Part shown: positions 1 through 64,000 of the stretch, one piece after another
How the letters are laid out: each line of letters begins with the position of its first letter
Numbering within the stretch: position 1 is the first letter of the stretch
Origin: Agrobacterium vaccinii
Lineage (GTDB): Bacteria; Pseudomonadota; Alphaproteobacteria; Rhizobiales; Rhizobiaceae
DNA: 64,000 nucleotides
Direction: 5' to 3'
NCBI RefSeq assembly: GCF_021310995.1
Contig: NZ_CP054151.1
Coordinates: forward strand, 468,501-532,500
The notes under the pieces: model-generated
What the model saw: only the letters and a program-made list of their open reading frames with translations
Told to the model about the DNA's origin: nothing
Database searches by the model: none
Made by a program: the position numbers and the translations under genes

Positions 1-382
1 AGCTTTCGCCATTGTCGAGATCGACATCGAACATGTGGATCTTGTCATAGGTGCAGATGCGCTCTCCATCAGGCGCAAACAGAAAGCCGCGATTGGCGAT
101 CTTGCCGTCTGGACGGGCGATGGCGGTGGAGCCGACATGGACATAGATGCCGAGTTCGCGCGCAAGCTTGGCGGCCGTCAGAACAACGATGTCGCCCTTC
201 TCGTCTTTCAGCGACGCACGCAGGGCATCCCGATCCTTCTGGATCGCGCCAGTCATCTCCGGCGTCTGCACGTAGACGGCGCCCTGCCCTGCCGCCTCGC
301 GAACGAGCCGCTCCATTGTTGTGGCGTTCGTTCTCGGGTCAACGCCCGAGCACATCTGGATGGCAGCGGCCTTGAAGCTCAT
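1..382 (-). CDS. Carbon-nitrogen hydrolase (nitrilase superfamily), N-terminal part
   Basis: The reverse strand reads MSFKAAAIQMCSGVDPRTNA and continues for about 127 residues before leaving the window, so the C-terminal half is missing. The catalytic Glu (in QTPEMTGA) and Lys (in TYDKIHMFD) of the nitrilase fold are visible; the catalytic Cys lies beyond the window. Members hydrolyse amides or omega-amides in the cytoplasm. An alternative start five codons upstream (MGNEK) is possible, but MSFKAAAIQ is the usual opening of this family. It is the last visible gene of a comF-grxC-hydrolase run with short gaps, probably one operon. The substrate cannot be told from this part. Confidence 0.85.
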   Translation of the reverse strand, partial: MSFKAAAIQMCSGVDPRTNATTMERLVREAAGQGAVYVQTPEMTGAIQKDRDALRASLKDEKGDIVVLTAAKLARELGIYVHVGSTAIARPDGKIANRGFLFAPDGERICTYDKIHMFDVDLDNGES

Positions 383-418
383 TTTTTCGTTCCCCATTTC
401 GTCGTCTTCTCGTCGATC

Positions 419-673
419 TCAGGCTGCCAGCAGCGCGTCCAGCTTGCCATCGCGGTCCAGCGCGTGTAGATCGTCACAACCGCCGACATGCTTGTCGCCA
501 ATGAAGATTTGCGGAAACGTGTTGCGGCCGGATTTGTCCATCATTTCCTGACGGTAATCGGGATTTGTGGTGGCGTTGTACTCGGTGAACGCGACGCCCT
601 TGCTTTCCAAAAGAGACTTGGCGCGGGCACAGAAACCACAAAAATCGCGCGTGTAAATCGTAACGGATGCCAT
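419..673 (-). CDS. grxC: Glutaredoxin 3 (GrxC-type)
   Basis: The product is an 84-residue thioredoxin-fold protein starting MASVTIYTRDFCGFCARAKS. It reduces disulfides and glutathionylated proteins with glutathione in the cytoplasm. The active site is C-G-F-C rather than the textbook C-P-Y-C. The second Cys is kept, so a dithiol mechanism is expected, but the Gly is reminiscent of the monothiol CGFS class. The cis-Pro region (NTFPQIFIG) and the GGCDDL glutathione-contact motif are present. It lies 44 bp downstream of comF and 36 bp upstream of the hydrolase gene on the same strand, which suggests co-transcription. Confidence 0.93.
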   Translation of the reverse strand: MASVTIYTRDFCGFCARAKSLLESKGVAFTEYNATTNPDYRQEMMDKSGRNTFPQIFIGDKHVGGCDDLHALDRDGKLDALLAA

Positions 674-717
674 TTCTTCGAACCCTCGCAGTGTCAGCCA
701 GACCTATCTCTGACCTG

Positions 718-1491
718 TCATATAGGCCCGGAAATCGCCATTGCAAAGGTCAAAACAGTGACATCTGCGGCACCGGCCTTCTTGAGCCTGCGGGCCGCAG
801 CCGCAACCGTTGCCCCGGTGGTATAGACGTCATCGACGAGGACCACCCGCTTGCCGGAAATGTCGGCCTCACGGCCCGGCGCAATGGCAAATGCCCCGCG
901 CACATTGAGCTTGCGGGCCCGCGCCGAAAGCCCGACCTGCCGGCTGGTCGGCTTGACGCGGATGAGCGATGACGCAAGCAAGGACTTGCCCGAGAGGGCG
1001 GCCAGATGACGGGCAAGCTCCGCCGATTGATTGAAACGGCGTGCCAGAAACCGCCGCCGGTGCAAGGGAACCGGCACGATGCAGTCGCATGCCGCAACCA
1101 TGCCATCGCTGGCGCGCAGCATCCATGTCGCCATCAACAATGCGAGATCGGTGCGGTCGAGATATTTGAGCTGGTGGACGAGCTTGCGGGCCGGTCCATC
1201 GTGCACGGTGGCAGCCCGCAAACGCTCGAAAGGTGGAGGCGCGGCGATCGCCTCGGCGCAGACGATGCCGCGACCGTGATCATGGCTGAACGGAATGCCC
1301 AGCACTTCGCAATAGGGCCGCTCGATGAACTGCACACCCGCCCAGCACGCGCAAAAGGCACCGTCGTTTTGCGTCTTGCAGCCGCAACCGAGGCAGGATG
1401 GCGGATAGACGAACTCGTTCAGGCTGCGCAGAAAGCCGCGCAGCAGACGCAAACCACCGTTGCTGGAAATCCGTTCTTCCCATTCGCCCAT
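718..1491 (-). CDS. comF: ComF family amidophosphoribosyltransferase-like protein
   Basis: The product is a 257-residue ComF-family protein, close to the family's usual length. An N-terminal zinc-finger-like segment (PPSCLGCGC with a second Cys pair, CACW) is followed by a phosphoribosyltransferase fold with the PRPP-binding motif VVLVDDVYTTGAT near the C-terminus. ComF proteins are linked to DNA uptake in some bacteria, but in Rhizobiales the role is unclear. The start at 1491 (MGEWEERIS) was preferred over the longer frame to 1605, because the extra 38 residues look non-coding and would overlap the divergent methyltransferase gene. Confidence 0.88.
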   Translation of the reverse strand: MGEWEERISSNGGLRLLRGFLRSLNEFVYPPSCLGCGCKTQNDGAFCACWAGVQFIERPYCEVLGIPFSHDHGRGIVCAEAIAAPPPFERLRAATVHDGPARKLVHQLKYLDRTDLALLMATWMLRASDGMVAACDCIVPVPLHRRRFLARRFNQSAELARHLAALSGKSLLASSLIRVKPTSRQVGLSARARKLNVRGAFAIAPGREADISGKRVVLVDDVYTTGATVAAAARRLKKAGAADVTVLTFAMAISGPI

Positions 1492-1553
1492 GAGGTTGAC
1501 AATAGGCGCGAACGGGTGCCTTTGCGACACTAAAATTTGAGATGGATCACCGC

Positions 1554-2450
1554 ATGGACATAGTTTTCGACCCGGCGCTGGTGGAAAAAAACCGCAGACG
1601 CGCATGGCACATCGGGGACGACAAGGCCCTGTTTCTGCTCGACATCGCCGCAGACGAAATAGCCGAGCGCATCGGCATCGTGGAGCGCCATTTCGACGAA
1701 GCCGTCGAACTGCATGGCGCGACCGGTGTCACCGCACGGCGCATCATGGAGACCGGCAAGGTCGGCCACATCACGCGCGTCGAAACAGATGCTGCGTTTG
1801 CCGCAGAGCATACATCGCTGACGGTAGCACCCATCGAGCAAGTCCCGCTGCAGCCCGCATCCGCCAACCTCATTGTCTCGCCGCTGAGCCTGCATCTCAC
1901 CAATGATACGCCCGGCACGCTGATCCAAATCCGCCGCGCGCTGAAACCGGACGGACTGTTTCTCGCCGCCATTCCCGGCAGCGGCACCTTGCAGGAACTG
2001 CGCGACGTGCTGCTGACGACGGAGGCCGAACTGACCGGCGGCGCAAGCCCACGCGTCATCCCCTTTGCCGACGTGCGAGATGTGGGCGCGCTGTTGCAGC
2101 GTGCCGGTTTTGCGCTTCCGGTAACCGACGCTGAAACCTACACCGTCCGCTACGACTCCATTTTGCCGCTGATGCGCGATCTCAGGGCCATGGGAATGGC
2201 AAATCCGTTGGCGGGCCGCAGCAAAAGACCACTGACGCGGCGATTCATCATGCGAGCAGCGGAAATCTATGCCGAGAAATATTCAGATGCCGATGGCCGC
2301 ATTCGCGCGACATTCTCGATCATCTATGTGTCTGGATGGGCCCCGCATGAGAACCAGCAGAAGCCTTTGAAACCGGGCTCCGCCAAGGTTCGGCTTGCCG
2401 ATGCTTTGAAAACTGCGGAGATCAAGCTGCCGCGACGCGACAACGAGTAA
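1554..2450 (+). CDS. SAM-dependent methyltransferase-fold protein, NDUFAF5-like
   Basis: The product has about 298 residues and begins MDIVFDPALVEKNRRRAW. The N-terminal layout (FDPALV, KNRRRAW, ERIGIVERHFDEAVELHGATG) and later SPLSLHLTNDTPG resemble the class I methyltransferase-like family that includes mitochondrial NDUFAF5, a complex I assembly hydroxylase. The normal glycine-rich SAM loop is weak (ELHGATGVT). An in-frame ATG at 1542 is an alternative start; neither start has a strong ribosome site. It is divergent from comF across about 60 bp. Function in complex I assembly is inferred from the family only. Confidence 0.75.
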   Translation: MDIVFDPALVEKNRRRAWHIGDDKALFLLDIAADEIAERIGIVERHFDEAVELHGATGVTARRIMETGKVGHITRVETDAAFAAEHTSLTVAPIEQVPLQPASANLIVSPLSLHLTNDTPGTLIQIRRALKPDGLFLAAIPGSGTLQELRDVLLTTEAELTGGASPRVIPFADVRDVGALLQRAGFALPVTDAETYTVRYDSILPLMRDLRAMGMANPLAGRSKRPLTRRFIMRAAEIYAEKYSDADGRIRATFSIIYVSGWAPHENQQKPLKPGSAKVRLADALKTAEIKLPRRDNE

Positions 2451-2459
2451 GCAACGCCG

Positions 2460-2633
2460 TCAACTGATGGCGCTGGCAAAGGTGTCGGACAATATTCGCA
2501 ACACGGCGATGAGATGGTCGCGAATGCCTTCCATGCCGAGAATCAGGGCGCTGGAGATAAGGGCGATGACCAGGCCATATTCGATTGCCGTCGCACCCTG
2601 CCGGTCCGCAAAGAACGCCGCCAGCTTGCACAT
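2460..2633 (-). CDS. Flp/Fap family type IVb pilin, orphan
   Basis: The product is a short (57-residue) pilin precursor, MCKLAAFFADRQGATAIEYG, followed by a hydrophobic alpha-helix (LVIALISSALILGM). The Gly in QGATAIEYG is the expected TadV/CpaA prepilin peptidase site, and Glu and Tyr follow at the positions typical of Flp pilins. An upstream start at 2657 would add eight residues and has an AGGA directly before it, so the start is uncertain. No Tad secretion or assembly genes lie nearby, so it is an orphan copy. It converges with the methyltransferase gene, nine bases away. Confidence 0.85.
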   Translation of the reverse strand: MCKLAAFFADRQGATAIEYGLVIALISSALILGMEGIRDHLIAVLRILSDTFASAIS

Positions 2634-2863
2634 CACGAATTCTGCCCTGTCCGCCATTCCTGAAAGCCCTCAATGGTCTGCACGTGCGACACGCCACAGA
2701 TGAAACCGTGGGCATTCTACCGGGATAAAGTGTGTAATGTGTTACGTCGTACAGGGCCAATTTTAGCGGTCGGCTTTTTTCCGGCAAAGCTCCAACTTGT
2801 TTTCGTTGCCAGAGCCTTTATTAAAACAGCATGTTATCATAAAAACCGGGTCCCACTTTTTGA

Positions 2864-3451
2864 ATGAAGAACGACATGCCACAGCTTGAAATAGACAGCC
2901 CGCTTCAGGAGTTCTTCCAGAAATCATCTGTCGCGCTTGCGCTGTCCCATGCGGATGACGACAACCATCTGGCGCTGGTGAATGACAGGTTCTGCGCACT
3001 TACGGGTTACGACAGCGAGGATGTACTCGGCAAAAACTGCAGAATGCTGCAGACCAGCCCGAAGGGTGCTCATGCCGAAAATGCTGAAGCACGCGCCCAA
3101 ATACATGATTTTCTACAGCCGGACGGCCCGGAGACGGTACGCACGACAATCGTCAATTTTCGCAAAGATAGCAGTGCCTTCGTCAATCTGCTGTTCATGT
3201 CAAAGTTAAAAGCGACGTCTGGACAGGTGCGCTATATATTGGCCTCGCAGTTCGATGTCAGCCGAGCTCACGCTCACCTTCTGGAGACTTACGATCAGGA
3301 ACTGGACGCCACTCTGACGAAAATCAAGCCACTGCTCGATGACCACAACATCATGATCGAGGGTACGCTTGCGACGATTGCGAATTCCACCACCACCATT
3401 GCCCAGGCAAAACTAACTTTGGCGGAACTGGAACAAAACGCCCCCTATTGA
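2864..3451 (+). CDS. Short LOV-domain (PAS/FMN) blue-light receptor-like protein
   Basis: A 195-residue soluble protein consisting of one PAS domain (about residues 15-135) and a helical tail (135-195). The PAS domain carries the LOV photoreceptor hallmarks. The motif GKNCRMLQ holds the photoadduct cysteine (Cys59) with Asn58, Arg60 and Gln63. Further flavin contacts match at Asn98 (VNFRKD), Asn108 (FVNLL) and Gln129 (ASQFDVS). No kinase, HTH or GGDEF output is attached, so it is a short LOV protein that probably signals by protein contact. It lies 34 bp upstream of a CheB/CheR/HWE kinase in the same direction, the likely partner. An in-frame ATG at 2876 is an alternative start. Confidence 0.85.
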   Translation: MKNDMPQLEIDSPLQEFFQKSSVALALSHADDDNHLALVNDRFCALTGYDSEDVLGKNCRMLQTSPKGAHAENAEARAQIHDFLQPDGPETVRTTIVNFRKDSSAFVNLLFMSKLKATSGQVRYILASQFDVSRAHAHLLETYDQELDATLTKIKPLLDDHNIMIEGTLATIANSTTTIAQAKLTLAELEQNAPY

Positions 3452-3485
3452 TCGTTTCAGCATTCGAAATTTCAAGGACGCATGT

Positions 3486-6400
3486 TTGTCTCAAGAGTAT
3501 AATCTTCCATCCGTACCCGTTGTCGGCGTCGGCTCATCCGCAGGTGGTCTGGAAGCTCTGCGCGAAATGCTGAGTGCCGCCGAAGTGCCAACGGGCCTTG
3601 CCTTCGTCGTCGTACAGCATCTTGATCCGCATCATGAAAGCATGCTGGCGGAACTGTTGGACAGACATACGGGCCTCAACGTCCTCCAATGCGAGGGCGG
3701 CGAAGAGATCGAGGCGGATACTGTCTTCATCATCCCTCCAGGCAAAGGATTGAGCATCGAGCAAGGACGGCTCGTTCTGAACGATTTTGCCCAACCGCGC
3801 GGTTTGCGTCGACCCATCGACGATTTCTTCATTTCGCTGGCCAATGACCAGCAATCGAACGCCGCCTGCGTCATTCTGTCCGGCACGGGCGCCGATGGTT
3901 CGACCGGTCTTCGCGCCATCAAGGAAAATGGCGGTCTATGCGTCGTTCAGGAGCCGTCAACGGCGAAATATGACGGCATGCCCGTTTCCGCTACAGGCAC
4001 CGGCCTTGTCGACTTCGTGGTGCCGCCCCAGCAAATCCTGTCCTGCATCGGCGGTTTCTTCTTTCGCAAGAGCCAAGGGGCAGACAAAAGAGAAGCCTCC
4101 CGAGTCGCTGACATCGTTGACGACCTCTGCGTCGCGTTGCGTACCACCGTCGGCCACGATTTCGCGGGCTACAAGCAGACAACATTCGTTCGGCGTGTCG
4201 AAAGACGCATGCATGTTCTGGGCATCAGCAAGGGCTCAGACTATCTGACCCGGGTGCAGACCGATACCAACGAGTGCGATGCGCTGTTTCGAGACCTGCT
4301 GATCAATGTCACGCGGTTTTTCCGTGACCGTCACTCGTTCGACGTGCTGAACGAACTTGCCATCACCAACCTGATGCGGGACGCGGCAGGCAGCGAAGAC
4401 GGCGTTCGCGTTTGGGTGCCCGGCTGTTCCAGCGGTGAGGAGGCCTACACGATAGCGGTGCTATTCGCCGAAGCTGCCCGCAAGCTTGACCTGCCCTGCA
4501 ATGTGCAGATATTTGCGACCGACATCGACGAAAGTATGTTGAAGATTGCCCGTGAGGGCTCCTATCCTAACGCGTCTCTCGCCGATATTCCGCATGAATT
4601 GCAGGAACATTACGTCATTCCGCACAAGGATCGGTTCAATTTTATCGGCCAAATCAGGGACATGATCCGCTTTTCGGGCCACAGCCTCATCAAGGACCCA
4701 CCCTTTTCCAAGGTGGACCTCGTTTCGTGCCGAAATTTGCTGATCTATTTCGATGAAAAGCTGCAGAAGAAAGTCATGCCGCTTCTGCACTACGCCATAC
4801 GACCGGGTGGCTTCCTGTTTCTGGGATCGTCCGAAACGGTTGGCCGGTTCGACAGCGTCTTTTCCGTGGTCGATCAGAAGGCGCGACTGTTCGAGCGCCT
4901 TCCCGGGTCACCCACCTATCCCATCCCGCTTCCTGGCGAACGCCGCGAACGACGTCCCGCTGTTTCCCGGGCCGAAGTCCAGAAGGTGACCGAATCCATC
5001 GATGAGCAGGCCGTCAACCGGCTGATGGAGCGCTACATTCCGGCAAGCGTTGTGCTGGACAATGACGGGCAGATCGTTGCCGCCTATGGCCGCTTGAGCC
5101 GCTATTTCGAGTTTCCGGTATCCGCTGCCAGTGAAACGAGTGCGGCAACGCTGGCCCGGCCCGGCGTGAAGGAACAACTGGGTGCGCTGGTGCGGCAAGC
5201 GCGCACGACAAAGAAACGCGTCATTGCCCGCAATGTCGATGTCGTGACCGACTTCGGCTCGCTGAAGACAGAGATCATCTGCGACCCCTTGGATGACAAC
5301 AGTTACTTGGTGGTGTTTCAGGAATCGCCCGTCTTCACGCCGCTGGAACTCACCGATGTGCTGGAACTCGAACACAGCGACGGCCATGTCGAGGCGCTGG
5401 AGCGAGAGTTGCGGTCTGCCAAGCATCGGCTACGCTCTGCAACCGAAGAGCTGGAGACGGCCAACGAGGAACTGAAAAGTTCCAACGAAGAAATGATGTC
5501 GATGAACGAGGAGCTTCAATCGACCAACGAGGAATTGACGACGGTCAATGACGAGTTGAAGACCAAAGTCGATGAAGTAACGGTCGCCAACACCGATCTG
5601 CGCAACTTTTTCGATTCGACCAGTCTGGCGGTGATCGTGCTGGATAATGACATGCGGCTGCGGTCCTATACCAAGGCGGCGACGGCGATCTTCCCGTTGC
5701 AGCCAACCGACAGGGGCAGGCCCCTTTCCGATGTCGCAAGCCGTTTTCCAGCCCTCGACTTTGCGACGCGTGTCCACAGCGTCATGGCGGATGGCATCGA
5801 ATATAACCAGACCGTGATGGACCGCGAGCAAGAACGCACGTTCTCGCTGCGCATACTCCCCTACCGCACAGCAAACGGCACGACCGGCGGCGCAACCATC
5901 GTCATGACCGATATTTCGCACGCGATCAGCGTCGAAAGCCAGCTTGCTGCCGAGCAGGAGAGGCACGAGCTCGCCATCGAGGCCGCCGGCATCGGCGTGT
6001 GGGAATATCTGCCTGACCGCAGCGAATTCGTTCTGGGCGGCGCGGCGATGGAACTGCTGCAAACCCGCGACGGGACGCCTGCCTTGCAGGCCGTACTGCA
6101 GAACTTTAGCGACACGGACCGCACGCATCTGCGTGATGCTCTGGAAACAGCGATCCACGACCATACAGGCTTCGAGCTGACCTCCCGCATTGTCGGCAAT
6201 GATGGTCGCTCCCGCTGGCTGAAGACATTTGCGCGGCATGTGGCAGACAGCGATCCGGGCCGAGTGATTGGCGTCAGCGTCGATGTGACGGCGGAATACG
6301 AGCTTGCCGAAGCGCGTGATTTGATGCTGAACGAGATGAACCACCGCGTCAAAAACCTGTTTGCGATGATTGGTGGCATACTGCGCATGGCGGCGCGCAA

Positions 6401-6896
6401 GCACGAGTCGGTCAAAGGACTGGTGGAGGATGTCGAGGGGCGCATATTGGCCCTGGGAAGCGCGCACTCGCTGGCCTCCAACCAGAAGCGCACTGCGGCC
6501 GTCGGCATTCAGGATTTGATCGAAACCATTCTGACGCCCTACCGTCGCCATGCGACGATCGACATCGAAGGCGGCGACCTGCCGATTGCAGCGAACTACA
6601 TAACGCCGCTGACGCTCATTCTGCATGAGTGGTCTACGAATGCCCTGAAACACGGCGTTCTGGGCAAACCCGACGGGCATTTGCGCATTCGCTGGGAAGA
6701 AACTGGCGATCAAATTAATTTGGTTTGGAACGAAACCGGCACCGAGCCCGTTGAGCAGCCGGGAGTAGCTGGGTTTGGAACAGTGCTTCTGACCAGTGCC
6801 GCCAAGCAAATTGGGGGTAGGGTTTCAACAGATGTCGATGGGGCGAGCTTGACGCACACCCTGACGATGCAGACCAAGGTTCGACATGACGCATAA
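3486..6896 (+). CDS. CheB-CheR-PAS-HWE histidine kinase fusion
   Basis: The product has 1136 residues and several domains: a CheB methylesterase (about 10-190) with catalytic triad candidates Ser18 (GSSAGG), His45 (VVQHLDP) and Asp137 (GTGADGSTG); a CheR methyltransferase (about 215-480) with the SAM motif GCSSGEEAYT; a coiled coil (about 633-708) of repeated TNEEL-type heptads; two PAS regions (about 708-945); and an HWE-family histidine kinase at the C-terminus (phospho-acceptor in NEMNHRVKN, then HEWSTNALKHG and the W-x-E element RIRWEETG). No transmembrane segment is seen. The start is TTG at 3486 with AAGGA seven bases upstream; the ATG at 3482 is out of frame. Its 3' end overlaps the receiver gene. 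Confidence 0.93.
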   Translation: MSQEYNLPSVPVVGVGSSAGGLEALREMLSAAEVPTGLAFVVVQHLDPHHESMLAELLDRHTGLNVLQCEGGEEIEADTVFIIPPGKGLSIEQGRLVLNDFAQPRGLRRPIDDFFISLANDQQSNAACVILSGTGADGSTGLRAIKENGGLCVVQEPSTAKYDGMPVSATGTGLVDFVVPPQQILSCIGGFFFRKSQGADKREASRVADIVDDLCVALRTTVGHDFAGYKQTTFVRRVERRMHVLGISKGSDYLTRVQTDTNECDALFRDLLINVTRFFRDRHSFDVLNELAITNLMRDAAGSEDGVRVWVPGCSSGEEAYTIAVLFAEAARKLDLPCNVQIFATDIDESMLKIAREGSYPNASLADIPHELQEHYVIPHKDRFNFIGQIRDMIRFSGHSLIKDPPFSKVDLVSCRNLLIYFDEKLQKKVMPLLHYAIRPGGFLFLGSSETVGRFDSVFSVVDQKARLFERLPGSPTYPIPLPGERRERRPAVSRAEVQKVTESIDEQAVNRLMERYIPASVVLDNDGQIVAAYGRLSRYFEFPVSAASETSAATLARPGVKEQLGALVRQARTTKKRVIARNVDVVTDFGSLKTEIICDPLDDNSYLVVFQESPVFTPLELTDVLELEHSDGHVEALERELRSAKHRLRSATEELETANEELKSSNEEMMSMNEELQSTNEELTTVNDELKTKVDEVTVANTDLRNFFDSTSLAVIVLDNDMRLRSYTKAATAIFPLQPTDRGRPLSDVASRFPALDFATRVHSVMADGIEYNQTVMDREQERTFSLRILPYRTANGTTGGATIVMTDISHAISVESQLAAEQERHELAIEAAGIGVWEYLPDRSEFVLGGAAMELLQTRDGTPALQAVLQNFSDTDRTHLRDALETAIHDHTGFELTSRIVGNDGRSRWLKTFARHVADSDPGRVIGVSVDVTAEYELAEARDLMLNEMNHRVKNLFAMIGGILRMAARKHESVKGLVEDVEGRILALGSAHSLASNQKRTAAVGIQDLIETILTPYRRHATIDIEGGDLPIAANYITPLTLILHEWSTNALKHGVLGKPDGHLRIRWEETGDQINLVWNETGTEPVEQPGVAGFGTVLLTSAAKQIGGRVSTDVDGASLTHTLTMQTKVRHDA

Positions 6897-7272
6897 GACT
6901 GTGTTGCTGGTAGAAGACGAAATATTTGTTGCGATGGATATTCAAATGACCCTTGAAGACGAGGGTTGGACCGTTGCAGGACCGTTTCCGAGCACCGCAG
7001 AAGCCCTGTCCTATCTCGACGAGAATATTCCGACCTGCGCGATTTTGGATGTTCGCCTGACGGATGGTGACGTCTTCCCCGTCGCCGACCGGCTGCGGGA
7101 AACCAATGTCCCCTTCGTATTCCATTCCGGCCACGCCGACGGACGCGCGCTGGAGGAAGTCTATCCGCAATCAGCCTTCTGTCAAAAGCCATGCCTGCCC
7201 ACAAGCCTCGTTCAGCAGGTTGAACGTCTGGCAGGATTTGAAGAGCCAGCGAGACGCTCAGCGGCGGGCTGA
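6886..7272 (+). CDS. Stand-alone response-regulator receiver (FATGUY-like)
   Basis: A 128-residue receiver without an output domain. The acidic pair (VEDE), phospho-acceptor Asp (AILDVRLTDG) and conserved Lys (CQKPC) are present. The segment PFVFHSGH resembles the FATGUY-type single-domain receivers that pair with HWE/HisKA2 kinases in alphaproteobacteria; this subfamily placement is inference. The ATG at 6886 lies inside the last codons of the kinase gene (11 bp overlap), implying translational coupling and making it the obvious phosphotransfer partner of that kinase. Confidence 0.9.
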   Translation: MTHKTVLLVEDEIFVAMDIQMTLEDEGWTVAGPFPSTAEALSYLDENIPTCAILDVRLTDGDVFPVADRLRETNVPFVFHSGHADGRALEEVYPQSAFCQKPCLPTSLVQQVERLAGFEEPARRSAAG

Positions 7273-7401
7273 TACTACCCGGATAACAAAAACGTTAAAT
7301 ACGCTCTTCAGCGGAACCTTTTTCTTTCCAGACCATTATTGACCGCAGCGACGAGGCTGGCTTCACAATGAAGCCTGTCCGGCGCCTTTCGGATTCTTGC
7401 T

Positions 7402-7599
7402 ATGGAAAGACGCATCTTGAACCAGAAAACACTGGTCGAGGTTTCAGTGCCCGACTGTAACGGCACGATGATCCCCTACGGCATCATGAACAGCGAACAG
7501 GCAGCCGAGCTGCCCGATACATACGAGATTTCGGTGGCGCATCTCGGAGGCGACGCGCAAGTGGCGTCAACTGATGATTCAGTCGAGTTGATGGTCTAA
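7402..7599 (+). CDS. Small hypothetical protein (65 residues)
   Basis: The frame reads MERRILNQKTLVEVSVPDCN and ends SVELMV. I do not recognise the family, and there is no signal peptide or membrane segment. It stands alone about 130 bp downstream of the receiver gene and ends inside a long inverted repeat that looks like a terminator. A partial EcfG-type promoter (GGAAC at 7313-7317 and CATT, not CGTT, 16 bases on) lies upstream, so stress control is possible but unproven. Confidence 0.55.
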   Translation: MERRILNQKTLVEVSVPDCNGTMIPYGIMNSEQAAELPDTYEISVAHLGGDAQVASTDDSVELMV

Positions 7600-7654
7600 A
7601 CACCGCTCAAACGAATAACGGCACCTCCAACTGAAGGTGCCGTTACGGTGTTTA
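7597..7654. terminator. Nested two-stem inverted repeat, probable bidirectional terminator
   Basis: An outer 9-bp stem pairs TAAACACCG (7597-7605) with CGGTGTTTA (7646-7654). An inner perfect 10-bp stem pairs AACGGCACCT (7617-7626) with AGGTGCCGTT (7635-7644), with an 8-base loop. It sits between two convergent small genes. The outer left arm contains the TAA stop of the 65-residue gene. Confidence 0.7.
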
Positions 7655-7663
7655 GGAAGATGA

Positions 7664-7822
7664 TTACAACACTCTTGGGATGTCGTCATTTTCGTCTGGA
7701 TTGGGAACCGGCAAATCATCTGGCAGCGTACCTGGTTCAGGTTCTTTCACCGGCGGTATATCGGGCTGCGGCGCCATCGGCGGTACGGGGCCTGGAACAG
7801 GCTCTACAGGAATCACAGTCAT
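7664..7822 (-). CDS. Small proline-rich acidic protein (52 residues)
   Basis: The reverse strand encodes MTVIPVEPVPGPVPPMAPQP and then an acidic Pro/Asp/Glu-rich stretch ending DDIPRVL. Thirteen or more prolines in 52 residues point to an extended, unfolded chain. A good ribosome-binding site (GAGGTG, about eight bases before ATG) supports translation. A perfect EcfG-type promoter on the same strand at 7948-7972 would give a leader of about 120 bases. That leader could hold a 35-codon frame (7834-7941) whose stop is 11 bases upstream of this start. Function unknown. Confidence 0.65.
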   Translation of the reverse strand: MTVIPVEPVPGPVPPMAPQPDIPPVKEPEPGTLPDDLPVPNPDENDDIPRVL

Positions 7823-7947
7823 CAGCTTTCACCTCACATAAGTTGGCGCGCAGTGCTGCTGTCGACATCGCCTCTTGGTCCACTTTCGTTCGCCAATTTC
7901 GGTCCAGTCGAAGGCTGCGCTGCCCGCCTCACCAGTCTCATGAAGTA

Positions 7948-7972
7948 AACGTCTTGATGCCATGAGGGTTCC
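7948..7972 (-). promoter_or_regulatory. EcfG-type general-stress promoter (perfect match)
   Basis: On the minus strand GGAAC (complement of 7968-7972) is followed by exactly 16 bases and CGTT (complement of 7948-7951). This equals the alphaproteobacterial EcfG/RpoE2 consensus. It faces the 52-residue proline-rich gene, 126 bp away. Confidence 0.75.
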
Positions 7973-7978
7973 GAAACG

Positions 7979-8179
7979 TTATGCGAAGCCCAGGGAGTTG
8001 CGAGCGACTTCTCGCTGAGCGCCGTAGTCACGCATGTGGGCCTCGTGGCCATATTCGCGAGCTGTAACACGGCTCGCCTCGACGTCCGGCACCTGCAACA
8101 AGGCGTCGGCGTAGGTGCCCGTTTCGTCTTCGAAGTCGAAGACGGTCGATGGTGCTGCGGTTTTCAAGAAATCGAACAT
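7979..8179 (-). CDS. Small hypothetical protein (66 residues), probable stress-induced
   Basis: The product begins MFDFLKTAAPSTVFDFEDET and is hydrophilic, with no membrane span. I do not recognise the family. A strong ribosome-binding site (GGGAGGAAG) lies just upstream, and a perfect EcfG-type promoter (8203-8227) sits a further 20 bp upstream, giving a short leader. Both points make this a well-supported small gene and suggest induction in the general stress response. Confidence 0.75.
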   Translation of the reverse strand: MFDFLKTAAPSTVFDFEDETGTYADALLQVPDVEASRVTAREYGHEAHMRDYGAQREVARNSLGFA

Positions 8180-8202
8180 GGCTTCCTCCCATTTGAAATC
8201 TT

Positions 8203-8227
8203 AACGCTCAGTTGGCGCCCCTGTTCC
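8203..8227 (-). promoter_or_regulatory. EcfG-type general-stress promoter (perfect match)
   Basis: On the minus strand GGAAC (complement of 8223-8227), a 16-base spacer and CGTT (complement of 8203-8206) match the EcfG consensus exactly. The distance to the ATG of the 66-residue gene (8179) leaves about 17 bases of leader that contains its Shine-Dalgarno sequence. Confidence 0.82.
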
Positions 8228-8573
8228 CTCCACCGTGACGCAACAACCAATGAGTATGAAAACAATCTTATAACACGTGTTTTTGACAATCCGTTACGCG
8301 ATATCGTTAAGAATATGAGCCGGGTAAATTGTCCCGTGTCCACACAGTTTGACCCGTCTCGAAATCGCCCCATTGAACCGCAGTATGGCCTTGATACCGC
8401 AAAGGATTGTGTGGCTGAACGGAACGGGTGGAACGACGGGGAGACCCGGGGAGTTGATGCCGGGGGACTTGATCCGAGCGAGCCACGATAAAGCTGGGAC
8501 AAGGCCGCACACATCCGAGAGACCCTTCTCACCGGTGCTACCCAAGAGCGCTGGACCATCAAGGAGTAGAGAC
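8228..8573. other. Non-coding gap upstream of thuA
   Basis: No convincing gene is visible in about 350 bp; frames crossing it lack ribosome sites and protein-like composition. Two promoter candidates face thuA. One is a sigma70-like TTGACA (8283-8288) with a weak -10. The other is GGAAC (8430-8434) followed 18 bases later by GTT (8453-8455), a near-match to the EcfG consensus with the longer spacer. A ribosome site (AAGGAG) precedes thuA. Confidence 0.4.
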
Positions 8574-9359
8574 ATGACCATCAACACCGTCGTTTGGGGC
8601 GAAAATGTCCACGAACACGAGAATGAGACCGTTCGTGGGATCTATCCCAATGGCATGCACACGACGATTGCCGATGCTATCAACCGGGAGCCCGATATCA
8701 ACGCCACGACAGCCACGCTTCAGGAGCCGGAACACGGGCTTTCGCAGGAACGGCTGGACCAGACGGATGTGCTGGTATGGTGGGGTCACAAGGCCCATGG
8801 CGAGGTTGATGACGCCATTGTCGAGCGCGTTGCAAGCCGCGTCTGGGAGGGCATGGGCCTGATCGTGCTGCATTCGGGCCATTTCTCCAAGCCGTTCAAG
8901 CGCCTGATGGGCACGCCTTGCGCGCTGAAATGGCGTGAGGCAGGCGAACGCGAGCGTCTCTGGACCATCAACCCACGCCACCCGATTGCCGCAGGCCTGC
9001 CAGAGCATTTCGAGTTGGAAAACGAAGAAATGTATGGCGAGCAGTTTTCCGTACCCGAACCACTCGAGACGGTCTTCATTTCTTGGTTCCAGGGTGGCGA
9101 GGTTTTCCGGTCCGGCCTGACATGGCGCCGTGGTGCGGGCAACATCTTCTATTTCCGCCCCGGCCACGAAACCTACCCAACCTACCACGACGCCAATGTC
9201 CAGAAAGTCATCGGTAACTCCGTGAAATGGGCCTATAACCCCTTGGGTACGCTGAAAAGCATTCACGACGCGCCCAACGTGCCGGTCGAATCCGCTCTGG
9301 AAAAGATCGAAGAGCGCGGCCCCAAACTCCACTCCGCAGGCGAAGCAGGTTACAGGTAA
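8574..9359 (+). CDS. thuA: ThuA family trehalose-utilisation protein
   Basis: A 261-residue cytoplasmic protein starting [20 protein letters not shown], with blocks typical of rhizobial ThuA ([46 protein letters not shown]). ThuA has a glutamine-amidotransferase-like fold and, with ThuB, acts in catabolism of trehalose and related disaccharides through 3-keto intermediates. The start at 8574 has AAGGAG upstream; the longer frame to 8349 is non-coding. The next gene starts four bases after the stop. Unlike the classical thu operon, no sugar ABC transporter genes are adjacent. Confidence 0.85.
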
Positions 9360-9362
9360 TTC

Positions 9363-10415
9363 ATGATGAGACTGGTTATTCTTGGAACGGGCGGCATGGC
9401 CAATACCCATGCCATGCACTTCTCGCTCATCTCCGGCGTAGAGCTTGTGGCGGCGATCGACGTGGATGATGTCGTGGTGCGCGGCTTCGCTGCCCGCCAC
9501 AATATTCCCTCTACGTTCACATCACTGGACGAGGCGATTGCGTGGGGCGAGTTCGACGCTGTGGCCAACGTTACACCGGATGCGATCCACCACCCCACCA
9601 CCCTCAAACTTTTAGCCGCAGGCAAGCATGTCTTTTGCGAAAAGCCGCTGGCCGAAACCTACGTCAAGGCTGCCGAGATGGCGGATGCGGCAGAAAAGTC
9701 TGGTCTCGTCGGCATGGTCAACCTGACCTATCGCAACGTCGCACCCCTTCAGATCGCGCGGCAGATGGTTCTGGAAGGCAAGATCGGCAAACTGCGGCAT
9801 ATGGAGGCGTCGTACCTCCAGAGCTGGCTGGTTTCCAAGGCCTGGGGCGACTGGATGACGGAGAGCAAATGGCTGTGGCGGCTCTCGACCAAGCACGGTT
9901 CCAACGGCGTGCTGGGCGATGTCGGCATTCACATTCTCGACTTCGCGTCCTACGGCGCGGGTAGCGATGTGGAACGCATCTTCACCCGGTTAAAAACCTT
10001 CGACAAATACGAGGGCAACAGGATCGATGTCTATGATCTCGACGCCAACGACAGCTTCACGATGACAGCCGAACTGGAAAACGGCGCCATGGGTGTCATT
10101 CACGCCAGCCGCTGGGCCACCGGCCATCTGAACGAATTGCGTCTTCGCCTGCACGGAGACAAGGGTGCCGTCGAAGTCATCCACACGCCGGAATATTCGA
10201 CGCTTCGCGGATGCCTTGGCGAGGACGTGGAAAAGGCGATCTGGCGAAACATCGAGGTCGAGCCGGTGGAAACGAACTACGAGAAGTTCGCCAAGGCTGT
10301 GATGGAAGGCGGCAAAGCCGACCCCGATTTCCGCCACGCCGCCAACCTCCAGAAGGTGTTGGACCTGTCCATCGTCACCGACCGGGAAAGACGCGAAATT
10401 GCGGTTTCTGCTTGA
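9363..10415 (+). CDS. thuB: Gfo/Idh/MocA family oxidoreductase, ThuB-like
   Basis: The product has 350 residues: an N-terminal NAD(P)-binding fold with GTGGMA, and the family signature FCEKPLAETY around residue 95, whose Lys is catalytic. It continues with the Gfo/Idh/MocA C-terminal domain (SNGVLGDVGIHILDFASYG). Such enzymes oxidise or reduce sugars at C3. Position directly behind thuA makes ThuB the likely identity, catalysing disaccharide 3-dehydrogenation or the reverse. Other substrates of this broad family cannot be excluded by reading alone. Confidence 0.8.
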   Translation: MMRLVILGTGGMANTHAMHFSLISGVELVAAIDVDDVVVRGFAARHNIPSTFTSLDEAIAWGEFDAVANVTPDAIHHPTTLKLLAAGKHVFCEKPLAETYVKAAEMADAAEKSGLVGMVNLTYRNVAPLQIARQMVLEGKIGKLRHMEASYLQSWLVSKAWGDWMTESKWLWRLSTKHGSNGVLGDVGIHILDFASYGAGSDVERIFTRLKTFDKYEGNRIDVYDLDANDSFTMTAELENGAMGVIHASRWATGHLNELRLRLHGDKGAVEVIHTPEYSTLRGCLGEDVEKAIWRNIEVEPVETNYEKFAKAVMEGGKADPDFRHAANLQKVLDLSIVTDRERREIAVSA

Positions 10416-10467
10416 TTGAGCAAATCAGGGGCGACCAGCGTGGGCTGCCCCCGATCCCGGCCGCTTT

Positions 10468-11829
10468 TCAATCGAACAGCAAGTGCCAGTGCTGCGGAAA
10501 GGGCGTACCGCCGAAATCCACCTGACCCGCCTGCCCTACGGCGCGGCGGAGTCCCTTTTTCCGCAGAAGCGGCATCAGCATTTCAGGAATGATCGTCTGA
10601 TTGATGTATTCACCAAAGCACGTGTGAAGACCATTTCCCCATAAAATGTAATCTTCCGGTGGCCTGCCGAACCGAAACTGGTTGGGGCTGGAGACCGCAT
10701 GTGGATCGAACATGGCGGAGAGATTGAAGGCCAGCACCATCGTGCCCTGCGGTATCCTTCGCGCCCGCCATGTCGAGCGGGCAATGACGCTATCGCGGAC
10801 CGCCTGACGGTAGATCAGCGGATTGACCGGATTGTAGCGCATGGCCTCCATAAGGGCGGACGTGACGGCCTTGATATCGTTAGCGCGCGCTGCAATATGC
10901 GCCCTCTCCAGAGCGTCGGGCCGCTCCATCAACTGATCGAGCGCCTGGACCGCTGCCTTGTTCAAGGTGGGAATGGCGCCGATGACCATGCCGATCATGT
11001 TGTTCCTGATGTCGATGTCATCGAAACCCTCCCCACCGCTGGCCTGCAAAGCCAGACAGCGCGAAACAACGTCGTCTGCCCCCACTTGGCCCTTACGGTC
11101 TTCGATGCACTGGTCCAGATAGGCACGACAACGGGCCGCGGCATCCATTGCCTTTCCGGTAATGGCGGCATCTCCCTTGAGATCGATGAACAGGTACCAG
11201 AACATGATGGTGGTCCACTCGATCATCTCGGTGCGGGTAGGTCCCGGCGTGCCGAAATAGTCCGCAACCATGCGATAGGGAACCTCCAGCGTTAGCGCAT
11301 CGGGAACGTCGATGGCGCCATTTTTCGAGGCGACGATATCTTCCGCGCGTTGTCGAGCAGCCGGGATGATGATGCCGGGCAAATCCTCACGACGTATCGC
11401 AAGACGCATCAGCGACACATCATGGGTGTAGCGCGGTGTGTTCTGCATGCCCAAAAAGAAGTTCGATCCCGCCGTGATCGCCTGCATCTTCGGCTCGTAA
11501 ACGACGGCGAAATCACAGTCGCGAGCCAGCACCTCCCGCACGTCTTCGGCGCGTGTGACGATGGCGGTACCTGTGTTGGGATAGGCCGTTATCACCTGCT
11601 TCTTAAGGAGCAGATTGGGCGCGAAAGCCCGCAGCACCGCAAAGCCACGACGCAGCGTGACAGGCTCTGCGGCAAGTTTCGCAAACCCCGCCTCGCGTCC
11701 TTCCTTTGGAAGAAACAGCACAATCTGGACAGCGTTGGCAGCGAGGATGACGATGGAAACGAGCGCCTCGATGAGGACGCTGAACCAGATCAACAGGCTT
11801 TTCACGATATTTGCCGTGAGGCTTATCAT
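10468..11829 (-). CDS. Membrane-anchored cytochrome P450-like protein
   Basis: A 453-residue protein. An N-terminal hydrophobic anchor (about residues 5-40, ANIVKSLLIWFSVLIEALVS) precedes a P450 fold. The haem loop is WGNGLHTCFGEY with the thiolate Cys at about 404; Trp replaces the usual Phe. The K-helix E-x-x-R is EAMR. The I-helix reads GMVIGAIPTLNKAA: the Thr is present but the acidic residue of the usual A/G-G-x-D/E-T-T is absent, so normal O2 activation is doubtful and a peroxide-using reaction is possible. The start at 11829 has AAGGA seven bases upstream and is preferred over 11847. Last gene of a four-gene minus-strand operon, 37 bp after the DyP peroxidase. Confidence 0.85.
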   Translation of the reverse strand: MISLTANIVKSLLIWFSVLIEALVSIVILAANAVQIVLFLPKEGREAGFAKLAAEPVTLRRGFAVLRAFAPNLLLKKQVITAYPNTGTAIVTRAEDVREVLARDCDFAVVYEPKMQAITAGSNFFLGMQNTPRYTHDVSLMRLAIRREDLPGIIIPAARQRAEDIVASKNGAIDVPDALTLEVPYRMVADYFGTPGPTRTEMIEWTTIMFWYLFIDLKGDAAITGKAMDAAARCRAYLDQCIEDRKGQVGADDVVSRCLALQASGGEGFDDIDIRNNMIGMVIGAIPTLNKAAVQALDQLMERPDALERAHIAARANDIKAVTSALMEAMRYNPVNPLIYRQAVRDSVIARSTWRARRIPQGTMVLAFNLSAMFDPHAVSSPNQFRFGRPPEDYILWGNGLHTCFGEYINQTIIPEMLMPLLRKKGLRRAVGQAGQVDFGGTPFPQHWHLLFD

Positions 11830-11884
11830 CAGGCAATCCTTCGTCATCTCGGCAGATTTGGAGCTGTTTTCTTCCGAAACAATG

Positions 11885-13552
11885 TCAGGTCGGATCGGTG
11901 ACGCCCATGCCGATCATGCGCAGCGCCGTAACGCTGGGCACAAAGAAGTAATCGCCACCGCGCGACTCCACGAATTCGGGCAGATTTTTCATGATGAAGG
12001 GCGCCTGATCCTTTGCTGGATCGCCCGGCACGATGAATTTCGCACCTTCACGATGCCGCCCGACCATCGGGCAGGTATCGTTGCCCGCATTGGCATCCAG
12101 CCCGTAATTGACCCATTGCTGCTGCACGAATTCGAACTGCCGGTTGAGATTGGAGCAGAGGCAAAGCATCACGATGCCATGGTCGTCATCATCGGTCGAA
12201 TCCGGGCCGGACGAGCCGTAGGGCAGACCCCGCCGCAAAATACGACGCCGGTTGTTCAGCACCGAACCCAGCCACGTCTTGGGATTGTCGGATGCATAAT
12301 AGGGGTCCAGCTGATCGCGCGTATTGATGCGGCGAATATGGGCGGTGACGGGACATTTGATGCCTTCCGGGTCCGGCCTGTAGACGAAATCGTTAAGCTC
12401 AAGGGCAAAAGCCGCCATGGCCTTCTTGTCATCTGCCTTGTATGCCGCCATCGCTTTCGCCTGCACGGCCTTCCAATCCTCATAGGTGGGTGCCGCCATG
12501 ATGGGAATGCCGTCGGACCAGCGTCCGGCCATCTTTGCCATCAAGGTTTCCTGACCGACTTCCGGCGGACCACCGATCGCGGCAACGGCTTGATATTGTG
12601 CGGCGGCGGCAACGATGGCGTTGCGGAAGGACGCTACATTCTGGTGGAGTTTTCGATAGGCGAAAAAAGTGCCGTTGCGGCTGAAATCCAGCGGCATCGC
12701 ACTGCCGGGAATCTCCTGCGCCTCATCGGCATGACCCAGCAGAAACTCACCGGTTGCCAGCGGAGACCACTCGCCGCTACCGGACAATTTGCCACGACCG
12801 GGCAAGTTCAGTTTCATGCGACCGAGGGAATATTGACCCTCGAATGCCGGATCGCCGATGCCATCGGTATATCCGAAATGTTCCTTCGGCGTCGGTGCGA
12901 AATTGCCCTCTGCATCTTGCTCGAGAAGCGCCGTCAGGTTTTGCCAGCGGGGATCGGGGCCAGAATGTCCGTCCAGCAAAACGACGCCGCCATCCGAGCT
13001 TTCCGCCAACCCGACGATCCAGGATGTAATCCGGCTCAGTTCCGCGACGGCCTCGCCCGTCGCGGCCTCCATCTGGGCATTCAGCGTCACCAAAATATGG
13101 ACGCGGGTCAGGCCATCGGGATTGGGCTTTACCCACACGCGGTCCCAGCGGCAGCGTTGTTCATCCTTGTCATCGACGCCGTAGATTTCGTCACCCAGAA
13201 TTTGCGCGCGCGCCTCCATGCCCTCGATAAACTCGTCCGGCATGCCGCGCAGCGTGGTGCTGGGAACGCCCAGTGCCAGCAGGCCGGGAAATGTGAAGGC
13301 AAGATTGATGGCGACCTCTGGCCGTTCCTGCATCTGGAGATCATTTTCCGGGTTGGCGTCTCCGGGCTTGTCCTTGCTTGAAGGCCAGCGCAGTGCCGAG
13401 GTTACCCTGGGCCTGATGTATTCGACGAAAGCACGCCCTGCACGACCGCTATTGACGGTGAACAGCAGCATGCGGCCCTTGGGAAAACCCTGCTTGCCAT
13501 AGGCGGTGAGGACGTTGCCTTGAATATCGGCGAGATCGAGAAATTCGGTCAT
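11885..13552 (-). CDS. DyP-type haem peroxidase
   Basis: The product has 555 residues and starts MTEFLDLADIQGNVLTAYGK. DyP hallmarks are visible: the distal GxxDG motif (HFGYTDGIGDPAFEG) whose Asp acts in peroxide cleavage, NGTFFAYRKLHQNV, and the proximal haem His in CPVTAHIRRINTRDQ. DyP enzymes oxidise dyes, phenolics or lipid-like substrates with H2O2. No signal peptide or Tat motif is seen, so it is probably cytoplasmic. It lies 17 bp after a membrane protein gene and 55 bp before the P450 start; the pairing suggests a joint oxidative pathway. Confidence 0.93.
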   Translation of the reverse strand: MTEFLDLADIQGNVLTAYGKQGFPKGRMLLFTVNSGRAGRAFVEYIRPRVTSALRWPSSKDKPGDANPENDLQMQERPEVAINLAFTFPGLLALGVPSTTLRGMPDEFIEGMEARAQILGDEIYGVDDKDEQRCRWDRVWVKPNPDGLTRVHILVTLNAQMEAATGEAVAELSRITSWIVGLAESSDGGVVLLDGHSGPDPRWQNLTALLEQDAEGNFAPTPKEHFGYTDGIGDPAFEGQYSLGRMKLNLPGRGKLSGSGEWSPLATGEFLLGHADEAQEIPGSAMPLDFSRNGTFFAYRKLHQNVASFRNAIVAAAAQYQAVAAIGGPPEVGQETLMAKMAGRWSDGIPIMAAPTYEDWKAVQAKAMAAYKADDKKAMAAFALELNDFVYRPDPEGIKCPVTAHIRRINTRDQLDPYYASDNPKTWLGSVLNNRRRILRRGLPYGSSGPDSTDDDDHGIVMLCLCSNLNRQFEFVQQQWVNYGLDANAGNDTCPMVGRHREGAKFIVPGDPAKDQAPFIMKNLPEFVESRGGDYFFVPSVTALRMIGMGVTDPT

Positions 13553-13569
13553 GGAAGAGCAGCCTTTGA

Positions 13570-14538
13570 TCAGGAGCGGATAACGCCGGGTGACTGGGTC
13601 GGGCGGTCGATATCTTCAGGGGCGGTTCGGGCTACGAATTCCCGGAAGGCGGCACGAACCTGCCCTGCCGACGCCAGCTGGTTATCGCCGATGACATCCG
13701 TGAAATTCTGTTGCAGATAGAGGCTTTTGAGCACAGACCGGAGATCGGAATTGGGTGCTGCCGGCAGCGGCTTTGCACCTGCCCGCATGACCAGAAGGTA
13801 GTCCAGTCCCACGGCCAGAAGCGTGACGATGAACGCCACCAGAGCGTAGGTCATCCACGTGTTCATGGGGTGGTTATACGCCCAGGCAAAGAAGGCCCCG
13901 ACCAGACACCCAAGAAACGCGACGGCAGGAATGGCTGCCAGTATGATCAGCAGGCTCGTCGAAATGCTGGGAAACGGTGGCGGGGTGATCCAGTAATCGT
14001 TAAACGGCATGGTCGTTTCGACCTGTCCCTTGGCGACCCAGGCCGCGAAGCCCGCTGCATCCCGCACCGTGTCGAACTGAAGACAGTGCTGGAAGACGCT
14101 GCGCAGCTCCTTTTCCATCACGCTCCACAGATGCCTGAGATAGTCGGCAGGCTCGGTTTTACCGGTGCCGACGGGGTCGAAGTCTGCGGTGAATGCGAGG
14201 AAAGGCTGGCCAAGATGATCGACGGGCTGCGGATCGGTCAGCACGGTTCCACGCACGGCGCTCCACAGGCTGTTTTGCGGGACACGCCCATTAAACGCGA
14301 CATCATCGATGATGAAGAAACGGGCGAAATGCGTGCGATCGCTGCGGGCAAACGGGCTGTTGTCATCCCGGCTCTCCTTCGAGGTCATCGGCGATTGCTG
14401 GGCGGGCAAGAGCCTGTCCAGAGCGGTTCGCAGCGCATGCAGATGGCTAACCGGCGCCAACGCACCCGGATCGACAAGATCGGTCCTGATGGGAATGAGG
14501 ATCGTCAGAAAATAATGGCCACCATCCAGATTGGGCAT
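13570..14538 (-). CDS. Unrecognised membrane protein in DyP/P450 operon (322 residues)
   Basis: The N-terminal two thirds (about 1-190) is soluble, beginning MPNLDGGHYFLTILIPIRTD. It contains HFARFFIIDDVAFNGR and FLAFTADFD, which look like a compact alpha/beta domain. Two membrane helices follow (about 192-222 and 228-255) and then a cytoplasmic tail of about 70 residues. I do not recognise the family. The ribosome site (AAAGGCGAG) supports the start. Being 17 bp upstream of the DyP gene, it is presumably co-translated with it and might tether or feed the peroxidase. Confidence 0.75.
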   Translation of the reverse strand: MPNLDGGHYFLTILIPIRTDLVDPGALAPVSHLHALRTALDRLLPAQQSPMTSKESRDDNSPFARSDRTHFARFFIIDDVAFNGRVPQNSLWSAVRGTVLTDPQPVDHLGQPFLAFTADFDPVGTGKTEPADYLRHLWSVMEKELRSVFQHCLQFDTVRDAAGFAAWVAKGQVETTMPFNDYWITPPPFPSISTSLLIILAAIPAVAFLGCLVGAFFAWAYNHPMNTWMTYALVAFIVTLLAVGLDYLLVMRAGAKPLPAAPNSDLRSVLKSLYLQQNFTDVIGDNQLASAGQVRAAFREFVARTAPEDIDRPTQSPGVIRS

Positions 14539-14694
14539 GGGTCTCGCCTTTCATAAACTATTGGCGGAATGGAGTGAGCGGTCTGCGGCATCAACGACTG
14601 TGACTCTCCCCAGAGAAACCAATCGTCACACCAGAAACAGAGATCGTTTCGTATCAACGGCTACCAGCGCAGTGCACCGGGCATGGCCTTCGTC

Positions 14695-15354
14695 TCAGGC
14701 CTGCCGTGCAGGATGCTCCTTGAGCCACAAAAGACGGTTACGATCCGCTTTTTCAGCCGCCGTACTGGCGATGGGGGCATAACCGGGGCTTGGCAGCGAG
14801 TTCTGCATCTCTCTGACAGCCTTGCGGTAGGCCACCATGAAATCGGCATCGCTTTGCGCTGTCTGGTCTGACGTCATCAGTCCTAGAATGGCCTGGCGCA
14901 CCCGCAGTGCCGCCTTGATATCCCGCTGGCCGGTACCTGGCGTGGCGTTATAGTAATAGTCGTTGTCGATCTGATTGGCGCGGATATAGGTTTTGAACGG
15001 CGTGATCGGAATGGAATGCGGGTAGCCGGTGCTGGAATACCAAAACAGGTCCAGCCCGTTGGGAATGCCATCCGAAAAGGCATCGATATACTGATCCCAG
15101 GTGCCGTTGAAATTACTGCAAAACAGCATGTAGTCATTTTGGAGGGTCTGCTTGCCCTGCCCGTAATCCGGCCACTGATCACGCTTGATCAGCACCCAAC
15201 GGGCGAAGTGAATGATGGACAGGCCCAGCAGGCCGCCCAGCGTTGCCGGAAGCGCGCGGGCAATGCGAAATATGAACCTGTTAATCCACGTACGCCGCGG
15301 CTTCATCGGCGTGATGACGTTCATTCCATAGGCTTTGCCTGCGACGTTGGACAT
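14695..15354 (-). CDS. Unrecognised single-span membrane protein in DyP/P450 operon (219 residues)
   Basis: The protein starts MSNVAGKAYGMNVITPMKPR. A hydrophobic segment (ALPATLGGLLGLSIIHFARW, about residues 32-55) is followed by a soluble part rich in aromatic residues (NDYMLFCSNFNGTWDQYIDA; KTYIRANQIDNDYYYNATPG). The start at 15354 has a GGGGG ribosome-site-like run upstream; a longer frame to 15399 is less likely. It is the first gene of the operon, 156 bp ahead of the next. No family is recognised; the Trp/Tyr-rich soluble part could bind a hydrophobic substrate. Confidence 0.65.
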   Translation of the reverse strand: MSNVAGKAYGMNVITPMKPRRTWINRFIFRIARALPATLGGLLGLSIIHFARWVLIKRDQWPDYGQGKQTLQNDYMLFCSNFNGTWDQYIDAFSDGIPNGLDLFWYSSTGYPHSIPITPFKTYIRANQIDNDYYYNATPGTGQRDIKAALRVRQAILGLMTSDQTAQSDADFMVAYRKAVREMQNSLPSPGYAPIASTAAEKADRNRLLWLKEHPARQA

Positions 15355-15485
15355 CAGACCCCCTGTGCAATTCCCCGCAACATGGGGAAGGTTACACAAC
15401 AGGATTATACAGTCAATGGTTGAATTTATGGACGACCGTCACAAACTTTGCGGGAAGATTATGAGTGCCTCACATCAACTAATGC

Positions 15486-15884
15486 TCAACTGTGAATGAT
15501 CTTCCAGACGCCGCGTGCGGCGGCAACGATTTCACCTGCTACCGTCAATTTTCCATCGAGGAAAATCAGCGTGCGCGTTTCCTTCAAAACCTCGCATCTT
15601 ATCTCGACTACATCGCCCAGCCTGACAGCGCGCATGAACTGCATGTCGAACTGAACCGTGCTTTGGCGGCGGTCAGGGGCATGGCTTCGTGCAGCGGTTC
15701 CCATGGCTCGATCCGCAAAGGTCATCAGCATTCCGCCCTGAACGAAGCCAGCCCGGTTCTTGTGTTTGCGCTCAGCGTGAAAGCGATAGCGGAACGGATT
15801 TTCGTTGCAGGCCTCGATGGGACCGACAAGATTGATGAATCCGTCGTCCTCAAGAGCCGACCAAGTCACTGCGTCATCTGTCAT
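15486..15884 (-). CDS. Hotdog-fold acyl-CoA thioesterase (PaaI-like)
   Basis: A 132-residue hotdog protein starting MTDDAVTWSALEDDGFINLV. The helix and active-site segment NRAGFVQGGMLMTFADRAMG is typical of PaaI/YbgC-like thioesterases, which release free acid from acyl-CoA. The ATG at 15884 overlaps the end of the upstream hydratase/dehydrogenase gene by 11 bp, so translation is coupled; the longer frame (to 16034) only copies that gene's DNA. Last gene of the catabolic operon. It may rescue CoA from stalled intermediates. Confidence 0.85.
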   Translation of the reverse strand: MTDDAVTWSALEDDGFINLVGPIEACNENPFRYRFHAERKHKNRAGFVQGGMLMTFADRAMGTAARSHAPDRRQSTVQFDMQFMRAVRLGDVVEIRCEVLKETRTLIFLDGKLTVAGEIVAAARGVWKIIHS

Positions 15885-17910
15885 TTTCCGTACTCGCGAC
15901 GTCCTTGGTGGCTTGGCGATATCCCATATGGGGATTCTCGTCGAGGGACTGCAACGCTGACGATGCCCATTCCTTCGATTGCCGTTCCAGCCAGTAGAGC
16001 GGGCCGCCCAGCTTGGCAGGGAACCCATAGCCATGAACCCAGACGAGATCGATATCCGATGGACGTGCTGCTATGCCCTCTTCCAAAACAAGCGCCGCTT
16101 CGTTGACGATGGCAGCAAGGGCGCGTTTCTGGATGTCGGCGTCTGTGAACTGATGCTGGGCAATTGCGCGCTCTTTGCGCCATACGCGTAGCATATCTCC
16201 ACCTTCCTGGCTTTCGACCCCACGACGCGCGCCTTCGGGATAGTCGTACCATCCCGCATTGGTCTTGCGACCGAGCCGCCCGTTTTCCACCAGCCGCTCA
16301 AGAAACGAAATCGTATCAGGCGGGTCGATACCTTCGGCGCGTCTGCGACTGCGGTTTGCTGCGGAAATATCGAGGCCGGAGAGATCGCCCACGGCAAACG
16401 GCCCCATGGCAAAGCCGAAGGCTTCCAGCGTCTGATCGACCTGCTGCGGTTCGGCACCCTGATCGACCATCACCTCGCATTGCAGGCGGTAGGCATTATA
16501 GATGCGGTTGCCGATAAAGCCTTCGCCGACGCCCGAGACCACCGATATCTTGCCGAGCTTGCGGCCCACGGCCAGCGCGGTTTTGAGAACCTCTGCTGAT
16601 GTCTTTTTGCCGCGCACGACCTCCAGCAATTTCATGCGATGCGCGGGCCTGAAGAAATGCAGGCCGACAACATTGGCCGGGTCGCGTGCTGCTTGCGCCA
16701 GAATATCGAGATCGAGATAGGAGGTGTTGGAGGCGATGATCGTATCGGGGGCGACTACGGAGTTCAGGGAAGCGATCAGCGCCTTCTTGATCTCCATATT
16801 CTCGAAAACAGCCTCGACCACCATATCGCAATCCTGGAATGTGGCGATATCGGCAGAGGTTGAAAAGCGGTTGGCGATCACCTCTTGAGCGGATGGTGTG
16901 GCCAGCATTGTCGCGAGACGGTCAGGCAGGGAGGCCAGGGCTTCGGCGTTCTGGTCCACAAGGCGAACCCTGTATCCGGCGGAGAGGAAGCAGGCTGCGA
17001 TGCCGGCCCCCATGGTGCCCGCGCCGACGATGCCGATGGTTTGCAGATTGCGCGCTACGACGTCTTTGGCATCACCCGTATCGCCAGCGCGCCGCTCGGC
17101 AAAGAACAGGTGGCGCAGGGCTGCGGATTCGTCGGTCATCCGCAGTCTCTGGAAAACGGCGCGCTCTTCCGTGAGCGCCGCATCGAAATCCAATGTGACA
17201 GCACGCCTGACGGCGGCGATGGCTTCCTCGACGCCGGGGTGACCACGGCGCTTGCGCTTCGCATTGGCGGCGGCCTTTTCCAGAGCGTCGGTGCTGAAGC
17301 TGGTGATGGGCATATCACGCACCCGCCGTTTTCCCGGTAGCGACCGGGCCAGTGCCGCAGCACCGACGCGCAAATCCGTCGCTATACGGTCGATCAGCCC
17401 TAGCATAAGCGCGTCCGATGCCTTGATGCGGCGGCAGGAGGTGATGATGTCGATGGCGGTGGCGGCGTCCGTCAGGCGCGGCAAACGCACCGTGCCGCCA
17501 GCACCGGGAATGATCCCGAATGTCACTTCCGGCAGGCCGACCACGGCATCTGCGGTGGCGATGCGGGCATCGCAGCCCAGCGCCAGCTCGAAACCACCGC
17601 CAAGGGCCGCGCCATGCAGCGCGGCAACGATGGGCTTTGGAAATTGCTCAAAGGCCGCGATGACAGCCGGAACCTGCGGGTCGGCGAGCGGGGCTGAAAA
17701 CTCCCGCAGATCCGATCCCGCCACAAAGGTTTTGCCCGCACCGATCAGAACGGCGGCGGTCACCGTATCGTCGGCTTCAAGGGTCGCCAGCGCCTCCAGA
17801 AGACCGCGACGCACCTCGATGGAGCCCGCATTGATCGGCGGATTGTCGATGACGATGAAGGCGATATCGCCATCGCGTTCGATACGAACGCGTGAAGTCT
17901 CTGTCTGCAT
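15874..17910 (-). CDS. Bifunctional enoyl-CoA hydratase / 3-hydroxyacyl-CoA dehydrogenase (FadB/FadJ-like)
   Basis: The product has 678 residues. An N-terminal crotonase domain (about 1-190) shows ALHGAALGGGFELALGCD and the catalytic-loop stretch GLPEVTFGIIPGAGGTVRLP. The NAD-binding 3-hydroxyacyl-CoA dehydrogenase domain (about 285-470) opens with IGIVGAGTMGAGIAACFLSA and includes NTSYLDLDIL and GLHFFRPAHRMKLLEVV. Two C-terminal dehydrogenase domains follow. It performs the hydration and second oxidation of beta-oxidation. It starts 15 bp after the aldehyde dehydrogenase gene, same strand. No thiolase gene is seen in the island. Confidence 0.93.
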   Translation of the reverse strand: MQTETSRVRIERDGDIAFIVIDNPPINAGSIEVRRGLLEALATLEADDTVTAAVLIGAGKTFVAGSDLREFSAPLADPQVPAVIAAFEQFPKPIVAALHGAALGGGFELALGCDARIATADAVVGLPEVTFGIIPGAGGTVRLPRLTDAATAIDIITSCRRIKASDALMLGLIDRIATDLRVGAAALARSLPGKRRVRDMPITSFSTDALEKAAANAKRKRRGHPGVEEAIAAVRRAVTLDFDAALTEERAVFQRLRMTDESAALRHLFFAERRAGDTGDAKDVVARNLQTIGIVGAGTMGAGIAACFLSAGYRVRLVDQNAEALASLPDRLATMLATPSAQEVIANRFSTSADIATFQDCDMVVEAVFENMEIKKALIASLNSVVAPDTIIASNTSYLDLDILAQAARDPANVVGLHFFRPAHRMKLLEVVRGKKTSAEVLKTALAVGRKLGKISVVSGVGEGFIGNRIYNAYRLQCEVMVDQGAEPQQVDQTLEAFGFAMGPFAVGDLSGLDISAANRSRRRAEGIDPPDTISFLERLVENGRLGRKTNAGWYDYPEGARRGVESQEGGDMLRVWRKERAIAQHQFTDADIQKRALAAIVNEAALVLEEGIAARPSDIDLVWVHGYGFPAKLGGPLYWLERQSKEWASSALQSLDENPHMGYRQATKDVASTENDR

Positions 17911-17925
17911 GATCTGGTCTGACCC

Positions 17926-19368
17926 TTATGCCTGGCTGACATATTTGACGGTCTGGAACGCTTCCAGTCCCTCGATGCCGCCTTCGCGGCCCTGTCCGCT
18001 ATCTTTGACGCCCCCGAACGGGGTTTCAGGCAGCGACGCCTGCCAATGATTGATGATGACGTTGCCGCTTTCGACGCGCTCCGCAACCTCGGAAATGATG
18101 CGGCTGTCATGGGTGAAAGCATAGGCAGCAAGCCCGAAGGGCAGCCGGTTCGCCAGCCGCATCGCATCCTCGATAGTTGCAAAGGGCTGCGTCACCGCCA
18201 GCGGCCCGAAGGGCTCCTCGTTCATCGCAAGGCTTGTGTCGTCGGCATGGACCAGCAATGTCGGCTCGAAGAAAAAGCCCTGATTGTTGATGCGGTGACC
18301 ACCGGCGGCGACCTTCGTGCCACGCGCATTTGCATCCTCGACAAACGCCTCGATGGCGGTGATGCGGCGCGCATGGGCCAGCGGGCCCATCTGCGTCGAT
18401 GCCACGCGCCCGTCTCCCACCTTTATCGCACGGGCGGCCTCGGCGAAGGCTTCGGCAAAACGGTCGTGCTTGCTTTCATGCACGAAAAAGCGTGTAGGCG
18501 AGGTGCAGATCTGCCCGGAATTGCGATATTTGGCTTTGGCGGCAGAGAGCGCCACCGCCTCGATATCCGCATCGGCAAAGATCAGCACGGGGGCGTGGCC
18601 GCCAAGCTCTGAAATCATCCGTTTCATGCCGAGAGCGGCCTGGGCGGCCAGCGATTTTCCCACCGCCGTCGAGCCGGTAAAGGTCACGCCCTTGATGACG
18701 GGTGAGGCGATTAGTTGTTTCGATATCTCCGCCGGATTGCCGGTGACGACGCTGAGCGCGCCTGCGGGCAGACCGGCTTCTTCCAGAATTGCGGCGAGCG
18801 CAAAGGTGCAGGCGGGCGTTTCTTCCGCAGGCTTCATCACCACCGTGCAACCGGCGGCAAGCGCGCCGCTGATCTTGCGCGACGGGGTGATCAGAGGCGC
18901 ATTCCATGGTGCAAAGGCCGCGATGGGACCGAGCGGCTCCTTCAGTACCATCTGGCGGATGCCTGGCTGGCGCGACGGGATGACCCGGCCATAGGCGCGG
19001 CGGGCTTCCTCGGCATCCCAGGTGAAAATGCCTGCGGCAGTCTCGACCTCGACTTTCGCCTCGGCCAGCGGCTTGCCAAGCTCTGTGCTGATCAGCCATG
19101 CCATGGCATCGGCGCGTTCGCGCAGCAGGCTTGCGGCTTTGAGCAGAATGGCGGCCCGGTCATGGGGCGATGTGGCGCGCCATGATTGAAATGCCCGGCC
19201 CGCAGCCTCGATTGCTTCCTCCACCTGGGGGGGCGTGGCATGGGGCATTTGCCCCAGAACCTCGCCGGTGGCGGGGTCGAGCACGTCAGTGCTGACATCA
19301 GGGCGATCATCGACCCAACGCCCGGCAATGAACAATCTCAAGGCGGGATAGCTCCTGTCCGCATCCAT
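17926..19368 (-). CDS. NAD(P)-dependent aldehyde dehydrogenase
   Basis: A 480-residue ALDH-superfamily enzyme starting MDADRSYPALRLFIAGRWVD. The nucleotide-binding loop FTGSTAVGKSLAAQ, the catalytic Glu in ISELGGHAPV and the nucleophile Cys in NSGQICTSPTRFFV are all present. It resembles the succinate-semialdehyde dehydrogenase-like branch. The ATG at 19368 with AGGAG upstream was chosen over a GTG at 19386. Within the catabolic operon it would oxidise an aldehyde to the acid activated by the CoA ligase; the zinc alcohol dehydrogenase at 29965-31035 could provide that aldehyde. Confidence 0.92.
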   Translation of the reverse strand: MDADRSYPALRLFIAGRWVDDRPDVSTDVLDPATGEVLGQMPHATPPQVEEAIEAAGRAFQSWRATSPHDRAAILLKAASLLRERADAMAWLISTELGKPLAEAKVEVETAAGIFTWDAEEARRAYGRVIPSRQPGIRQMVLKEPLGPIAAFAPWNAPLITPSRKISGALAAGCTVVMKPAEETPACTFALAAILEEAGLPAGALSVVTGNPAEISKQLIASPVIKGVTFTGSTAVGKSLAAQAALGMKRMISELGGHAPVLIFADADIEAVALSAAKAKYRNSGQICTSPTRFFVHESKHDRFAEAFAEAARAIKVGDGRVASTQMGPLAHARRITAIEAFVEDANARGTKVAAGGHRINNQGFFFEPTLLVHADDTSLAMNEEPFGPLAVTQPFATIEDAMRLANRLPFGLAAYAFTHDSRIISEVAERVESGNVIINHWQASLPETPFGGVKDSGQGREGGIEGLEAFQTVKYVSQA

Positions 19369-19382
19369 GGCGCGGTCTCCTC

Positions 19383-20246
19383 TCACGCTTTGCCCGCGCC
19401 TGTTGACCGGATCTTCTCCAGCACCGGGCCGAGATAGGTCATGAAGCCCTGGTGGTCCTCGCTCATCGGAAAATGGCCAAGACCTTTCATGATTACCGCT
19501 TCGGCGCCCTTGATACTGTCCACCAGCGCCAGCGTATCTTCGGGCGTGCAGGAATAGTCATATTCGCCGGTCAGCAGATAGAGCGGGCATTTGCCGGTGT
19601 CGATGCGCGCCACATCGCCGCGCATGTCGCCATCCTGCTTGTAGAAGAACAGATCGCCCTTGAAGATGCCGGGACCGCCCTGCATGTAATGCCACAGGGT
19701 TTCCCAGCGGTCGCCATCGGTTGCAAGCGGTCCGATGAGGCCTGAAACGATGGCCGCGCAGACTTCGCCGCCATGCACATCGGGGCGGTGCGTCCAGGAA
19801 ATATCGTAATAGGGGTTCACATGCGCGCCCGATTGAAGGCCGATGGCCGCGCGGAACAGTTCGGGGTGGCGGAGCGAAAGGTGCAGCACGGCGCGACCGC
19901 CGATGGAGCAGCCCATGACCACCGGCTTGTCCAGCTCAAGTGCTGTCATGATCGAGAGGATGATATCGACATAGCCTGCGGATGTCAGGCGATACTCTTC
20001 CTCATGCCAGCCGGTAGGCGGCGATGATTTGCCGTGCCATGGCATATCGAAGACGACGACGCGGAAGTTTTCCAGCACCTTTTCGTCGTTGAGAAGATTG
20101 CGATACTGGCGGCCATCGGAGCCTGCGGTGTGAAGGCACAGAAGCGGAATGCCCTGACCGGCTTCTTCCACATAGATCCTGTGGCTGCGACCGGCGATAT
20201 CGAGCTTGAGATAGCGTCCGACAATGGGTTCGAAGCTGGCGGTCAC
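19383..20246 (-). CDS. Alpha/beta-hydrolase
   Basis: The product has 287 residues and an alpha/beta-hydrolase fold. The oxyanion region is LLCLHTAGSDG, the nucleophile elbow is MGCSIGG (Ser about 119), and the C-terminal catalytic His is in MKGLGHFPMSEDH. No signal peptide. Similar enzymes hydrolyse esters, lactones or C-C bonds in ring-cleavage pathways. It overlaps the SCP2-like gene by four bases (20243-20246) and sits in the catabolic operon, so its substrate is probably an intermediate of that pathway. Confidence 0.88.
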   Translation of the reverse strand: MTASFEPIVGRYLKLDIAGRSHRIYVEEAGQGIPLLCLHTAGSDGRQYRNLLNDEKVLENFRVVVFDMPWHGKSSPPTGWHEEEYRLTSAGYVDIILSIMTALELDKPVVMGCSIGGRAVLHLSLRHPELFRAAIGLQSGAHVNPYYDISWTHRPDVHGGEVCAAIVSGLIGPLATDGDRWETLWHYMQGGPGIFKGDLFFYKQDGDMRGDVARIDTGKCPLYLLTGEYDYSCTPEDTLALVDSIKGAEAVIMKGLGHFPMSEDHQGFMTYLGPVLEKIRSTGAGKA

Positions 20247-20608
20247 GTGTTCACCTCCTCGCGAACGGCAGAAAAAATCTCTTTGAAATATCGCAGATTG
20301 GCCATGAAGGGATGCAGATTACCCTCGATCTTCAGATGGCGTGATTTCAGCAGCGCGAAGAGATCGTGATAGCCCGGTGCGGGCACCGCCTCGAAAAACC
20401 GCGCCCAGGAATCGGACGCAGCGCGCAGCGCAAAGGTCCAGCTCGGCATGACGAATGGACCTTTTTGAACCGAGGCGACACGACCCTTGTCGATATCGAT
20501 CAGAAAGGCATGTTCGCCGATCTCGACCAGAAAACGCAGGCTGACATATTGCCCGCGTCTGACCAGACCTTCTCTATGATTGATGATATCAGGAAGCGCT
20601 TCAAGCAT
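20243..20608 (-). CDS. Small SCP2-like (sterol carrier/lipid-binding) protein
   Basis: A 121-residue protein, MLEALPDIINHREGLVRRGQ. The pattern of strands (YVSLRFLVEIGEHAFLIDID, then KGRVASVQKGPF), a W-containing helix and HLKIEGNLHPFMANL fits the SCP2 sterol-transfer-like fold, though I cannot confirm membership without a profile search. Such proteins bind acyl-CoA or hydrophobic ligands. Its start is 24 bp after the acyl-CoA ligase gene, and its stop overlaps the hydrolase start. Confidence 0.6.
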   Translation of the reverse strand: MLEALPDIINHREGLVRRGQYVSLRFLVEIGEHAFLIDIDKGRVASVQKGPFVMPSWTFALRAASDSWARFFEAVPAPGYHDLFALLKSRHLKIEGNLHPFMANLRYFKEIFSAVREEVNT

Positions 20609-20632
20609 GTTTCCTCCTCCCTTATTGTCTTC

Positions 20633-22711
20633 TTAAATATCCGATGCCTGCATCAGCGCATCCACGGCCACCACGCCCTGTCCCTCGGGAAGCACCAGGA
20701 ACGGATTGACCTCGGCCTCCTGTATCGCCAGATCCGGACGCACAGCAAGCGAGGACAGGGCGACGATGGAGGCGGCCAGCGCCTCCAGATCGCCGCGCGG
20801 CTTGCCTCTGAACCCCCTGAGGGCTGCGAAGGCCTTGACCTCATCGATCATCTCGCGAGCCGTTTCGATTGTCACAGGCGCGAGCCTGACGGCGCGGTCC
20901 TGATAGATTTCCGTCATCACGCCGCCTGCGGCCACCATGATGATCGGCCCTACCTCTTGATCGATACGATAACCCACCAGCGCCTCGCCAACGCCCTTGA
21001 CCATGGCCTGTACGAGAATATCGGCACCCTGGGCTTCCGGCACATGGGCGCTGACATTTTTGCCGATATCCAGGGCTGCCTTTTCAAGGCCGGAACGGTC
21101 GGAAATGCCCAGAACCACGCCGCCGACATCCGTCTTGTGCAGAACATGCGATGACAGCACCTTGGCAACCACCGGATAGGCAAAAGGCAATTCACCGGAG
21201 AGCTTGCCTTGCGGCAGCACATGAATGGGTGCGTGTTGGACACCAAGGGCTTCGAGAACGCCATAGGCCTCGCGCTCATCAAGGTTACGCCCTGTGTCGG
21301 AACGGCTGACTTTCGGGGCTGCGCCACCATCCGGGCGCCTGCGCCGGAATGCCGCCGCCACGACATCGGCGCAGGCTTCGGGCGACCGGAAAACCGGTAT
21401 GCCCTTCTCGGACAGAAGCCCCAATGCCTCAGGAGCATCGGGAACGAGGAAGACGGCGAGCGGCACGTCCTTGCCGGCGACGTCAAAAATCGGTTTTACC
21501 GCGAGATCGGGGTGGTTGCGGGCCGATGAGCCGACGACGGCAATCACCAGATCGAACTGCTTCGAATCCACCATGGTCGAAAGGGCGGCTTTCATGACCT
21601 CCGGCTTGACGCCAGCAAGGGTCAGGTCAACGATACGACCGCGTTCCACCTCGACACCTGATGCTTTGAATGTATCAAAGGTCGAGGCCACGGGCTCCTC
21701 GACCGTGATGCCACGGACACCGAGCTGATCGACAACCATGGCCGCACCGCCGCCCGTGGTGGTCACCACGCCGACCTTTGCGGTATAGCCATGCGTCTGC
21801 GTTTTCGTTCGTGACAAGAGTGGCAATGCGCCGAGAAGGCCTTCGAGCGTATCGACGCGGGCAATGCCGCAATCGCGCAGGAAGGCATCGGCCACGGCAT
21901 CTTCACCGGCCAGAGCGCCGGTATGCGATAGCGCCAGTTCGGCGGCCTGCTGCGAGCGTCCGAGTTTCAGCGCGACGATGGGTTTGTCATGGCGATGCGC
22001 CAGTTCCGCAAAGCGTCTGAGATGATCGGCATTGCGCAGGCTTTCGAGGAACAGCAGGTATCCGCCGACCGTGGGGTCCTCAAGTACGGCCTCGCAAAGC
22101 TCGCCCAGCGACAGATCGATCTCGTTGCCGACGGAGACCAGACCGGCAAAGCCGATGCCCAGCGATTTGCCGCGCGACAGGAGAGCACCGATCATGCTGC
22201 CGCTATGGGAGGCGACGAAGATATTGCCCCTCGGCAAGCCTTCTTCGGCAAAGGCGGCGTTTGCCGTCATCACCGTCTTGCGGTGAACATTGACCATGCC
22301 GAGGCTGGATGGGCCGATAAGACGCAACCCCGATTGTTTCGCAGCCGCCAGCATGCGCTCGGTGCGCTCCTGCCCGGCACTGCCGCCCTCGGAAAAGCCG
22401 TTGGCGAGAACGGTTGCCACCTTTACGCCCTTTGCCGCGCATTCGGCCACCGCATCCACGGCAGCATCCGCACCCGTCAGAATGAAGGCGTGATCGACCA
22501 CCTCGGGAAGATCGTCGAGGGAGGCCCAGGCCTTCTCGCCGAGAACCGAGGTTCTGCGGGGGTTGATTGGATAAAGATTGCCCGCAAAACCCGCGCGCCT
22601 GAGATAGGAGAGCGGGCGTCCCGCCGTTTTCGTGGCATCATCGGAGGCCCCGATGATTGCGATGCTGCGGGGTGCGAAAAAGGCGGAATGGAACGCGCTG
22701 TCAACAGGCAT
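20633..22711 (-). CDS. NDP-forming acyl-CoA ligase (acetate-CoA ligase family)
   Basis: The product has 692 residues. A CoA-binding domain (SIAIIGASDDATKTAGRPLS), succinyl-CoA-ligase-like domains with the phospho-His region (VASHSGSMIGALLSRGKSLG) and an ATP-grasp domain (YPVVAKVLSSHVLHKTDVGG) follow in the fused order seen in acetate-CoA ligase (ADP-forming) and in Sphingobium feruloyl-CoA synthetase. The start at 22711 is 13 bp after the stop of the acyl-CoA dehydrogenase gene; the longer frame would overlap that gene. It activates a carboxylic acid, probably an aromatic or branched one, as the entry step of the operon's pathway. Confidence 0.9.
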   Translation of the reverse strand: MPVDSAFHSAFFAPRSIAIIGASDDATKTAGRPLSYLRRAGFAGNLYPINPRRTSVLGEKAWASLDDLPEVVDHAFILTGADAAVDAVAECAAKGVKVATVLANGFSEGGSAGQERTERMLAAAKQSGLRLIGPSSLGMVNVHRKTVMTANAAFAEEGLPRGNIFVASHSGSMIGALLSRGKSLGIGFAGLVSVGNEIDLSLGELCEAVLEDPTVGGYLLFLESLRNADHLRRFAELAHRHDKPIVALKLGRSQQAAELALSHTGALAGEDAVADAFLRDCGIARVDTLEGLLGALPLLSRTKTQTHGYTAKVGVVTTTGGGAAMVVDQLGVRGITVEEPVASTFDTFKASGVEVERGRIVDLTLAGVKPEVMKAALSTMVDSKQFDLVIAVVGSSARNHPDLAVKPIFDVAGKDVPLAVFLVPDAPEALGLLSEKGIPVFRSPEACADVVAAAFRRRRPDGGAAPKVSRSDTGRNLDEREAYGVLEALGVQHAPIHVLPQGKLSGELPFAYPVVAKVLSSHVLHKTDVGGVVLGISDRSGLEKAALDIGKNVSAHVPEAQGADILVQAMVKGVGEALVGYRIDQEVGPIIMVAAGGVMTEIYQDRAVRLAPVTIETAREMIDEVKAFAALRGFRGKPRGDLEALAASIVALSSLAVRPDLAIQEAEVNPFLVLPEGQGVVAVDALMQASDI

Positions 22712-22724
22712 TACGGGTCGACCT

Positions 22725-23894
22725 TCATTCTGCGGCGTTCGGAACACGCGGGGCGCGCTGTTCGAAACGGCGATCAAATACATGTTCCGCAATGCGGTTC
22801 TTGAGAACTTCGATGGAGCCACCGGCAATCATCCAGCCCCGCGTTCTGCGCATGCAATATTCCGCCAGCGCCTCGGTGCTGTAGCCAAGCCCACCCATGA
22901 TCTGGATCGCCTCGTTGGCAGCATCGAAACCGGCCTGGTTGCAGGCAAGCTTTGCAAGAGCCGTATCGGCAGCACTCGGTAATTCTCCCTCGCCGACCGA
23001 TGCGCTACGATAGAGCAGAAGCTGCGCAGATTCGAGCTTCAGCAGCAAGTCGGCAAATTTCCACTGCAAGCCCTGGAATTCGCAGAGCGGACGACCGAAT
23101 TGCTTGCGCACCAGCGCATGTTCGCGAGCGAGGTTAAAGGCATAGCGCCCCAGAGCCAGCGAACGGGCAGCATTGCCCAGGCGCTCGACGTTGAAACCGG
23201 AGATCTGCTTCTTGAAACCGCCGGGGCCGAGCAGGATATTGGCTGCCGGAATACGGCAATTGTCGAAATGCAGTTCAGACCATTCTTCGCCGCTCATGAA
23301 AGCCGATGGCTTGCTGACGGTAAAGCCCGGAGCGTTGCGTTCGACCAGAACCGAACCGATGCCTCCGGCACCGGGGCCAAAGCGCACATAGATGAGGTAG
23401 AGAGACGCATCCGGGCTGTGGGTCGAAAACACCTTGGAGCCGTTGACGATAACCTCATCGCCTTCGATACGCGCCGACGTCTTGAGTTCGGTGACCGCAG
23501 AACCGGCATCGGGTTCGGACATGCCAAGGCTGATGACTTTTCGTCCACCGATGAGGTCGGCCAGAAAACGCTCTTTCTGATCGGCACTGGCATATTCGAC
23601 GAATGTTCTGATGGGGCCGAAATTACCTGCCTGCACCACATCGGCGCTGCGAGGGCACACGGCTGCGACCTGCTCAATGGCGATGATCGCATCGAGCAAC
23701 GTACCGCCCTGCCCGCCGTCTTCTTCAGAAAACGCGATGCCCAGAAGTCCTTGCTCAGCCATCAACTTCGCGACATCGAAGGGGAAACCCGGTGTATGTG
23801 CGCGTTCGAGGGCACCCGCTGCCAGATGCTGTTCGGCAAAACGGCGAACCGAATCCGCAAACATTTTTTGCTCTTCGCTCAGGGCAAAATCCAT
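22725..23894 (-). CDS. Acyl-CoA dehydrogenase
   Basis: A 389-residue FAD enzyme, MDFALSEEQKMFADSVRRFA. FAD/substrate motifs include ISLGMSEPDAGSAVTELKTS and IQIMGGLGYSTEALAEY. The place where the catalytic Glu usually sits (Y/G-E-G-T-S-E) reads IAGGSIEVLKN, so the base may lie elsewhere, as in some long-chain or CaiA-like members. It is the first gene of the seven-gene catabolic operon and divergent from a LysR regulator across 228 bp. It would form the 2,3-double bond of the CoA-activated substrate. Confidence 0.9.
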   Translation of the reverse strand: MDFALSEEQKMFADSVRRFAEQHLAAGALERAHTPGFPFDVAKLMAEQGLLGIAFSEEDGGQGGTLLDAIIAIEQVAAVCPRSADVVQAGNFGPIRTFVEYASADQKERFLADLIGGRKVISLGMSEPDAGSAVTELKTSARIEGDEVIVNGSKVFSTHSPDASLYLIYVRFGPGAGGIGSVLVERNAPGFTVSKPSAFMSGEEWSELHFDNCRIPAANILLGPGGFKKQISGFNVERLGNAARSLALGRYAFNLAREHALVRKQFGRPLCEFQGLQWKFADLLLKLESAQLLLYRSASVGEGELPSAADTALAKLACNQAGFDAANEAIQIMGGLGYSTEALAEYCMRRTRGWMIAGGSIEVLKNRIAEHVFDRRFEQRAPRVPNAAE

Positions 23895-24122
23895 GATCAA
23901 TGCTCTCTCTTTAGACCGACATTGGCACCCTCTCGTGCCGCTGTCAGGATTTGGCCGAAAACCTCAAGCCTTCGCAACGTACTAGGCATCGGGACGCCAT
24001 GAGTTTTCCGCTCAACAGAACCGCATGCCGGTGCTTAACAACGGATCGATTGCTCGATATGACTCCTCGCAACGCTTGTATGGCTGCCTTGTGGCGCAGG
24101 CGTTTTTGCATGGAGGAAGCAA

Positions 24123-25019
24123 ATGGCAGTGACCGGGATGCCCCCGTTGAACCCGCTTTACGTTTTCGAGGTTGCGGCCCGGCATGGCGGCTTTGGCAAG
24201 GCGGCACAGGAACTCAACGTCACCCAATCCGCCGTCAGCCGCCAGATTTCGGTGCTGGAAAGCTATCTGGGTGTCAGGCTGTTTCACCGCGAACGCACCG
24301 GCTCGAAACTCACCGAAGCGGGAGAAGAATTTGCAGCCGAGATCGCGGAGCCCTTCGCAAAACTCGCAGCAGCATCTCACCGCCTTGTCGAGCGCAAGCC
24401 GAATTCGCCGCTGAAACTGCGCGCCTACGCGACATTCGCCAGCCGCTGGCTCATTCCGCGCCTGTCGAATTTCCACAAACGCTATCCGAAAATACAGATC
24501 ACCGTCAGCAATACGGTCAAGCCCGTCGATTTTTCACGCGAGACGGTGGAAATCGCCATTCAGGTGGGCAACGGCAACTGGCCGGGCATGAACGCCATTC
24601 ACCTGTTTGACGATGTGATTCAGCCCGTAGCAAGTCCTGCGCTTTTGAAGCGCACACCATTGAATACCCCTGCCGATTTGCTGAAACATGCGCGGCTTCA
24701 TTCCTATTACCGCAGGCGTGATTGGGCAGACTGGTTTGCCGCTGCCGGTGTCGATTTGCCGGATGATCGCGGCACGGTTTTCGAATCCTCGAACCTAACC
24801 TATCAGGCGGCCATCGAGGGCCTCGGCGTGGCGATTGGGCAGAAGGCGCTTCTGGGCGAGGAGTTGGCATCCGGCAAACTGGTGGCGCTGTTCGACAGCG
24901 TCAAGCGGCCGCTGGCCTATTATCTGGTGTGGCCGATGGATCGCCCCGAATCCAGAAAGCTGCAATCCTTCCGCGACTGGCTTCTGGAAGAAACGAAAAA
25001 CGACCCGGCACTTCGTTAG
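24123..25019 (+). CDS. LysR-family regulator (GcvA-like)
   Basis: The product has 298 residues. An N-terminal winged HTH (ELNVTQSAVSRQISVLESYL, about residues 30-50) is followed by the PBP2-like effector domain. The opening MAVTGMPPLNPLYVFEVAAR resembles GcvA-type LysR proteins. Ribosome site GGAGG lies eight bases before ATG. Its divergent placement relative to the acyl-CoA dehydrogenase operon marks it as the likely regulator of that operon; I could not pick out a convincing T-N11-A box in the 228-bp gap. Confidence 0.93.
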   Translation: MAVTGMPPLNPLYVFEVAARHGGFGKAAQELNVTQSAVSRQISVLESYLGVRLFHRERTGSKLTEAGEEFAAEIAEPFAKLAAASHRLVERKPNSPLKLRAYATFASRWLIPRLSNFHKRYPKIQITVSNTVKPVDFSRETVEIAIQVGNGNWPGMNAIHLFDDVIQPVASPALLKRTPLNTPADLLKHARLHSYYRRRDWADWFAAAGVDLPDDRGTVFESSNLTYQAAIEGLGVAIGQKALLGEELASGKLVALFDSVKRPLAYYLVWPMDRPESRKLQSFRDWLLEETKNDPALR

Positions 25020-25066
25020 CGTTTGTCAGGGAAAAGTGGAAACCGGTTTTCCCGAAAAGACAAACG
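25020..25066. repeat. Rhizobial intergenic palindrome / bidirectional terminator
   Basis: An outer 8-bp stem CGTTTGTC (25020-25027) pairs with GACAAACG (25059-25066), and an inner GGGAAAA (25029-25035) pairs with TTTTCCC (25047-25053). The centre contains GTGGAAACCGG. From memory this centre is a common intergenic palindromic repeat in Rhizobiaceae genomes. It separates the convergent LysR and binding-protein genes. Confidence 0.65.
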
Positions 25067-25096
25067 ACAAAAAAGAAGCGCCGGGTCCGTGGCTTA

Positions 25097-26320
25097 TCAT
25101 TTTGCAGGAATTGAGCACCCGCCATCTGCCTGCGAACGGAAGGCTTTGTCAGCCGGAACCGTTTCCAGAAGCTTGTAGAAATCCCAGTCGTATTTCGACT
25201 CTTCCGGGGTTTTTACCTGAAAGAGATACATGTCGCGCATCACACGTCCATCGGTGCGGATGGTCGCATTTTTCGTATAGAAATCGTTGATCGGAATGTC
25301 CCGCATCTTGGCGACGGTGGATTTGGCCTCGTCGCTGCCATTGGCATCGATGGACTTCAGATAATGCGTCACCGCACCATAGACCGCGGCCTGCAAACTG
25401 CCGGGCGCCTTGCCGCCGGAGCGTTCCATGAAGCGCTTGCTCCATTTTCGCGTGTCGTCGTTCATGTCCCAATAGAAACTATCGGCAAGGATCAGGTCCT
25501 TTGCGCTGGCCAGTCCGAGCGATTTGATATCGGGAAGGTTGACGAGAAGCGCCGCCAGGCTTTGACCGGCTTGGGTGATGCCGAATTCCTGCGCCTGCTT
25601 GACGGTGTTGACCATGTCGGCACCGGCATTGGCGATGCCGATGACCTGCGCGCCGGACCCCTGGGCCTGAAGCAGGTAGGACGACATATCCGTGCTGTTC
25701 AACGGCGCGCGCACGGCACCCAGCACTTCACCGCCATTGGCCTTGATGACCTGGGTCGCCGCACCTTCGAGCGTATGGCCAAAGCTGTAATCCGCCGTCA
25801 GGAAGTACCAGCTTTTCAGGCCGCGCCGCACCGTGGCACCGGCCACGACATTGGCATAGGCGTAATTGTCATAGGCCCAATGGACGCCAACCGGCGAACA
25901 GGCTTTCCCGGTCAAATCCGGCGTGCCCGGACCTGTCGCCAGAAACACCTTGTTCTTCGCCTTGGAAATTTCCTGCACCGACAAGGCGACGGCTGAGGAA
26001 ACGACTTCAGTGATGGCATCGACCTTTTCGGTATCATACCATTTGTTCGCGACGGCGCTGCCGACATCGGCCTTGTTCTGGTGATCGGCCTGAACGATTT
26101 CGATCGGCACGCCCTGAACCTTGCCGCCAAAATCCTCGGCTGCCATTTTCGCCGCCAGCACGGCGCCAGCGCCGACATTATCAGCATAGGGACCAGACAT
26201 ATCGGTGAGAACACCGATCTTCACCACGCCGTCTGAAATATCGGCGGCAGAGGCTGATGGTGCGGCAAGCAGCGCTCCCAGCACGCTTGCAGCCGCGCAG
26301 GCTATATTCTTATTTTTCAT
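25097..26320 (-). CDS. Liv-type ABC transporter substrate-binding protein 1
   Basis: A 407-residue periplasmic type I binding protein. A signal peptide (MKNKNIACAAASVLGALLAA, cleaved near SASA-ADIS) precedes VKIGVLTDMSGPYADNVGAG. It carries SWYFLTADYSFGHTLEGAAT, also found in the second binding protein at 31062-32291, so the two are paralogues. The start at 26320 has GGGGAGG upstream. It is divergent from the ATPase and permease genes across 286 bp. Such proteins deliver branched-chain amino acids, aromatic acids or similar ligands; the neighbouring catabolic genes suggest an organic acid or phenylpropanoid-like ligand. Confidence 0.92.
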   Translation of the reverse strand: MKNKNIACAAASVLGALLAAPSASAADISDGVVKIGVLTDMSGPYADNVGAGAVLAAKMAAEDFGGKVQGVPIEIVQADHQNKADVGSAVANKWYDTEKVDAITEVVSSAVALSVQEISKAKNKVFLATGPGTPDLTGKACSPVGVHWAYDNYAYANVVAGATVRRGLKSWYFLTADYSFGHTLEGAATQVIKANGGEVLGAVRAPLNSTDMSSYLLQAQGSGAQVIGIANAGADMVNTVKQAQEFGITQAGQSLAALLVNLPDIKSLGLASAKDLILADSFYWDMNDDTRKWSKRFMERSGGKAPGSLQAAVYGAVTHYLKSIDANGSDEAKSTVAKMRDIPINDFYTKNATIRTDGRVMRDMYLFQVKTPEESKYDWDFYKLLETVPADKAFRSQADGGCSIPAK

Positions 26321-26606
26321 GGATACCTCCCCAGCAAGACGACCAATCTCTATAAAGTGCGTCTGATGTAGCTTGCCCTCTTCGCGCGAACGCACAACAG
26401 ACAAAAACTCATGGGCTGCTGCTCAATTCGAATGTCGGTTGCTAGTGAGCAAGCACGCGAAGCGTCGCACCAAAACGGAATGACCCTGTGCGTTATAGGC
26501 TCTTGCGGAAAGTACGTCCCCGCTGACAATGCGTGGTGCATGGATCACATATCCTGCCACTGATACGGAAATGCCTTCTTGTGCGGAAGGGATCGGGAGG
26601 AAGCAC

Positions 26607-27368
26607 ATGACCAACGAGGACGCCATTCTGGCGGCCAAAGACCTGTGCATCGAATTCAACGGCTTCAAAGCCGTGAACGGTGCATCCTTCAACGTGAGGC
26701 GTGGGCATATCCATGCGCTCATCGGCCCGAACGGCGCAGGAAAGACCACCTGCTTCAACCTGTTGACCCGCTTTCTGACGCCGACATCCGGCTCCATCCA
26801 TTTCAATGGCCAGAACATCACACGCCTTGCGCCGGACGAGATTGCCCGTCGCGGTATGGTGCGCTCCTTCCAGATCTCGGCGGTATTTGGTGATATGACC
26901 GTGCTGGAAAACGTACGGGTTGCGCTGCAAAGGCGCAAACATGGCGCGTCCTTCGATTTCTGGCGCAGCGAACGCTCCCTGACTTCGCTGGATGAAGAGG
27001 CCGAGAGCCTGGTGGAGTCGGTCGGCCTAAGCCCCTACATCAATTCACGCGCTGCCGAGCTGTCCTATGGCCGCAAACGCGCGCTGGAAGTGGCCACGAC
27101 ACTGGCGCTTGATCCCGAAATGTTGCTGCTCGATGAACCCATGGCCGGCATGGGCCACGAAGATGTCGAACGCACCGCTGCCCTTATCCGCGAGATCGCC
27201 AAGACACGCACAGTCCTGATGGTCGAGCATAACCTCAAGGTCGTGGCGGAGCTGTCCGACCGGATCACCGTGCTGGCCAGAGGCCAGGTATTGGCCGAGG
27301 GCGATTACGCCACCGTTTCAGCCGATCCGAAGGTCATCGAAGCCTATATTGGAGCCTCCCATGACTGA
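26607..27368 (+). CDS. Liv-type ABC transporter ATPase (LivG-like)
   Basis: The product has 253 residues. Walker A (GPNGAGKTT), a signature region degenerate to LSYGRKRALEVA, and Walker B with MLLLDEPMAGM are visible. The start at 26607 with GGGAGG is preferred over the upstream frame. It energises branched-chain-type uptake at the inner membrane together with the three genes that follow, and overlaps the second ATPase gene (ATG at 27361 inside its last codons). Confidence 0.93.
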   Translation: MTNEDAILAAKDLCIEFNGFKAVNGASFNVRRGHIHALIGPNGAGKTTCFNLLTRFLTPTSGSIHFNGQNITRLAPDEIARRGMVRSFQISAVFGDMTVLENVRVALQRRKHGASFDFWRSERSLTSLDEEAESLVESVGLSPYINSRAAELSYGRKRALEVATTLALDPEMLLLDEPMAGMGHEDVERTAALIREIAKTRTVLMVEHNLKVVAELSDRITVLARGQVLAEGDYATVSADPKVIEAYIGASHD

Positions 27369-28071
27369 CGTAATGCGAAGCACCGCCGCCATCTCGGTCG
27401 AAGGGCTTCAGGCCTGGTATGGCGAGAGCCATATTCTCCACGGCATCGATATGCATGTGAACAAGGGCGAAGTCGTTACCCTGCTGGGGCGCAACGGCGC
27501 CGGAAAGACCACGACGCTGCGATCGATCATGGGTCTTTTGGGCAAGCGCACCGGTTCGGTCAGCATTCAGGGCCAGCAGACCATCGGTCTGCCAGCGCGT
27601 CGCATCGCCCGCCTCGGCATCGGCTACGTTCCCGAAGAGCGCGGCATTTTCTCCGAGCTTTCCGTCGAAGAAAACCTGTTGCTGCCGCCGAAACTCAAAG
27701 ATGGCGGCTTCTCGCTGGAGCAGATCTTCACACTGTTCCCGAACCTGAAATCCCGGCTGCAAAGTCAGGGCACCAAGCTTTCCGGTGGTGAGCAGCAAAT
27801 GCTGGCCATGGCCCGCGTGCTACGCACCGGTGCAGATTTTTTGCTGCTGGACGAACCGACGGAAGGGCTTGCCCCCGTCATCGTTCAGCAGATCGAGGCC
27901 GTGCTTCGCATGCTCAAGGAAAGCGGCTTCACCATCATCCTCGTCGAGCAGAACCTGCGCTTTGCCGCCTCGCTGGCTGATCGCCATTACGTTGTCGAAC
28001 AGGGCAAGGTCGTGGCCGAAGCGGATGGCAGCGAAAACATCGACACTCTTCAACACTATCTCGGGGTTTGA
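27361..28071 (+). CDS. Liv-type ABC transporter ATPase (LivF-like)
   Basis: The product has 236 residues. Walker A GRNGAGKTTT, signature LSGGEQQMLAMARVL, and Walker B FLLLDEPTEGLAP are intact. The start at 27361 (MTDVMRST) has GGAG upstream and overlaps the preceding stop by eight bases, so translation is coupled. It pairs with the LivG-like ATPase. Confidence 0.94.
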   Translation: MTDVMRSTAAISVEGLQAWYGESHILHGIDMHVNKGEVVTLLGRNGAGKTTTLRSIMGLLGKRTGSVSIQGQQTIGLPARRIARLGIGYVPEERGIFSELSVEENLLLPPKLKDGGFSLEQIFTLFPNLKSRLQSQGTKLSGGEQQMLAMARVLRTGADFLLLDEPTEGLAPVIVQQIEAVLRMLKESGFTIILVEQNLRFAASLADRHYVVEQGKVVAEADGSENIDTLQHYLGV

Positions 28072-28073
28072 CC

Positions 28074-28964
28074 ATGGCGACAATCTTCGGCGTGCCTCTC
28101 GTCGCACTCATGGGGCAACTTCTTCTGGGCCTGATCAACGGCGCATTCTACGCGATCTTGAGTCTCGGCCTTGCGATCATCTTCGGCCTTTTGCGCATCG
28201 TGAACTTTGCGCACGGCGCGCTCTACATGATGGGCGCGTTCGTGGCATGGATGCTGTCGAACTATCTCGGCCTCGGTTACTGGTGGGCGCTCATTCTGGC
28301 ACCCGTTACCGTCGGTCTTTTCGGCATTCTGCTGGAGCGGCTGCTTCTGTCACGGATTTCCTCGCTCGACCACGTCTATGGCCTGCTTCTGACCTTCGGC
28401 GTTGCGCTCATCGTGCAGGGCCTGTTCATGAACGGCTATGGTTCATCCGGCATGAGCTATGCCACACCTGCGGCGCTGACCGGCGGCTTCAATCTCGGTT
28501 TCATGTTCCTGCCGATCTATCGCGCATGGGTCATCGTCGCGTCTATCGTCGTCTGCCTTGCGGCATGGTTCGTGATCGAGAAGACCAAGCTCGGCTCTTA
28601 TCTGCGGGCCGCCACTGAAAATCCCGGCCTCGTCGGCGCCTTCGGCGTCAACGTACCCCTGATGATCACGATCACCTATGGCGTTGGCGTCGGTCTGGCG
28701 GCCTTTGCGGGTGTGCTGGCAGCGCCGATCTATTCGGTCAGCCCCACAATGGGCGTCGATCTGATCATCGTCGTCTTTGCCGTGGTGGTCATCGGCGGCA
28801 TGGGGTCGATCCTTGGTGCCGTCATCACCGGCTTCGGCCTTGGCCTCATCGAAGGTCTGACGAAGGTCTTCTACCCGGAGGCGTCTTCGACGGTCATCTT
28901 CATCATCATGGCCATCGTCCTTCTCATCAAACCCAATGGCCTGTTCGGAAAGGGTATCGCATGA
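28074..28964 (+). CDS. Liv-type ABC transporter permease (LivH-like)
   Basis: A 296-residue polytopic inner-membrane protein with the family's opening GQLLLGLINGAFYAILSLGL and FGLLRIVNFAHGALYMMGAF. A later motif, VVIGGMGSILGAVITGFGLG, is the usual coupling region. The ATG at 28074 lies two bases after the LivF stop; a TTG at 28068 is possible. It forms the channel with the following LivM-like protein. Confidence 0.94.
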   Translation: MATIFGVPLVALMGQLLLGLINGAFYAILSLGLAIIFGLLRIVNFAHGALYMMGAFVAWMLSNYLGLGYWWALILAPVTVGLFGILLERLLLSRISSLDHVYGLLLTFGVALIVQGLFMNGYGSSGMSYATPAALTGGFNLGFMFLPIYRAWVIVASIVVCLAAWFVIEKTKLGSYLRAATENPGLVGAFGVNVPLMITITYGVGVGLAAFAGVLAAPIYSVSPTMGVDLIIVVFAVVVIGGMGSILGAVITGFGLGLIEGLTKVFYPEASSTVIFIIMAIVLLIKPNGLFGKGIA

Positions 28965-29944
28965 GTGGCACCGCTCCCATGTCTGTAGCGATGGGCACGC
29001 GACCTGTCGCCCGTCATTCGAAGAAATCCTATATCGCGGCCTTTGCCGTCATTGCGGTCCTTCTGGCAATCGCGCCCTTCGTCGCTTATCCGGTCTTCGT
29101 GATGAAGGTTTTGTGCTTTGCGCTGTTTGCACTGGCTTTCAACCTGCTCTTCGGTTTTGGCGGAATGCTGTCCTTCGGCCACGCGGCCTATTTCGGCATG
29201 GCCAGTTATGTGTCTGCCTATACGGCGAAGTACTGGGGCCTGACGCCTGAGCTTTCCATTATCTCCGGTATAGCAGTCGCCGCCATTCTGGGCCTGATCA
29301 TCGGTGGATTGGCCATACGCAGCAAGGGCATCTATTTCTCGATGGTCACGCTGGCCTTTGCACAGATGATCTATTTCTTCTCGCTTCAGGCACCCTCTTT
29401 CACGGGTGGGGAAGACGGCATTCAGACGGTGCCGCGTCGCGCCTTGTTCGGCCTGATCGACATCTCCAGCGACAGGTCCATCTATGTCCTGGTCTGCGCA
29501 ATATTCCTTATGGGCCTTTTCATCATCTACCGCACCATCCATTCCCCCTTCGGGCAGGTGCTGAAATGCATTCGCGAGAATGAGAACCGTGCGCTGTCTC
29601 TCGGCTATAACGTGCCCCGCTACAAGCTTCTCGTTTTCGTCCTGTCGGCCTCTCTGGCAGGCATGGCAGGCGCGACCAAGGCACTCGTGTTCCAACTCGC
29701 CTCTCTGACCGACGTTCACTGGGCCATGTCCGGCGAGGTCGTGCTGATGGCCATCCTTGGCGGCATTGGCACCATCTTCGGGCCGATCCTCGGCGCCTCC
29801 GTGATCGTCGGCATGCAGAACTACCTCGCATCCATGGGGGCATGGGTCATGGTCATTCAGGGCTGCGTGTTCGTGGTCTGCGTGCTTGTCTTCCGCGAAG
29901 GCATACTCGGGCTCGTCGCCCGCCTTGCGAAAATCAAGCTTTAG
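28961..29944 (+). CDS. Liv-type ABC transporter permease (LivM-like)
   Basis: The product is a 327-residue polytopic membrane protein with an N-terminal cytoplasmic extension of about 24 residues. Motifs LLFGFGGMLSFGHAAYFGMA and MAILGGIGTIFGPILGASVI identify the LivM family. It overlaps the LivH-like gene by four bases (ATGA). The zinc alcohol dehydrogenase gene starts 20 bp later, so uptake and first oxidation are likely co-expressed. Confidence 0.94.
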   Translation: MSGTAPMSVAMGTRPVARHSKKSYIAAFAVIAVLLAIAPFVAYPVFVMKVLCFALFALAFNLLFGFGGMLSFGHAAYFGMASYVSAYTAKYWGLTPELSIISGIAVAAILGLIIGGLAIRSKGIYFSMVTLAFAQMIYFFSLQAPSFTGGEDGIQTVPRRALFGLIDISSDRSIYVLVCAIFLMGLFIIYRTIHSPFGQVLKCIRENENRALSLGYNVPRYKLLVFVLSASLAGMAGATKALVFQLASLTDVHWAMSGEVVLMAILGGIGTIFGPILGASVIVGMQNYLASMGAWVMVIQGCVFVVCVLVFREGILGLVARLAKIKL

Positions 29945-29964
29945 CCGAGGGGGGGTGATCTCAG

Positions 29965-31035
29965 ATGGACAATTACACACTGACCGAATTCGGACAGCCT
30001 CTGGTCATGCGCTGCGAGCCGGAACTGGCGCCGCGCGGCACTGAAGTCCTCATCGAAGTGTCCTGCTGCGGGGTCTGCCAGACAGACCTCAGCATCAAGA
30101 AGGGTTATTACGACCTCGGCGGCGGCAAGAAAATGGTCATGCGCGACCGTGGCATGGTCCCGCCCATCGTGCTGGGTCACGAAATTTCCGGGCGGCTGGT
30201 GGCGCTTGGACCGGACGCGGCCATTTCCGAAGACCAGATCGGTCGTACCTTCGTGGTCTATCCCTGGATCGGCTGCGGCCAATGCGTGATGTGCAAGGAA
30301 GGAGACGAAAACCTTTGCCTCGCGCCACAATTTCTCGGTCTGCAAAGGCCCGGCGGGCATGCTGAACGCATCATCGTTCCCCATGCCAGGTATCTTGTCG
30401 ATATCGGCAATGTCGACCCGGCCCTTGCAGCGACCTATGCCTGTTCGGGCCTGACCAGCTACGGCGCCCTCAGCAAGCTGGCTCCACAGGCGCATAAGGC
30501 ACCGCTGCTGCTCATCGGCGGCGGCGGGCTCGGACAGAGCGCGCTCAACATCGCAAAGGCCCTCGGCTACAAAAGCGTGGTTGTCGGCGATGTCGATCGC
30601 ATCAAGCGCGAAATAGCCGTGGCGGCAGGTGCGACGAAGGCCATCGACCCGTCATCCTGTGATGACGAGGACTTTGCCGGGCAATTCGCAAGCGTCATCG
30701 ATTTCGTCGGCAATACGGCGACCTATGAGTTCGGCTTGAAGGCACTCCGGCGCGGCGGTCGCTATGTCATCGTCGGACTTTCCGGCGGAGAAGTCACCCA
30801 GGCATTGCCGCCGATCTCGCTGCGCCCGATCTCGATCATCGGATCGCTGACCGGCAGTCTGGACGATCTTCGCGCGTTGCTGAACCTGGCGAAGACCGGA
30901 AAACTAAAACCCATGGACATCGAACGCCAGCCGCGCAGCGCAACCAATGACGCGCTTGACCGGGTTCGCGATGGAAAGGTCCGTGGTCGTCTCGTGCTCG
31001 TTTCACAAAAGAGCGACGCCTACGACCGGGAATAA
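29965..31035 (+). CDS. Zinc-dependent alcohol dehydrogenase (MDR family)
   Basis: The product has 356 residues. Catalytic zinc ligands are in SCCGVCQTDLS and PIVLGHEISG. The structural zinc set is in GCGQCVMCKEGDENLC. The NAD fold reads LLLIGGGGLGQSALNIAKAL. The family oxidises alcohols or hydroxy-acyl-CoA compounds. Being fused into the importer operon between the permease and a second binding protein, it probably acts on the imported compound or an early intermediate, ahead of the aldehyde dehydrogenase encoded at 17926-19368. Confidence 0.92.
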   Translation: MDNYTLTEFGQPLVMRCEPELAPRGTEVLIEVSCCGVCQTDLSIKKGYYDLGGGKKMVMRDRGMVPPIVLGHEISGRLVALGPDAAISEDQIGRTFVVYPWIGCGQCVMCKEGDENLCLAPQFLGLQRPGGHAERIIVPHARYLVDIGNVDPALAATYACSGLTSYGALSKLAPQAHKAPLLLIGGGGLGQSALNIAKALGYKSVVVGDVDRIKREIAVAAGATKAIDPSSCDDEDFAGQFASVIDFVGNTATYEFGLKALRRGGRYVIVGLSGGEVTQALPPISLRPISIIGSLTGSLDDLRALLNLAKTGKLKPMDIERQPRSATNDALDRVRDGKVRGRLVLVSQKSDAYDRE

Positions 31036-31061
31036 AAGCTTCAACGGAGGAGGAGGACAAC

Positions 31062-32291
31062 ATGATCAAGAGAAGACAATTGCTGGGCGGGGTAGCAGCC
31101 GCGTCCGTATTAAGCATGACCGGCATCGGTCGCGCCCAGGATAATAAGACGATCCGAATAGGCGTGCTGCTTGATCTTTCCGGGCCATACCGCGATACCG
31201 GCGGTGAAACGGCTGTTGCCTGCGCACGGCAGGCGGTGAAGGATTCCGGCATTCTGGAGCGCGGTTTCAACGTCGAGGTGCTGGTCGCCGACCACCAGCA
31301 GAAGACGGATGTGGGCGTAGGCATCGTCCGCAAGTGGATCGATCAGGACGGCGTCGATGCCGTGACAGAAATCAACAACAGCGCCATCGCCCTGGGTGCA
31401 GTCGATGTCATCAAGGCCAAGGACAAGGTGTTTCTGGCCAGCGGCCCGGCCAGTGCCGACTTTACCGGGAAGGCATGCAGCCCGAACACCGTACATTGGG
31501 CGCTAGACACCTATTGCCGCGCAAAATCTACCGGCGGCGCCATTCTCAAGAACGGCGGCGACAGCTGGTATTTCGTGACGGCGAACTATGCCTTCGGTCA
31601 GTCGCTTCAGGCCATGGCAACCGACGTGATCACGCCTGGCGGCGGCAAGGTTCTCGGCTCATCGGTCTATCCGTTCCCGGGCACTACGGACTTCTCGTCC
31701 TTCCTGCTAACGGCAACATCCACCAACCCGAAAGTCATCGCCTTTGCCAATACGGCGGGCGATCTCATCAGCAGTGTCAAATCCGTCAAGGAATTCGGCC
31801 TCGACCAGAGCATCACCATCGCGGCGCTCGCCGGCTTCATCACCGAAGTCCATGCGCTGGGGCTGGAGGCCGCACAAGGCCTGATGCTGACGGAAACATT
31901 CTACTGGGACCGCAATGACCGCACCCGCGCCTTCACCGATAAGATCAAGAAGGAAACACCGAAAAACTATCCCAACAGCGAACATGCGGCCACCTATGCC
32001 AGCGTCTTCCACTATCTCAAGGCTGTCGCTGAGATGGGTGCCGCCGAAGCCAAGGCATCGGGACGCAATACGGTTCGCGCCATGAAGAAAATGCCAACCG
32101 ACGATGATTGCTTCGGCAAGGGCAGAATTCGCGAAGACGGTCGCGCACTTATCCCGACCTATCTCCTTCAGGCGAAAGCGCCAAGCGAGAGCAAAGGCGA
32201 ATGGGACCTCTTCAAGATCATCGCCGAAACACCTGCGGAAGAGGCGTTTAGGCCGCTGGATCAGAACGTGTGCTCGACGTCCGACATGTGA
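31062..32291 (+). CDS. Liv-type ABC transporter substrate-binding protein 2
   Basis: A 409-residue periplasmic binding protein with a signal peptide beginning MIKRRQLLGGVAAASVLSMT (an RR pair suggests Tat or Sec export). It is a paralogue of the protein encoded at 25097-26320, sharing the GKACSP and SWYFVTANYAFGQ regions. A GGAGGAGG ribosome site precedes it. Two binding proteins flanking one set of ATPases and permeases suggest that the importer accepts two related ligands. Confidence 0.92.
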   Translation: MIKRRQLLGGVAAASVLSMTGIGRAQDNKTIRIGVLLDLSGPYRDTGGETAVACARQAVKDSGILERGFNVEVLVADHQQKTDVGVGIVRKWIDQDGVDAVTEINNSAIALGAVDVIKAKDKVFLASGPASADFTGKACSPNTVHWALDTYCRAKSTGGAILKNGGDSWYFVTANYAFGQSLQAMATDVITPGGGKVLGSSVYPFPGTTDFSSFLLTATSTNPKVIAFANTAGDLISSVKSVKEFGLDQSITIAALAGFITEVHALGLEAAQGLMLTETFYWDRNDRTRAFTDKIKKETPKNYPNSEHAATYASVFHYLKAVAEMGAAEAKASGRNTVRAMKKMPTDDDCFGKGRIREDGRALIPTYLLQAKAPSESKGEWDLFKIIAETPAEEAFRPLDQNVCSTSDM

Positions 32292-32299
32292 AACAATGG

Positions 32300-32322
32300 C
32301 CGCTCAGCGTATCGCTGGGCGG
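32300..32322 (+). terminator. Hairpin after the importer operon
   Basis: CCGCTCAGCG (32300-32309) pairs with CGCTGGGCGG (32313-32322) with one G-U pair and a three-base loop. No T-run follows, so termination is plausible but not certain. Confidence 0.45.
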
Positions 32323-32484
32323 TCGACCTGCACTTCACGTGCCAACCTCAGTTTCCATATGAACATCGCCCTGAAACTGTAATCTTCCGTCCATCATCTG
32401 TTCATGAAGCAGCCACGCCTGCTTCAGACGGGACATCCATATTCCTGTTGTCGCTCAAAACGAGCAATCAAACAGGAGACACAT

Positions 32485-33048
32485 ATGCGCTGGATAGCCA
32501 AGGCGACTGCCGTAACAGGAACCGTTCTGCTTATGACCGCCGGTGGCGTGAATGCCGTCGAAATTCACAATGGGTCCATCAGCGAGGCCGAAGTCCTCAA
32601 AACACAAAAGGCCTGGGGCGAAGCCCTCGTCGCGATTTCGCGTGAGTATGAAGACAAGGGCGCAAAGCCTGCCCGTGACATGGCAGCGAAGGTGATCGAT
32701 GCGGCCTATGGCTACCAGCTGGGCCCGGTCCTCTTCAAACCGACGTTGACGCAGGAGCCGCAGACCTTCCGAACAGACCGCGAGGGCGCTCTGGCTTACT
32801 TCGTGGGTCAAAACCCGAAATACCCTGCCGATACCGGCTTTGCCCTGAAGGGATGGCGTGAGGTGGACGTCAAGAATGCTGCCATTCTTCTGGATGGGGA
32901 ATACGCGACCACGCTCGGCAAGGTATCGTTCACCGACAAGGACGGTAAAGTAACGACTGTCGACAAGTCATGGACGTTCAAAAAGGATGATGAGGGGACG
33001 ATCCGCATCGTCCAGCACCATTCCTCACTGCCTTATGCGGTCAAATAA
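32485..33048 (+). CDS. Secreted NTF2/SnoaL-like small protein
   Basis: The product is 187 residues with a clear signal peptide (MRWIAKATAVTGTVLLMTAG, cleavage near VNA-VEIH). The mature part has the helix-plus-sheet pattern of NTF2/SnoaL-like proteins (EDKGAKPARDMAAKVIDAAY; DGKVTTVDKSWTFKKDDEGT); the fold assignment is inference. AGGAG lies seven bases before the ATG. It converges on a two-component system 23 bp away and may be controlled by it. Function unknown. Confidence 0.75.
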   Translation: MRWIAKATAVTGTVLLMTAGGVNAVEIHNGSISEAEVLKTQKAWGEALVAISREYEDKGAKPARDMAAKVIDAAYGYQLGPVLFKPTLTQEPQTFRTDREGALAYFVGQNPKYPADTGFALKGWREVDVKNAAILLDGEYATTLGKVSFTDKDGKVTTVDKSWTFKKDDEGTIRIVQHHSSLPYAVK

Positions 33049-33071
33049 ATCTTGGCTGTCGCAGGCATCGA

Positions 33072-33782
33072 CTACTGGTTCTGTTCGAGACGATAGCCAA
33101 TGCCCCTGACAGTCGTGATGCAGGAGCGCCCCTCCGAAGACCTGTCGATCTTTGCGCGCAATCGGCGCACATAGACATCGACCACATTGGTCAGAGGGTC
33201 TTCGCCTGCGCCCCAGATATTGGCCAAAATCCGCTCCCGGCTGAGAACACGGCCGGGAGCCGACATGAAGAGTTCCAAGAGCGCAAGCTCCTTAGCAGTC
33301 AACGAAATTTCATCGCCTTCAACGGTGACCCGCATGGACTCCCGGTCCAGTTCCAGTCCACCAACGCACAACGTCTTAGGCCCGAGCGGACGCAGATCGA
33401 CCGGGCGGCGCATCAGCGCCTCGATGCGCGCCAGCAATTCTTCAAACGAGAATGGCTTGACCAGATAATCGTCAGCACCCATGCGCAATCCCGAGATGCG
33501 ATCATTGACCGAGCCAAGGGCTGTCAGCATCAGGATCGGAGCCGATATCCCGCTGGCACGGAGCGTCTGGCAGACATCGGAACCGTTGATGATCGGCAGC
33601 ATGACATCGAGCAGAATGGCACCGTTTGCACCACTAGACCGCCATTCCTGCCATAGTTCATGGGCGCGCTCGATGCCGGTCGGGCCATCACGTGCAACGG
33701 TGACGCCATAGCCTTCCGCACGCAATCCGCGTTCCAGAAAATCAGCCACTCTCGGATCATCTTCTATGATGAGTATGTTCAC
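33072..33782 (-). CDS. OmpR-family response regulator
   Basis: The product has 236 residues. The receiver (1-120) has acidic residues EDD, phospho-Asp in AILLDVMLPI and Lys in YLVKPFSFEEL. The winged-helix domain (about 135-232) ends TVRGIGYRLE, typical of OmpR/PhoB regulators. It is transcribed after the sensor kinase with a four-base overlap reversed in order: its start (33782) lies downstream of the kinase's stop at 33779. The signal is unknown. Confidence 0.94.
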   Translation of the reverse strand: MNILIIEDDPRVADFLERGLRAEGYGVTVARDGPTGIERAHELWQEWRSSGANGAILLDVMLPIINGSDVCQTLRASGISAPILMLTALGSVNDRISGLRMGADDYLVKPFSFEELLARIEALMRRPVDLRPLGPKTLCVGGLELDRESMRVTVEGDEISLTAKELALLELFMSAPGRVLSRERILANIWGAGEDPLTNVVDVYVRRLRAKIDRSSEGRSCITTVRGIGYRLEQNQ

Positions 33783-35407
33783 TCTGTCGCCTCCACGGTG
33801 GCTTCGACGAAGGCACCGTTTTTGAGCAATGGCAATCGAAGCGTCGCCGTCGTTCCCTTGCCACTATCGCTGGAAAGAGTGATTGTTCCATCATGCGCAG
33901 AGACCAGATGCCTGGCGATGGACAGCCCAAGGCCGGTGCCCTCGGGACGATGAAGCCTTGCATTGTCACCGCGGAAATTGCGTTCGAAGACGTGGTTCAG
34001 CGCATCGGGTTCGATGCCGATCCCGTTGTCGTGCACGACCAGTTCCCATGTGTTTTCGACCACATGGGACACGATTTTCACTTGACCGTTTTGAGGCGAA
34101 TAACGGATGGCGTTATCGAGCAAAATCGCGATGACCTGTCGCAAGCGGAACGCATCACCAGCCACGACCGTCTCTGCATCTTCAATATCGGTCACGATTG
34201 CAACGCTTCGCTGATTGGCCAGGGCGGCGGCACTCAACAAAGCCTCTTCAAGCGGACCGGCAATATCGATCGGCTCCCTGTTGAGCGCCAAAGTCTCGTC
34301 TTCGCCGCGCGACATCATCAAGAGATCATCGATCAGGCTTCCCATCTGGCTTGCCGCCTGGCCAATGCGCTCCAGCGATGCGCGATAATCATCATCCGCC
34401 TTCTGTCCGCGCAGCGCGATCTCCGCTTCACCCCGAATTGCAGTGGTAGGCGTGCGCAATTCGTGGCTGATATCGGCCAACAAGCTGCGTCTGCGTCCCT
34501 CGGAAGCGCGCAATCGCGATAGGGCATTTTCAAGAGCAGATGTCCGCTCCTTGACCTGTTGTTCAAGGATGATCCGCTGGTTGGCTTCCTCGTGCCTCCT
34601 CAGCAAAAGCTCCGACGCCATGCGATTGATGCTGGTGGCGAACCGGCCAAATTCGTCGGTGGTCGTCACAGGGATGCGATGTTCGAGTTGACCGGCTTCA
34701 TAGGCTTTCGCCCCTTCGGACATTTGTTGCAGAGGGCGGCGGATGGCGTTGGCGATCGCATATGCCAATCCCATGCCGATGACAGCGATGATGAACGTCA
34801 TCCCCGCAAGGACACGATTGAGTTGCAAAAGGGCGGCATCCGCGTTTGCCCGCGTGATAACGAGTTGCGATCGTTCCTTGGCGATGATGTCGTTGAGGAC
34901 TTCGCGAAGGTCTCGCCCGGCTCCCTGATCGAAAATCGTTTCTATGGAGGCCCATGCGGTTCGCACATCATCTGCTCCGGTATGGGACCTGATCTGTTCG
35001 ATGGCCGGTTTGAGCGCGATCACGCTGCCTGAGATAAGCCGCAAGGCCTCGTCGCGCGCGTCATCATCAGCATCAGGCCCGGCAGCGAGATGATCCATCT
35101 CCCGCGTTTTCTGGCTGATACGTTGAAGCTGTTCGATCGTCGTGGCCATGTGAGCGCGGAGCATTTCACCATCGCCAGGCGCATGATCTGCGCCAATCAG
35201 AGCGCGCAGAGACCACGCACGCAGCCGCTGCTTGGTCGCGGAAAGTTCCAGCAGTCCAGACAGAAGATCACCCGCATAGCGACCGCGAATAACCTGCTGC
35301 TCCGCCACTGTTGCGATGTGACGATTGAGCAGTCCTTGGGACACAATCAGGATGGCGAGGACCGCAAAGGCTCCAACCAGCCGTATCGTGAAGTCGAAGC
35401 GCTTCAT
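33779..35407 (-). CDS. Membrane sensor histidine kinase
   Basis: The product has 542 residues. One membrane helix at the N-terminus (about 8-25), a periplasmic helical sensor of about 170 residues, and a second helix (about 200-220, MTFIIAVIGMGLAYAIANAI) lead into HAMP (about 220-275). Then HisKA with the H-box SHELRTPTTAIRGEAEIAL and a full HATPase (N-box LLDNAIRYSP, G1 DNGIG, G2 GTGLGLS) follow. The start at 35407 has AGGTGG upstream. It pairs with the OmpR-family regulator. Confidence 0.93.
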   Translation of the reverse strand: MKRFDFTIRLVGAFAVLAILIVSQGLLNRHIATVAEQQVIRGRYAGDLLSGLLELSATKQRLRAWSLRALIGADHAPGDGEMLRAHMATTIEQLQRISQKTREMDHLAAGPDADDDARDEALRLISGSVIALKPAIEQIRSHTGADDVRTAWASIETIFDQGAGRDLREVLNDIIAKERSQLVITRANADAALLQLNRVLAGMTFIIAVIGMGLAYAIANAIRRPLQQMSEGAKAYEAGQLEHRIPVTTTDEFGRFATSINRMASELLLRRHEEANQRIILEQQVKERTSALENALSRLRASEGRRRSLLADISHELRTPTTAIRGEAEIALRGQKADDDYRASLERIGQAASQMGSLIDDLLMMSRGEDETLALNREPIDIAGPLEEALLSAAALANQRSVAIVTDIEDAETVVAGDAFRLRQVIAILLDNAIRYSPQNGQVKIVSHVVENTWELVVHDNGIGIEPDALNHVFERNFRGDNARLHRPEGTGLGLSIARHLVSAHDGTITLSSDSGKGTTATLRLPLLKNGAFVEATVEATE

Positions 35408-35636
35408 TGTCACCACCTGTCATCCCCGCTTCCGGTCGCCGATCTCATCCACGTCCAAAGGGCCGCAAGACCAATCCCAACAACCTATATGGCAGAATTT
35501 ATGGCATTTATCGGCTGCACCCACATGCGCGTTCGTCTTTTGTGCAAACACCTGATAGAGAAATAGCCTGCTGAATGTGACGGGTCGGACATCATCTTCA
35601 GATGTTGGAAACTCAGGACCGAAACTGGAGACGATT

Positions 35637-35813
35637 ATGGGTTGGAAAACGCCGAAATTCGAATACGTGAACGGCTACAAGATCGTCGAGATCGATGGAC
35701 CTGCCTTTACCGTTTACGATGGTGCCCGTCAGATTGGCGATGAATTCCCCTACTCCGGCGAAGCTGCTGCCTATGCAAACTCTTTGCCGAAACGCGGTTC
35801 TCAGCAAAACTAG
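35637..35813 (+). CDS. Small hypothetical protein (58 residues)
   Basis: The frame MGWKTPKFEYVNGYKIVEID continues with GPAFTVYDGARQIGDEFPYS and ends SLPKRGSQQN. The start at 35637 has CTGGAG upstream; the longer frame to 35577 has none. It is soluble and not recognised. It lies 35 bp upstream of rsgA and is probably co-transcribed. Confidence 0.6.
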   Translation: MGWKTPKFEYVNGYKIVEIDGPAFTVYDGARQIGDEFPYSGEAAAYANSLPKRGSQQN

Positions 35814-35848
35814 GGGGAAGGCTGCGAAATCGCGGGCAACCTCTGTCA

Positions 35849-36889
35849 ATGAATGCGAAGTCAAACTTGACCAATTCACGTCTTCACTCAGCCCTGGAAT
35901 TGCTTGGTTGGTCCGACTTTTTTTCGGATCAGATCAACGCGGACGAAGCTGACCTTCTGCCCCGGCGCATCTCGTCGGTTCACCGGGCGCGTATAGAAGC
36001 AATAGCGGATACAGGGCCCGTCAAACTGGAACTGCCAGCCAATGCCAACGTCGCTGACTTCGCGGTGGGCGATTGGGTGCTTGCCGATCCAGGGTCCGAC
36101 ATGTTTGTCAGGCGCCTCGACAGAAAAACCGTGTTTCAGAGACGCACCGAGCTTGGTCATGGCCAGCAACTGGTTGCAGCCAACATCGATACGCTTTTTA
36201 TCGTCACATCCTGCAATGCCGATTTCAACACAGACCGCTTAGAACGTTACCTGATCATGGCCAACGAGGCCGGAACGACACCCGTGATCGTGTTGACGAA
36301 GGCCGACACTGCTGATGACGTTGGCCTGTTTCAGACGCAAGCCGAGGCTTTGCAACGCGACCTGCCCGTCGTTGCCTTGAACGGGCGCTCTGCCGACGCG
36401 CACTCTCGCTTGAGTGCATGGTGCGGCGTTGGCCAGACGATCGCCCTGGTGGGGTCCTCCGGTGTCGGAAAGTCTACACTCGTCAACACCCTAACGGGAC
36501 CGACATCCGACACACAGCAAAAAACCGGGACCATTCGCGAGCACGACGCGCAAGGCCGCCATACCACGACCGCGCGATCGCTGCACTCCATTGCGGGTGG
36601 TGGCTGGGTTATCGATACGCCCGGCATAAGAACGCTCGTCGTCAGCGATGTCACCGACGGGATCGACACGGTTTTTGCAGACATAACCGAACTGGCACCC
36701 CTTTGCCGATTTCGCGATTGTACCCACGCGCATGAACCGGGCTGCGCAGTTCAGGCCGCTGTCAAAAGCGGCGCTTTGGCCGCTGACCGCGTTGAACGCT
36801 GGCGAAACCTGACGTCAGAAAACCGTGATAAGACACCTGTCTTCAGCGGTCCGCGCGGCAACAAGATCGCTCGAAAAAAGAAATATTGA
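35849..36889 (+). CDS. rsgA: Ribosome small-subunit-dependent GTPase RsgA
   Basis: The product is 346 residues with an OB-fold (about 45-110), a circularly permuted GTPase (G4 VLTKAD first, then P-loop GSSGVGKSTLVN, G3 DTPGIRTL) and a C-terminal zinc motif (CRFRDCTHAHEPGC). RsgA checks late maturation of the 30S subunit. The N-terminal extension of about 40 residues before the OB fold is typical of longer RsgA forms. Confidence 0.93.
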   Translation: MNAKSNLTNSRLHSALELLGWSDFFSDQINADEADLLPRRISSVHRARIEAIADTGPVKLELPANANVADFAVGDWVLADPGSDMFVRRLDRKTVFQRRTELGHGQQLVAANIDTLFIVTSCNADFNTDRLERYLIMANEAGTTPVIVLTKADTADDVGLFQTQAEALQRDLPVVALNGRSADAHSRLSAWCGVGQTIALVGSSGVGKSTLVNTLTGPTSDTQQKTGTIREHDAQGRHTTTARSLHSIAGGGWVIDTPGIRTLVVSDVTDGIDTVFADITELAPLCRFRDCTHAHEPGCAVQAAVKSGALAADRVERWRNLTSENRDKTPVFSGPRGNKIARKKKY

Positions 36890-37155
36890 ACGGTTACACG
36901 CCTTCGAACCGCCATTGCACGCTTTGTACGATCAGAGCCTCTAGCAACTGACGTGGCGCAGCGGCCAATCACAAAATTTCCTTACGCATGAAAAAACCCG
37001 TCGGCTCGGTCGTCTCTGCTTCGTGGCACATCCAGAAGTTCGGCGAGGACACGCATGATGACGGCAGGACACTTTTTAGAAACAACCCGATATGTGTTCT
37101 TGTCTTCGGGAACCCGTAACCGTGCTTCCTCACCCCTCATCGCGTGCGAAGCATA

Positions 37156-38937
37156 ATGTCTGTCGCCTGGAAGGCTGCCGAGACAGCCACGTTTCAGAGT
37201 TTCGCCAATTGCTACATGCGCGAGATCGATACCGGCAAAGCTGTTCGCCATAAGGTATTCGCAAGAGAAATCGACTGCATCGAATGGGTGCTGCATGGCA
37301 GCAGAATGTTTATCAGAGCCGAAGTGACCTCGGCATCACTCTGCGGCCCGCACCATTTTGGCCGCATATGGCAGCGCGCATTCTCAGAAACCGTTTGGCA
37401 CCCTTGCGCGCCCATGCCTGCCTTGCAGGCATTGATGCGGGAGGCCTATCAGAGTGCGCCGGAAGGTAGCAATCGGAACGGCTGCGAGACAGAACTTCTG
37501 TTGCGCGTGATGGACAGCAACCAGCAGATCAACACCAATATCGAATATGCGCTGGCCGAACCCGACGAGCGTGATGATTTCATTGCTGCCGAACAATCAC
37601 TCATATTCGGACACTGGCTGCACCCGACGCCGAAAAGTCGACAGGGCATGACCTTCTGGCAGCAGAAAACCTATGCGCCGGAATTCCATGGCCGTTTTCA
37701 GCTGCATTATTTTGCGGCACGAACGGATTTCGTGACGCATGCGTCGGCGACCGACCAGTCTGCCGACCGTATCGTCGCCCAACTCGCCGGTTCTAGCGCC
37801 CGCAACTTCGGTATTCGCGGCAATGAAACACTCCTGCCAATGCACCCCTTGCAGGCGCAGGCACTGCTACTTGATCCCGACATCAGCGCGATGATGGCAG
37901 AAGGCGCCCTTCGAAGCCTTGGTCCTGCGGGGCCACATTTCACGGCAACGTCGTCGGTGCGCACGGTCTGGAGCGAAGACGCCGACTGGATGCTGAAGTT
38001 TTCGCTGCCTGTGCGCATCACCAATTCGGTGCGCATCAACGGGCGTGACGAGCTGGATGCGGGCGTCGCCATGGCAAAGCTGGTCGACCGGTTCGATCTT
38101 GCACGAGAGATGCCATCGTTCCGCATCATCCGGGACCCCGCCTTCATCACGCTTGATATTCCTGGCCGCAAAGAAAGCGGGTTCGAGACGATTTTCCGGG
38201 AAAACCCGTTTAGGGCAAAGAGTGGGACGGGTATCGTCACGCTCGCATCGCTGACGGCGGAACCAATTCCGGGCCAACTGTCGCGGCTGGAACGGCTCGT
38301 CAGGCAGGTAAATGCTGGGGAGAGCGGCAATATCGAAGCAACCGCATCGCTCTGGTTTCGCCAATATCTCGATTGCGCTGTCACGCCATTGATCGAGCTT
38401 TATGAGAGGCATGGAATTGCGCTCGAGGCGCACCAACAAAACAGCCTTGTCGATATCGGCACGGGTTACCCAAGGCTGGGCTACTACCGCGACAATCAGG
38501 GTTTCTATCTCTCCGAAAGCCATAGGCCAGCAATCGCAAGCGCCGTGCCCGAAACAGAAACGATCAACTCCCTCTATTTCCCCGAAGCAGATATTCGTGA
38601 CCGCTTTGCCTATTACCTGATCGTCAATCAGGTGTTTTCGGTCATCAGCCGCATGGCGCATGATGGGCTTGCCGATGAGACGGCCCTCCTGCGGATACTA
38701 CGTGATCATCTGGAAACGCTTGCGCTTTCCATGCGCGGACTTGGCCGCGATTTCATCCGGCATATTCTGGATGAAGCCGATATCGGCACCAAAGCGAACC
38801 TTGCTACCCGACTGGCCGATGTGGACGAACTGAGTTCGATGGGGGACCACTCGCTCTACCGAAAGATGCCCAACCCGCTGAGCCTGCCCACGATCACAGA
38901 TACCAACACGGTGAGGCCGCATGCCATTGCCTCTTGA
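37156..38937 (+). CDS. NIS siderophore synthetase 1 (IucA/IucC family)
   Basis: The product has 593 residues. Hallmarks are LLPMHPLQAQALL, the ATP-binding region TATSSVRTVW and, at the C-terminus, EAHQQNSLVDI with YYRDNQGFYLSESH. NRPS-independent siderophore (NIS) synthetases join citrate to amines or amino alcohols. The start is uncertain: an ATG at 37156 (MSVAWKAAE) is used; a GTG at 37144 is possible. It overlaps the second synthetase by 17 bp. The 266-bp region upstream shows no gene; a half-site resembling an Irr box (TTTAGAA near 37075) was seen but is weak. Confidence 0.9.
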   Translation: MSVAWKAAETATFQSFANCYMREIDTGKAVRHKVFAREIDCIEWVLHGSRMFIRAEVTSASLCGPHHFGRIWQRAFSETVWHPCAPMPALQALMREAYQSAPEGSNRNGCETELLLRVMDSNQQINTNIEYALAEPDERDDFIAAEQSLIFGHWLHPTPKSRQGMTFWQQKTYAPEFHGRFQLHYFAARTDFVTHASATDQSADRIVAQLAGSSARNFGIRGNETLLPMHPLQAQALLLDPDISAMMAEGALRSLGPAGPHFTATSSVRTVWSEDADWMLKFSLPVRITNSVRINGRDELDAGVAMAKLVDRFDLAREMPSFRIIRDPAFITLDIPGRKESGFETIFRENPFRAKSGTGIVTLASLTAEPIPGQLSRLERLVRQVNAGESGNIEATASLWFRQYLDCAVTPLIELYERHGIALEAHQQNSLVDIGTGYPRLGYYRDNQGFYLSESHRPAIASAVPETETINSLYFPEADIRDRFAYYLIVNQVFSVISRMAHDGLADETALLRILRDHLETLALSMRGLGRDFIRHILDEADIGTKANLATRLADVDELSSMGDHSLYRKMPNPLSLPTITDTNTVRPHAIAS

Positions 38938-40648
38938 AATTCAGTCCGCGCCGCAGGATCGTGTCATCAGACAATTGGTGGCCGCGATGCTGTTCGAAGG
39001 TCTCGTTTCCTTTCGGATCGAACCGCCGGACTATCTGACGTGGACGTCTGATGGACGCGATTATCGCTGCCGCGCGACGTTCGGCACATTTGGCCGTACG
39101 CGTATTCAACCGCATTCCATCGAGACGAAAGATTCAGATGGCAATTGGGTAGCAGCCTCACTTGCCGCGATTGTCGTGGGCCTACCCGGAAGCGAGACGA
39201 CCCACAATAAGCTGTTGAGAGAACTCGAGCATACAGTCACGCTTTGCCAGTGGAACGAGGATAATATTCTACCGCGCGAACGGCGGGACATGGCATTCGC
39301 GCATCTGGATGGTGCATTACACGAAGGCCACCCCTATCATCCATGCTTCAAGGCACGGTACGGTTTTGCGACCGCAGACAACCAACTCTATGGTCCTGAA
39401 GCGGCAAAACCGTTCCAGCTTTTCTGGGCGTTGCATGCGCGCGAAACCATAAGGCAGGCGCTTGACCGCGACGAGACGAGCTTCTGGAAAAGCGAACTCG
39501 GCGAGGAGGTCTGGGGCCAGATAGATGACGCGCGCGCTGCGAAAAATCGTAGCTGGGAAAAGTTTGCGCTGGTGCCAATGCATCCGTGGCAATGGCAGCG
39601 TTTGAAAGACGGTGCAGGCTCCGACTTGATCGCCAGCGGCAAATTGCATGGCCTCGGACAGTTCGGCGACAATTATCTCGCCAGCCAGTCGCTACGCAGT
39701 TTGCACAATATCGATCGCCCTCTGGCCGCAAGCATCAAACTGCCGCTTGACGTCGTCAACACATCCTCCCGGCGTATTCTCGATCCGCATTCGGTTTGCA
39801 TCGCCCCAGTGCTGTCGCGGTGGATCGCCGGTATGGTGGATGAAGACGCCGCGTTTCGCGACCGTTACCCGCTGACCATTCTTCAGGAATATGCTGCTGT
39901 GCTGGCGGAGCACGAAGGCGAACTGTCCGGTCAGATCGGTGCCATCTGGCGCGAAAGTGCGCTCAAAGATTTACAGCCCGGAGAGGACGTCATTCCCTTC
40001 AACGCGCTGATGATGCTGGAATCGGATCAAAAGCCGTTCGTTCATCCATGGATCGAGCAGTTCGGTCTCATGCCTTGGCTGAACCGTTTGCTGGAAATCT
40101 CCGTCCTGCCCGTCTGGCATCTTTTCGTGCATCACGGCCTTGCCGTCGAAGCCCATGGTCAAAACATGTTGCTCGTGCATCGAAATGGCTGGCCGGTGCG
40201 ACTGGTGCTTCGTGATTTTCACGAGAGCGTCGAGTTCTGCCCGTCCTTCCTGCGCGCCCCCGCCAAAACGCCAGACTTTCAGTCACTCGATGCGCGTTAT
40301 CGCAACGCCGCCCCCAATCAATACTACTGGATGGACAATCTCGATTCCCTACGTGAACTGGTGGCAGACACCCTGTTTGTCTACAATCTCGCAGAAATCG
40401 CCCATCTCCTCGATCATGCTTACCAACTGCCCGAAGCAAGCTTCTGGCAGCGCGTCGAAGCAATCATCGAAACCTATGCGGCAAGCCACGAAGCGAGCCA
40501 GCGGATGGCAGCGCTCGGTTACGATGCGCCGACCATCCAGACAGAATCTCTTCTCACCCGCAAACTGCTCGCCCGCGAGCCGGAATACCATCACGACGTG
40601 CCGAACTTCTTTGCGAAGGCCACGGCCGAACGGAGAACGATGCGATGA
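38921..40648 (+). CDS. NIS siderophore synthetase 2 (IucA/IucC family)
   Basis: The product has 575 residues. It shows ALVPMHPWQWQRL, the region ASQSLRSLHNIDRP, VEAHGQNMLLVHRNG and VLRDFHESVEFC, all typical of IucA/IucC enzymes but of a different type from synthetase 1. Two such enzymes in a row, followed by an adenylating enzyme and a carrier protein, is the AsbA-AsbB-AsbC-AsbD order of petrobactin biosynthesis. Start overlaps the preceding gene; stop overlaps the next by four bases. Confidence 0.92.
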   Translation: MPLPLEIQSAPQDRVIRQLVAAMLFEGLVSFRIEPPDYLTWTSDGRDYRCRATFGTFGRTRIQPHSIETKDSDGNWVAASLAAIVVGLPGSETTHNKLLRELEHTVTLCQWNEDNILPRERRDMAFAHLDGALHEGHPYHPCFKARYGFATADNQLYGPEAAKPFQLFWALHARETIRQALDRDETSFWKSELGEEVWGQIDDARAAKNRSWEKFALVPMHPWQWQRLKDGAGSDLIASGKLHGLGQFGDNYLASQSLRSLHNIDRPLAASIKLPLDVVNTSSRRILDPHSVCIAPVLSRWIAGMVDEDAAFRDRYPLTILQEYAAVLAEHEGELSGQIGAIWRESALKDLQPGEDVIPFNALMMLESDQKPFVHPWIEQFGLMPWLNRLLEISVLPVWHLFVHHGLAVEAHGQNMLLVHRNGWPVRLVLRDFHESVEFCPSFLRAPAKTPDFQSLDARYRNAAPNQYYWMDNLDSLRELVADTLFVYNLAEIAHLLDHAYQLPEASFWQRVEAIIETYAASHEASQRMAALGYDAPTIQTESLLTRKLLAREPEYHHDVPNFFAKATAERRTMR

Positions 40649-41919
40649 TCAGGATTGGCGAAACGTTTTACGACAAAGCCTATTTCGAAAAGCGCTCAGC
40701 AGAGCTGACCGCTTTGACGGGACTTGCGCAGTCCGCCCGTTTCGCGGTGTGCTTTGCAGATGCAGTCGACTGGCTGGCGTTTTTCTTCGCCATCCGGCAA
40801 GCCGGTGCCAGCGTTCTACCGATCCACCCCGGCACGCCCTATGCGGCGGCGCGCAAGCTCGCCGTGCAGGCAGGGTGCGACCGGCTGTTCTATAACAGTT
40901 TGACGGGCGAAGCCTTGCCGGAAGCATCCGTAACGGGCGGCGAAGGCGAATTGCTGCAAATGAGTTCCGGCACGACCGGCGCGCCAAAGCTGATTGCCCG
41001 CACATGGCAGAATATCGAAACGGAAATCGCGAGCTACGTGCAGGCATTCACAGCCTCCGCTGATATGACGCCCATCGCCGCCTGCCCGACGACGCATTCA
41101 TATGGACTGATCTGCGGCCTTCTGGTGGGGCTTCATCGTGGCGTCACGCCTGTGGTCGTGGATACCGGCAATCCGAAATATCTTTTGAAAGTCATGCGCG
41201 AGACCGAGCGGCCCGTGCTCTATTCCTCGCCTGCCATCCTGCATATGCTGGCCCAACTTCTGCCTGCTGGCGAAAGATTGCACGCCGCCATGACCTCGGG
41301 CACGCTGTTGCCGGAACCTTGGTTCGCGCGCATTCGTGAAAAATGCGACAATCTCTTCCAGCAATATGGTTGCTCGGAAGCCGGTTGTGTCGCCATCAAC
41401 CCTGATCTAACCGCCGCGCACGATATGGGCTACGTTCTGCCACACGTTACTGCGGACACAGGCAGCGATCTCGAGGCGGCAGCCGATATCGTCATCCGCA
41501 AGGCCGACGGTCAACAAATCCACACGCGCGACCTTGGATATGTCAGAGCTGATGGCATGCTGGTCTTCGTGTCGCGCATGGATGACATGATCAATGTCGC
41601 TGGCCTCAATGTCTATCCCAAGGATGTCGAAGACGCTGTCACCGCCATGCCCGGCATTACCGACGCCGTCGCATTTCGCAAGAGCGACCGCTTTGCAGGC
41701 GAGCGCGTGGCCCTTCTTTTTAGCGCCGAAAATCCGGTGTCATCAAGCGCGCTACGGGAATGGTTGAGCAAGCAGTTGGCCACCCACCAATTGCCGTCCG
41801 AAATGATCCAGGTCAGCGACATTCCCCGCCAGGCCAACGGTAAGATCAGCCGCCGTGATGTTGCCGAACGCCATGCCGCTGGCGCCTTTCTTCCAGTCCC
41901 AACCGGAGTGGCTTCATGA
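40645..41919 (+). CDS. AMP-forming acyl ligase, AsbC-like
   Basis: A 424-residue adenylation enzyme, shorter than usual (about 500) because the N-terminal region is reduced, as in AsbC. The phosphate loop is LLQMSSGTTGAPKLIA. The A5 region is QYGCSEAG, and the catalytic Lys is in RQANGKISRRDV near the C-terminus. In petrobactin biosynthesis this enzyme activates 3,4-dihydroxybenzoate and loads a carrier protein. Here a similar aryl acid is likely, but specificity cannot be read by eye. ATGA overlap with both neighbours. Confidence 0.88.
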   Translation: MIRIGETFYDKAYFEKRSAELTALTGLAQSARFAVCFADAVDWLAFFFAIRQAGASVLPIHPGTPYAAARKLAVQAGCDRLFYNSLTGEALPEASVTGGEGELLQMSSGTTGAPKLIARTWQNIETEIASYVQAFTASADMTPIAACPTTHSYGLICGLLVGLHRGVTPVVVDTGNPKYLLKVMRETERPVLYSSPAILHMLAQLLPAGERLHAAMTSGTLLPEPWFARIREKCDNLFQQYGCSEAGCVAINPDLTAAHDMGYVLPHVTADTGSDLEAAADIVIRKADGQQIHTRDLGYVRADGMLVFVSRMDDMINVAGLNVYPKDVEDAVTAMPGITDAVAFRKSDRFAGERVALLFSAENPVSSSALREWLSKQLATHQLPSEMIQVSDIPRQANGKISRRDVAERHAAGAFLPVPTGVAS

Positions 41920-43226
41920 CCCGCGACGACATTTTTTCCGCCATCGAAACCACTCTCACTACCCATATGGACCATCCCCATATGGCCGGGTTTGCGCCGG
42001 ATGCACGATTGAACGAGGATCTGTATCTCGACTCCGTCCTCATCCTGCAGATTTTTCTGAACCTCGAACTCGAATTCAATCTCGCCATGCCGGAAGACGC
42101 CATCGCCAGTCAGGATGTTGAGACGGTCGATGATCTGGTCGGCCTCTATCTGCCAAGGGCACCGGCACTGCCGATCCCAAGCTTTCCGATGACCGGCGGC
42201 GATACGGACGAAGGCGTGCATGGCGAGGCCTATTATGACATCAAGGTTCATTGCTTCGTCAGTTGTGTTTGCGATGGGCTGAAGAAGCGCGGACTTGACC
42301 AGCGACCGTTCTATTGTGGCATCTGGGACGCGAAGTTCGTGGTCAGCGACAAGTATCAACTGCGGTATCACGCGAGCGACATCAGCCAGGAGTTTTACCG
42401 TGCATGGTTCGAGCGCCTCTATGGCGTTCGAGTGCACGAATGGTACGACCCGGCGCTGAGCAAGGCGGACAATCTGGCTGTGATGACCGATCTCGTGCGT
42501 GAGCGCGGAGAAACCGAATGCGTGATGGTGATGCTGGACATGTTCCACATGCCGGAGCGCGAGAACAAGTTCAACCAGAACCCGTTTCCTCATTATCTGA
42601 TGCTGCAAGAGACGGATGATCCCGAGACCTGGTTCGTGCATGACCCCGACTATCGCTGGGAAGGGGTTATGGCGCGCGACAAGGTCATTCACGCCATCAT
42701 GCAGCCGACTGTCGGCGGTGGTTACGCCTTCGATATTGCGCAAGCGCGCGCTCCCCACCCGGAAGACCTCAAGGCCTATTTCGAAAGCTGCTTCGTTTTC
42801 GAGCGAAATCCGATCGTCGACGCAATGCGGACAATCGTTGCGGCCCATCTGGAAGGCAAGCAAGGCTTGTCGCTACGCGACCTGGGGCCCGCAGTGCGCG
42901 AGCTGCCGATTCTGACCATCCGCAAATATGCCTATGAGCACGGCTTTGCCTTTTTCTGGCGTGCCCTGAAATTGCCGGCAGCGGAATTCGAGCGGTTGTG
43001 CGAGGACATTGAAGCGTTGGTTCAATCGCTGAAGAACCTTCACTATGTCTGCATGAAGCTTTCACAGACAAACGACCCGGCACAGGCGGCAGCGGTCTTT
43101 GCGCAACTGGACGAAGCAGACCGTATCGAAACCAAACTCAAGGACAGGCTCGGCACCGTGTTTGCGCAATGGTGCGACGAACATTGTGCATCGCCGGAGA
43201 TCAATCTGCGCAGGCTGGCCGTGTAA
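41916..43226 (+). CDS. Carrier-protein fusion: acyl carrier domain plus AsbE-like domain
   Basis: The product has 436 residues. Residues 1-85 form an acyl carrier domain with phosphopantetheine Ser40 in EDLYLDSVLILQ. Residues about 100-436 form a second domain (YYDIKVHCFVSCVCDGLKKR with a conserved Cys pair; FVHDPDYRWEG) that I assign tentatively to the AsbE/DUF6005-type condensation role. In petrobactin operons these are two separate genes (asbD and asbE), whose combined length would be close to this one. The fusion would transfer the aryl group from the carrier to the polyamine or citrate backbone. Last gene of the biosynthetic operon. Confidence 0.75.
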   Translation: MTRDDIFSAIETTLTTHMDHPHMAGFAPDARLNEDLYLDSVLILQIFLNLELEFNLAMPEDAIASQDVETVDDLVGLYLPRAPALPIPSFPMTGGDTDEGVHGEAYYDIKVHCFVSCVCDGLKKRGLDQRPFYCGIWDAKFVVSDKYQLRYHASDISQEFYRAWFERLYGVRVHEWYDPALSKADNLAVMTDLVRERGETECVMVMLDMFHMPERENKFNQNPFPHYLMLQETDDPETWFVHDPDYRWEGVMARDKVIHAIMQPTVGGGYAFDIAQARAPHPEDLKAYFESCFVFERNPIVDAMRTIVAAHLEGKQGLSLRDLGPAVRELPILTIRKYAYEHGFAFFWRALKLPAAEFERLCEDIEALVQSLKNLHYVCMKLSQTNDPAQAAAVFAQLDEADRIETKLKDRLGTVFAQWCDEHCASPEINLRRLAV

Positions 43227-43267
43227 ACCGCCTCTTCTCCACAGTCGCTGCCACAAACATTCAAATA

Positions 43268-43282
43268 TGACTTTATTGATCA
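43268..43282. promoter_or_regulatory. Iron-responsive operator (RirA-type, TGA-N9-TCA)
   Basis: TGA (43268-43270), nine bases and TCA (43280-43282) match the IRO consensus bound by RirA in Rhizobiaceae. It lies 88 bp upstream of the FecI-type sigma factor gene, in an AT-rich stretch suited to a promoter. Repression in iron-replete cells is expected. Confidence 0.65.
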
Positions 43283-43369
43283 TGTTTTTGCTGTTAGAGA
43301 GTTGCACGCAAGCGCCTCCATGGGCGCAAGGAATTTATTCCGTCAATCGACCGCCTATCGGAAGACAGC

Positions 43370-43909
43370 GTGCAAGAAAGACAAGCGAAGCAGCACCTGG
43401 ATGTCAGCCTTGATGCAGATACCCTTTTCATGGGGCATCGCACGGCTTTGATCAGCTATTCTGCCCGGATTCTCGGTTCCCGGGATGCCGCCGAAGACAT
43501 CGTGCAGGAAGCCTATCTTCGCTTCGGATTCGGCAACTCGCCGACACAAACGGCGCGGGAGGGGTTGGCCTATCTCTACCGGATCGTCCGCAATCTCTCG
43601 CTCGACATCGTCAAGCGTCGTAAGATCGAACAGCGTGCGCAAAACGACGATCCGCCATTCTGGATCGTCCCGCGTGCTGCCGAAACGCCAGAGCAGACGA
43701 CGATGTTCTGTGACGAAGTTCGTATTGCCCAGCAGGTGCTCGCATCGTTGCCTAGGGATATTCAGATCGCAGTTGAAATGCACCGGCACGGCGGCTGCAC
43801 GTTGGAAGTCGTGGCGGAGCATCTGGGAATCTCCGTTGCGACAGCGCACCGGCACGTCAAAACCGCGATGGTAAAGATCGCCATCGCGCTCGACAGAAAA
43901 AATGCCTGA
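43370..43909 (+). CDS. ECF sigma factor, FecI-type
   Basis: The product has 179 residues. Sigma region 2 (about 18-85, SRDAAEDIVQEAYLRF) and region 4 (about 115-170, LASLPRDIQIAVEMHRHGGC, then LEVVAEHLGISVATAHRHVK) are complete. The start is GTG at 43370 with GGAAGA upstream. It is followed by a FecR-type anti-sigma regulator and a TonB receptor with a signalling domain, so it should direct transcription of the receptor when the siderophore binds. Confidence 0.92.
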   Translation: MQERQAKQHLDVSLDADTLFMGHRTALISYSARILGSRDAAEDIVQEAYLRFGFGNSPTQTAREGLAYLYRIVRNLSLDIVKRRKIEQRAQNDDPPFWIVPRAAETPEQTTMFCDEVRIAQQVLASLPRDIQIAVEMHRHGGCTLEVVAEHLGISVATAHRHVKTAMVKIAIALDRKNA

Positions 43910-44007
43910 TCTTCACGATCTCCACGAAAAATCTTCCTGCTTCAATCGTACTACTCTCGATAAGCAAACTCAGATAAGAGCTTGTCGAGATCCGAAACGG
44001 GTATGAT

Positions 44008-44988
44008 GTGACGCGGCACGACCAGACAGATGAAGAACTGCTCGAAGAGGCGATGGACTGGTTCCTGCGCCTGCGCGACCCATCGCGCTCGGACATCGAC
44101 GATCTCGCTTTCGCTGCGTGGATCGGGCGTTCGACACAACACGAACAGGCATGGGGCAAAGCCTGTCGCACCTGGGAGATAATGGGCGAAACACAGCCCA
44201 TCAACATTCCAGCCTGGCAAAACCCAATTCAAAAACGCTCCGTCCGACGGGCACGCTTTGGCCGACGACATGCGATCGGTATCGGCATTGCCGCACTTGC
44301 GGCCTGTCTCGTCGCGGCAGTGGTTGGCCCAACTGTCGTGACCCGCTATGAGGCCGATTACACAACTGCAACCGCCGAAACCCGTCGCATTACGCTGGAG
44401 GACGGGTCCCGTGTGGACATGAGTGCTGCCAGTGCCATCGCTATAGATTTTTCCGGTACCGAACGAAAGGTTCGCCTGCTGTCTGGCGAGGCTTTCTTCG
44501 ACGTCCAGCCGAACACAAGCCGACCGTTTACCGTCGATGCTGGCGGCGAGTTGAACATCACCGTTGTGGGCACGGCGTTTGACGTCAATGTCACACCGCA
44601 GGTCGCCAGCGTCCAGCTCGCCCATGGGGTCGTCGATCTTCGCTCCCTGCAAACCGGGCATTCAATGCAACTTCGCCCCGGCGATTCTGTCACACTTGAT
44701 CGGGGCAACGGCGAGCTTTCACGGGCCAGAACGGATATCGATGCTATTGCCGCCTGGCGGGATGGAAAGCTGTTCGTACAGGATGTTGCGATCAAAACCG
44801 TGGTGGCAGAATTGCAGCGCTACCACCCGTCATGGATCAAGGTCGCAAGCAGCGATCTGGAAGAACGCCACGTCACTGGTCTCTATGATTTATCTGATCC
44901 TGACCGCGCTCTGGAAGCTCTTGTCAGCCCATACGGCGCAAAGGTGCATCACGTATCGCCCTATCTCCGCGTACTCTCATTCTTCTAA
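44008..44988 (+). CDS. FecR-family anti-sigma/sigma regulator
   Basis: The product has 326 residues. The cytoplasmic anti-sigma part (about 1-85, with DPSRSDIDDLAFAAWIGRST) is followed by a membrane helix (about 90-112, HAIGIGIAALAACLVAAVVG) and the periplasmic FecR domain (TLEDGSRVDMSAASAIAIDF; VRLLSGEAFFDVQ). The start is GTG at 44008. It relays ligand occupancy of the outer-membrane receptor to the FecI-type sigma factor. Confidence 0.92.
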   Translation: MTRHDQTDEELLEEAMDWFLRLRDPSRSDIDDLAFAAWIGRSTQHEQAWGKACRTWEIMGETQPINIPAWQNPIQKRSVRRARFGRRHAIGIGIAALAACLVAAVVGPTVVTRYEADYTTATAETRRITLEDGSRVDMSAASAIAIDFSGTERKVRLLSGEAFFDVQPNTSRPFTVDAGGELNITVVGTAFDVNVTPQVASVQLAHGVVDLRSLQTGHSMQLRPGDSVTLDRGNGELSRARTDIDAIAAWRDGKLFVQDVAIKTVVAELQRYHPSWIKVASSDLEERHVTGLYDLSDPDRALEALVSPYGAKVHHVSPYLRVLSFF

Positions 44989-45106
44989 TATTTAAAAATT
45001 TCACGATTTTTTCGCTGAGCGATGAAAAATCCCGGCACCACGGTCGTCTCTAAGCTGAATGCAGGCAGGGGGCTTGCAATGTTGGCGTATGGGGAGACTG
45101 GGCGGA

Positions 45107-47380
45107 ATGGCGCTTCAGGTAAATGTGGAACGGTCGCGAAAGTCGAACCGGGGGACGGTTTTGGCGCTCAGGCTGATGGCATCGGCGGCAGTGGGCATCA
45201 CGATGCTGGGACAGGCACCGATAGCAATGGCGCAGACCGCTCAGCGCAGCTTCAACATTCCGGCGCAGCCGCTGGCATCGGCGCTGAATGCCTTCGGGCG
45301 ACAGTCCGGTCTGCAGGTTTCGCTTGCCGCGTCCACATCGCAGGGTATCACCTCCCGTGCCGTTTCCGGTAACTTGTCCGCGCAGGCCGCACTAGGGCAA
45401 CTGCTGGAAGGCACCGGAATTCCCTATAGCATTTCCAACGGCACGGCGGTGATCGGTCGCTCAGTACCCGCGCCCGTCGCGTCCGGTGACGGAAACAGCA
45501 CGGTCCTTGAAACCATCGTGTTACAAGGACAATCCGTCGGTCAGGGCGATGTCGGCGAGACCGTCATCGGAGCAGACGAGCTGGAAAGGATCAACCCCAG
45601 CGACATCGCAGACGTCTTCCGCGAACAGGCTGGCGTGCAGGTCGGCAGTTCGCTGCCCATGTCGCAAAAGGTCTATGTCCACGGCGTCGAAGAAACCAAT
45701 CTTGCGGTGAGTATCGATGGCGCCCGCCAGAACAACAAGGTCTTTCACCACAACGCCACCAACCTGATCGACCCGTCGATCCTGAAGGCCGTCGACGTCG
45801 ATTCAGGTATCGCTCCTGCCGATGCCGGTCCTGGCGCGCTTGCTGGCGCGATCAACTACGAGACCAAAGATGCAAAAGACCTGCTGACCGATGGCCAGAC
45901 ATTCGGCGGGTTTGTGACCTCGACCTATAATTTCAACAGCGAAACAGTTGTAACCGGCCTGTCGGCCTATGGCTTGAAGGACGGGCTGGATTACCTCGGC
46001 TATTTCACCTTCGGCAAAGGCAATGATTTCCACGGCGGCAATGGTGACGTTGTGGACGGGACCACAACGAACCTGTTGAGCGGGCTGGGCAAAGTCGGCT
46101 ACGAATTCGATAGCGGCGACCGTTTTGAAATAAGCCATGATCGACTGGTGGACGATGCGCCGCGTCCTTACCGTGCAAATGCGGGATTTGTGGTGGCGCG
46201 CCCTTGGGAACCACGAATCCGCGATTACCGGCTGGAGCGGCAAAATACCGTCTTCACATACACCGACGAAACTCCCGAAGGCTGGTGGGATCCAAAGGTC
46301 ATGCTGGCCTATGGCTCGACTGAGGTGACCTTACCCATCTACGGACCCACAGGCCGTCTCTATGATGACAGTGGCAAGACCTCGACGTTCAACGGCAAGT
46401 TCGAAAACAAATTCTCATTCGATATCGGTAGTGTAGTCGCTGGCATTGACTTTTATAACGACCGGGCCACGTTGAATGATCCTACCGATGGCAGTCGTGA
46501 AAAAGCGCAGAATCTGGGTATTTACGCGCAAGCGCGTCTCGAGCCATGGGAGCGCACTCGCCTGTCCTTCGGCGCGAGAGGGGACCGGCAATGGTTTACA
46601 GGTACCAATGACTCGGAATTCGACAACGCTGGTCTCAGTGTCAATATATCAGGCGAATATGACCTCACGGATATCTTAACCGCCAAAGCCGGGTTCTCCC
46701 ATGTCTGGGCCGGGGTGCCACTGGCGGAAAATTTCATCATGAATCCGAACTGGAATTATGGCAGCCAAGGACCAGCGCCTGTCAAGGCTGACAATTACAT
46801 GATCGGTCTGGATGCTGAATATAACGGCTTCACCGCCGACGTCAGCCTGTTCCGCACCGATATCGATAACGCCCGTGTTCCGCTCTACAATCTCGCCACC
46901 GCAGGTGCCTTGAACCGCCGCAATCTCACATCCAAGGGCTTTGAAGTCGGTGCCGGTTACGAATGGACGAGTTCCTACATCAAGGTCAAATACGCCCATA
47001 TCGACGTGGACGTAAACGGTTCGCCAGCGGACTCCGACAGTGGTAATTACCTGGCTTCACCCGTTGGCGACATCATCACCATCACCGCTGCCCATACATT
47101 CGATCAGTGGAATCTGACAGTCGGCGGCGATATCGAAATTGCGCCGGAATATGACCACGTGGCTGCGGACAAAGCGCCTTACAAAGCCTATGAAGTCGTC
47201 AATGTCTTCACCGAATGGAAGCCGGAGCAATTGCAGAATTTCACGTTCCGCGCAGAGGTGAAAAATCTCTTCGACGAGAGCTATTCCGACCGCGCTACCT
47301 ATGGACAGGAATTCGGCAACGTGACACCCCTTTTCGAACCGGGCCGCAGTTTCCTGATCACGGCCAAGGCGACGTTCTGA
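45107..47380 (+). CDS. TonB-dependent receptor with N-terminal signalling (STN) domain
   Basis: The product has 757 residues. A long signal peptide (to about APIAMAQ) precedes an STN domain (RSFNIPAQPLASALNAFGRQ, then LQVSLAASTSQGITSRA). The plug domain (SDIADVFREQAGVQVGSSLP) and 22-strand barrel end in KATF, with the terminal Phe expected of outer-membrane proteins. The STN domain fits FecA-type signalling with the FecI/FecR pair. The start is uncertain: ATG at 45107 is used (GGGGAG upstream), 45089 and 45059 are alternatives. The ligand is likely the siderophore made by the genes at 37-43 kb, although parts of the plug resemble haem receptors. Confidence 0.9.
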   Translation: MALQVNVERSRKSNRGTVLALRLMASAAVGITMLGQAPIAMAQTAQRSFNIPAQPLASALNAFGRQSGLQVSLAASTSQGITSRAVSGNLSAQAALGQLLEGTGIPYSISNGTAVIGRSVPAPVASGDGNSTVLETIVLQGQSVGQGDVGETVIGADELERINPSDIADVFREQAGVQVGSSLPMSQKVYVHGVEETNLAVSIDGARQNNKVFHHNATNLIDPSILKAVDVDSGIAPADAGPGALAGAINYETKDAKDLLTDGQTFGGFVTSTYNFNSETVVTGLSAYGLKDGLDYLGYFTFGKGNDFHGGNGDVVDGTTTNLLSGLGKVGYEFDSGDRFEISHDRLVDDAPRPYRANAGFVVARPWEPRIRDYRLERQNTVFTYTDETPEGWWDPKVMLAYGSTEVTLPIYGPTGRLYDDSGKTSTFNGKFENKFSFDIGSVVAGIDFYNDRATLNDPTDGSREKAQNLGIYAQARLEPWERTRLSFGARGDRQWFTGTNDSEFDNAGLSVNISGEYDLTDILTAKAGFSHVWAGVPLAENFIMNPNWNYGSQGPAPVKADNYMIGLDAEYNGFTADVSLFRTDIDNARVPLYNLATAGALNRRNLTSKGFEVGAGYEWTSSYIKVKYAHIDVDVNGSPADSDSGNYLASPVGDIITITAAHTFDQWNLTVGGDIEIAPEYDHVAADKAPYKAYEVVNVFTEWKPEQLQNFTFRAEVKNLFDESYSDRATYGQEFGNVTPLFEPGRSFLITAKATF

Positions 47381-47438
47381 TCACATCAAGAAAGAGCGCT
47401 CAGCGGCATGGCCCGCTGGCGCGTGACGGGAGAAGACG

Positions 47439-47765
47439 ATGATGGAAACAACGGCAGCGCTGCGCACCGAACATGCGGCGAAATATATCGCACAGCTGTG
47501 CAAGCACTTTGCCCACAAGGTCGATGTTTCGCATTCGGAAGGCCATGGTGAATGCCGTTTTACCTGCGGCACCGCCATTATGGATGCGGATAGCGATGAA
47601 CTGACGATCCGCTGCACGGCTTCTGACGAAGACCAATTGAAAGAAACGCAGCACGTGATCGAAAGCCATCTTTTGCGCTTTGCCTTTCGGGAAGAGTTGC
47701 AGCCGTTGCAATGGTCGCCATCTTCGGCAACAGCCAAACCCGACACGTTGCAAACCGAGACGTGA
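47439..47765 (+). CDS. DUF2218-domain protein
   Basis: A 108-residue soluble protein starting MMETTAALRTEHAAKYIAQL. It has KHFAHKVDVSHSEGHGECRF and the C-terminal helix QLKETQHVIESHLLRFAFRE, matching the DUF2218 family. Such proteins often sit beside siderophore uptake or siderophore-interacting genes. GGGAGAAG precedes the ATG. It lies between the receptor and the binding protein in the iron operon; a role in releasing or handling iron is conjecture. Confidence 0.85.
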   Translation: MMETTAALRTEHAAKYIAQLCKHFAHKVDVSHSEGHGECRFTCGTAIMDADSDELTIRCTASDEDQLKETQHVIESHLLRFAFREELQPLQWSPSSATAKPDTLQTET

Positions 47766-47770
47766 CATCC

Positions 47771-48664
47771 ATGAGGTTATACCGACTTTTCATTCTTGTA
47801 AGCCTGCTTGCGACCGCCGCGCATAGCGCCGAGATAACGACAGCACGCGGCATGGTGGATATACCGAAGCAGCCGGAACGTATCGCGGTCTTCGATCTCG
47901 CCGCTCTCGACACCCTCGACCGCCTGGGTATCAAGCCCGCTGGCGTGCCCCAGAAGCTTTATCTTCCACAACTGGAACACCTCAAATCCGAAGCGGAAGC
48001 AGTTGGCGATATTTTCGAACCTGATCTGGAGGCGCTCAGCGCGCTTGGTCCTGATCTCATCGTGTTGGGCGGACGGTCTTCACCGAAACTCGACTCCACC
48101 GCCCGCGTCGCACTCAGCATCGACATGACCATGGATGGCGACGATCTGGTGGAGCAGGCGAAAGTGCGGCTCATCGATTACGGCACCTTGTTTGGCAAAC
48201 AGGCCGAGGCGAAGGCAATCGCGGCGGAACTCGATGTGGAGATCGAGGCAACACGCAATGCAGTCGCCGGCAAGGGAAAAGTCCTGATCGTCATGACCAA
48301 CGGCCCGAAAGTGACCGCCTACGGGGCCGGTTCACGCTTCGGCTGGGTTCATGCAACACTTGCCCTGCCACCGGCGGTCAGTACCATGCAGGCCGCTACA
48401 CATGGTGAAGCGGTTTCCTTCGAGTTCATTCACAAGGCAAACCCAGACTGGCTGCTGGTGGTGGACCGCGCAGCCGCGATCGGTTCTGGTGAACAGGGCG
48501 CGCGCGCCACGCTCGACAATGAGCTGGTGGCCAGCACGACTGCTTGGAAAAAAGGCCAGGTCGTTTACCTGCCCGCCGCAGATTTCTACATCGCGGCTGG
48601 CGGCATTCAGGCCACGCAGCGGGTGCTGTCCACCATCAGAGAGGCCTTTTCCGCCGCACAATGA
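47771..48664 (+). CDS. Siderophore ABC transporter binding protein (FatB/YclQ-like)
   Basis: The product has 297 residues with a signal peptide (MRLYRLFILVSLLATAAHSA). The mature start, ITTARGMVDIPKQPERIAVF, followed by DLAALDTLDRLG and GDIFEPDLEALSALGPDLIV, resembles the FatB/YclQ/FpuA group that binds petrobactin, anguibactin and related catecholates. The start at 47771 is five bases after the DUF2218 stop. It fits the petrobactin-like biosynthesis genes upstream. Confidence 0.88.
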   Translation: MRLYRLFILVSLLATAAHSAEITTARGMVDIPKQPERIAVFDLAALDTLDRLGIKPAGVPQKLYLPQLEHLKSEAEAVGDIFEPDLEALSALGPDLIVLGGRSSPKLDSTARVALSIDMTMDGDDLVEQAKVRLIDYGTLFGKQAEAKAIAAELDVEIEATRNAVAGKGKVLIVMTNGPKVTAYGAGSRFGWVHATLALPPAVSTMQAATHGEAVSFEFIHKANPDWLLVVDRAAAIGSGEQGARATLDNELVASTTAWKKGQVVYLPAADFYIAAGGIQATQRVLSTIREAFSAAQ

Positions 48665-49635
48665 TCGCTTCAGCACAACGGCATCCGAAACGACTGTCTG
48701 GACTGGCGGGCTTAGTGCTCGCCTTTTTGTGTGTCGCCAGCCTCGGCGTCGGCGCGGGCGATGTTTCCGTCAGCGGCCTTTGGACCTCATCCGATGGCGC
48801 GGAATTGCTGGCTGTCAGCCGCCTACCGAGAACATTGGCGGCAGTGCTGGCGGGTGCTGGCCTGGCGATTGCCGGGCTGATCATGCAAGCCATCGCCCGC
48901 AACCGCTTCGTTGAACCGGCGACTGCGGGTACCGCCCAGTCTGCTGAGCTTGGCATTCTGCTCGTCACGATCGTTTGGCCCGCGGCCACGTTAGGCTTCA
49001 AAACCGTAATTGCCAGCATTGCTGCACTTGCAGGAACCAGCCTGTTTCTGATGACCGCGCATCGTCTGCCACCCACCCAACCCTATCTCGTTCCCCTGTT
49101 CGGGCTGGTCTATGGCGGCGTGATCGGTGCAGCAGCCACTTTCATCGCCTGGCAGGCCGATCTCCTGCAATATCTCTCGGTGTGGAGCAATGGTGATTTT
49201 TCCGGTGTTCTGCGCGGACGTTATGAAATGCTCTGGATTGGTGCGCTGCTGGTGGCCGCAGCCTGGGCGACGGCAGACCGCATGACCATCATGACGCTGG
49301 GTCGCGAAACCAGCATCGGACTTGGCATCAATTACCAACGCATGCTGCAAATCGGGCTCGTCATCATCGCCATCATTTCAGCGGTCACGGTCGTTGTCAT
49401 CGGCATCATCCCCTTCGTCGGTCTTGTCGTTCCCAACCTCGTTTCAAGGCTGATGGGCGACAATTTGCGCGCCACCTTGCCTGTCACAGCACTTTTTGGC
49501 GCCATCCTGACATTGGGTTGCGACATCATCGGACGGATCATTCGTTTCCCTTACGAAATTCCGGTCGGCACGGTGATGGGCGTCGTCGGCGCAATCCTCT
49601 TCCTGCTGCTCCTTCGTCGGCGCGCCGATGCTTAA
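48661..49635 (+). CDS. Siderophore ABC transporter permease (FatD/FecCD family)
   Basis: A 324-residue FecCD permease with about nine membrane helices; RLPRTLAAVLAGAGLAIAGL is the family's signature opening, and GIIPFVGLVVPNLVSRLMGD is the coupling-helix region. The ATG overlaps the stop of the binding protein gene by four bases. It forms a heterodimer with the next permease. Confidence 0.93.
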   Translation: MIASAQRHPKRLSGLAGLVLAFLCVASLGVGAGDVSVSGLWTSSDGAELLAVSRLPRTLAAVLAGAGLAIAGLIMQAIARNRFVEPATAGTAQSAELGILLVTIVWPAATLGFKTVIASIAALAGTSLFLMTAHRLPPTQPYLVPLFGLVYGGVIGAAATFIAWQADLLQYLSVWSNGDFSGVLRGRYEMLWIGALLVAAAWATADRMTIMTLGRETSIGLGINYQRMLQIGLVIIAIISAVTVVVIGIIPFVGLVVPNLVSRLMGDNLRATLPVTALFGAILTLGCDIIGRIIRFPYEIPVGTVMGVVGAILFLLLLRRRADA

Positions 49636-50569
49636 GCGACCATTGTTCATTCTGGCGCTGGTGGCACTTGGCTGCATCATCTGTTTCATGACGATCGGCC
49701 TGCGCGGCAATCTTGCTTTCGTGCTTGGCCTACGCGCCGTCAAACTGGCCGCGCTAATCGAGGTTGGCATCGCCATCGCCATCTCAACCGTCGTCTTTCA
49801 AACCGTCACCGCGAACCGCATTCTGACGCCCTCCATCATGGGAATGGACGCGCTTTATGTTTTCGGACAAATCCTGCTCGTCTTCCTGTTCGGCAGTCTC
49901 GCCTATACGACACTGGATTCGCGCCTGAAATTTGCAGGCGAAATCATCCTTCTGATGGCGCTGACATGTGCTCTAGTCCTACCCATGCTGCGCGCGCGCT
50001 GGGACACGGGGCTGATGCTGCTCTGCGGTGTCGTCGTCGGTGTCCTGTTTCGCAGCCTTCACTCGCTTCTCGCCCGGCTAATCGATCCGAATGATTTCGC
50101 TATCGTGCAGGGCGGCAGTTTCGTCAATTTTAACGATGTAAAAACCGATCTTCTGGCCATCGCCTCGCTGCTGACCGCTGGGGCGCTGATCTGCATCTGG
50201 CGCGCGCGCCATAGCCTCGATATCGTGGCCCTTGGCAGGGACGCCGCAATCGGGCTGGGCATCGATTGGCCAAAAACCCAGATTGCCTGTCTTCTCATGG
50301 TCTCAGCGCTGGTGGCTGTCTCCACCGCACTGGTGGGTCCCGTCGCTTTTCTCGGACTGCTGTTCGTCGCACTTGCGGAGCAGATCGTTCAATCACGTCG
50401 CCATGCGGTGCTGATCCCGGCAGCAGCACTCGTTGCGATCATCGTGCTCGTTGGCGGGCAGACCTTGTTTCAGCATGGCCTCGGAAACAGTTCGACGCTC
50501 GGCGTGGTCATCGAATTTGCCGGTGGCATCGTCTTTCTCATCCTACTCTGGCGCGGGAGCCGCAGATGA
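49628..50569 (+). CDS. Siderophore ABC transporter permease (FatC/FecCD family)
   Basis: The product is 313 residues and polytopic. NRILTPSIMGMDALYVFGQI and LVGPVAFLGLLFVALAEQIV are FecCD motifs. It begins eight bases before the end of the preceding permease gene and overlaps the ATPase gene by four bases. Confidence 0.93.
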   Translation: MLKRPLFILALVALGCIICFMTIGLRGNLAFVLGLRAVKLAALIEVGIAIAISTVVFQTVTANRILTPSIMGMDALYVFGQILLVFLFGSLAYTTLDSRLKFAGEIILLMALTCALVLPMLRARWDTGLMLLCGVVVGVLFRSLHSLLARLIDPNDFAIVQGGSFVNFNDVKTDLLAIASLLTAGALICIWRARHSLDIVALGRDAAIGLGIDWPKTQIACLLMVSALVAVSTALVGPVAFLGLLFVALAEQIVQSRRHAVLIPAAALVAIIVLVGGQTLFQHGLGNSSTLGVVIEFAGGIVFLILLWRGSRR

Positions 50570-51342
50570 TCCGGATCGAACACGTCTCGCTGCATTACGG
50601 CGCAGCGCAAATTTTGAAAGATATTTCCGTGACGCTTCCCAAGGGCGGGATTACCGCCCTCATCGGCCCTAATGGTGCTGGGAAATCATCCCTTTTGGGT
50701 TTGATGGCGCGCCTTCAGCCGTTGCAGACAGGGTCGATCAGCGTGGACGATCTGCCCATAGGCTCAACGCCGACGCGGGACCTTGCTAAAAAACTCGCGA
50801 TTTTGCGTCAGGATAATCAGGTCGCGAGCCGTCTGACGGTGAAGGAACTGGTCGGTTTCGGGCGCTTTCCGCACAATCGCGGCCACCAGTCTCAAGGCGA
50901 CATAGATATGATCGAGGAGGCGCTAAGACTCTTCGATCTTTCCGATCTGTCAGGCCGTTTTCTCGAAACCCTTTCCGGCGGGCAGCGCCAGAGAGCGCTG
51001 GTCGCCATGTCGTTTTGCCAGGACACCGACTACCTGCTTCTGGACGAACCGCTCAACAATCTCGATATGTATTTTTCACAGGAGTTGATGCGATCCCTGC
51101 GCAAAATCGCAGACGAGGACGCCAAGACGATCGTCATCGTTCTCCATGACATCAATTATGCCAGCGGATTTGCGGACAGAATTATTGGAATGCGTAATGG
51201 TGAAATCGTCGCCGATGGCAGCCCTCGGGATATCATGACGTCGGAGACGCTACACTCGATCTATGGATTTCATATTCCGGTGACGGATATCGGACATCAG
51301 CGCATCGCCCTGCCTTTTCAGTTTTCGCAAAGCCCTAAATGA
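50566..51342 (+). CDS. Siderophore ABC transporter ATPase (FepC/YclP-like)
   Basis: The product has 258 residues. Walker A GPNGAGKSS, signature LSGGQRQRALVAMSF, and Walker B YLLLDEPLNNLD are complete. The ATGA overlap at 50566 fixes the start; the longer frame back to 50266 is spurious. It powers siderophore uptake and ends the iron locus. Confidence 0.94.
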   Translation: MIRIEHVSLHYGAAQILKDISVTLPKGGITALIGPNGAGKSSLLGLMARLQPLQTGSISVDDLPIGSTPTRDLAKKLAILRQDNQVASRLTVKELVGFGRFPHNRGHQSQGDIDMIEEALRLFDLSDLSGRFLETLSGGQRQRALVAMSFCQDTDYLLLDEPLNNLDMYFSQELMRSLRKIADEDAKTIVIVLHDINYASGFADRIIGMRNGEIVADGSPRDIMTSETLHSIYGFHIPVTDIGHQRIALPFQFSQSPK

Positions 51343-51377
51343 ACATGCTGAATGCCTGAATGTCGGTCGGTTACAGT

Positions 51378-52178
51378 TCACTTCAAAGCGTTTTTATTGT
51401 TGAAAAGATAGCCATAGGTGACGCCGACCAAGCCACCTCCCACGATATTGCCGAGTGTGGCCGCCGAGATATTGCTCACGATCGACGAGATGGTGATTGA
51501 GGGTAAGCCGACCTGGTTTTGTTCAAGCAGATAGGCGTATGGCAGCAAATACATGTTCGCAACCGAATGCTCAAAGCCCGCCGCCACGAAAACCGTCACC
51601 GGCAGGAAAATTCCGGCGAGTTTTTCTGTGACGCTGTTGCCTGCAAATGCGAACCACACGCCAAGACAAACAAGAATATTGGCGATGATGCCGCTTGCGA
51701 GCACGGCGAAAAAGCCTTTTTCGACTTTCGTCGTTGCTAAGTCGATAGCGGCTGCACCGACAGCCCCATCATCAGCCTCGTGAAATCGTGCAGCGAAGAC
51801 GATGACGGCGAGCAAAATCGAGCCAATGAAGTTCGCGACATAGGCGACCAGCAGAGCGCGAAATGCAACGACAGCAGACACTTTGCCGAACAGCACGGGC
51901 CCAGCAAAAAGGGTGTTACCGGTAAAGAGTTCGGCACCCGCGACAACCACGGCAGCCAAGCCCAGGGAAAAGACCAAACCAGCGAGGATCTGCGCCACGC
52001 CAAAGGGCATGGCGTCTGCGCCTGCCAGTGCGACGGTGGCAGCGACGCCACCCAAACCAATGTAAACGCCCGCTAATAGCCCGAGGATCGCGATAGTTTT
52101 CACTGGCTGCCCGGCCTTTGTCGCTAACGCTTCGAATGCGTTTTCCGTCAACTCTGCAGGCTTGGGAAACGCGCTCAT
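51378..52178 (-). CDS. Formate/nitrite transporter (FNT family)
   Basis: The product has 266 residues and about six membrane helices in the aquaporin-like FNT fold. FTGNTLFAGPVLFGK is the FNT signature, and the pore His is in GFEHSVANMYLLP. It conducts small monovalent anions such as formate or nitrite. Its ATG overlaps the stop of the upstream molybdoenzyme gene by four bases, so the two are translated together. Confidence 0.93.
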   Translation of the reverse strand: MSAFPKPAELTENAFEALATKAGQPVKTIAILGLLAGVYIGLGGVAATVALAGADAMPFGVAQILAGLVFSLGLAAVVVAGAELFTGNTLFAGPVLFGKVSAVVAFRALLVAYVANFIGSILLAVIVFAARFHEADDGAVGAAAIDLATTKVEKGFFAVLASGIIANILVCLGVWFAFAGNSVTEKLAGIFLPVTVFVAAGFEHSVANMYLLPYAYLLEQNQVGLPSITISSIVSNISAATLGNIVGGGLVGVTYGYLFNNKNALK

Positions 52179-54454
52179 GCCGGAGCAACCCTGACAGGAA
52201 TGGACTTCGCCGCTGGTGTCTTGCTTTCCTCATCGTGCTGCCACAAGGGAATGAGCGAATTGCATTCGGGGAAATAGCCCGCGCAGCTGCCGGGCGGCAG
52301 ATCGTAGTCGATGACCTGCATACCGCTCAGCACGCGCACGATACCGTCGTCAACGGCGGTGGTAATCGTGGCCAACCCATCCTTCGCGATCCCCAATCGG
52401 ACACGATCGTCTGCATTCATCATCAGGATCATCCGGGATTTGTGGATGCCGCGCAGCCGGTCGTCATAGCCATAGACCGTAGTGTTGAACTGATCGTTGG
52501 ACCGCAGGGTGATGAGGCTCAGCACGTTGCGATCCTCTCCCGTCGAGAATCCGGAACACAGCGCCTTCGGCAGTTTGAAGTTCGCCTTGCCGGTGTCTGT
52601 CTCCCATATGCGGTTTCTGGCCGGAACGGGGCGCGGGAAGCCACCGGGAATATCGAGGCGCTTGTTGAAATCCTTGAAGGGTTCAGGGTACGTGGCTTCG
52701 ATGGCATCTCTGACACGGCTGTAATCGCCGACCCACTCATCCCACGGCACTTTTGGATTGGGCGTCAACGCGTGTTTTGCAATCTCAGCCACAATTCGGG
52801 GTTCCGACAGCAGGCTTTCGGCCGCGGGTTTGTATTTGCCGCGTGAGGCATGAATGCAGGTGGTGGAATCTTCGATGGTGACGATCTGCGGGCCAGTGGC
52901 TTGCTCGTCGATTTCCGTTCTGACCAGCGTGGGCAAAAGATAGGTCGTGGCGCCGGTGATCAGATGGCTTCGGTTGAGTTTGGTTGCGATTTGTACCGAG
53001 AGATCGAGCCCGCGCCATTTCTCTTCCATCAAGGTCCGCTCGGGAATGGCGCGTACGAAGTTGCCGCCCAGGCCGATGAAGGCCTTGATGCTGCCATCGA
53101 TGATACCCTCGCAGGCCTCAACCGTGTTGACGCCATCCTTGCGCGGAGGCTCGAAACCATATTGTTCGCCCAGACGATCGAGCGGAACCAGTTTGGTTTT
53201 TTCGGATATGCCGACCGTTCTCTGGCCCTGTACATTGGAGTGACCGCGTACGGGACAGATGCCAGCGCCGGGTCTGCCGATATTGCCGCGCATGAGCAAC
53301 AGGTTGATCAGCATCTGGACGTTGCTGATGCCATAACGATGCTGGGTCAGACCCATCCCATAGATGGCGATGACATTGCGTGCCTGAGAGTAGGTCCTTG
53401 CCGCTGCTTCGATGGAGGAGTGGCTGAGCCCGGACGTGGCAAGAATATCGGACCATGGCATGGTTCTGACGTAGTTTTCGAATTCGGCTAGACCGTGGGT
53501 GTGCTCCTCGATAAACGCGACATCGAGGACGCGCGGCCTTCCATCGGCAATGGCCTCGTCATCCCATTCGAACAGACACTTGGCCATGCCGACCATCGCT
53601 GCGATATCACCGCCAGCATTGACCTGATAATATTGCGTGGCAATATCGGTCGGCTTGTTGGTCAGCATCTGCCCGGGACTTTGGGGATTGACGAATTCGC
53701 GCCAGCCACGTTCTTTCAGCGGATTGAACACCACGACCGGTGCTCCGCGCTCGCGGACCTCCTGCAAGCTGTGCAACAGGCGGGGGGCGTTGGTGCCGAC
53801 GTTCTGACCAAAGGAAAGAATGCAATCCGTATGCTGGTAATCTTCCAGCAGGATGGTGCCGACTGGGGTTCCAATGCTTTGCGGCAAGGCCACAGACGTC
53901 GTTTCATGACACATGTTGGAACTGTCTGGGAGATTGTTGTTACCATAGAGCCGCGCCAGCAATTGGTACATGTAGGAGGTCTCAAGCGATGCGCGACCTG
54001 ATGCATAGAATACGACGGACTGCGGATCATAGCCTTTGAGTTTGAGGCAGATATCTGCAAATGCTTCGGCCCAACTCACTTCCTGATACCTGTCGGTCGC
54101 CGCATCATATCGCATGGGATGCGTCAAACGTCCCTCGTTTTCCAGATCGTAGTCGGCCCAATCAAGCAGTTCGGTGACGGTGTGTTTGGAAAAGAATTCG
54201 GGCGTGGTGCGCTTGGCCGTCAGGTCCCAGAATGTCGCCTTGGCACCGTTTTCACAAAACTCCGCCAGATGCGGTTTGCCCGGCTTGGCCCAGGCGCAAC
54301 TGGTACAGGCATAACCGCCCTTTTTGTTGTGGTCTGTCATCAGACCCGGGGCGGTCCTGACGGCCTTTTGCGTCACGGCATTTTTGACAACGGATTTGAT
54401 TGATCCCCAACCGCCTGTTGGCATGTTGTATGGCGCATATTTGACTTTTTTCAC
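52175..54454 (-). CDS. FdhF/YdeP-family molybdopterin oxidoreductase
   Basis: The product has 759 residues when started at GTG 54454 (KKVKYAPYNMPTGGWGSIKS), the same length as E. coli YdeP, and with an AAGGGTGGA ribosome site. A start at ATG 54478 is possible but weaker. N-terminal cysteines (ACTSCAWAKPGKP, then CENG) could hold an Fe-S cluster. The Mo-ligand region reads SSNMCHETTSVA: Cys replaces the Sec of FdhF and is followed by His. YdeP relatives are linked to acid stress and formate-like chemistry. Coupling to an FNT channel suggests formate as substrate; no beta or gamma formate dehydrogenase subunit is adjacent. Confidence 0.9.
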   Translation of the reverse strand: MKKVKYAPYNMPTGGWGSIKSVVKNAVTQKAVRTAPGLMTDHNKKGGYACTSCAWAKPGKPHLAEFCENGAKATFWDLTAKRTTPEFFSKHTVTELLDWADYDLENEGRLTHPMRYDAATDRYQEVSWAEAFADICLKLKGYDPQSVVFYASGRASLETSYMYQLLARLYGNNNLPDSSNMCHETTSVALPQSIGTPVGTILLEDYQHTDCILSFGQNVGTNAPRLLHSLQEVRERGAPVVVFNPLKERGWREFVNPQSPGQMLTNKPTDIATQYYQVNAGGDIAAMVGMAKCLFEWDDEAIADGRPRVLDVAFIEEHTHGLAEFENYVRTMPWSDILATSGLSHSSIEAAARTYSQARNVIAIYGMGLTQHRYGISNVQMLINLLLMRGNIGRPGAGICPVRGHSNVQGQRTVGISEKTKLVPLDRLGEQYGFEPPRKDGVNTVEACEGIIDGSIKAFIGLGGNFVRAIPERTLMEEKWRGLDLSVQIATKLNRSHLITGATTYLLPTLVRTEIDEQATGPQIVTIEDSTTCIHASRGKYKPAAESLLSEPRIVAEIAKHALTPNPKVPWDEWVGDYSRVRDAIEATYPEPFKDFNKRLDIPGGFPRPVPARNRIWETDTGKANFKLPKALCSGFSTGEDRNVLSLITLRSNDQFNTTVYGYDDRLRGIHKSRMILMMNADDRVRLGIAKDGLATITTAVDDGIVRVLSGMQVIDYDLPPGSCAGYFPECNSLIPLWQHDEESKTPAAKSIPVRVAPA

Positions 54455-54619
54455 CGTTCCACCCTTGCTCTTATCCATGAATGCTGAACCGCACCCAAGC
54501 CCAGTTGTTCCAACGCGCAACGACGCATTCTCGCGATTGCGAGACGTGGAATTCGCCAGTTTCCGAAAACTCCAGAATGGCCTGATATCGGCGGACGCAG
54601 GACGCAACCGCGCATCATC

Positions 54620-54663
54620 TCCTGACCAGCCAATGGAAAAATCCTGACCAGCCAATGGAAAAA
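54620..54663. repeat. Perfect 22-bp tandem duplication
   Basis: A unit running 54620-54641 is repeated without change at 54642-54663; each copy starts TCCTGACCAGCCAATGG and ends in an A-run. It lies upstream of the ydeP-like gene and of the ctaG promoter, so it may be a doubled protein-binding site or a recent slip duplication. Confidence 0.9.
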
Positions 54664-54726
54664 CGTGCGTAAGAGTTCCCTAAAAAGCTACGCGGAGTTG
54701 TAACCAAAGGGTGATGGAAAATTTGT

Positions 54727-54751
54727 GGAACAGTTTGTTCTTATATGCGTT
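54727..54751 (+). promoter_or_regulatory. EcfG-type general-stress promoter (perfect match) before ctaG
   Basis: GGAAC (54727-54731), a 16-base spacer, and CGTT (54748-54751) match the EcfG consensus exactly. The start of transcription would fall near 54758, upstream of the TTG start at 54806 but downstream of the GTG at 54725, which supports the TTG start. Confidence 0.8.
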
Positions 54752-54805
54752 GCGAGTGATGTAACCAGAGTTTGCCCATACATCTTTCAATTAGGAAACA
54801 GCATA

Positions 54806-55543
54806 TTGCCGAGCACGCTTGACCCCTATTGCGGCCCAGCTCCGACGCTCCAAAATGCACTATCCTCGTGGAATTTTGACCCTGTTCTCATCGCTTGTAT
54901 CGCAGGCGTTGCAGTGGCGTTTCATTATGCCGCGCCGCTTCCGAGGGGATGGAAGACAGGCCTGCTGGTTTTCCTGTTGATTGCCGCATTTGTCTCGCCG
55001 CTTTGTGCCATGACCAGCGCCCTCTTTTCTGTAAGGTTGGCCCACCATATTCTCATCGGCTCGGTCATCGTGCCTTTTGTCGTCATGATCGGCTGGCCGA
55101 CACAGCGGTGGCTCACGAAAATTCCGTTGGAAGCCATCTTCGTTGTGCACACCGCAATCTACTGGGTTTGGCATCTGCCCTTCGGTTATGCCTTTGCCCT
55201 GTCAGGCACCTGGCAATACTGGCTGATGCAGATCGCGCTCATCGTCGCATCCATTCTGCTGTGGCACGCTCTGCTCTCGCGCAATACGTCGGTGGTGGCC
55301 ACCACCAGCCTGGCGCTCGGCACCATGGTGCAAATGGGCTTTCTCGGCGCCATCCTGACATTTGCACCTGTAACGCTTTTCGAAGCGCATTTCGCGACAA
55401 CGCAGGCCTTTGGATTCACACCGCTTGCGGATCAGCAATTGGCCGGTGTGCTGATGTGGACGCTGGGCTTTGCGCCATATGCAATCGTTGTCCTGTGGTG
55501 CATGCGCACGCGCCTGCTTCATCCCCGTCCGGCAGAGCAGTGA
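54806..55543 (+). CDS. ctaG: Cytochrome c oxidase assembly factor CtaG family protein
   Basis: A 245-residue polytopic membrane protein. YWVWHLPFGYAFALSGTWQY and HALLSRNTSVVA are typical of the CtaG (caa3_CtaG) family, which helps assemble CuA/CuB-type oxidases. TTG at 54806 with AGGA upstream is preferred over GTG 54725, which would precede the likely transcription start. First gene of the oxidase cluster. Confidence 0.85.
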   Translation: MPSTLDPYCGPAPTLQNALSSWNFDPVLIACIAGVAVAFHYAAPLPRGWKTGLLVFLLIAAFVSPLCAMTSALFSVRLAHHILIGSVIVPFVVMIGWPTQRWLTKIPLEAIFVVHTAIYWVWHLPFGYAFALSGTWQYWLMQIALIVASILLWHALLSRNTSVVATTSLALGTMVQMGFLGAILTFAPVTLFEAHFATTQAFGFTPLADQQLAGVLMWTLGFAPYAIVVLWCMRTRLLHPRPAEQ

Positions 55544-55548
55544 GCGCG

Positions 55549-56046
55549 ATGGTATTCATCAAATTCCTGCACATCATGGCCATTTCCGTTTGGGCCGCCG
55601 GGCTCGTCAGCCTGCCGGGGCTGTACGTGCAGCGGGCCCATATCGTGAGGGATGATGACCTTTTCCGGCTTCAGAAGATCGTCCGTTTTTCCTACGTGCG
55701 CGTCATCTCGCCTGCCGCATTCATCGCCATTGCCACCGGCACCGTCCTGATTTTTCTGCAGAACCCGTTCAGTGCATGGTTTTCCATGAAGCTGGCATTC
55801 GTCGGCATCATGGTCGTCATCCACGTCATGACCGGCCTCGTCATCATCCGCCTCTTCAACGATGGCGAGGTGTACCCGGTATGGCGCTTTGTTTCGGTCA
55901 CCATCATCAGCGGGTTTGTGGTGGGAGCTATCTTTTTTCTGGTGCTGGCGCGACCGGACGCACCCTTTGCCCTGCCATCAGGATGGGCAGAGCCGGGCGC
56001 GCTCAAACAGCTTATCTCGCACATCAGTCCTTGGGAGATACCATGA
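55549..56046 (+). CDS. CopD-like integral membrane protein
   Basis: The product has 165 residues and four membrane helices. The opening MVFIKFLHIMAISVWAAGLV (K-F-L-H, W) is typical of CopD/DUF2269-like proteins with conserved His in helix 1; a second His lies in helix 3 (MVVIHVMTGLV). Possible roles are copper or haem handling for the oxidase. It starts five bases after ctaG and converges with the DUF2231 gene, overlapping it by 23 bp. Confidence 0.75.
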   Translation: MVFIKFLHIMAISVWAAGLVSLPGLYVQRAHIVRDDDLFRLQKIVRFSYVRVISPAAFIAIATGTVLIFLQNPFSAWFSMKLAFVGIMVVIHVMTGLVIIRLFNDGEVYPVWRFVSVTIISGFVVGAIFFLVLARPDAPFALPSGWAEPGALKQLISHISPWEIP

Positions 56047-56521
56047 GGCCGATGCCATGATCGAAGATCAGTTTGCCGCCGTGCCATCCAGCCAGTCCGG
56101 TGAGAACGGACGCCAGGAGCGAGAGACCCAGCCCGTGCGGAAGAACGTCGATGGTTTCGGTGACACGCCCGCCCCAGTTGGCACCTGCAACGGCAATCAA
56201 CGACATGGCAGCAATGCCATGCGCCCAGCTGGCGACCCTCGCCCGAATGCCGGACACCAGCAACAATTCCGCTGTGCCAATCAGCCCCGCGGCAATGCCG
56301 CTGAAGAAGGCGCCGCCCGAAGCCCAGAGTGCCGCCCTCATCCAGAAATGATCACCGCTCCACCAGAACATGACATCCGCAGCCAAAGTGGCGATTACCA
56401 GCGCAATGGGGAAGTGCACCGTCATGGCGTGGAGGGGATGACCGGCAACCGCGACAGCGGAATTTGTAGTCTTTTCCTCCACCTTGGAAATCACTGGGTT
56501 CGGCTTGTCTGTTTCTGGCAT
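56024..56521 (-). CDS. DUF2231-family membrane protein
   Basis: The product has 165 residues. A soluble N-terminus (MPETDKPNPVISKVEEKTTN) is followed by four helices; GHPLHAMTVHFPIALVIATL carries the His residues typical of DUF2231. It lies antisense within the oxidase cluster and overlaps the CopD-like gene tail-to-tail. Its start is close to the unclear beginning of coxII. A near-consensus EcfG promoter (56545-56570) faces it. Confidence 0.85.
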   Translation of the reverse strand: MPETDKPNPVISKVEEKTTNSAVAVAGHPLHAMTVHFPIALVIATLAADVMFWWSGDHFWMRAALWASGGAFFSGIAAGLIGTAELLLVSGIRARVASWAHGIAAMSLIAVAGANWGGRVTETIDVLPHGLGLSLLASVLTGLAGWHGGKLIFDHGIGLMVSPKD

Positions 56522-56524
56522 CCA

Positions 56525-57244
56525 CTGGCTCCTGTTTGGCTATCAACACGGCGATCCGCTTTCCGGTTCCGGGGTTTAGGTACGCTGTTCCTTGCCAGCG
56601 CCATGCTCTCTGGCTGTCAGGGAGACCTATCGACCCTCGATCCCGCCGGGCCCTCGACCGAGGCTTTTGCGAAGCTTTGGTGGGCGATGCTGGCAGGTTC
56701 TGCTGTGATCTTCGCGCTCGTCATAGGCCTGCTCTTCATGGTCCTGATGGCGCGAGGGCGTTTCAAATCCATCGATCCGAAGCGCTGGATCGTCCTGGGC
56801 GGCATCATCATGCCCATCCCCATCCTCATCGCTTTGTTGGGCTATGCCTTCTATCAGGGTGAGAAAATGTTCGGCGCAAACACGCCCCGCCCCGCGGTCA
56901 CGATTGCGGCAACAGCCCGAATGTGGAGCTGGGAGTTCGCCTATCAGATCGATGGCAGACAGGTCACGTCCCGCGATGTTCTGCACATACCGGTCGGCCT
57001 GCCGGTGAAAATCGACACGACGAGCGTGGACGTCATCCATAGCTTCTGGGTGCCACGGCTTGGCGGCAAGATCGACTCCATTCCCGGCCAGATCAACACG
57101 ATCACGGTGCTGGCAGATATCGAGGGCACCTTCGGGGGCATTTGTTCTGAGTATTGCGGGCAAGGCCATACCGCCATGACCTTCCGCGTCCAGACACACA
57201 GCCTGCCCGATTATGAAAACACCGTGAGGAATTTAGCCCCGTGA
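56525..57244 (+). CDS. Cytochrome c oxidase subunit II (start unclear)
   Basis: The frame encodes a lipoprotein-like N-terminus (GLGTLFLASAMLSGC, lipobox Cys) and then one or two membrane helices (FAKLWWAMLAGSAVIFALVI; WIVLGGIIMPIPILIALLGY). The CuA domain has ligands in DVIHSFWVP and CSEYCGQGHTAM (Cys, Glu, Cys, His, Met complete). No ATG/GTG/TTG lies in frame between about 56440 and 56603. The CTG at 56525 would give a sensible signal peptide. A TTG at 56536 is in another frame and would need a one-base loss in the G-run 56571-56574. An ATG at 56603 is too short for export. Confidence 0.85.
   Translation: MAPVWLSTRRSAFRFRGLGTLFLASAMLSGCQGDLSTLDPAGPSTEAFAKLWWAMLAGSAVIFALVIGLLFMVLMARGRFKSIDPKRWIVLGGIIMPIPILIALLGYAFYQGEKMFGANTPRPAVTIAATARMWSWEFAYQIDGRQVTSRDVLHIPVGLPVKIDTTSVDVIHSFWVPRLGGKIDSIPGQINTITVLADIEGTFGGICSEYCGQGHTAMTFRVQTHSLPDYENTVRNLAP
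56545..56570 (-). promoter_or_regulatory. Possible EcfG-type promoter facing the DUF2231 gene
   Basis: On the minus strand GGAAC (complement of 56566-56570) is followed 18 bases later by GTT (complement of 56545-56547), the long-spacer variant without the preferred C. It lies 24 bp upstream of the DUF2231 start. Tentative. Confidence 0.35.
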
Positions 57245-59748
57245 TGGACCGATCCATACCCACGCAGAAGCTGTCTCCCATCGCCCTGCACAGGCAGCTC
57301 GATGCGATCTGGAATGCTGGTTCGGGCATCAAGCGTTTTGCCGCGGTCAATCACAACGTCATCGGCAAACGCTTCATGTTGACGGCGCTGGTGTTTTTCG
57401 CCATCGGTGGCTTCCTCGGCATGCTGATTCGCACGCAACTGGCGACTGCTACCAACGGGTTCATGGACGCAGCGCAATATGCGCAGGTCTTCACCATGCA
57501 CGGGACCATCATGATGTTCCTGTTTGCCATCCCGTTTTTCGAAGGCCTGTCCATGTATCTGCTGCCGAAGATGCTGGGCGCGCGCGATCTGGCCTTTCCC
57601 AGATTATCCGCTTACGGATACTGGTGTTATCTCTTCGGCGGCTCGATGCTGATCTTCGCACTTGGCACCGGCATCGCGCCGGATGGCGGCTGGTTCATGT
57701 ACACGCCGCTCTCATCATCAAAATACAGCCCCGGCATCAATGCCGATATCTGGCTGCTGGGCATCACCTTCGTGGAGATTTCCGCAATCAGCGCCGCCAT
57801 CGAAATCGTGGTCACGATCATTCGCATGCGCGCGCCGGGAATGTCTCTGGTCAGAATGCCGATCTTCGCTTGGTACATGCTGGTGGTCGGCGGCATGATG
57901 CTCGTCGGATTTCCGCCTCTCATCCTCGGATCTATCCTGCTGGAAGCGGAACGTGCTTTCGACCTGCCATTCTTCGTTCCTGACCGAGGCGGCGATCCGC
58001 TGCTGTGGCAGCATCTGTTCTGGCTGTTCGGACACCCGGAGGTCTACATCATCTTTCTTCCCGCCGCGGGCGCCTTGTCCACCATCATTCCAGTGCTGGC
58101 GAGAACGACGCTGACCGGCTATGAGATCATCATCGCGGCCCTGATGGCCATGGCCTTTCTCTCATTCGGCCTGTGGGTGCATCACATGTACACCGTCGGC
58201 ATTCCTCATGTCGCATTGTCGTTCTTCTCAGCCGCCAGCGCGCTCGTCGCCATACCCACATCGGTTCAGATTTTCGCCTGGCTTGCGACGCTTGCCCAGG
58301 GGCGCCCGCAATTGAACGTGCCGATGCTGCATATCATCGGCTTCTTCGTCGTCTTCGTCATGGGTGGCTTGACCGGCGTGATGCTGGCCATGGTGCCGTT
58401 CGACCAGCAGGCGCATGATACGCATTTCGTGGTGGCGCATCTGCATTATGTACTGGTGGGTGGTTTCCTGTTCCCCATGCTTGCAGGCCTCTATTACTGG
58501 ATACCGCACATCAACGGACGCCAGCCCGTGCAGCATCTGTCGCATGCCGCCTTCTGGATGATCTTTATCGGGTTCAACCTGACGTTCTTCATGATGCATC
58601 TGACAGGCCTGCTTGGCATGCCGCGCAGAATCTATGCATACCCTGAGGGTTCGCCATGGGAATGGCTGAACCTGCTGTCGTCCTTCGGCAGTTTCATCAT
58701 GGCCATGGGCTTCATGCTGGTCGCACTCGACATGGTGCTGATCTTCATTTTCGGAAAGCGGTTTAGGCGTAACCCTTGGAAAGCGGGAACGCTGGAATGG
58801 GCCATGCCCACACCTCCCCCATCCTACAGTTTCGCGTCGATCCCCCACATTTCAGAACGGGCCGACAATCTGCCGATCGATAAGCTGGGGGCCGAACTGG
58901 CAGCAGGCAGGGGCTATTTGGGTTTCTCACGCAATGGCTGGATGGAAACTCTGGGTGTCGATGCGATCTCCGGCGAACCCAATCAAATCATCATTCTGCC
59001 GAGACCGACCTATCTGCCGTTGTTCACGGCAATCACGACCGGCGGGGTCTTCGTCTCGCTTCTTCTCAAACTCTATCCCGTCGCGGTGATGTTCGGCCTG
59101 CTAACGCTTGGCCTTTTCCTGCTGTGGACCCGAAACCCGGATGCCAAGACGGATCGTGGTCTGCTCGACGCATCCAAAGACTGCCGCCTGCCGCTGCATT
59201 TCGAAAGCCGGGAGGCGCCGACTATTCTGGCAATGCGTCTGGTGCTGATCGCCAATGCCACGCTGTTTTCGTCTCTCCTGTTTGGAGGCTTGTTCCTCTG
59301 GGTTTCGAACCTCGATCCAAGGCCATTTACAGTTGTAACATCGACTTGGGGAGCGTCGTTCGTGATACTCTGTGCTCTCGTTGCAACATGCGTGGGCGCG
59401 TTAGCAGGCGTCAAAAGAGCCTCATGCAAACAGATGCTTATCGTTTCGATGGTTGCTTATGGCGCAGCGGCATCTCTGCTGCTGGTAGAATTACATGGGC
59501 GCTACGAGGCAGCTACGATACAGGCTCTCGATGCGGTCGAATTTGCTGTCTCCAGCTACTTGCTGCTGCACCTCGCCCTTGGCCTCGTATTTTCCGGCTT
59601 TTGCCTGTGGCGCACCCGCCACTACATTTCCGGGGCGCGTCAAAACGATCTCCAGATCGGCTCTCTGTGGCACCGCTACTGCCTCGCCATCGTCCTGATC
59701 GCGTGGCTATACCCGCATCTCCTGACAACACTGACGCCAGGAGGGTGA
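57244..59748 (+). CDS. Cytochrome c oxidase subunit I-III fusion (CtaD-CtaE)
   Basis: The product has 834 residues. Subunit I (about 1-560) has all haem/copper residues in view: MHGTIMMF (haem a His), WLFGHPEVYIIFLP (CuB His, cross-linked Tyr, gating Glu), LWVHHMYTVG (two CuB His) and THFVVAHLHYVLVGG (haem His pair). A linker of about 60 residues (560-620) leads to a subunit III-like region (about 625-834), shorter than usual. The ATG at 57244 overlaps the coxII stop (TGATG). This is a heme-copper oxidase of the A family with both proton-channel Glu and His-Tyr pair present. Confidence 0.93.
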   Translation: MDRSIPTQKLSPIALHRQLDAIWNAGSGIKRFAAVNHNVIGKRFMLTALVFFAIGGFLGMLIRTQLATATNGFMDAAQYAQVFTMHGTIMMFLFAIPFFEGLSMYLLPKMLGARDLAFPRLSAYGYWCYLFGGSMLIFALGTGIAPDGGWFMYTPLSSSKYSPGINADIWLLGITFVEISAISAAIEIVVTIIRMRAPGMSLVRMPIFAWYMLVVGGMMLVGFPPLILGSILLEAERAFDLPFFVPDRGGDPLLWQHLFWLFGHPEVYIIFLPAAGALSTIIPVLARTTLTGYEIIIAALMAMAFLSFGLWVHHMYTVGIPHVALSFFSAASALVAIPTSVQIFAWLATLAQGRPQLNVPMLHIIGFFVVFVMGGLTGVMLAMVPFDQQAHDTHFVVAHLHYVLVGGFLFPMLAGLYYWIPHINGRQPVQHLSHAAFWMIFIGFNLTFFMMHLTGLLGMPRRIYAYPEGSPWEWLNLLSSFGSFIMAMGFMLVALDMVLIFIFGKRFRRNPWKAGTLEWAMPTPPPSYSFASIPHISERADNLPIDKLGAELAAGRGYLGFSRNGWMETLGVDAISGEPNQIIILPRPTYLPLFTAITTGGVFVSLLLKLYPVAVMFGLLTLGLFLLWTRNPDAKTDRGLLDASKDCRLPLHFESREAPTILAMRLVLIANATLFSSLLFGGLFLWVSNLDPRPFTVVTSTWGASFVILCALVATCVGALAGVKRASCKQMLIVSMVAYGAAASLLLVELHGRYEAATIQALDAVEFAVSSYLLLHLALGLVFSGFCLWRTRHYISGARQNDLQIGSLWHRYCLAIVLIAWLYPHLLTTLTPGG

Positions 59749-59752
59749 ACCG

Positions 59753-60070
59753 ATGCGATATCGGTTGATGCTGGTGATCCTGGGACCGTTCGTTATGTGG
59801 AGCATCTATTTCATCACGCTCTACGGCATTCAGGCCGTGGGATGCAGGGCGAATTGGGATACCGTTTTTCTGGCCGGCATTCCCGTCCTCCGACTGATCC
59901 TTGTCACTCTTCTCGTACTATCGGCAGTGGCATCGACGTCGATTTACATCGTAACAACAAAAGTTCATGCCGATCAGGTAATGAGACGGATCGGGAGCTA
60001 CTGCGCAGCCGCTGGCCTCTTCTCAACGATCCTAATATTTCCGGGGGTCTTCTGGTTGCAATTGTGTTGA
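59753..60070 (+). CDS. Small membrane protein of the oxidase cluster
   Basis: The product has 105 residues with three membrane helices (LMLVILGPFVMWSIYFITLY; AGIPVLRLILVTLLVLSAVA; IGSYCAAAGLFSTILIFPGV). GGAGGG precedes the ATG, which lies four bases after the subunit I-III stop. I do not recognise a named family; its position suggests an accessory or subunit IV-like role in the oxidase. Confidence 0.8.
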   Translation: MRYRLMLVILGPFVMWSIYFITLYGIQAVGCRANWDTVFLAGIPVLRLILVTLLVLSAVASTSIYIVTTKVHADQVMRRIGSYCAAAGLFSTILIFPGVFWLQLC

Positions 60071-60412
60071 CGGAGCCGAGCGATAAATGAGATGGCTAAA
60101 CGTAGAAAGTCATTTTTAAATGAGCTTACTCTGGTAGTTACAACCGTCTCCGCCAACTCTCTGCGCATTTGAATTTAGACACCACTTGGTGACGATTTCG
60201 GTATAATCATCGCTCAGATGCCGCTCGAACTCTCAGTTTGAGGCGAGCCTCACACTTGGAGGCGTTGGAACTCTTCAGCCGCTCGTGCCACCGCCGACAT
60301 CATGGCATCCATGGAGGTTCTCGACCTGATGGAGCAGCAGTTCCTTGCGGCAGCAGGCAACGATCTGATGGCGCGGATTGCGTCTGGCGAGATCGATACG
60401 GAGGCCAAACAC
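60071..60412. other. Gap between oxidase cluster and rRNA operon, possible gene remnant
   Basis: No intact gene is convincing. A frame from about 60302 (MASMEVLDLMEQQFLAAAGN) has coding-like codon use and an acidic helical product, but it runs through the rRNA-operon terminator (60413-60444) and into tRNA-fMet, where it reads GAGFEPA. It may be a decayed gene fragment. No repeats or promoters stand out in 60071-60300. Confidence 0.4.
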
Positions 60413-60444
60413 AAAAAGCTCCTCAACCAGTATGGTGAGGAGCT
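60413..60444 (-). terminator. Rho-independent terminator of the rRNA operon
   Basis: On the minus strand AGCTCCTCACCA pairs with TGG(T)TGAGGAGCT around a GTA-type loop with one bulged base, and a T-run (complement of 60413-60417) follows. It is 42 bp downstream of tRNA-fMet. Confidence 0.85.
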
Positions 60445-60485
60445 TAAACGTAAATATTTGGAATGGTCGAATTTACAAGTTTCAG

Positions 60486-60562
<77 letters not shown>

Positions 60563-60719
60563 TCCAGCGCATTCGGCTTTGCCGAATGTCGCGGCTACGT
60601 CATCGTTTTCGCGATGACGGACTGTGCCGGAGCAAATCCTATTGGATTTGTCTCCTGTAAGGGACGCACCATTATAGGGCGCGTCTTCTTCTTTTTTCCG
60701 GCTTCGCGCTTAAACGACG

Positions 60720-60742
60720 AAAGGCCGCTTGAGCGGCCCTTT
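60720..60742 (-). terminator. Hairpin between 5S rRNA and tRNA-fMet
   Basis: GGCCGC (60723-60728) pairs with GCGGCC (60733-60738) around TTGA, extended by AAA/TTT across one extra C. As the operon continues to tRNA-fMet, it is more likely a processing or attenuating stem than the final terminator. Confidence 0.5.
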
Positions 60743-60800
60743 GATCGGCTGGGCCGAAGGAGTGTGTTGAGAAGACTGTTTTGATGAGTTGCGTTTTGCA

Positions 60801-60918
60801 GACCTGGCAGCGACCTACTCTCCCGCGTCTTAAGACGGAGTACCATTGGCGCTGGGGCGTTTCACGGCCGTGTTCGGAATGGGAACGGGTGCAGCCGCCC
60901 CGCAATAACCACCAGGTC
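60801..60918 (-). rRNA. rrf: 5S ribosomal RNA
   Basis: The reverse strand begins GACCTGGTGGTTATTGCGGG and ends GAGTAGGTCGCTGCCAGGTC. The two ends pair, and internal blocks (CCGTTCCCATTCCGAACACG) are those of alphaproteobacterial 5S rRNA. Ends are estimated from the terminal helix. Confidence 0.96.
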
Positions 60919-60930
60919 GGCAAAACGCAA

Positions 60931-60961
60931 CATATGATCCATGCTTTGCATGGATCATATG
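60931..60961. repeat. 14-bp perfect inverted repeat in the rRNA spacer
   Basis: CATATGATCCATGC (60931-60944) pairs with GCATGGATCATATG (60948-60961) around TTT. Flanking GCAA/TTGC and AAAA/TTTT extend the stem across single mismatches to about 22 pairs. It lies 13 bp from the 5S 5' end. Confidence 0.9.
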
Positions 60962-61260
60962 ATTGCCTTTTGATTGGTGTACCTTGTCCTGTTCGCTTTG
61001 CTCACAGGGGACACCAATTGGCCATACGGCACCCTCGAGATGAGGATGTGTTGGGCCAAAACAATCACAGATCCATGATTTCACATGGAAACTGTTGTTT
61101 CGAGAAGCTGGGAGCCTAGGCTCTTTGTCTTAATACACGTCTTTCTGTGACCTGTCCGTATGGTGCCTTGCTCGATGTTGGAGCATGCCACCCTACAGGA
61201 CGTTAGTCCGTCGCCAATCCCGGGTTTTTTGCATTCGCAAAATACCCTAGATGGCGCGCC

Positions 61261-61290
61261 GTCCGCAGCGCCTTTGGCGCGTGAGGACAG
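61261..61290. repeat. Short palindromic element, copy 1
   Basis: GTCC-gca-GCGCC-TTT-GGCGC-gtga-GGAC folds as a hairpin. Its reverse complement closely matches the last 25 bases of the window (63976-64000): both share CTGTCCTCACG, a GCC-AAA-GGC centre and CTGCG. So the same element occurs in the spacer and inside 23S rRNA. Confidence 0.7.
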
Positions 61291-61334
61291 AAGTTGATCT
61301 TCATCTTCGATGAAGATGAACATAATCAATGGGA

Positions 61335-64000
<2,666 letters not shown>

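Follow-up and report, generated by a model that had tools for sequence, protein, structure and literature searches.

Four genes, designated A, B, DyP and P450, were located on the minus strand at 15354-10468 of the window (the whole 64,000-nucleotide stretch of Agrobacterium vaccinii DNA analysed), at the place and on the strand proposed by a sequence-only reading of this DNA. Its description of a same-strand gene set with small gaps was confirmed, intergenic distances being 156, 17 and 37 bp in the order A/B/DyP/P450. The genes and their upstream neighbours are as follows.

14695..15354, minus strand: gene A, 219 aa, ABM-like (ferredoxin-like) predicted fold, no named family
13570..14538, minus strand: gene B, 322 aa, distant homologue of A whose fold is interrupted by a TM hairpin (194-220 and 226-254)
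11885..13552, minus strand: DyP-type peroxidase, 555 aa, with Asp230 (GxxDG), proximal His405 and distal Arg440
10468..11847, minus strand: cytochrome P450, 459 aa, hydrophobic N terminus, with Cys410, ExxR 334-337, Pro293 and Thr294
15486..20246, minus strand: same-strand catabolic genes upstream of the operon, context outside the conserved unit, namely the following four
15486-15908, minus strand: 4HBT thioesterase (Pfam)
15874-17910, minus strand: enoyl-CoA hydratase/3-hydroxyacyl-CoA dehydrogenase, ECH/HCDH (Pfam)
17926-19386, minus strand: aldehyde dehydrogenase (Pfam)
19383-20246, minus strand: alpha/beta hydrolase (Pfam)

Terminator-like sites in 9300-20500 showed no excess (9 found, 9.7 expected by chance).

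Identification of the peroxidase and the P450 was upheld by Pfam matches above cut-off for DyP_N (31.9 bits, cut-off 27.5), Dyp_perox_C (26.4, cut-off 20) and p450 (45, cut-off 22.8). The window DyP fell below the NCBIfam TIGR01413 cut-off (92.1 versus 100.5 bits); a Frankia relative scored 108.4. The GxxDG Asp, proximal His and distal Arg were invariant in operonic (69/69), fused (35/35) and catalase-type (4/4) copies of the DyP described below, and no secretion signal was evident by hydropathy. The closest PDB sequences were class V DyPs, DrDyP (8re2/8re3) and the ancestral D-type 7anv. One publication regards both the natural substrates and the physiological role of this enzyme family as unclear, and its abstract reports DrDyP to be inactive at physiological pH (PMC10820274).

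The P450 had been called odd and membrane-anchored, and both descriptions hold. Two hydrophobic stretches (8-26 and 28-46) lie at its N terminus, and the usual I-helix acid is absent. The heme-ligand Cys and the ExxR motif were kept in 48/48 operonic and 34/34 fused copies, and the I-helix acid was replaced by Pro in 46/48 and 34/34, respectively (Pro293 in the window), such that these proteins lack the I-helix acid-alcohol pair of conventional P450 monooxygenases. The adjacent Thr (Thr294) was mostly retained (42/48 operonic, 34/34 fused), and O2 activation may therefore not have been lost. The register was set by HMM alignment to 5it1, which aligns the Pro with the acid, and is supported by the related but distant P450 of locus L080, which retains the acid in the sequence GAVDTT at this site; placement of the Pro at the Thr position was rejected on the same two grounds. 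A second alignment, to 9vgm, was off by one residue in this region. No ferredoxin or reductase family recurred in the neighbourhood of operonic loci, and redox partners may be encoded elsewhere in the genome.

Proteins A and B had both been taken for unrecognised membrane proteins. This proved correct for B, in which two TM helices form a hairpin (residues 194-220 and 226-254), and incorrect for A, which has no hydrophobic segment above threshold (mean hydropathy 1.6 over 19 residues) and whose structural model is compact and contains no TM helix. A is well conserved (mean column identity approximately 73% across 13 aligned members), yielded no Pfam match and, like B, no NCBIfam family. The sole Pfam match of B, to the tetraspanin family PF00335, scored 19.4 bits against a cut-off of 32.1 and was discarded. 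Sequence searches of the PDB returned nothing for A at E 5 and a single match for B at E 0.3, and Foldseek searches of the PDB with both returned nothing at E 0.001. A, and residues 6-183 of B, are predicted from structural models to adopt a dimeric alpha+beta barrel (ABM-like) fold, as found in ABM monooxygenases, TcmI cyclase, mutarotases and IsdG. Profile comparison with wider A-only and B-only rows (89%, E 2.2e-6, 138 columns) indicates that A and B are distant homologues; narrow alignments gave a weak, non-collinear match (15.5%, E 0.0017), and the 99.95% of another comparison was inflated because three rows of B' (the B-like domain of the fusions described below) were present in both alignments. 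Derivation of A and B from DyP was dismissed, the profile comparison being empty (0.15% probability).

Retrieval with A gave 77 genome loci, of which 71 were of the close form and 67 of these were not cut short. A-B-DyP was collinear in all 67, with the P450 next in 43 and inverted behind in one. The remaining 23 had no P450 behind A-B-DyP (in four of them the sequence stops within 300 bases); the unit therefore does not depend on a P450. Among these P450-less operons a catalase-family protein was found only at L069 and L077. Locus L076 comprised an A fragment and a P450 with no DyP match, L028 was a broken copy with split frames, and genome G1311 gave a weak match with no module genes around it. 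Across the 43 complete loci and the window, pairwise distances of the four proteins correlated at r 0.77-0.91, a range that includes any contribution of species phylogeny. Matches were found in 7/387 genomes of the class, 27/398 of the phylum, 4/246 of Actinomycetota and 1/198 of Bacteroidota (the seed itself), low counts that rule out a universal unit, and none of five listed genomes of the same genus carries it. A GST-like gene lies near 14/77 operons.

The sequence-only reading depended on the four genes recurring together elsewhere, and they do so widely, as well as being joined into single polypeptides in many relatives. These fusions are proteins of approximately 1,400-1,550 aa in the order P450-B'-A-DyP, with a membrane hairpin between B' and A by hydropathy. 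Of the 34 loci with such a fusion, 27 belong to the 36 matched Rhizobiaceae genomes, and the fusion of L086 measures 1,440 aa; at L083 and L176, B'-A-DyP forms one ORF. The membrane association suggested earlier is supported by anchors at three sites, namely B, the N terminus of the P450 and the stretch linking B' to A in the fusion. Taken together, gene order and fusion leave very little doubt that A, B, DyP and P450 act as a single functional unit.

The fusions differ from the separate operons in their surroundings. A class III cyclase homologue accompanied 33/34 fusion loci versus 1/77 operonic loci, and a Crp-family regulator homologue 30/34 versus 0/77. The cyclase gene was immediately upstream on the same strand in 29/34 and the Crp gene downstream on the opposite strand in 25/34, and both neighbours are so annotated at the Pararhizobium fusion locus. 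This synteny would fit a signal-making or redox-sensing role, in which the rhizobial fusion is coupled to cyclic-nucleotide signalling and either produces an oxidised lipid or peroxide or reports on one. However, cyclase and Crp genes are absent around the separate operons, that of the window included, the link between cAMP and product is a candidate drawn from gene neighbourhood, and the fusions may share one ancestor, so their synteny may represent one event; we regard such a role as quite unlikely. A further, equally improbable reading is that of an oxylipin-type synthase of a new class. Here P450, two ABM-like domains and DyP would constitute one membrane-anchored machine that makes a signal from an acyl hydroperoxide of membrane origin; in rhizobia this machine is a single protein and would be coupled to a dedicated adenylate cyclase and Crp regulator. 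A would be the missing activator of DyPs such as DrDyP, whose apparent inactivity at neutral pH would reflect its study in isolation from this partner.

A sister form, consisting of an A-like protein, a DyP and a catalase-family protein, includes the solved Deinococcus DrDyP, whose A-like neighbour is encoded at 5950-6681 of locus L189. The catalase-family gene adjoins A-like and DyP genes at L113, L116, L128, L129, L130, L132, L145 and L146. An oleate hydratase was present in 5/10 and a 3-hydroxyacyl-CoA dehydrogenase in 7/10 catalase-type loci, although these ten are not independent, several being near-identical plasmid copies and six having been chosen from a plasmid search. The Sphingomonas naphthae sister locus carries a thioesterase and a patatin-like phospholipase. 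The Methylorubrum sister locus, which counts against the enzyme proposed below, combines a P450 of the ordinary AGHETT type with a reductase and a ferredoxin. The presence of a catalase-family partner, D. radiodurans included, and of TetR-type regulators beside this form could reflect peroxide defence, in which DyP, aided by a catalase-family protein or P450, would clear peroxides (H2O2 or organic ones) at the membrane, with A/B serving as assembly factors. Yet the catalase-family proteins matched no Pfam family at E 0.01, and phmmer linked them to no PDB chain at E 0.001, so they need not be active catalases. Moreover, the reported inactivity of DrDyP at physiological pH (PMC10820274, in part), the oddity of a P450 as scavenger and the sporadic occurrence of the unit (in the class genomes counted above) also argue against defence, which we consider unlikely.

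The four-part unit points instead to an undescribed multi-heme enzyme, possibly acting on oxidised fats. A and B would be substrate-binding or scaffold subunits that keep DyP assembled with P450 on the inner membrane, DyP would provide the peroxidase half, and the P450 would take its oxygen from peroxide or an organic hydroperoxide with no redox partner; in the sister form the catalase-family heme protein would do the corresponding job. Hydroperoxide-rearranging P450s require no redox partner and obtain oxygen from the hydroperoxide, and it is slightly more likely than not that the present P450 is likewise peroxide- or hydroperoxide-driven. Oxidised acyl lipids may be the most likely substrate class. 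A role in lipid-hydroperoxide chemistry is plausible, though the evidence for it is indirect, drawing on the fatty-acid genes that often adjoin the sister form. Near the P450-type operons such genes are scarce: oleate hydratase, patatin, LCAT and three thioesterases were each found at 0/77, 3-hydroxyacyl-CoA dehydrogenase at 1/77 and ECH/HCDH at 2/77; at L080 an LCAT-like hydrolase lies directly 3' of the P450, which speaks for the proposal, as does the GST-like gene near 14/77 operons. A lipid substrate is accordingly held tentatively, at somewhat less than an even chance, and the complete proposal of a membrane-anchored, peroxide-driven two-heme enzyme with A/B as scaffold or substrate-binding parts and an oxidised acyl lipid as substrate is placed just short of even. 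The same counts bear on catabolism of an aromatic or other carbon source, in which the unit would oxidise a lignin-type or xenobiotic substrate for degradation by the upstream acyl-CoA genes. The same-strand catabolic genes in the window, the GST-like genes and the link of class V DyPs to lignin in part of a review (PMC8197335) are compatible with this, but the window's upstream thioesterase and ECH/HCDH were rejected as conserved partners (homologues in 0/77 and 2/77 operonic loci) and the DyP has no evident secretion signal by hydropathy, making catabolism very unlikely.

No description of the four-gene unit appeared among the publications listed by literature searches, and the text of the DyP review contains no mention of P450 or fusion (PMC8197335). 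The partner set is conserved from Actinomycetota to Alphaproteobacteria and fused in many rhizobia, offering a direct route to a DyP substrate. Two protein families that neither Pfam nor NCBIfam models are now named, proteins annotated only as 'cytochrome P450' or 'Dyp-type peroxidase domain-containing protein' are recognised as four-part enzymes, and DrDyP, a DyP of solved structure, is placed in a sister operon beside a candidate partner.

Among known systems, class V DyPs are the best PDB matches and share the Asp, His and Arg, but the present DyP has obligate A/B partners and frequently a P450. Like catalase-related allene oxide synthase/hydroperoxide lyase, the sister form has a catalase-family heme protein in place of the P450, although no lipoxygenase was seen in the loci examined, and the catalase-family protein may be an ordinary catalase or such an allene oxide synthase. 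The fungal DOX-LDS, DOX-AOS and DOX-EAS fusions similarly unite a peroxidase-type heme domain and a P450 lacking conventional electron supply in one polypeptide. Fungal 9-AOS partners are described, in part of one report, as having a Pro in SRS4, within (V/A)PxT or TPxG (PMC13049297); the present P450s share this Pro but differ in its spacing, having PT. Unlike in the fungal enzymes, the peroxidase half is a DyP rather than cyclooxygenase-type (by Pfam the window proteins and the L086 fusion contain only DyP and p450 domains, with no An_peroxidase), and the P450 comes first, with a TM hairpin and two domains of the A/B kind placed between it and the DyP.

Four genes lie in a row on one strand, as the sequence-only reading had claimed, and were separated by intergenic gaps of 156 (A/B), 17 (B/DyP) and 37 bp (DyP/P450):

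15354-14695, minus strand, A, protein of an unnamed family, 219 aa
14538-13570, minus strand, B, protein of a second unnamed family, 322 aa
13552-11885, minus strand, DyP, dye-decolorizing peroxidase, 555 aa
11847-10468, minus strand, P450, cytochrome P450, 459 aa

DyP and P450 both exceeded Pfam cut-offs. In Pfam, A had no match and B just one, to tetraspanin and below threshold; NCBIfam named neither. Against NCBIfam, DyP fell slightly below TIGR01413 (92.1 against a cut-off of 100.5) and P450 below all P450 cut-offs listed. The genome carries a single copy of A and a single DyP. Elsewhere in the window, same-strand genes at 15486-23900 encode catabolic proteins (thioesterase, ECH/HCDH, aldehyde dehydrogenase, hydrolase, ADP-forming-type acyl-CoA ligase and acyl-CoA dehydrogenase), and ABC transporter genes lie beyond them. 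A large CheB/CheR-like hybrid sensory protein, judged by eye from its translation, is encoded at 3486-7272 and overlapped by a response-regulator-like ORF.

A, B, DyP and P450 very likely form one unit. Of 2934 candidates from the protein search with A, 2358 were relatives; at least 1033 relatives of B (7996 scored) and at least 1090 of P450 (7997 scored) were found, and scanning species genomes with A gave at least 77 loci (operonic loci). Six divergent loci (L071, L072, L074-L077) were handled separately, leaving 71, of which four end ahead of DyP. Conservation of the neighbourhood, proposed earlier as a check, was borne out: among the loci listed, A, B and DyP were collinear on one strand in all 67 scorable loci and P450 came next in 43. 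In L063 the P450 lies behind DyP in inverted orientation, and in 23 of the 67 it does not follow, four of these ending within 300 bases. Median gaps in the loci listed were 18-30 bp. Pairwise distances of the four proteins correlated (r 0.77-0.91, a measure that ignores species phylogeny; best of 500 permutations 0.32). Among the divergent loci, L072, L074 and L075 carry A, B or a B-like protein (B') lacking transmembrane segments, DyP and P450; L071 (Crenothrix) reads P450-A-B'-DyP, with GMC oxidoreductase and alpha/beta hydrolase genes (6205-9740) directly behind; L077 (Algoriphagus) has a B'-A fusion plus DyP; and L076 has only an A fragment beside P450. The next commonest family among the clusters listed was GST-like, directly behind P450 in seven loci (L019, L024, L028, L043, L045, L046, L067) and found in 14 of the 77 operonic loci listed by a more sensitive search. 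L028 holds a whole-operon copy with split reading frames.

The same components also occur as single polypeptides. A matched in 36 of 297 Rhizobiaceae genomes, and surroundings were compared in 35, the window's own genome excepted. In 27 the match lay inside one open frame of approximately 1,390-1,550 aa in the order P450-B'-A-DyP; one (L176) had B'-A-DyP without P450, four had a catalase-family gene with A-like and DyP genes (the sister form), two had separate genes as in the window's genome, and around one match nothing of the module was found. With seven further fusions outside this set (L086, L087, L149, L150, L152, L153, L181), there are 34 fusion loci in all (L086, L087, L149-L175, L177-L181); L083 encodes B'-A-DyP in a single frame. 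The B' domain is weak, the profile scoring it in part of the fusions only (residues 444-607 in L086); in two examples hydrophobic segments between B' and A match the place of the hairpin in the window's B. In a plasmid search, a Pararhizobium protein of this kind, matching at 51% identity over its full length, was annotated only as 'cytochrome P450', and such a protein from Novosphingobium as 'Dyp-type peroxidase domain-containing protein'. Trypsin/DNA-RNA endonuclease-like or similar large proteins were seen near rhizobial fusions of B'-A-DyP or P450-B'-A-DyP type (L193 2459-7718, L086 515-2782, L176).

A signalling or sensing device is a rival explanation of the unit, and the genes around the fusions bear on it. 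In 29 of the 34 fusion loci the gene immediately upstream, on the same strand, encodes a class III cyclase (PF00211 plus TPR); in 25, a Crp-family gene lies downstream on the opposite strand (median distance 40 bp, maximum 5 kb). By sensitive search, cyclase homologues were present in 33/34 fusion versus 1/77 operonic loci listed, and Crp-family homologues in 30/34 versus 0/77; a looser threshold gave cyclase relatives in L055 and L077 and a Crp relative in L063, and L069 has a cyclase protein of unrelated length. If the fusions descend from a single ancestor, as they may, this synteny could reflect one event retained within a lineage.

Three features are common to A, B and B': HxARW/F, a strand xLFxxxFD/N after it, and a C-terminal motif rich in Y/F. 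The B' proteins of actinobacteria, 181 and 207 aa long and without the hairpin, bridge A and B, and A-only and B-only profiles with the bridging rows excluded were collinear (89% probability, E 2.2e-6). AlphaFold2 models of A (pLDDT 85.6) and B (pLDDT 88.9, pTM 0.82) have an identical order of strands and helices, B adding a two-helix hairpin at residues 194-254. For each model, structure comparison listed chiefly dimeric alpha+beta barrel proteins; since these had Z < 8 and Foldseek gave no significant match to either model, this predicted fold is graded as probable.

Lipid is the leading guess for the substrate, favoured mostly because of the sister form; aromatic catabolism is a rival. A catalase-family gene adjoins the A-like gene and DyP in L113, L116, L128, L129, L130, L132, L145 and L146. 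On Agrobacterium pusense and Roseomonas mucosa plasmids, genes for oleate hydratase, 3-hydroxyacyl-CoA dehydrogenase and acyl-CoA thioesterase are arranged divergently from the cassette; in Sphingomonas naphthae a thioesterase and a patatin-like phospholipase follow the catalase-family/A-like/DyP cassette. In Deinococcus radiodurans the genes run 3-hydroxyacyl-CoA dehydrogenase, A-like, DyP, catalase family, and in Acinetobacter lwoffii they run A-like, DyP, catalase family, 3-hydroxyacyl-CoA dehydrogenase. The dehydrogenase was present in 7/10 catalase-type versus 1/77 operonic loci listed and oleate hydratase in 5/10 versus 0/77, several of the ten being nearly identical to one another. Across plasmids of Shinella, Agrobacterium, Sphingobium, Roseomonas and Novosphingobium, the A-like proteins match at 97.5-100% identity, indicating recent transfer of this near-identical cassette beside oleate hydratase (L146, L191 and others). 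The window's upstream acyl-CoA genes fit a lipid substrate, yet are not conserved. The D. radiodurans DyP, between the A-like and catalase-family genes (L189 5950-9183), is the protein of PDB 8re2/8re3 (1022 bits, full length). It is described as inactive at physiological pH in a paper that asks what triggers activity (PMC10820274) and whose text contains neither 'operon' nor 'gene cluster'.

In the active sites, DyP Asp230, His405 and Arg440 were kept in 69/69 operonic, 35/35 fused and 4/4 catalase-type sequences and the P450 Cys and ExxR in 48/48 operonic and 34/34 fused. The P450 had been called odd, and indeed Pro replaces its I-helix acid in 46/48 operonic (exceptions the divergent L071 and L072) and 34/34 fused sequences, the adjacent Thr being kept in 42/48 and 34/34; the register was set by HMM alignment to 5it1 and a related P450 in L080 reading GAVDTT. 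Loss of this acid argues against the usual proton relay for O2 activation and does not prove peroxide use. Peroxide chemistry is somewhat favoured, with peroxide defence as a rival purpose. The unit would be membrane-anchored, contain two hemes and be driven by peroxide, DyP being its peroxidase half; P450, or the catalase-family protein in its place, would convert a hydroperoxide without a reductase, and A and B would bind substrate or hold the parts together.

Searches of the open-licence PMC literature listed nothing on an A-B-DyP-P450 operon or a DyP-P450 fusion, and neither 'P450' nor 'fusion' occurs in the text of a DyP review (PMC8197335). Peroxidase-P450 coupling is already known as a kind; on the evidence of these searches, a DyP in the peroxidase role, accompanied by two unnamed partner families, is new, as is the four-part fusion. 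In a 2026 paper (PMC13049297), the P450 partners of fungal dioxygenase-P450 fusions are described as self-sufficient and SRS4 of the fungal 9-AOS is reported to carry (V/A)PxT and TPxG; the SRS4 Pro is a parallel to the I-helix Pro described here and not homology.
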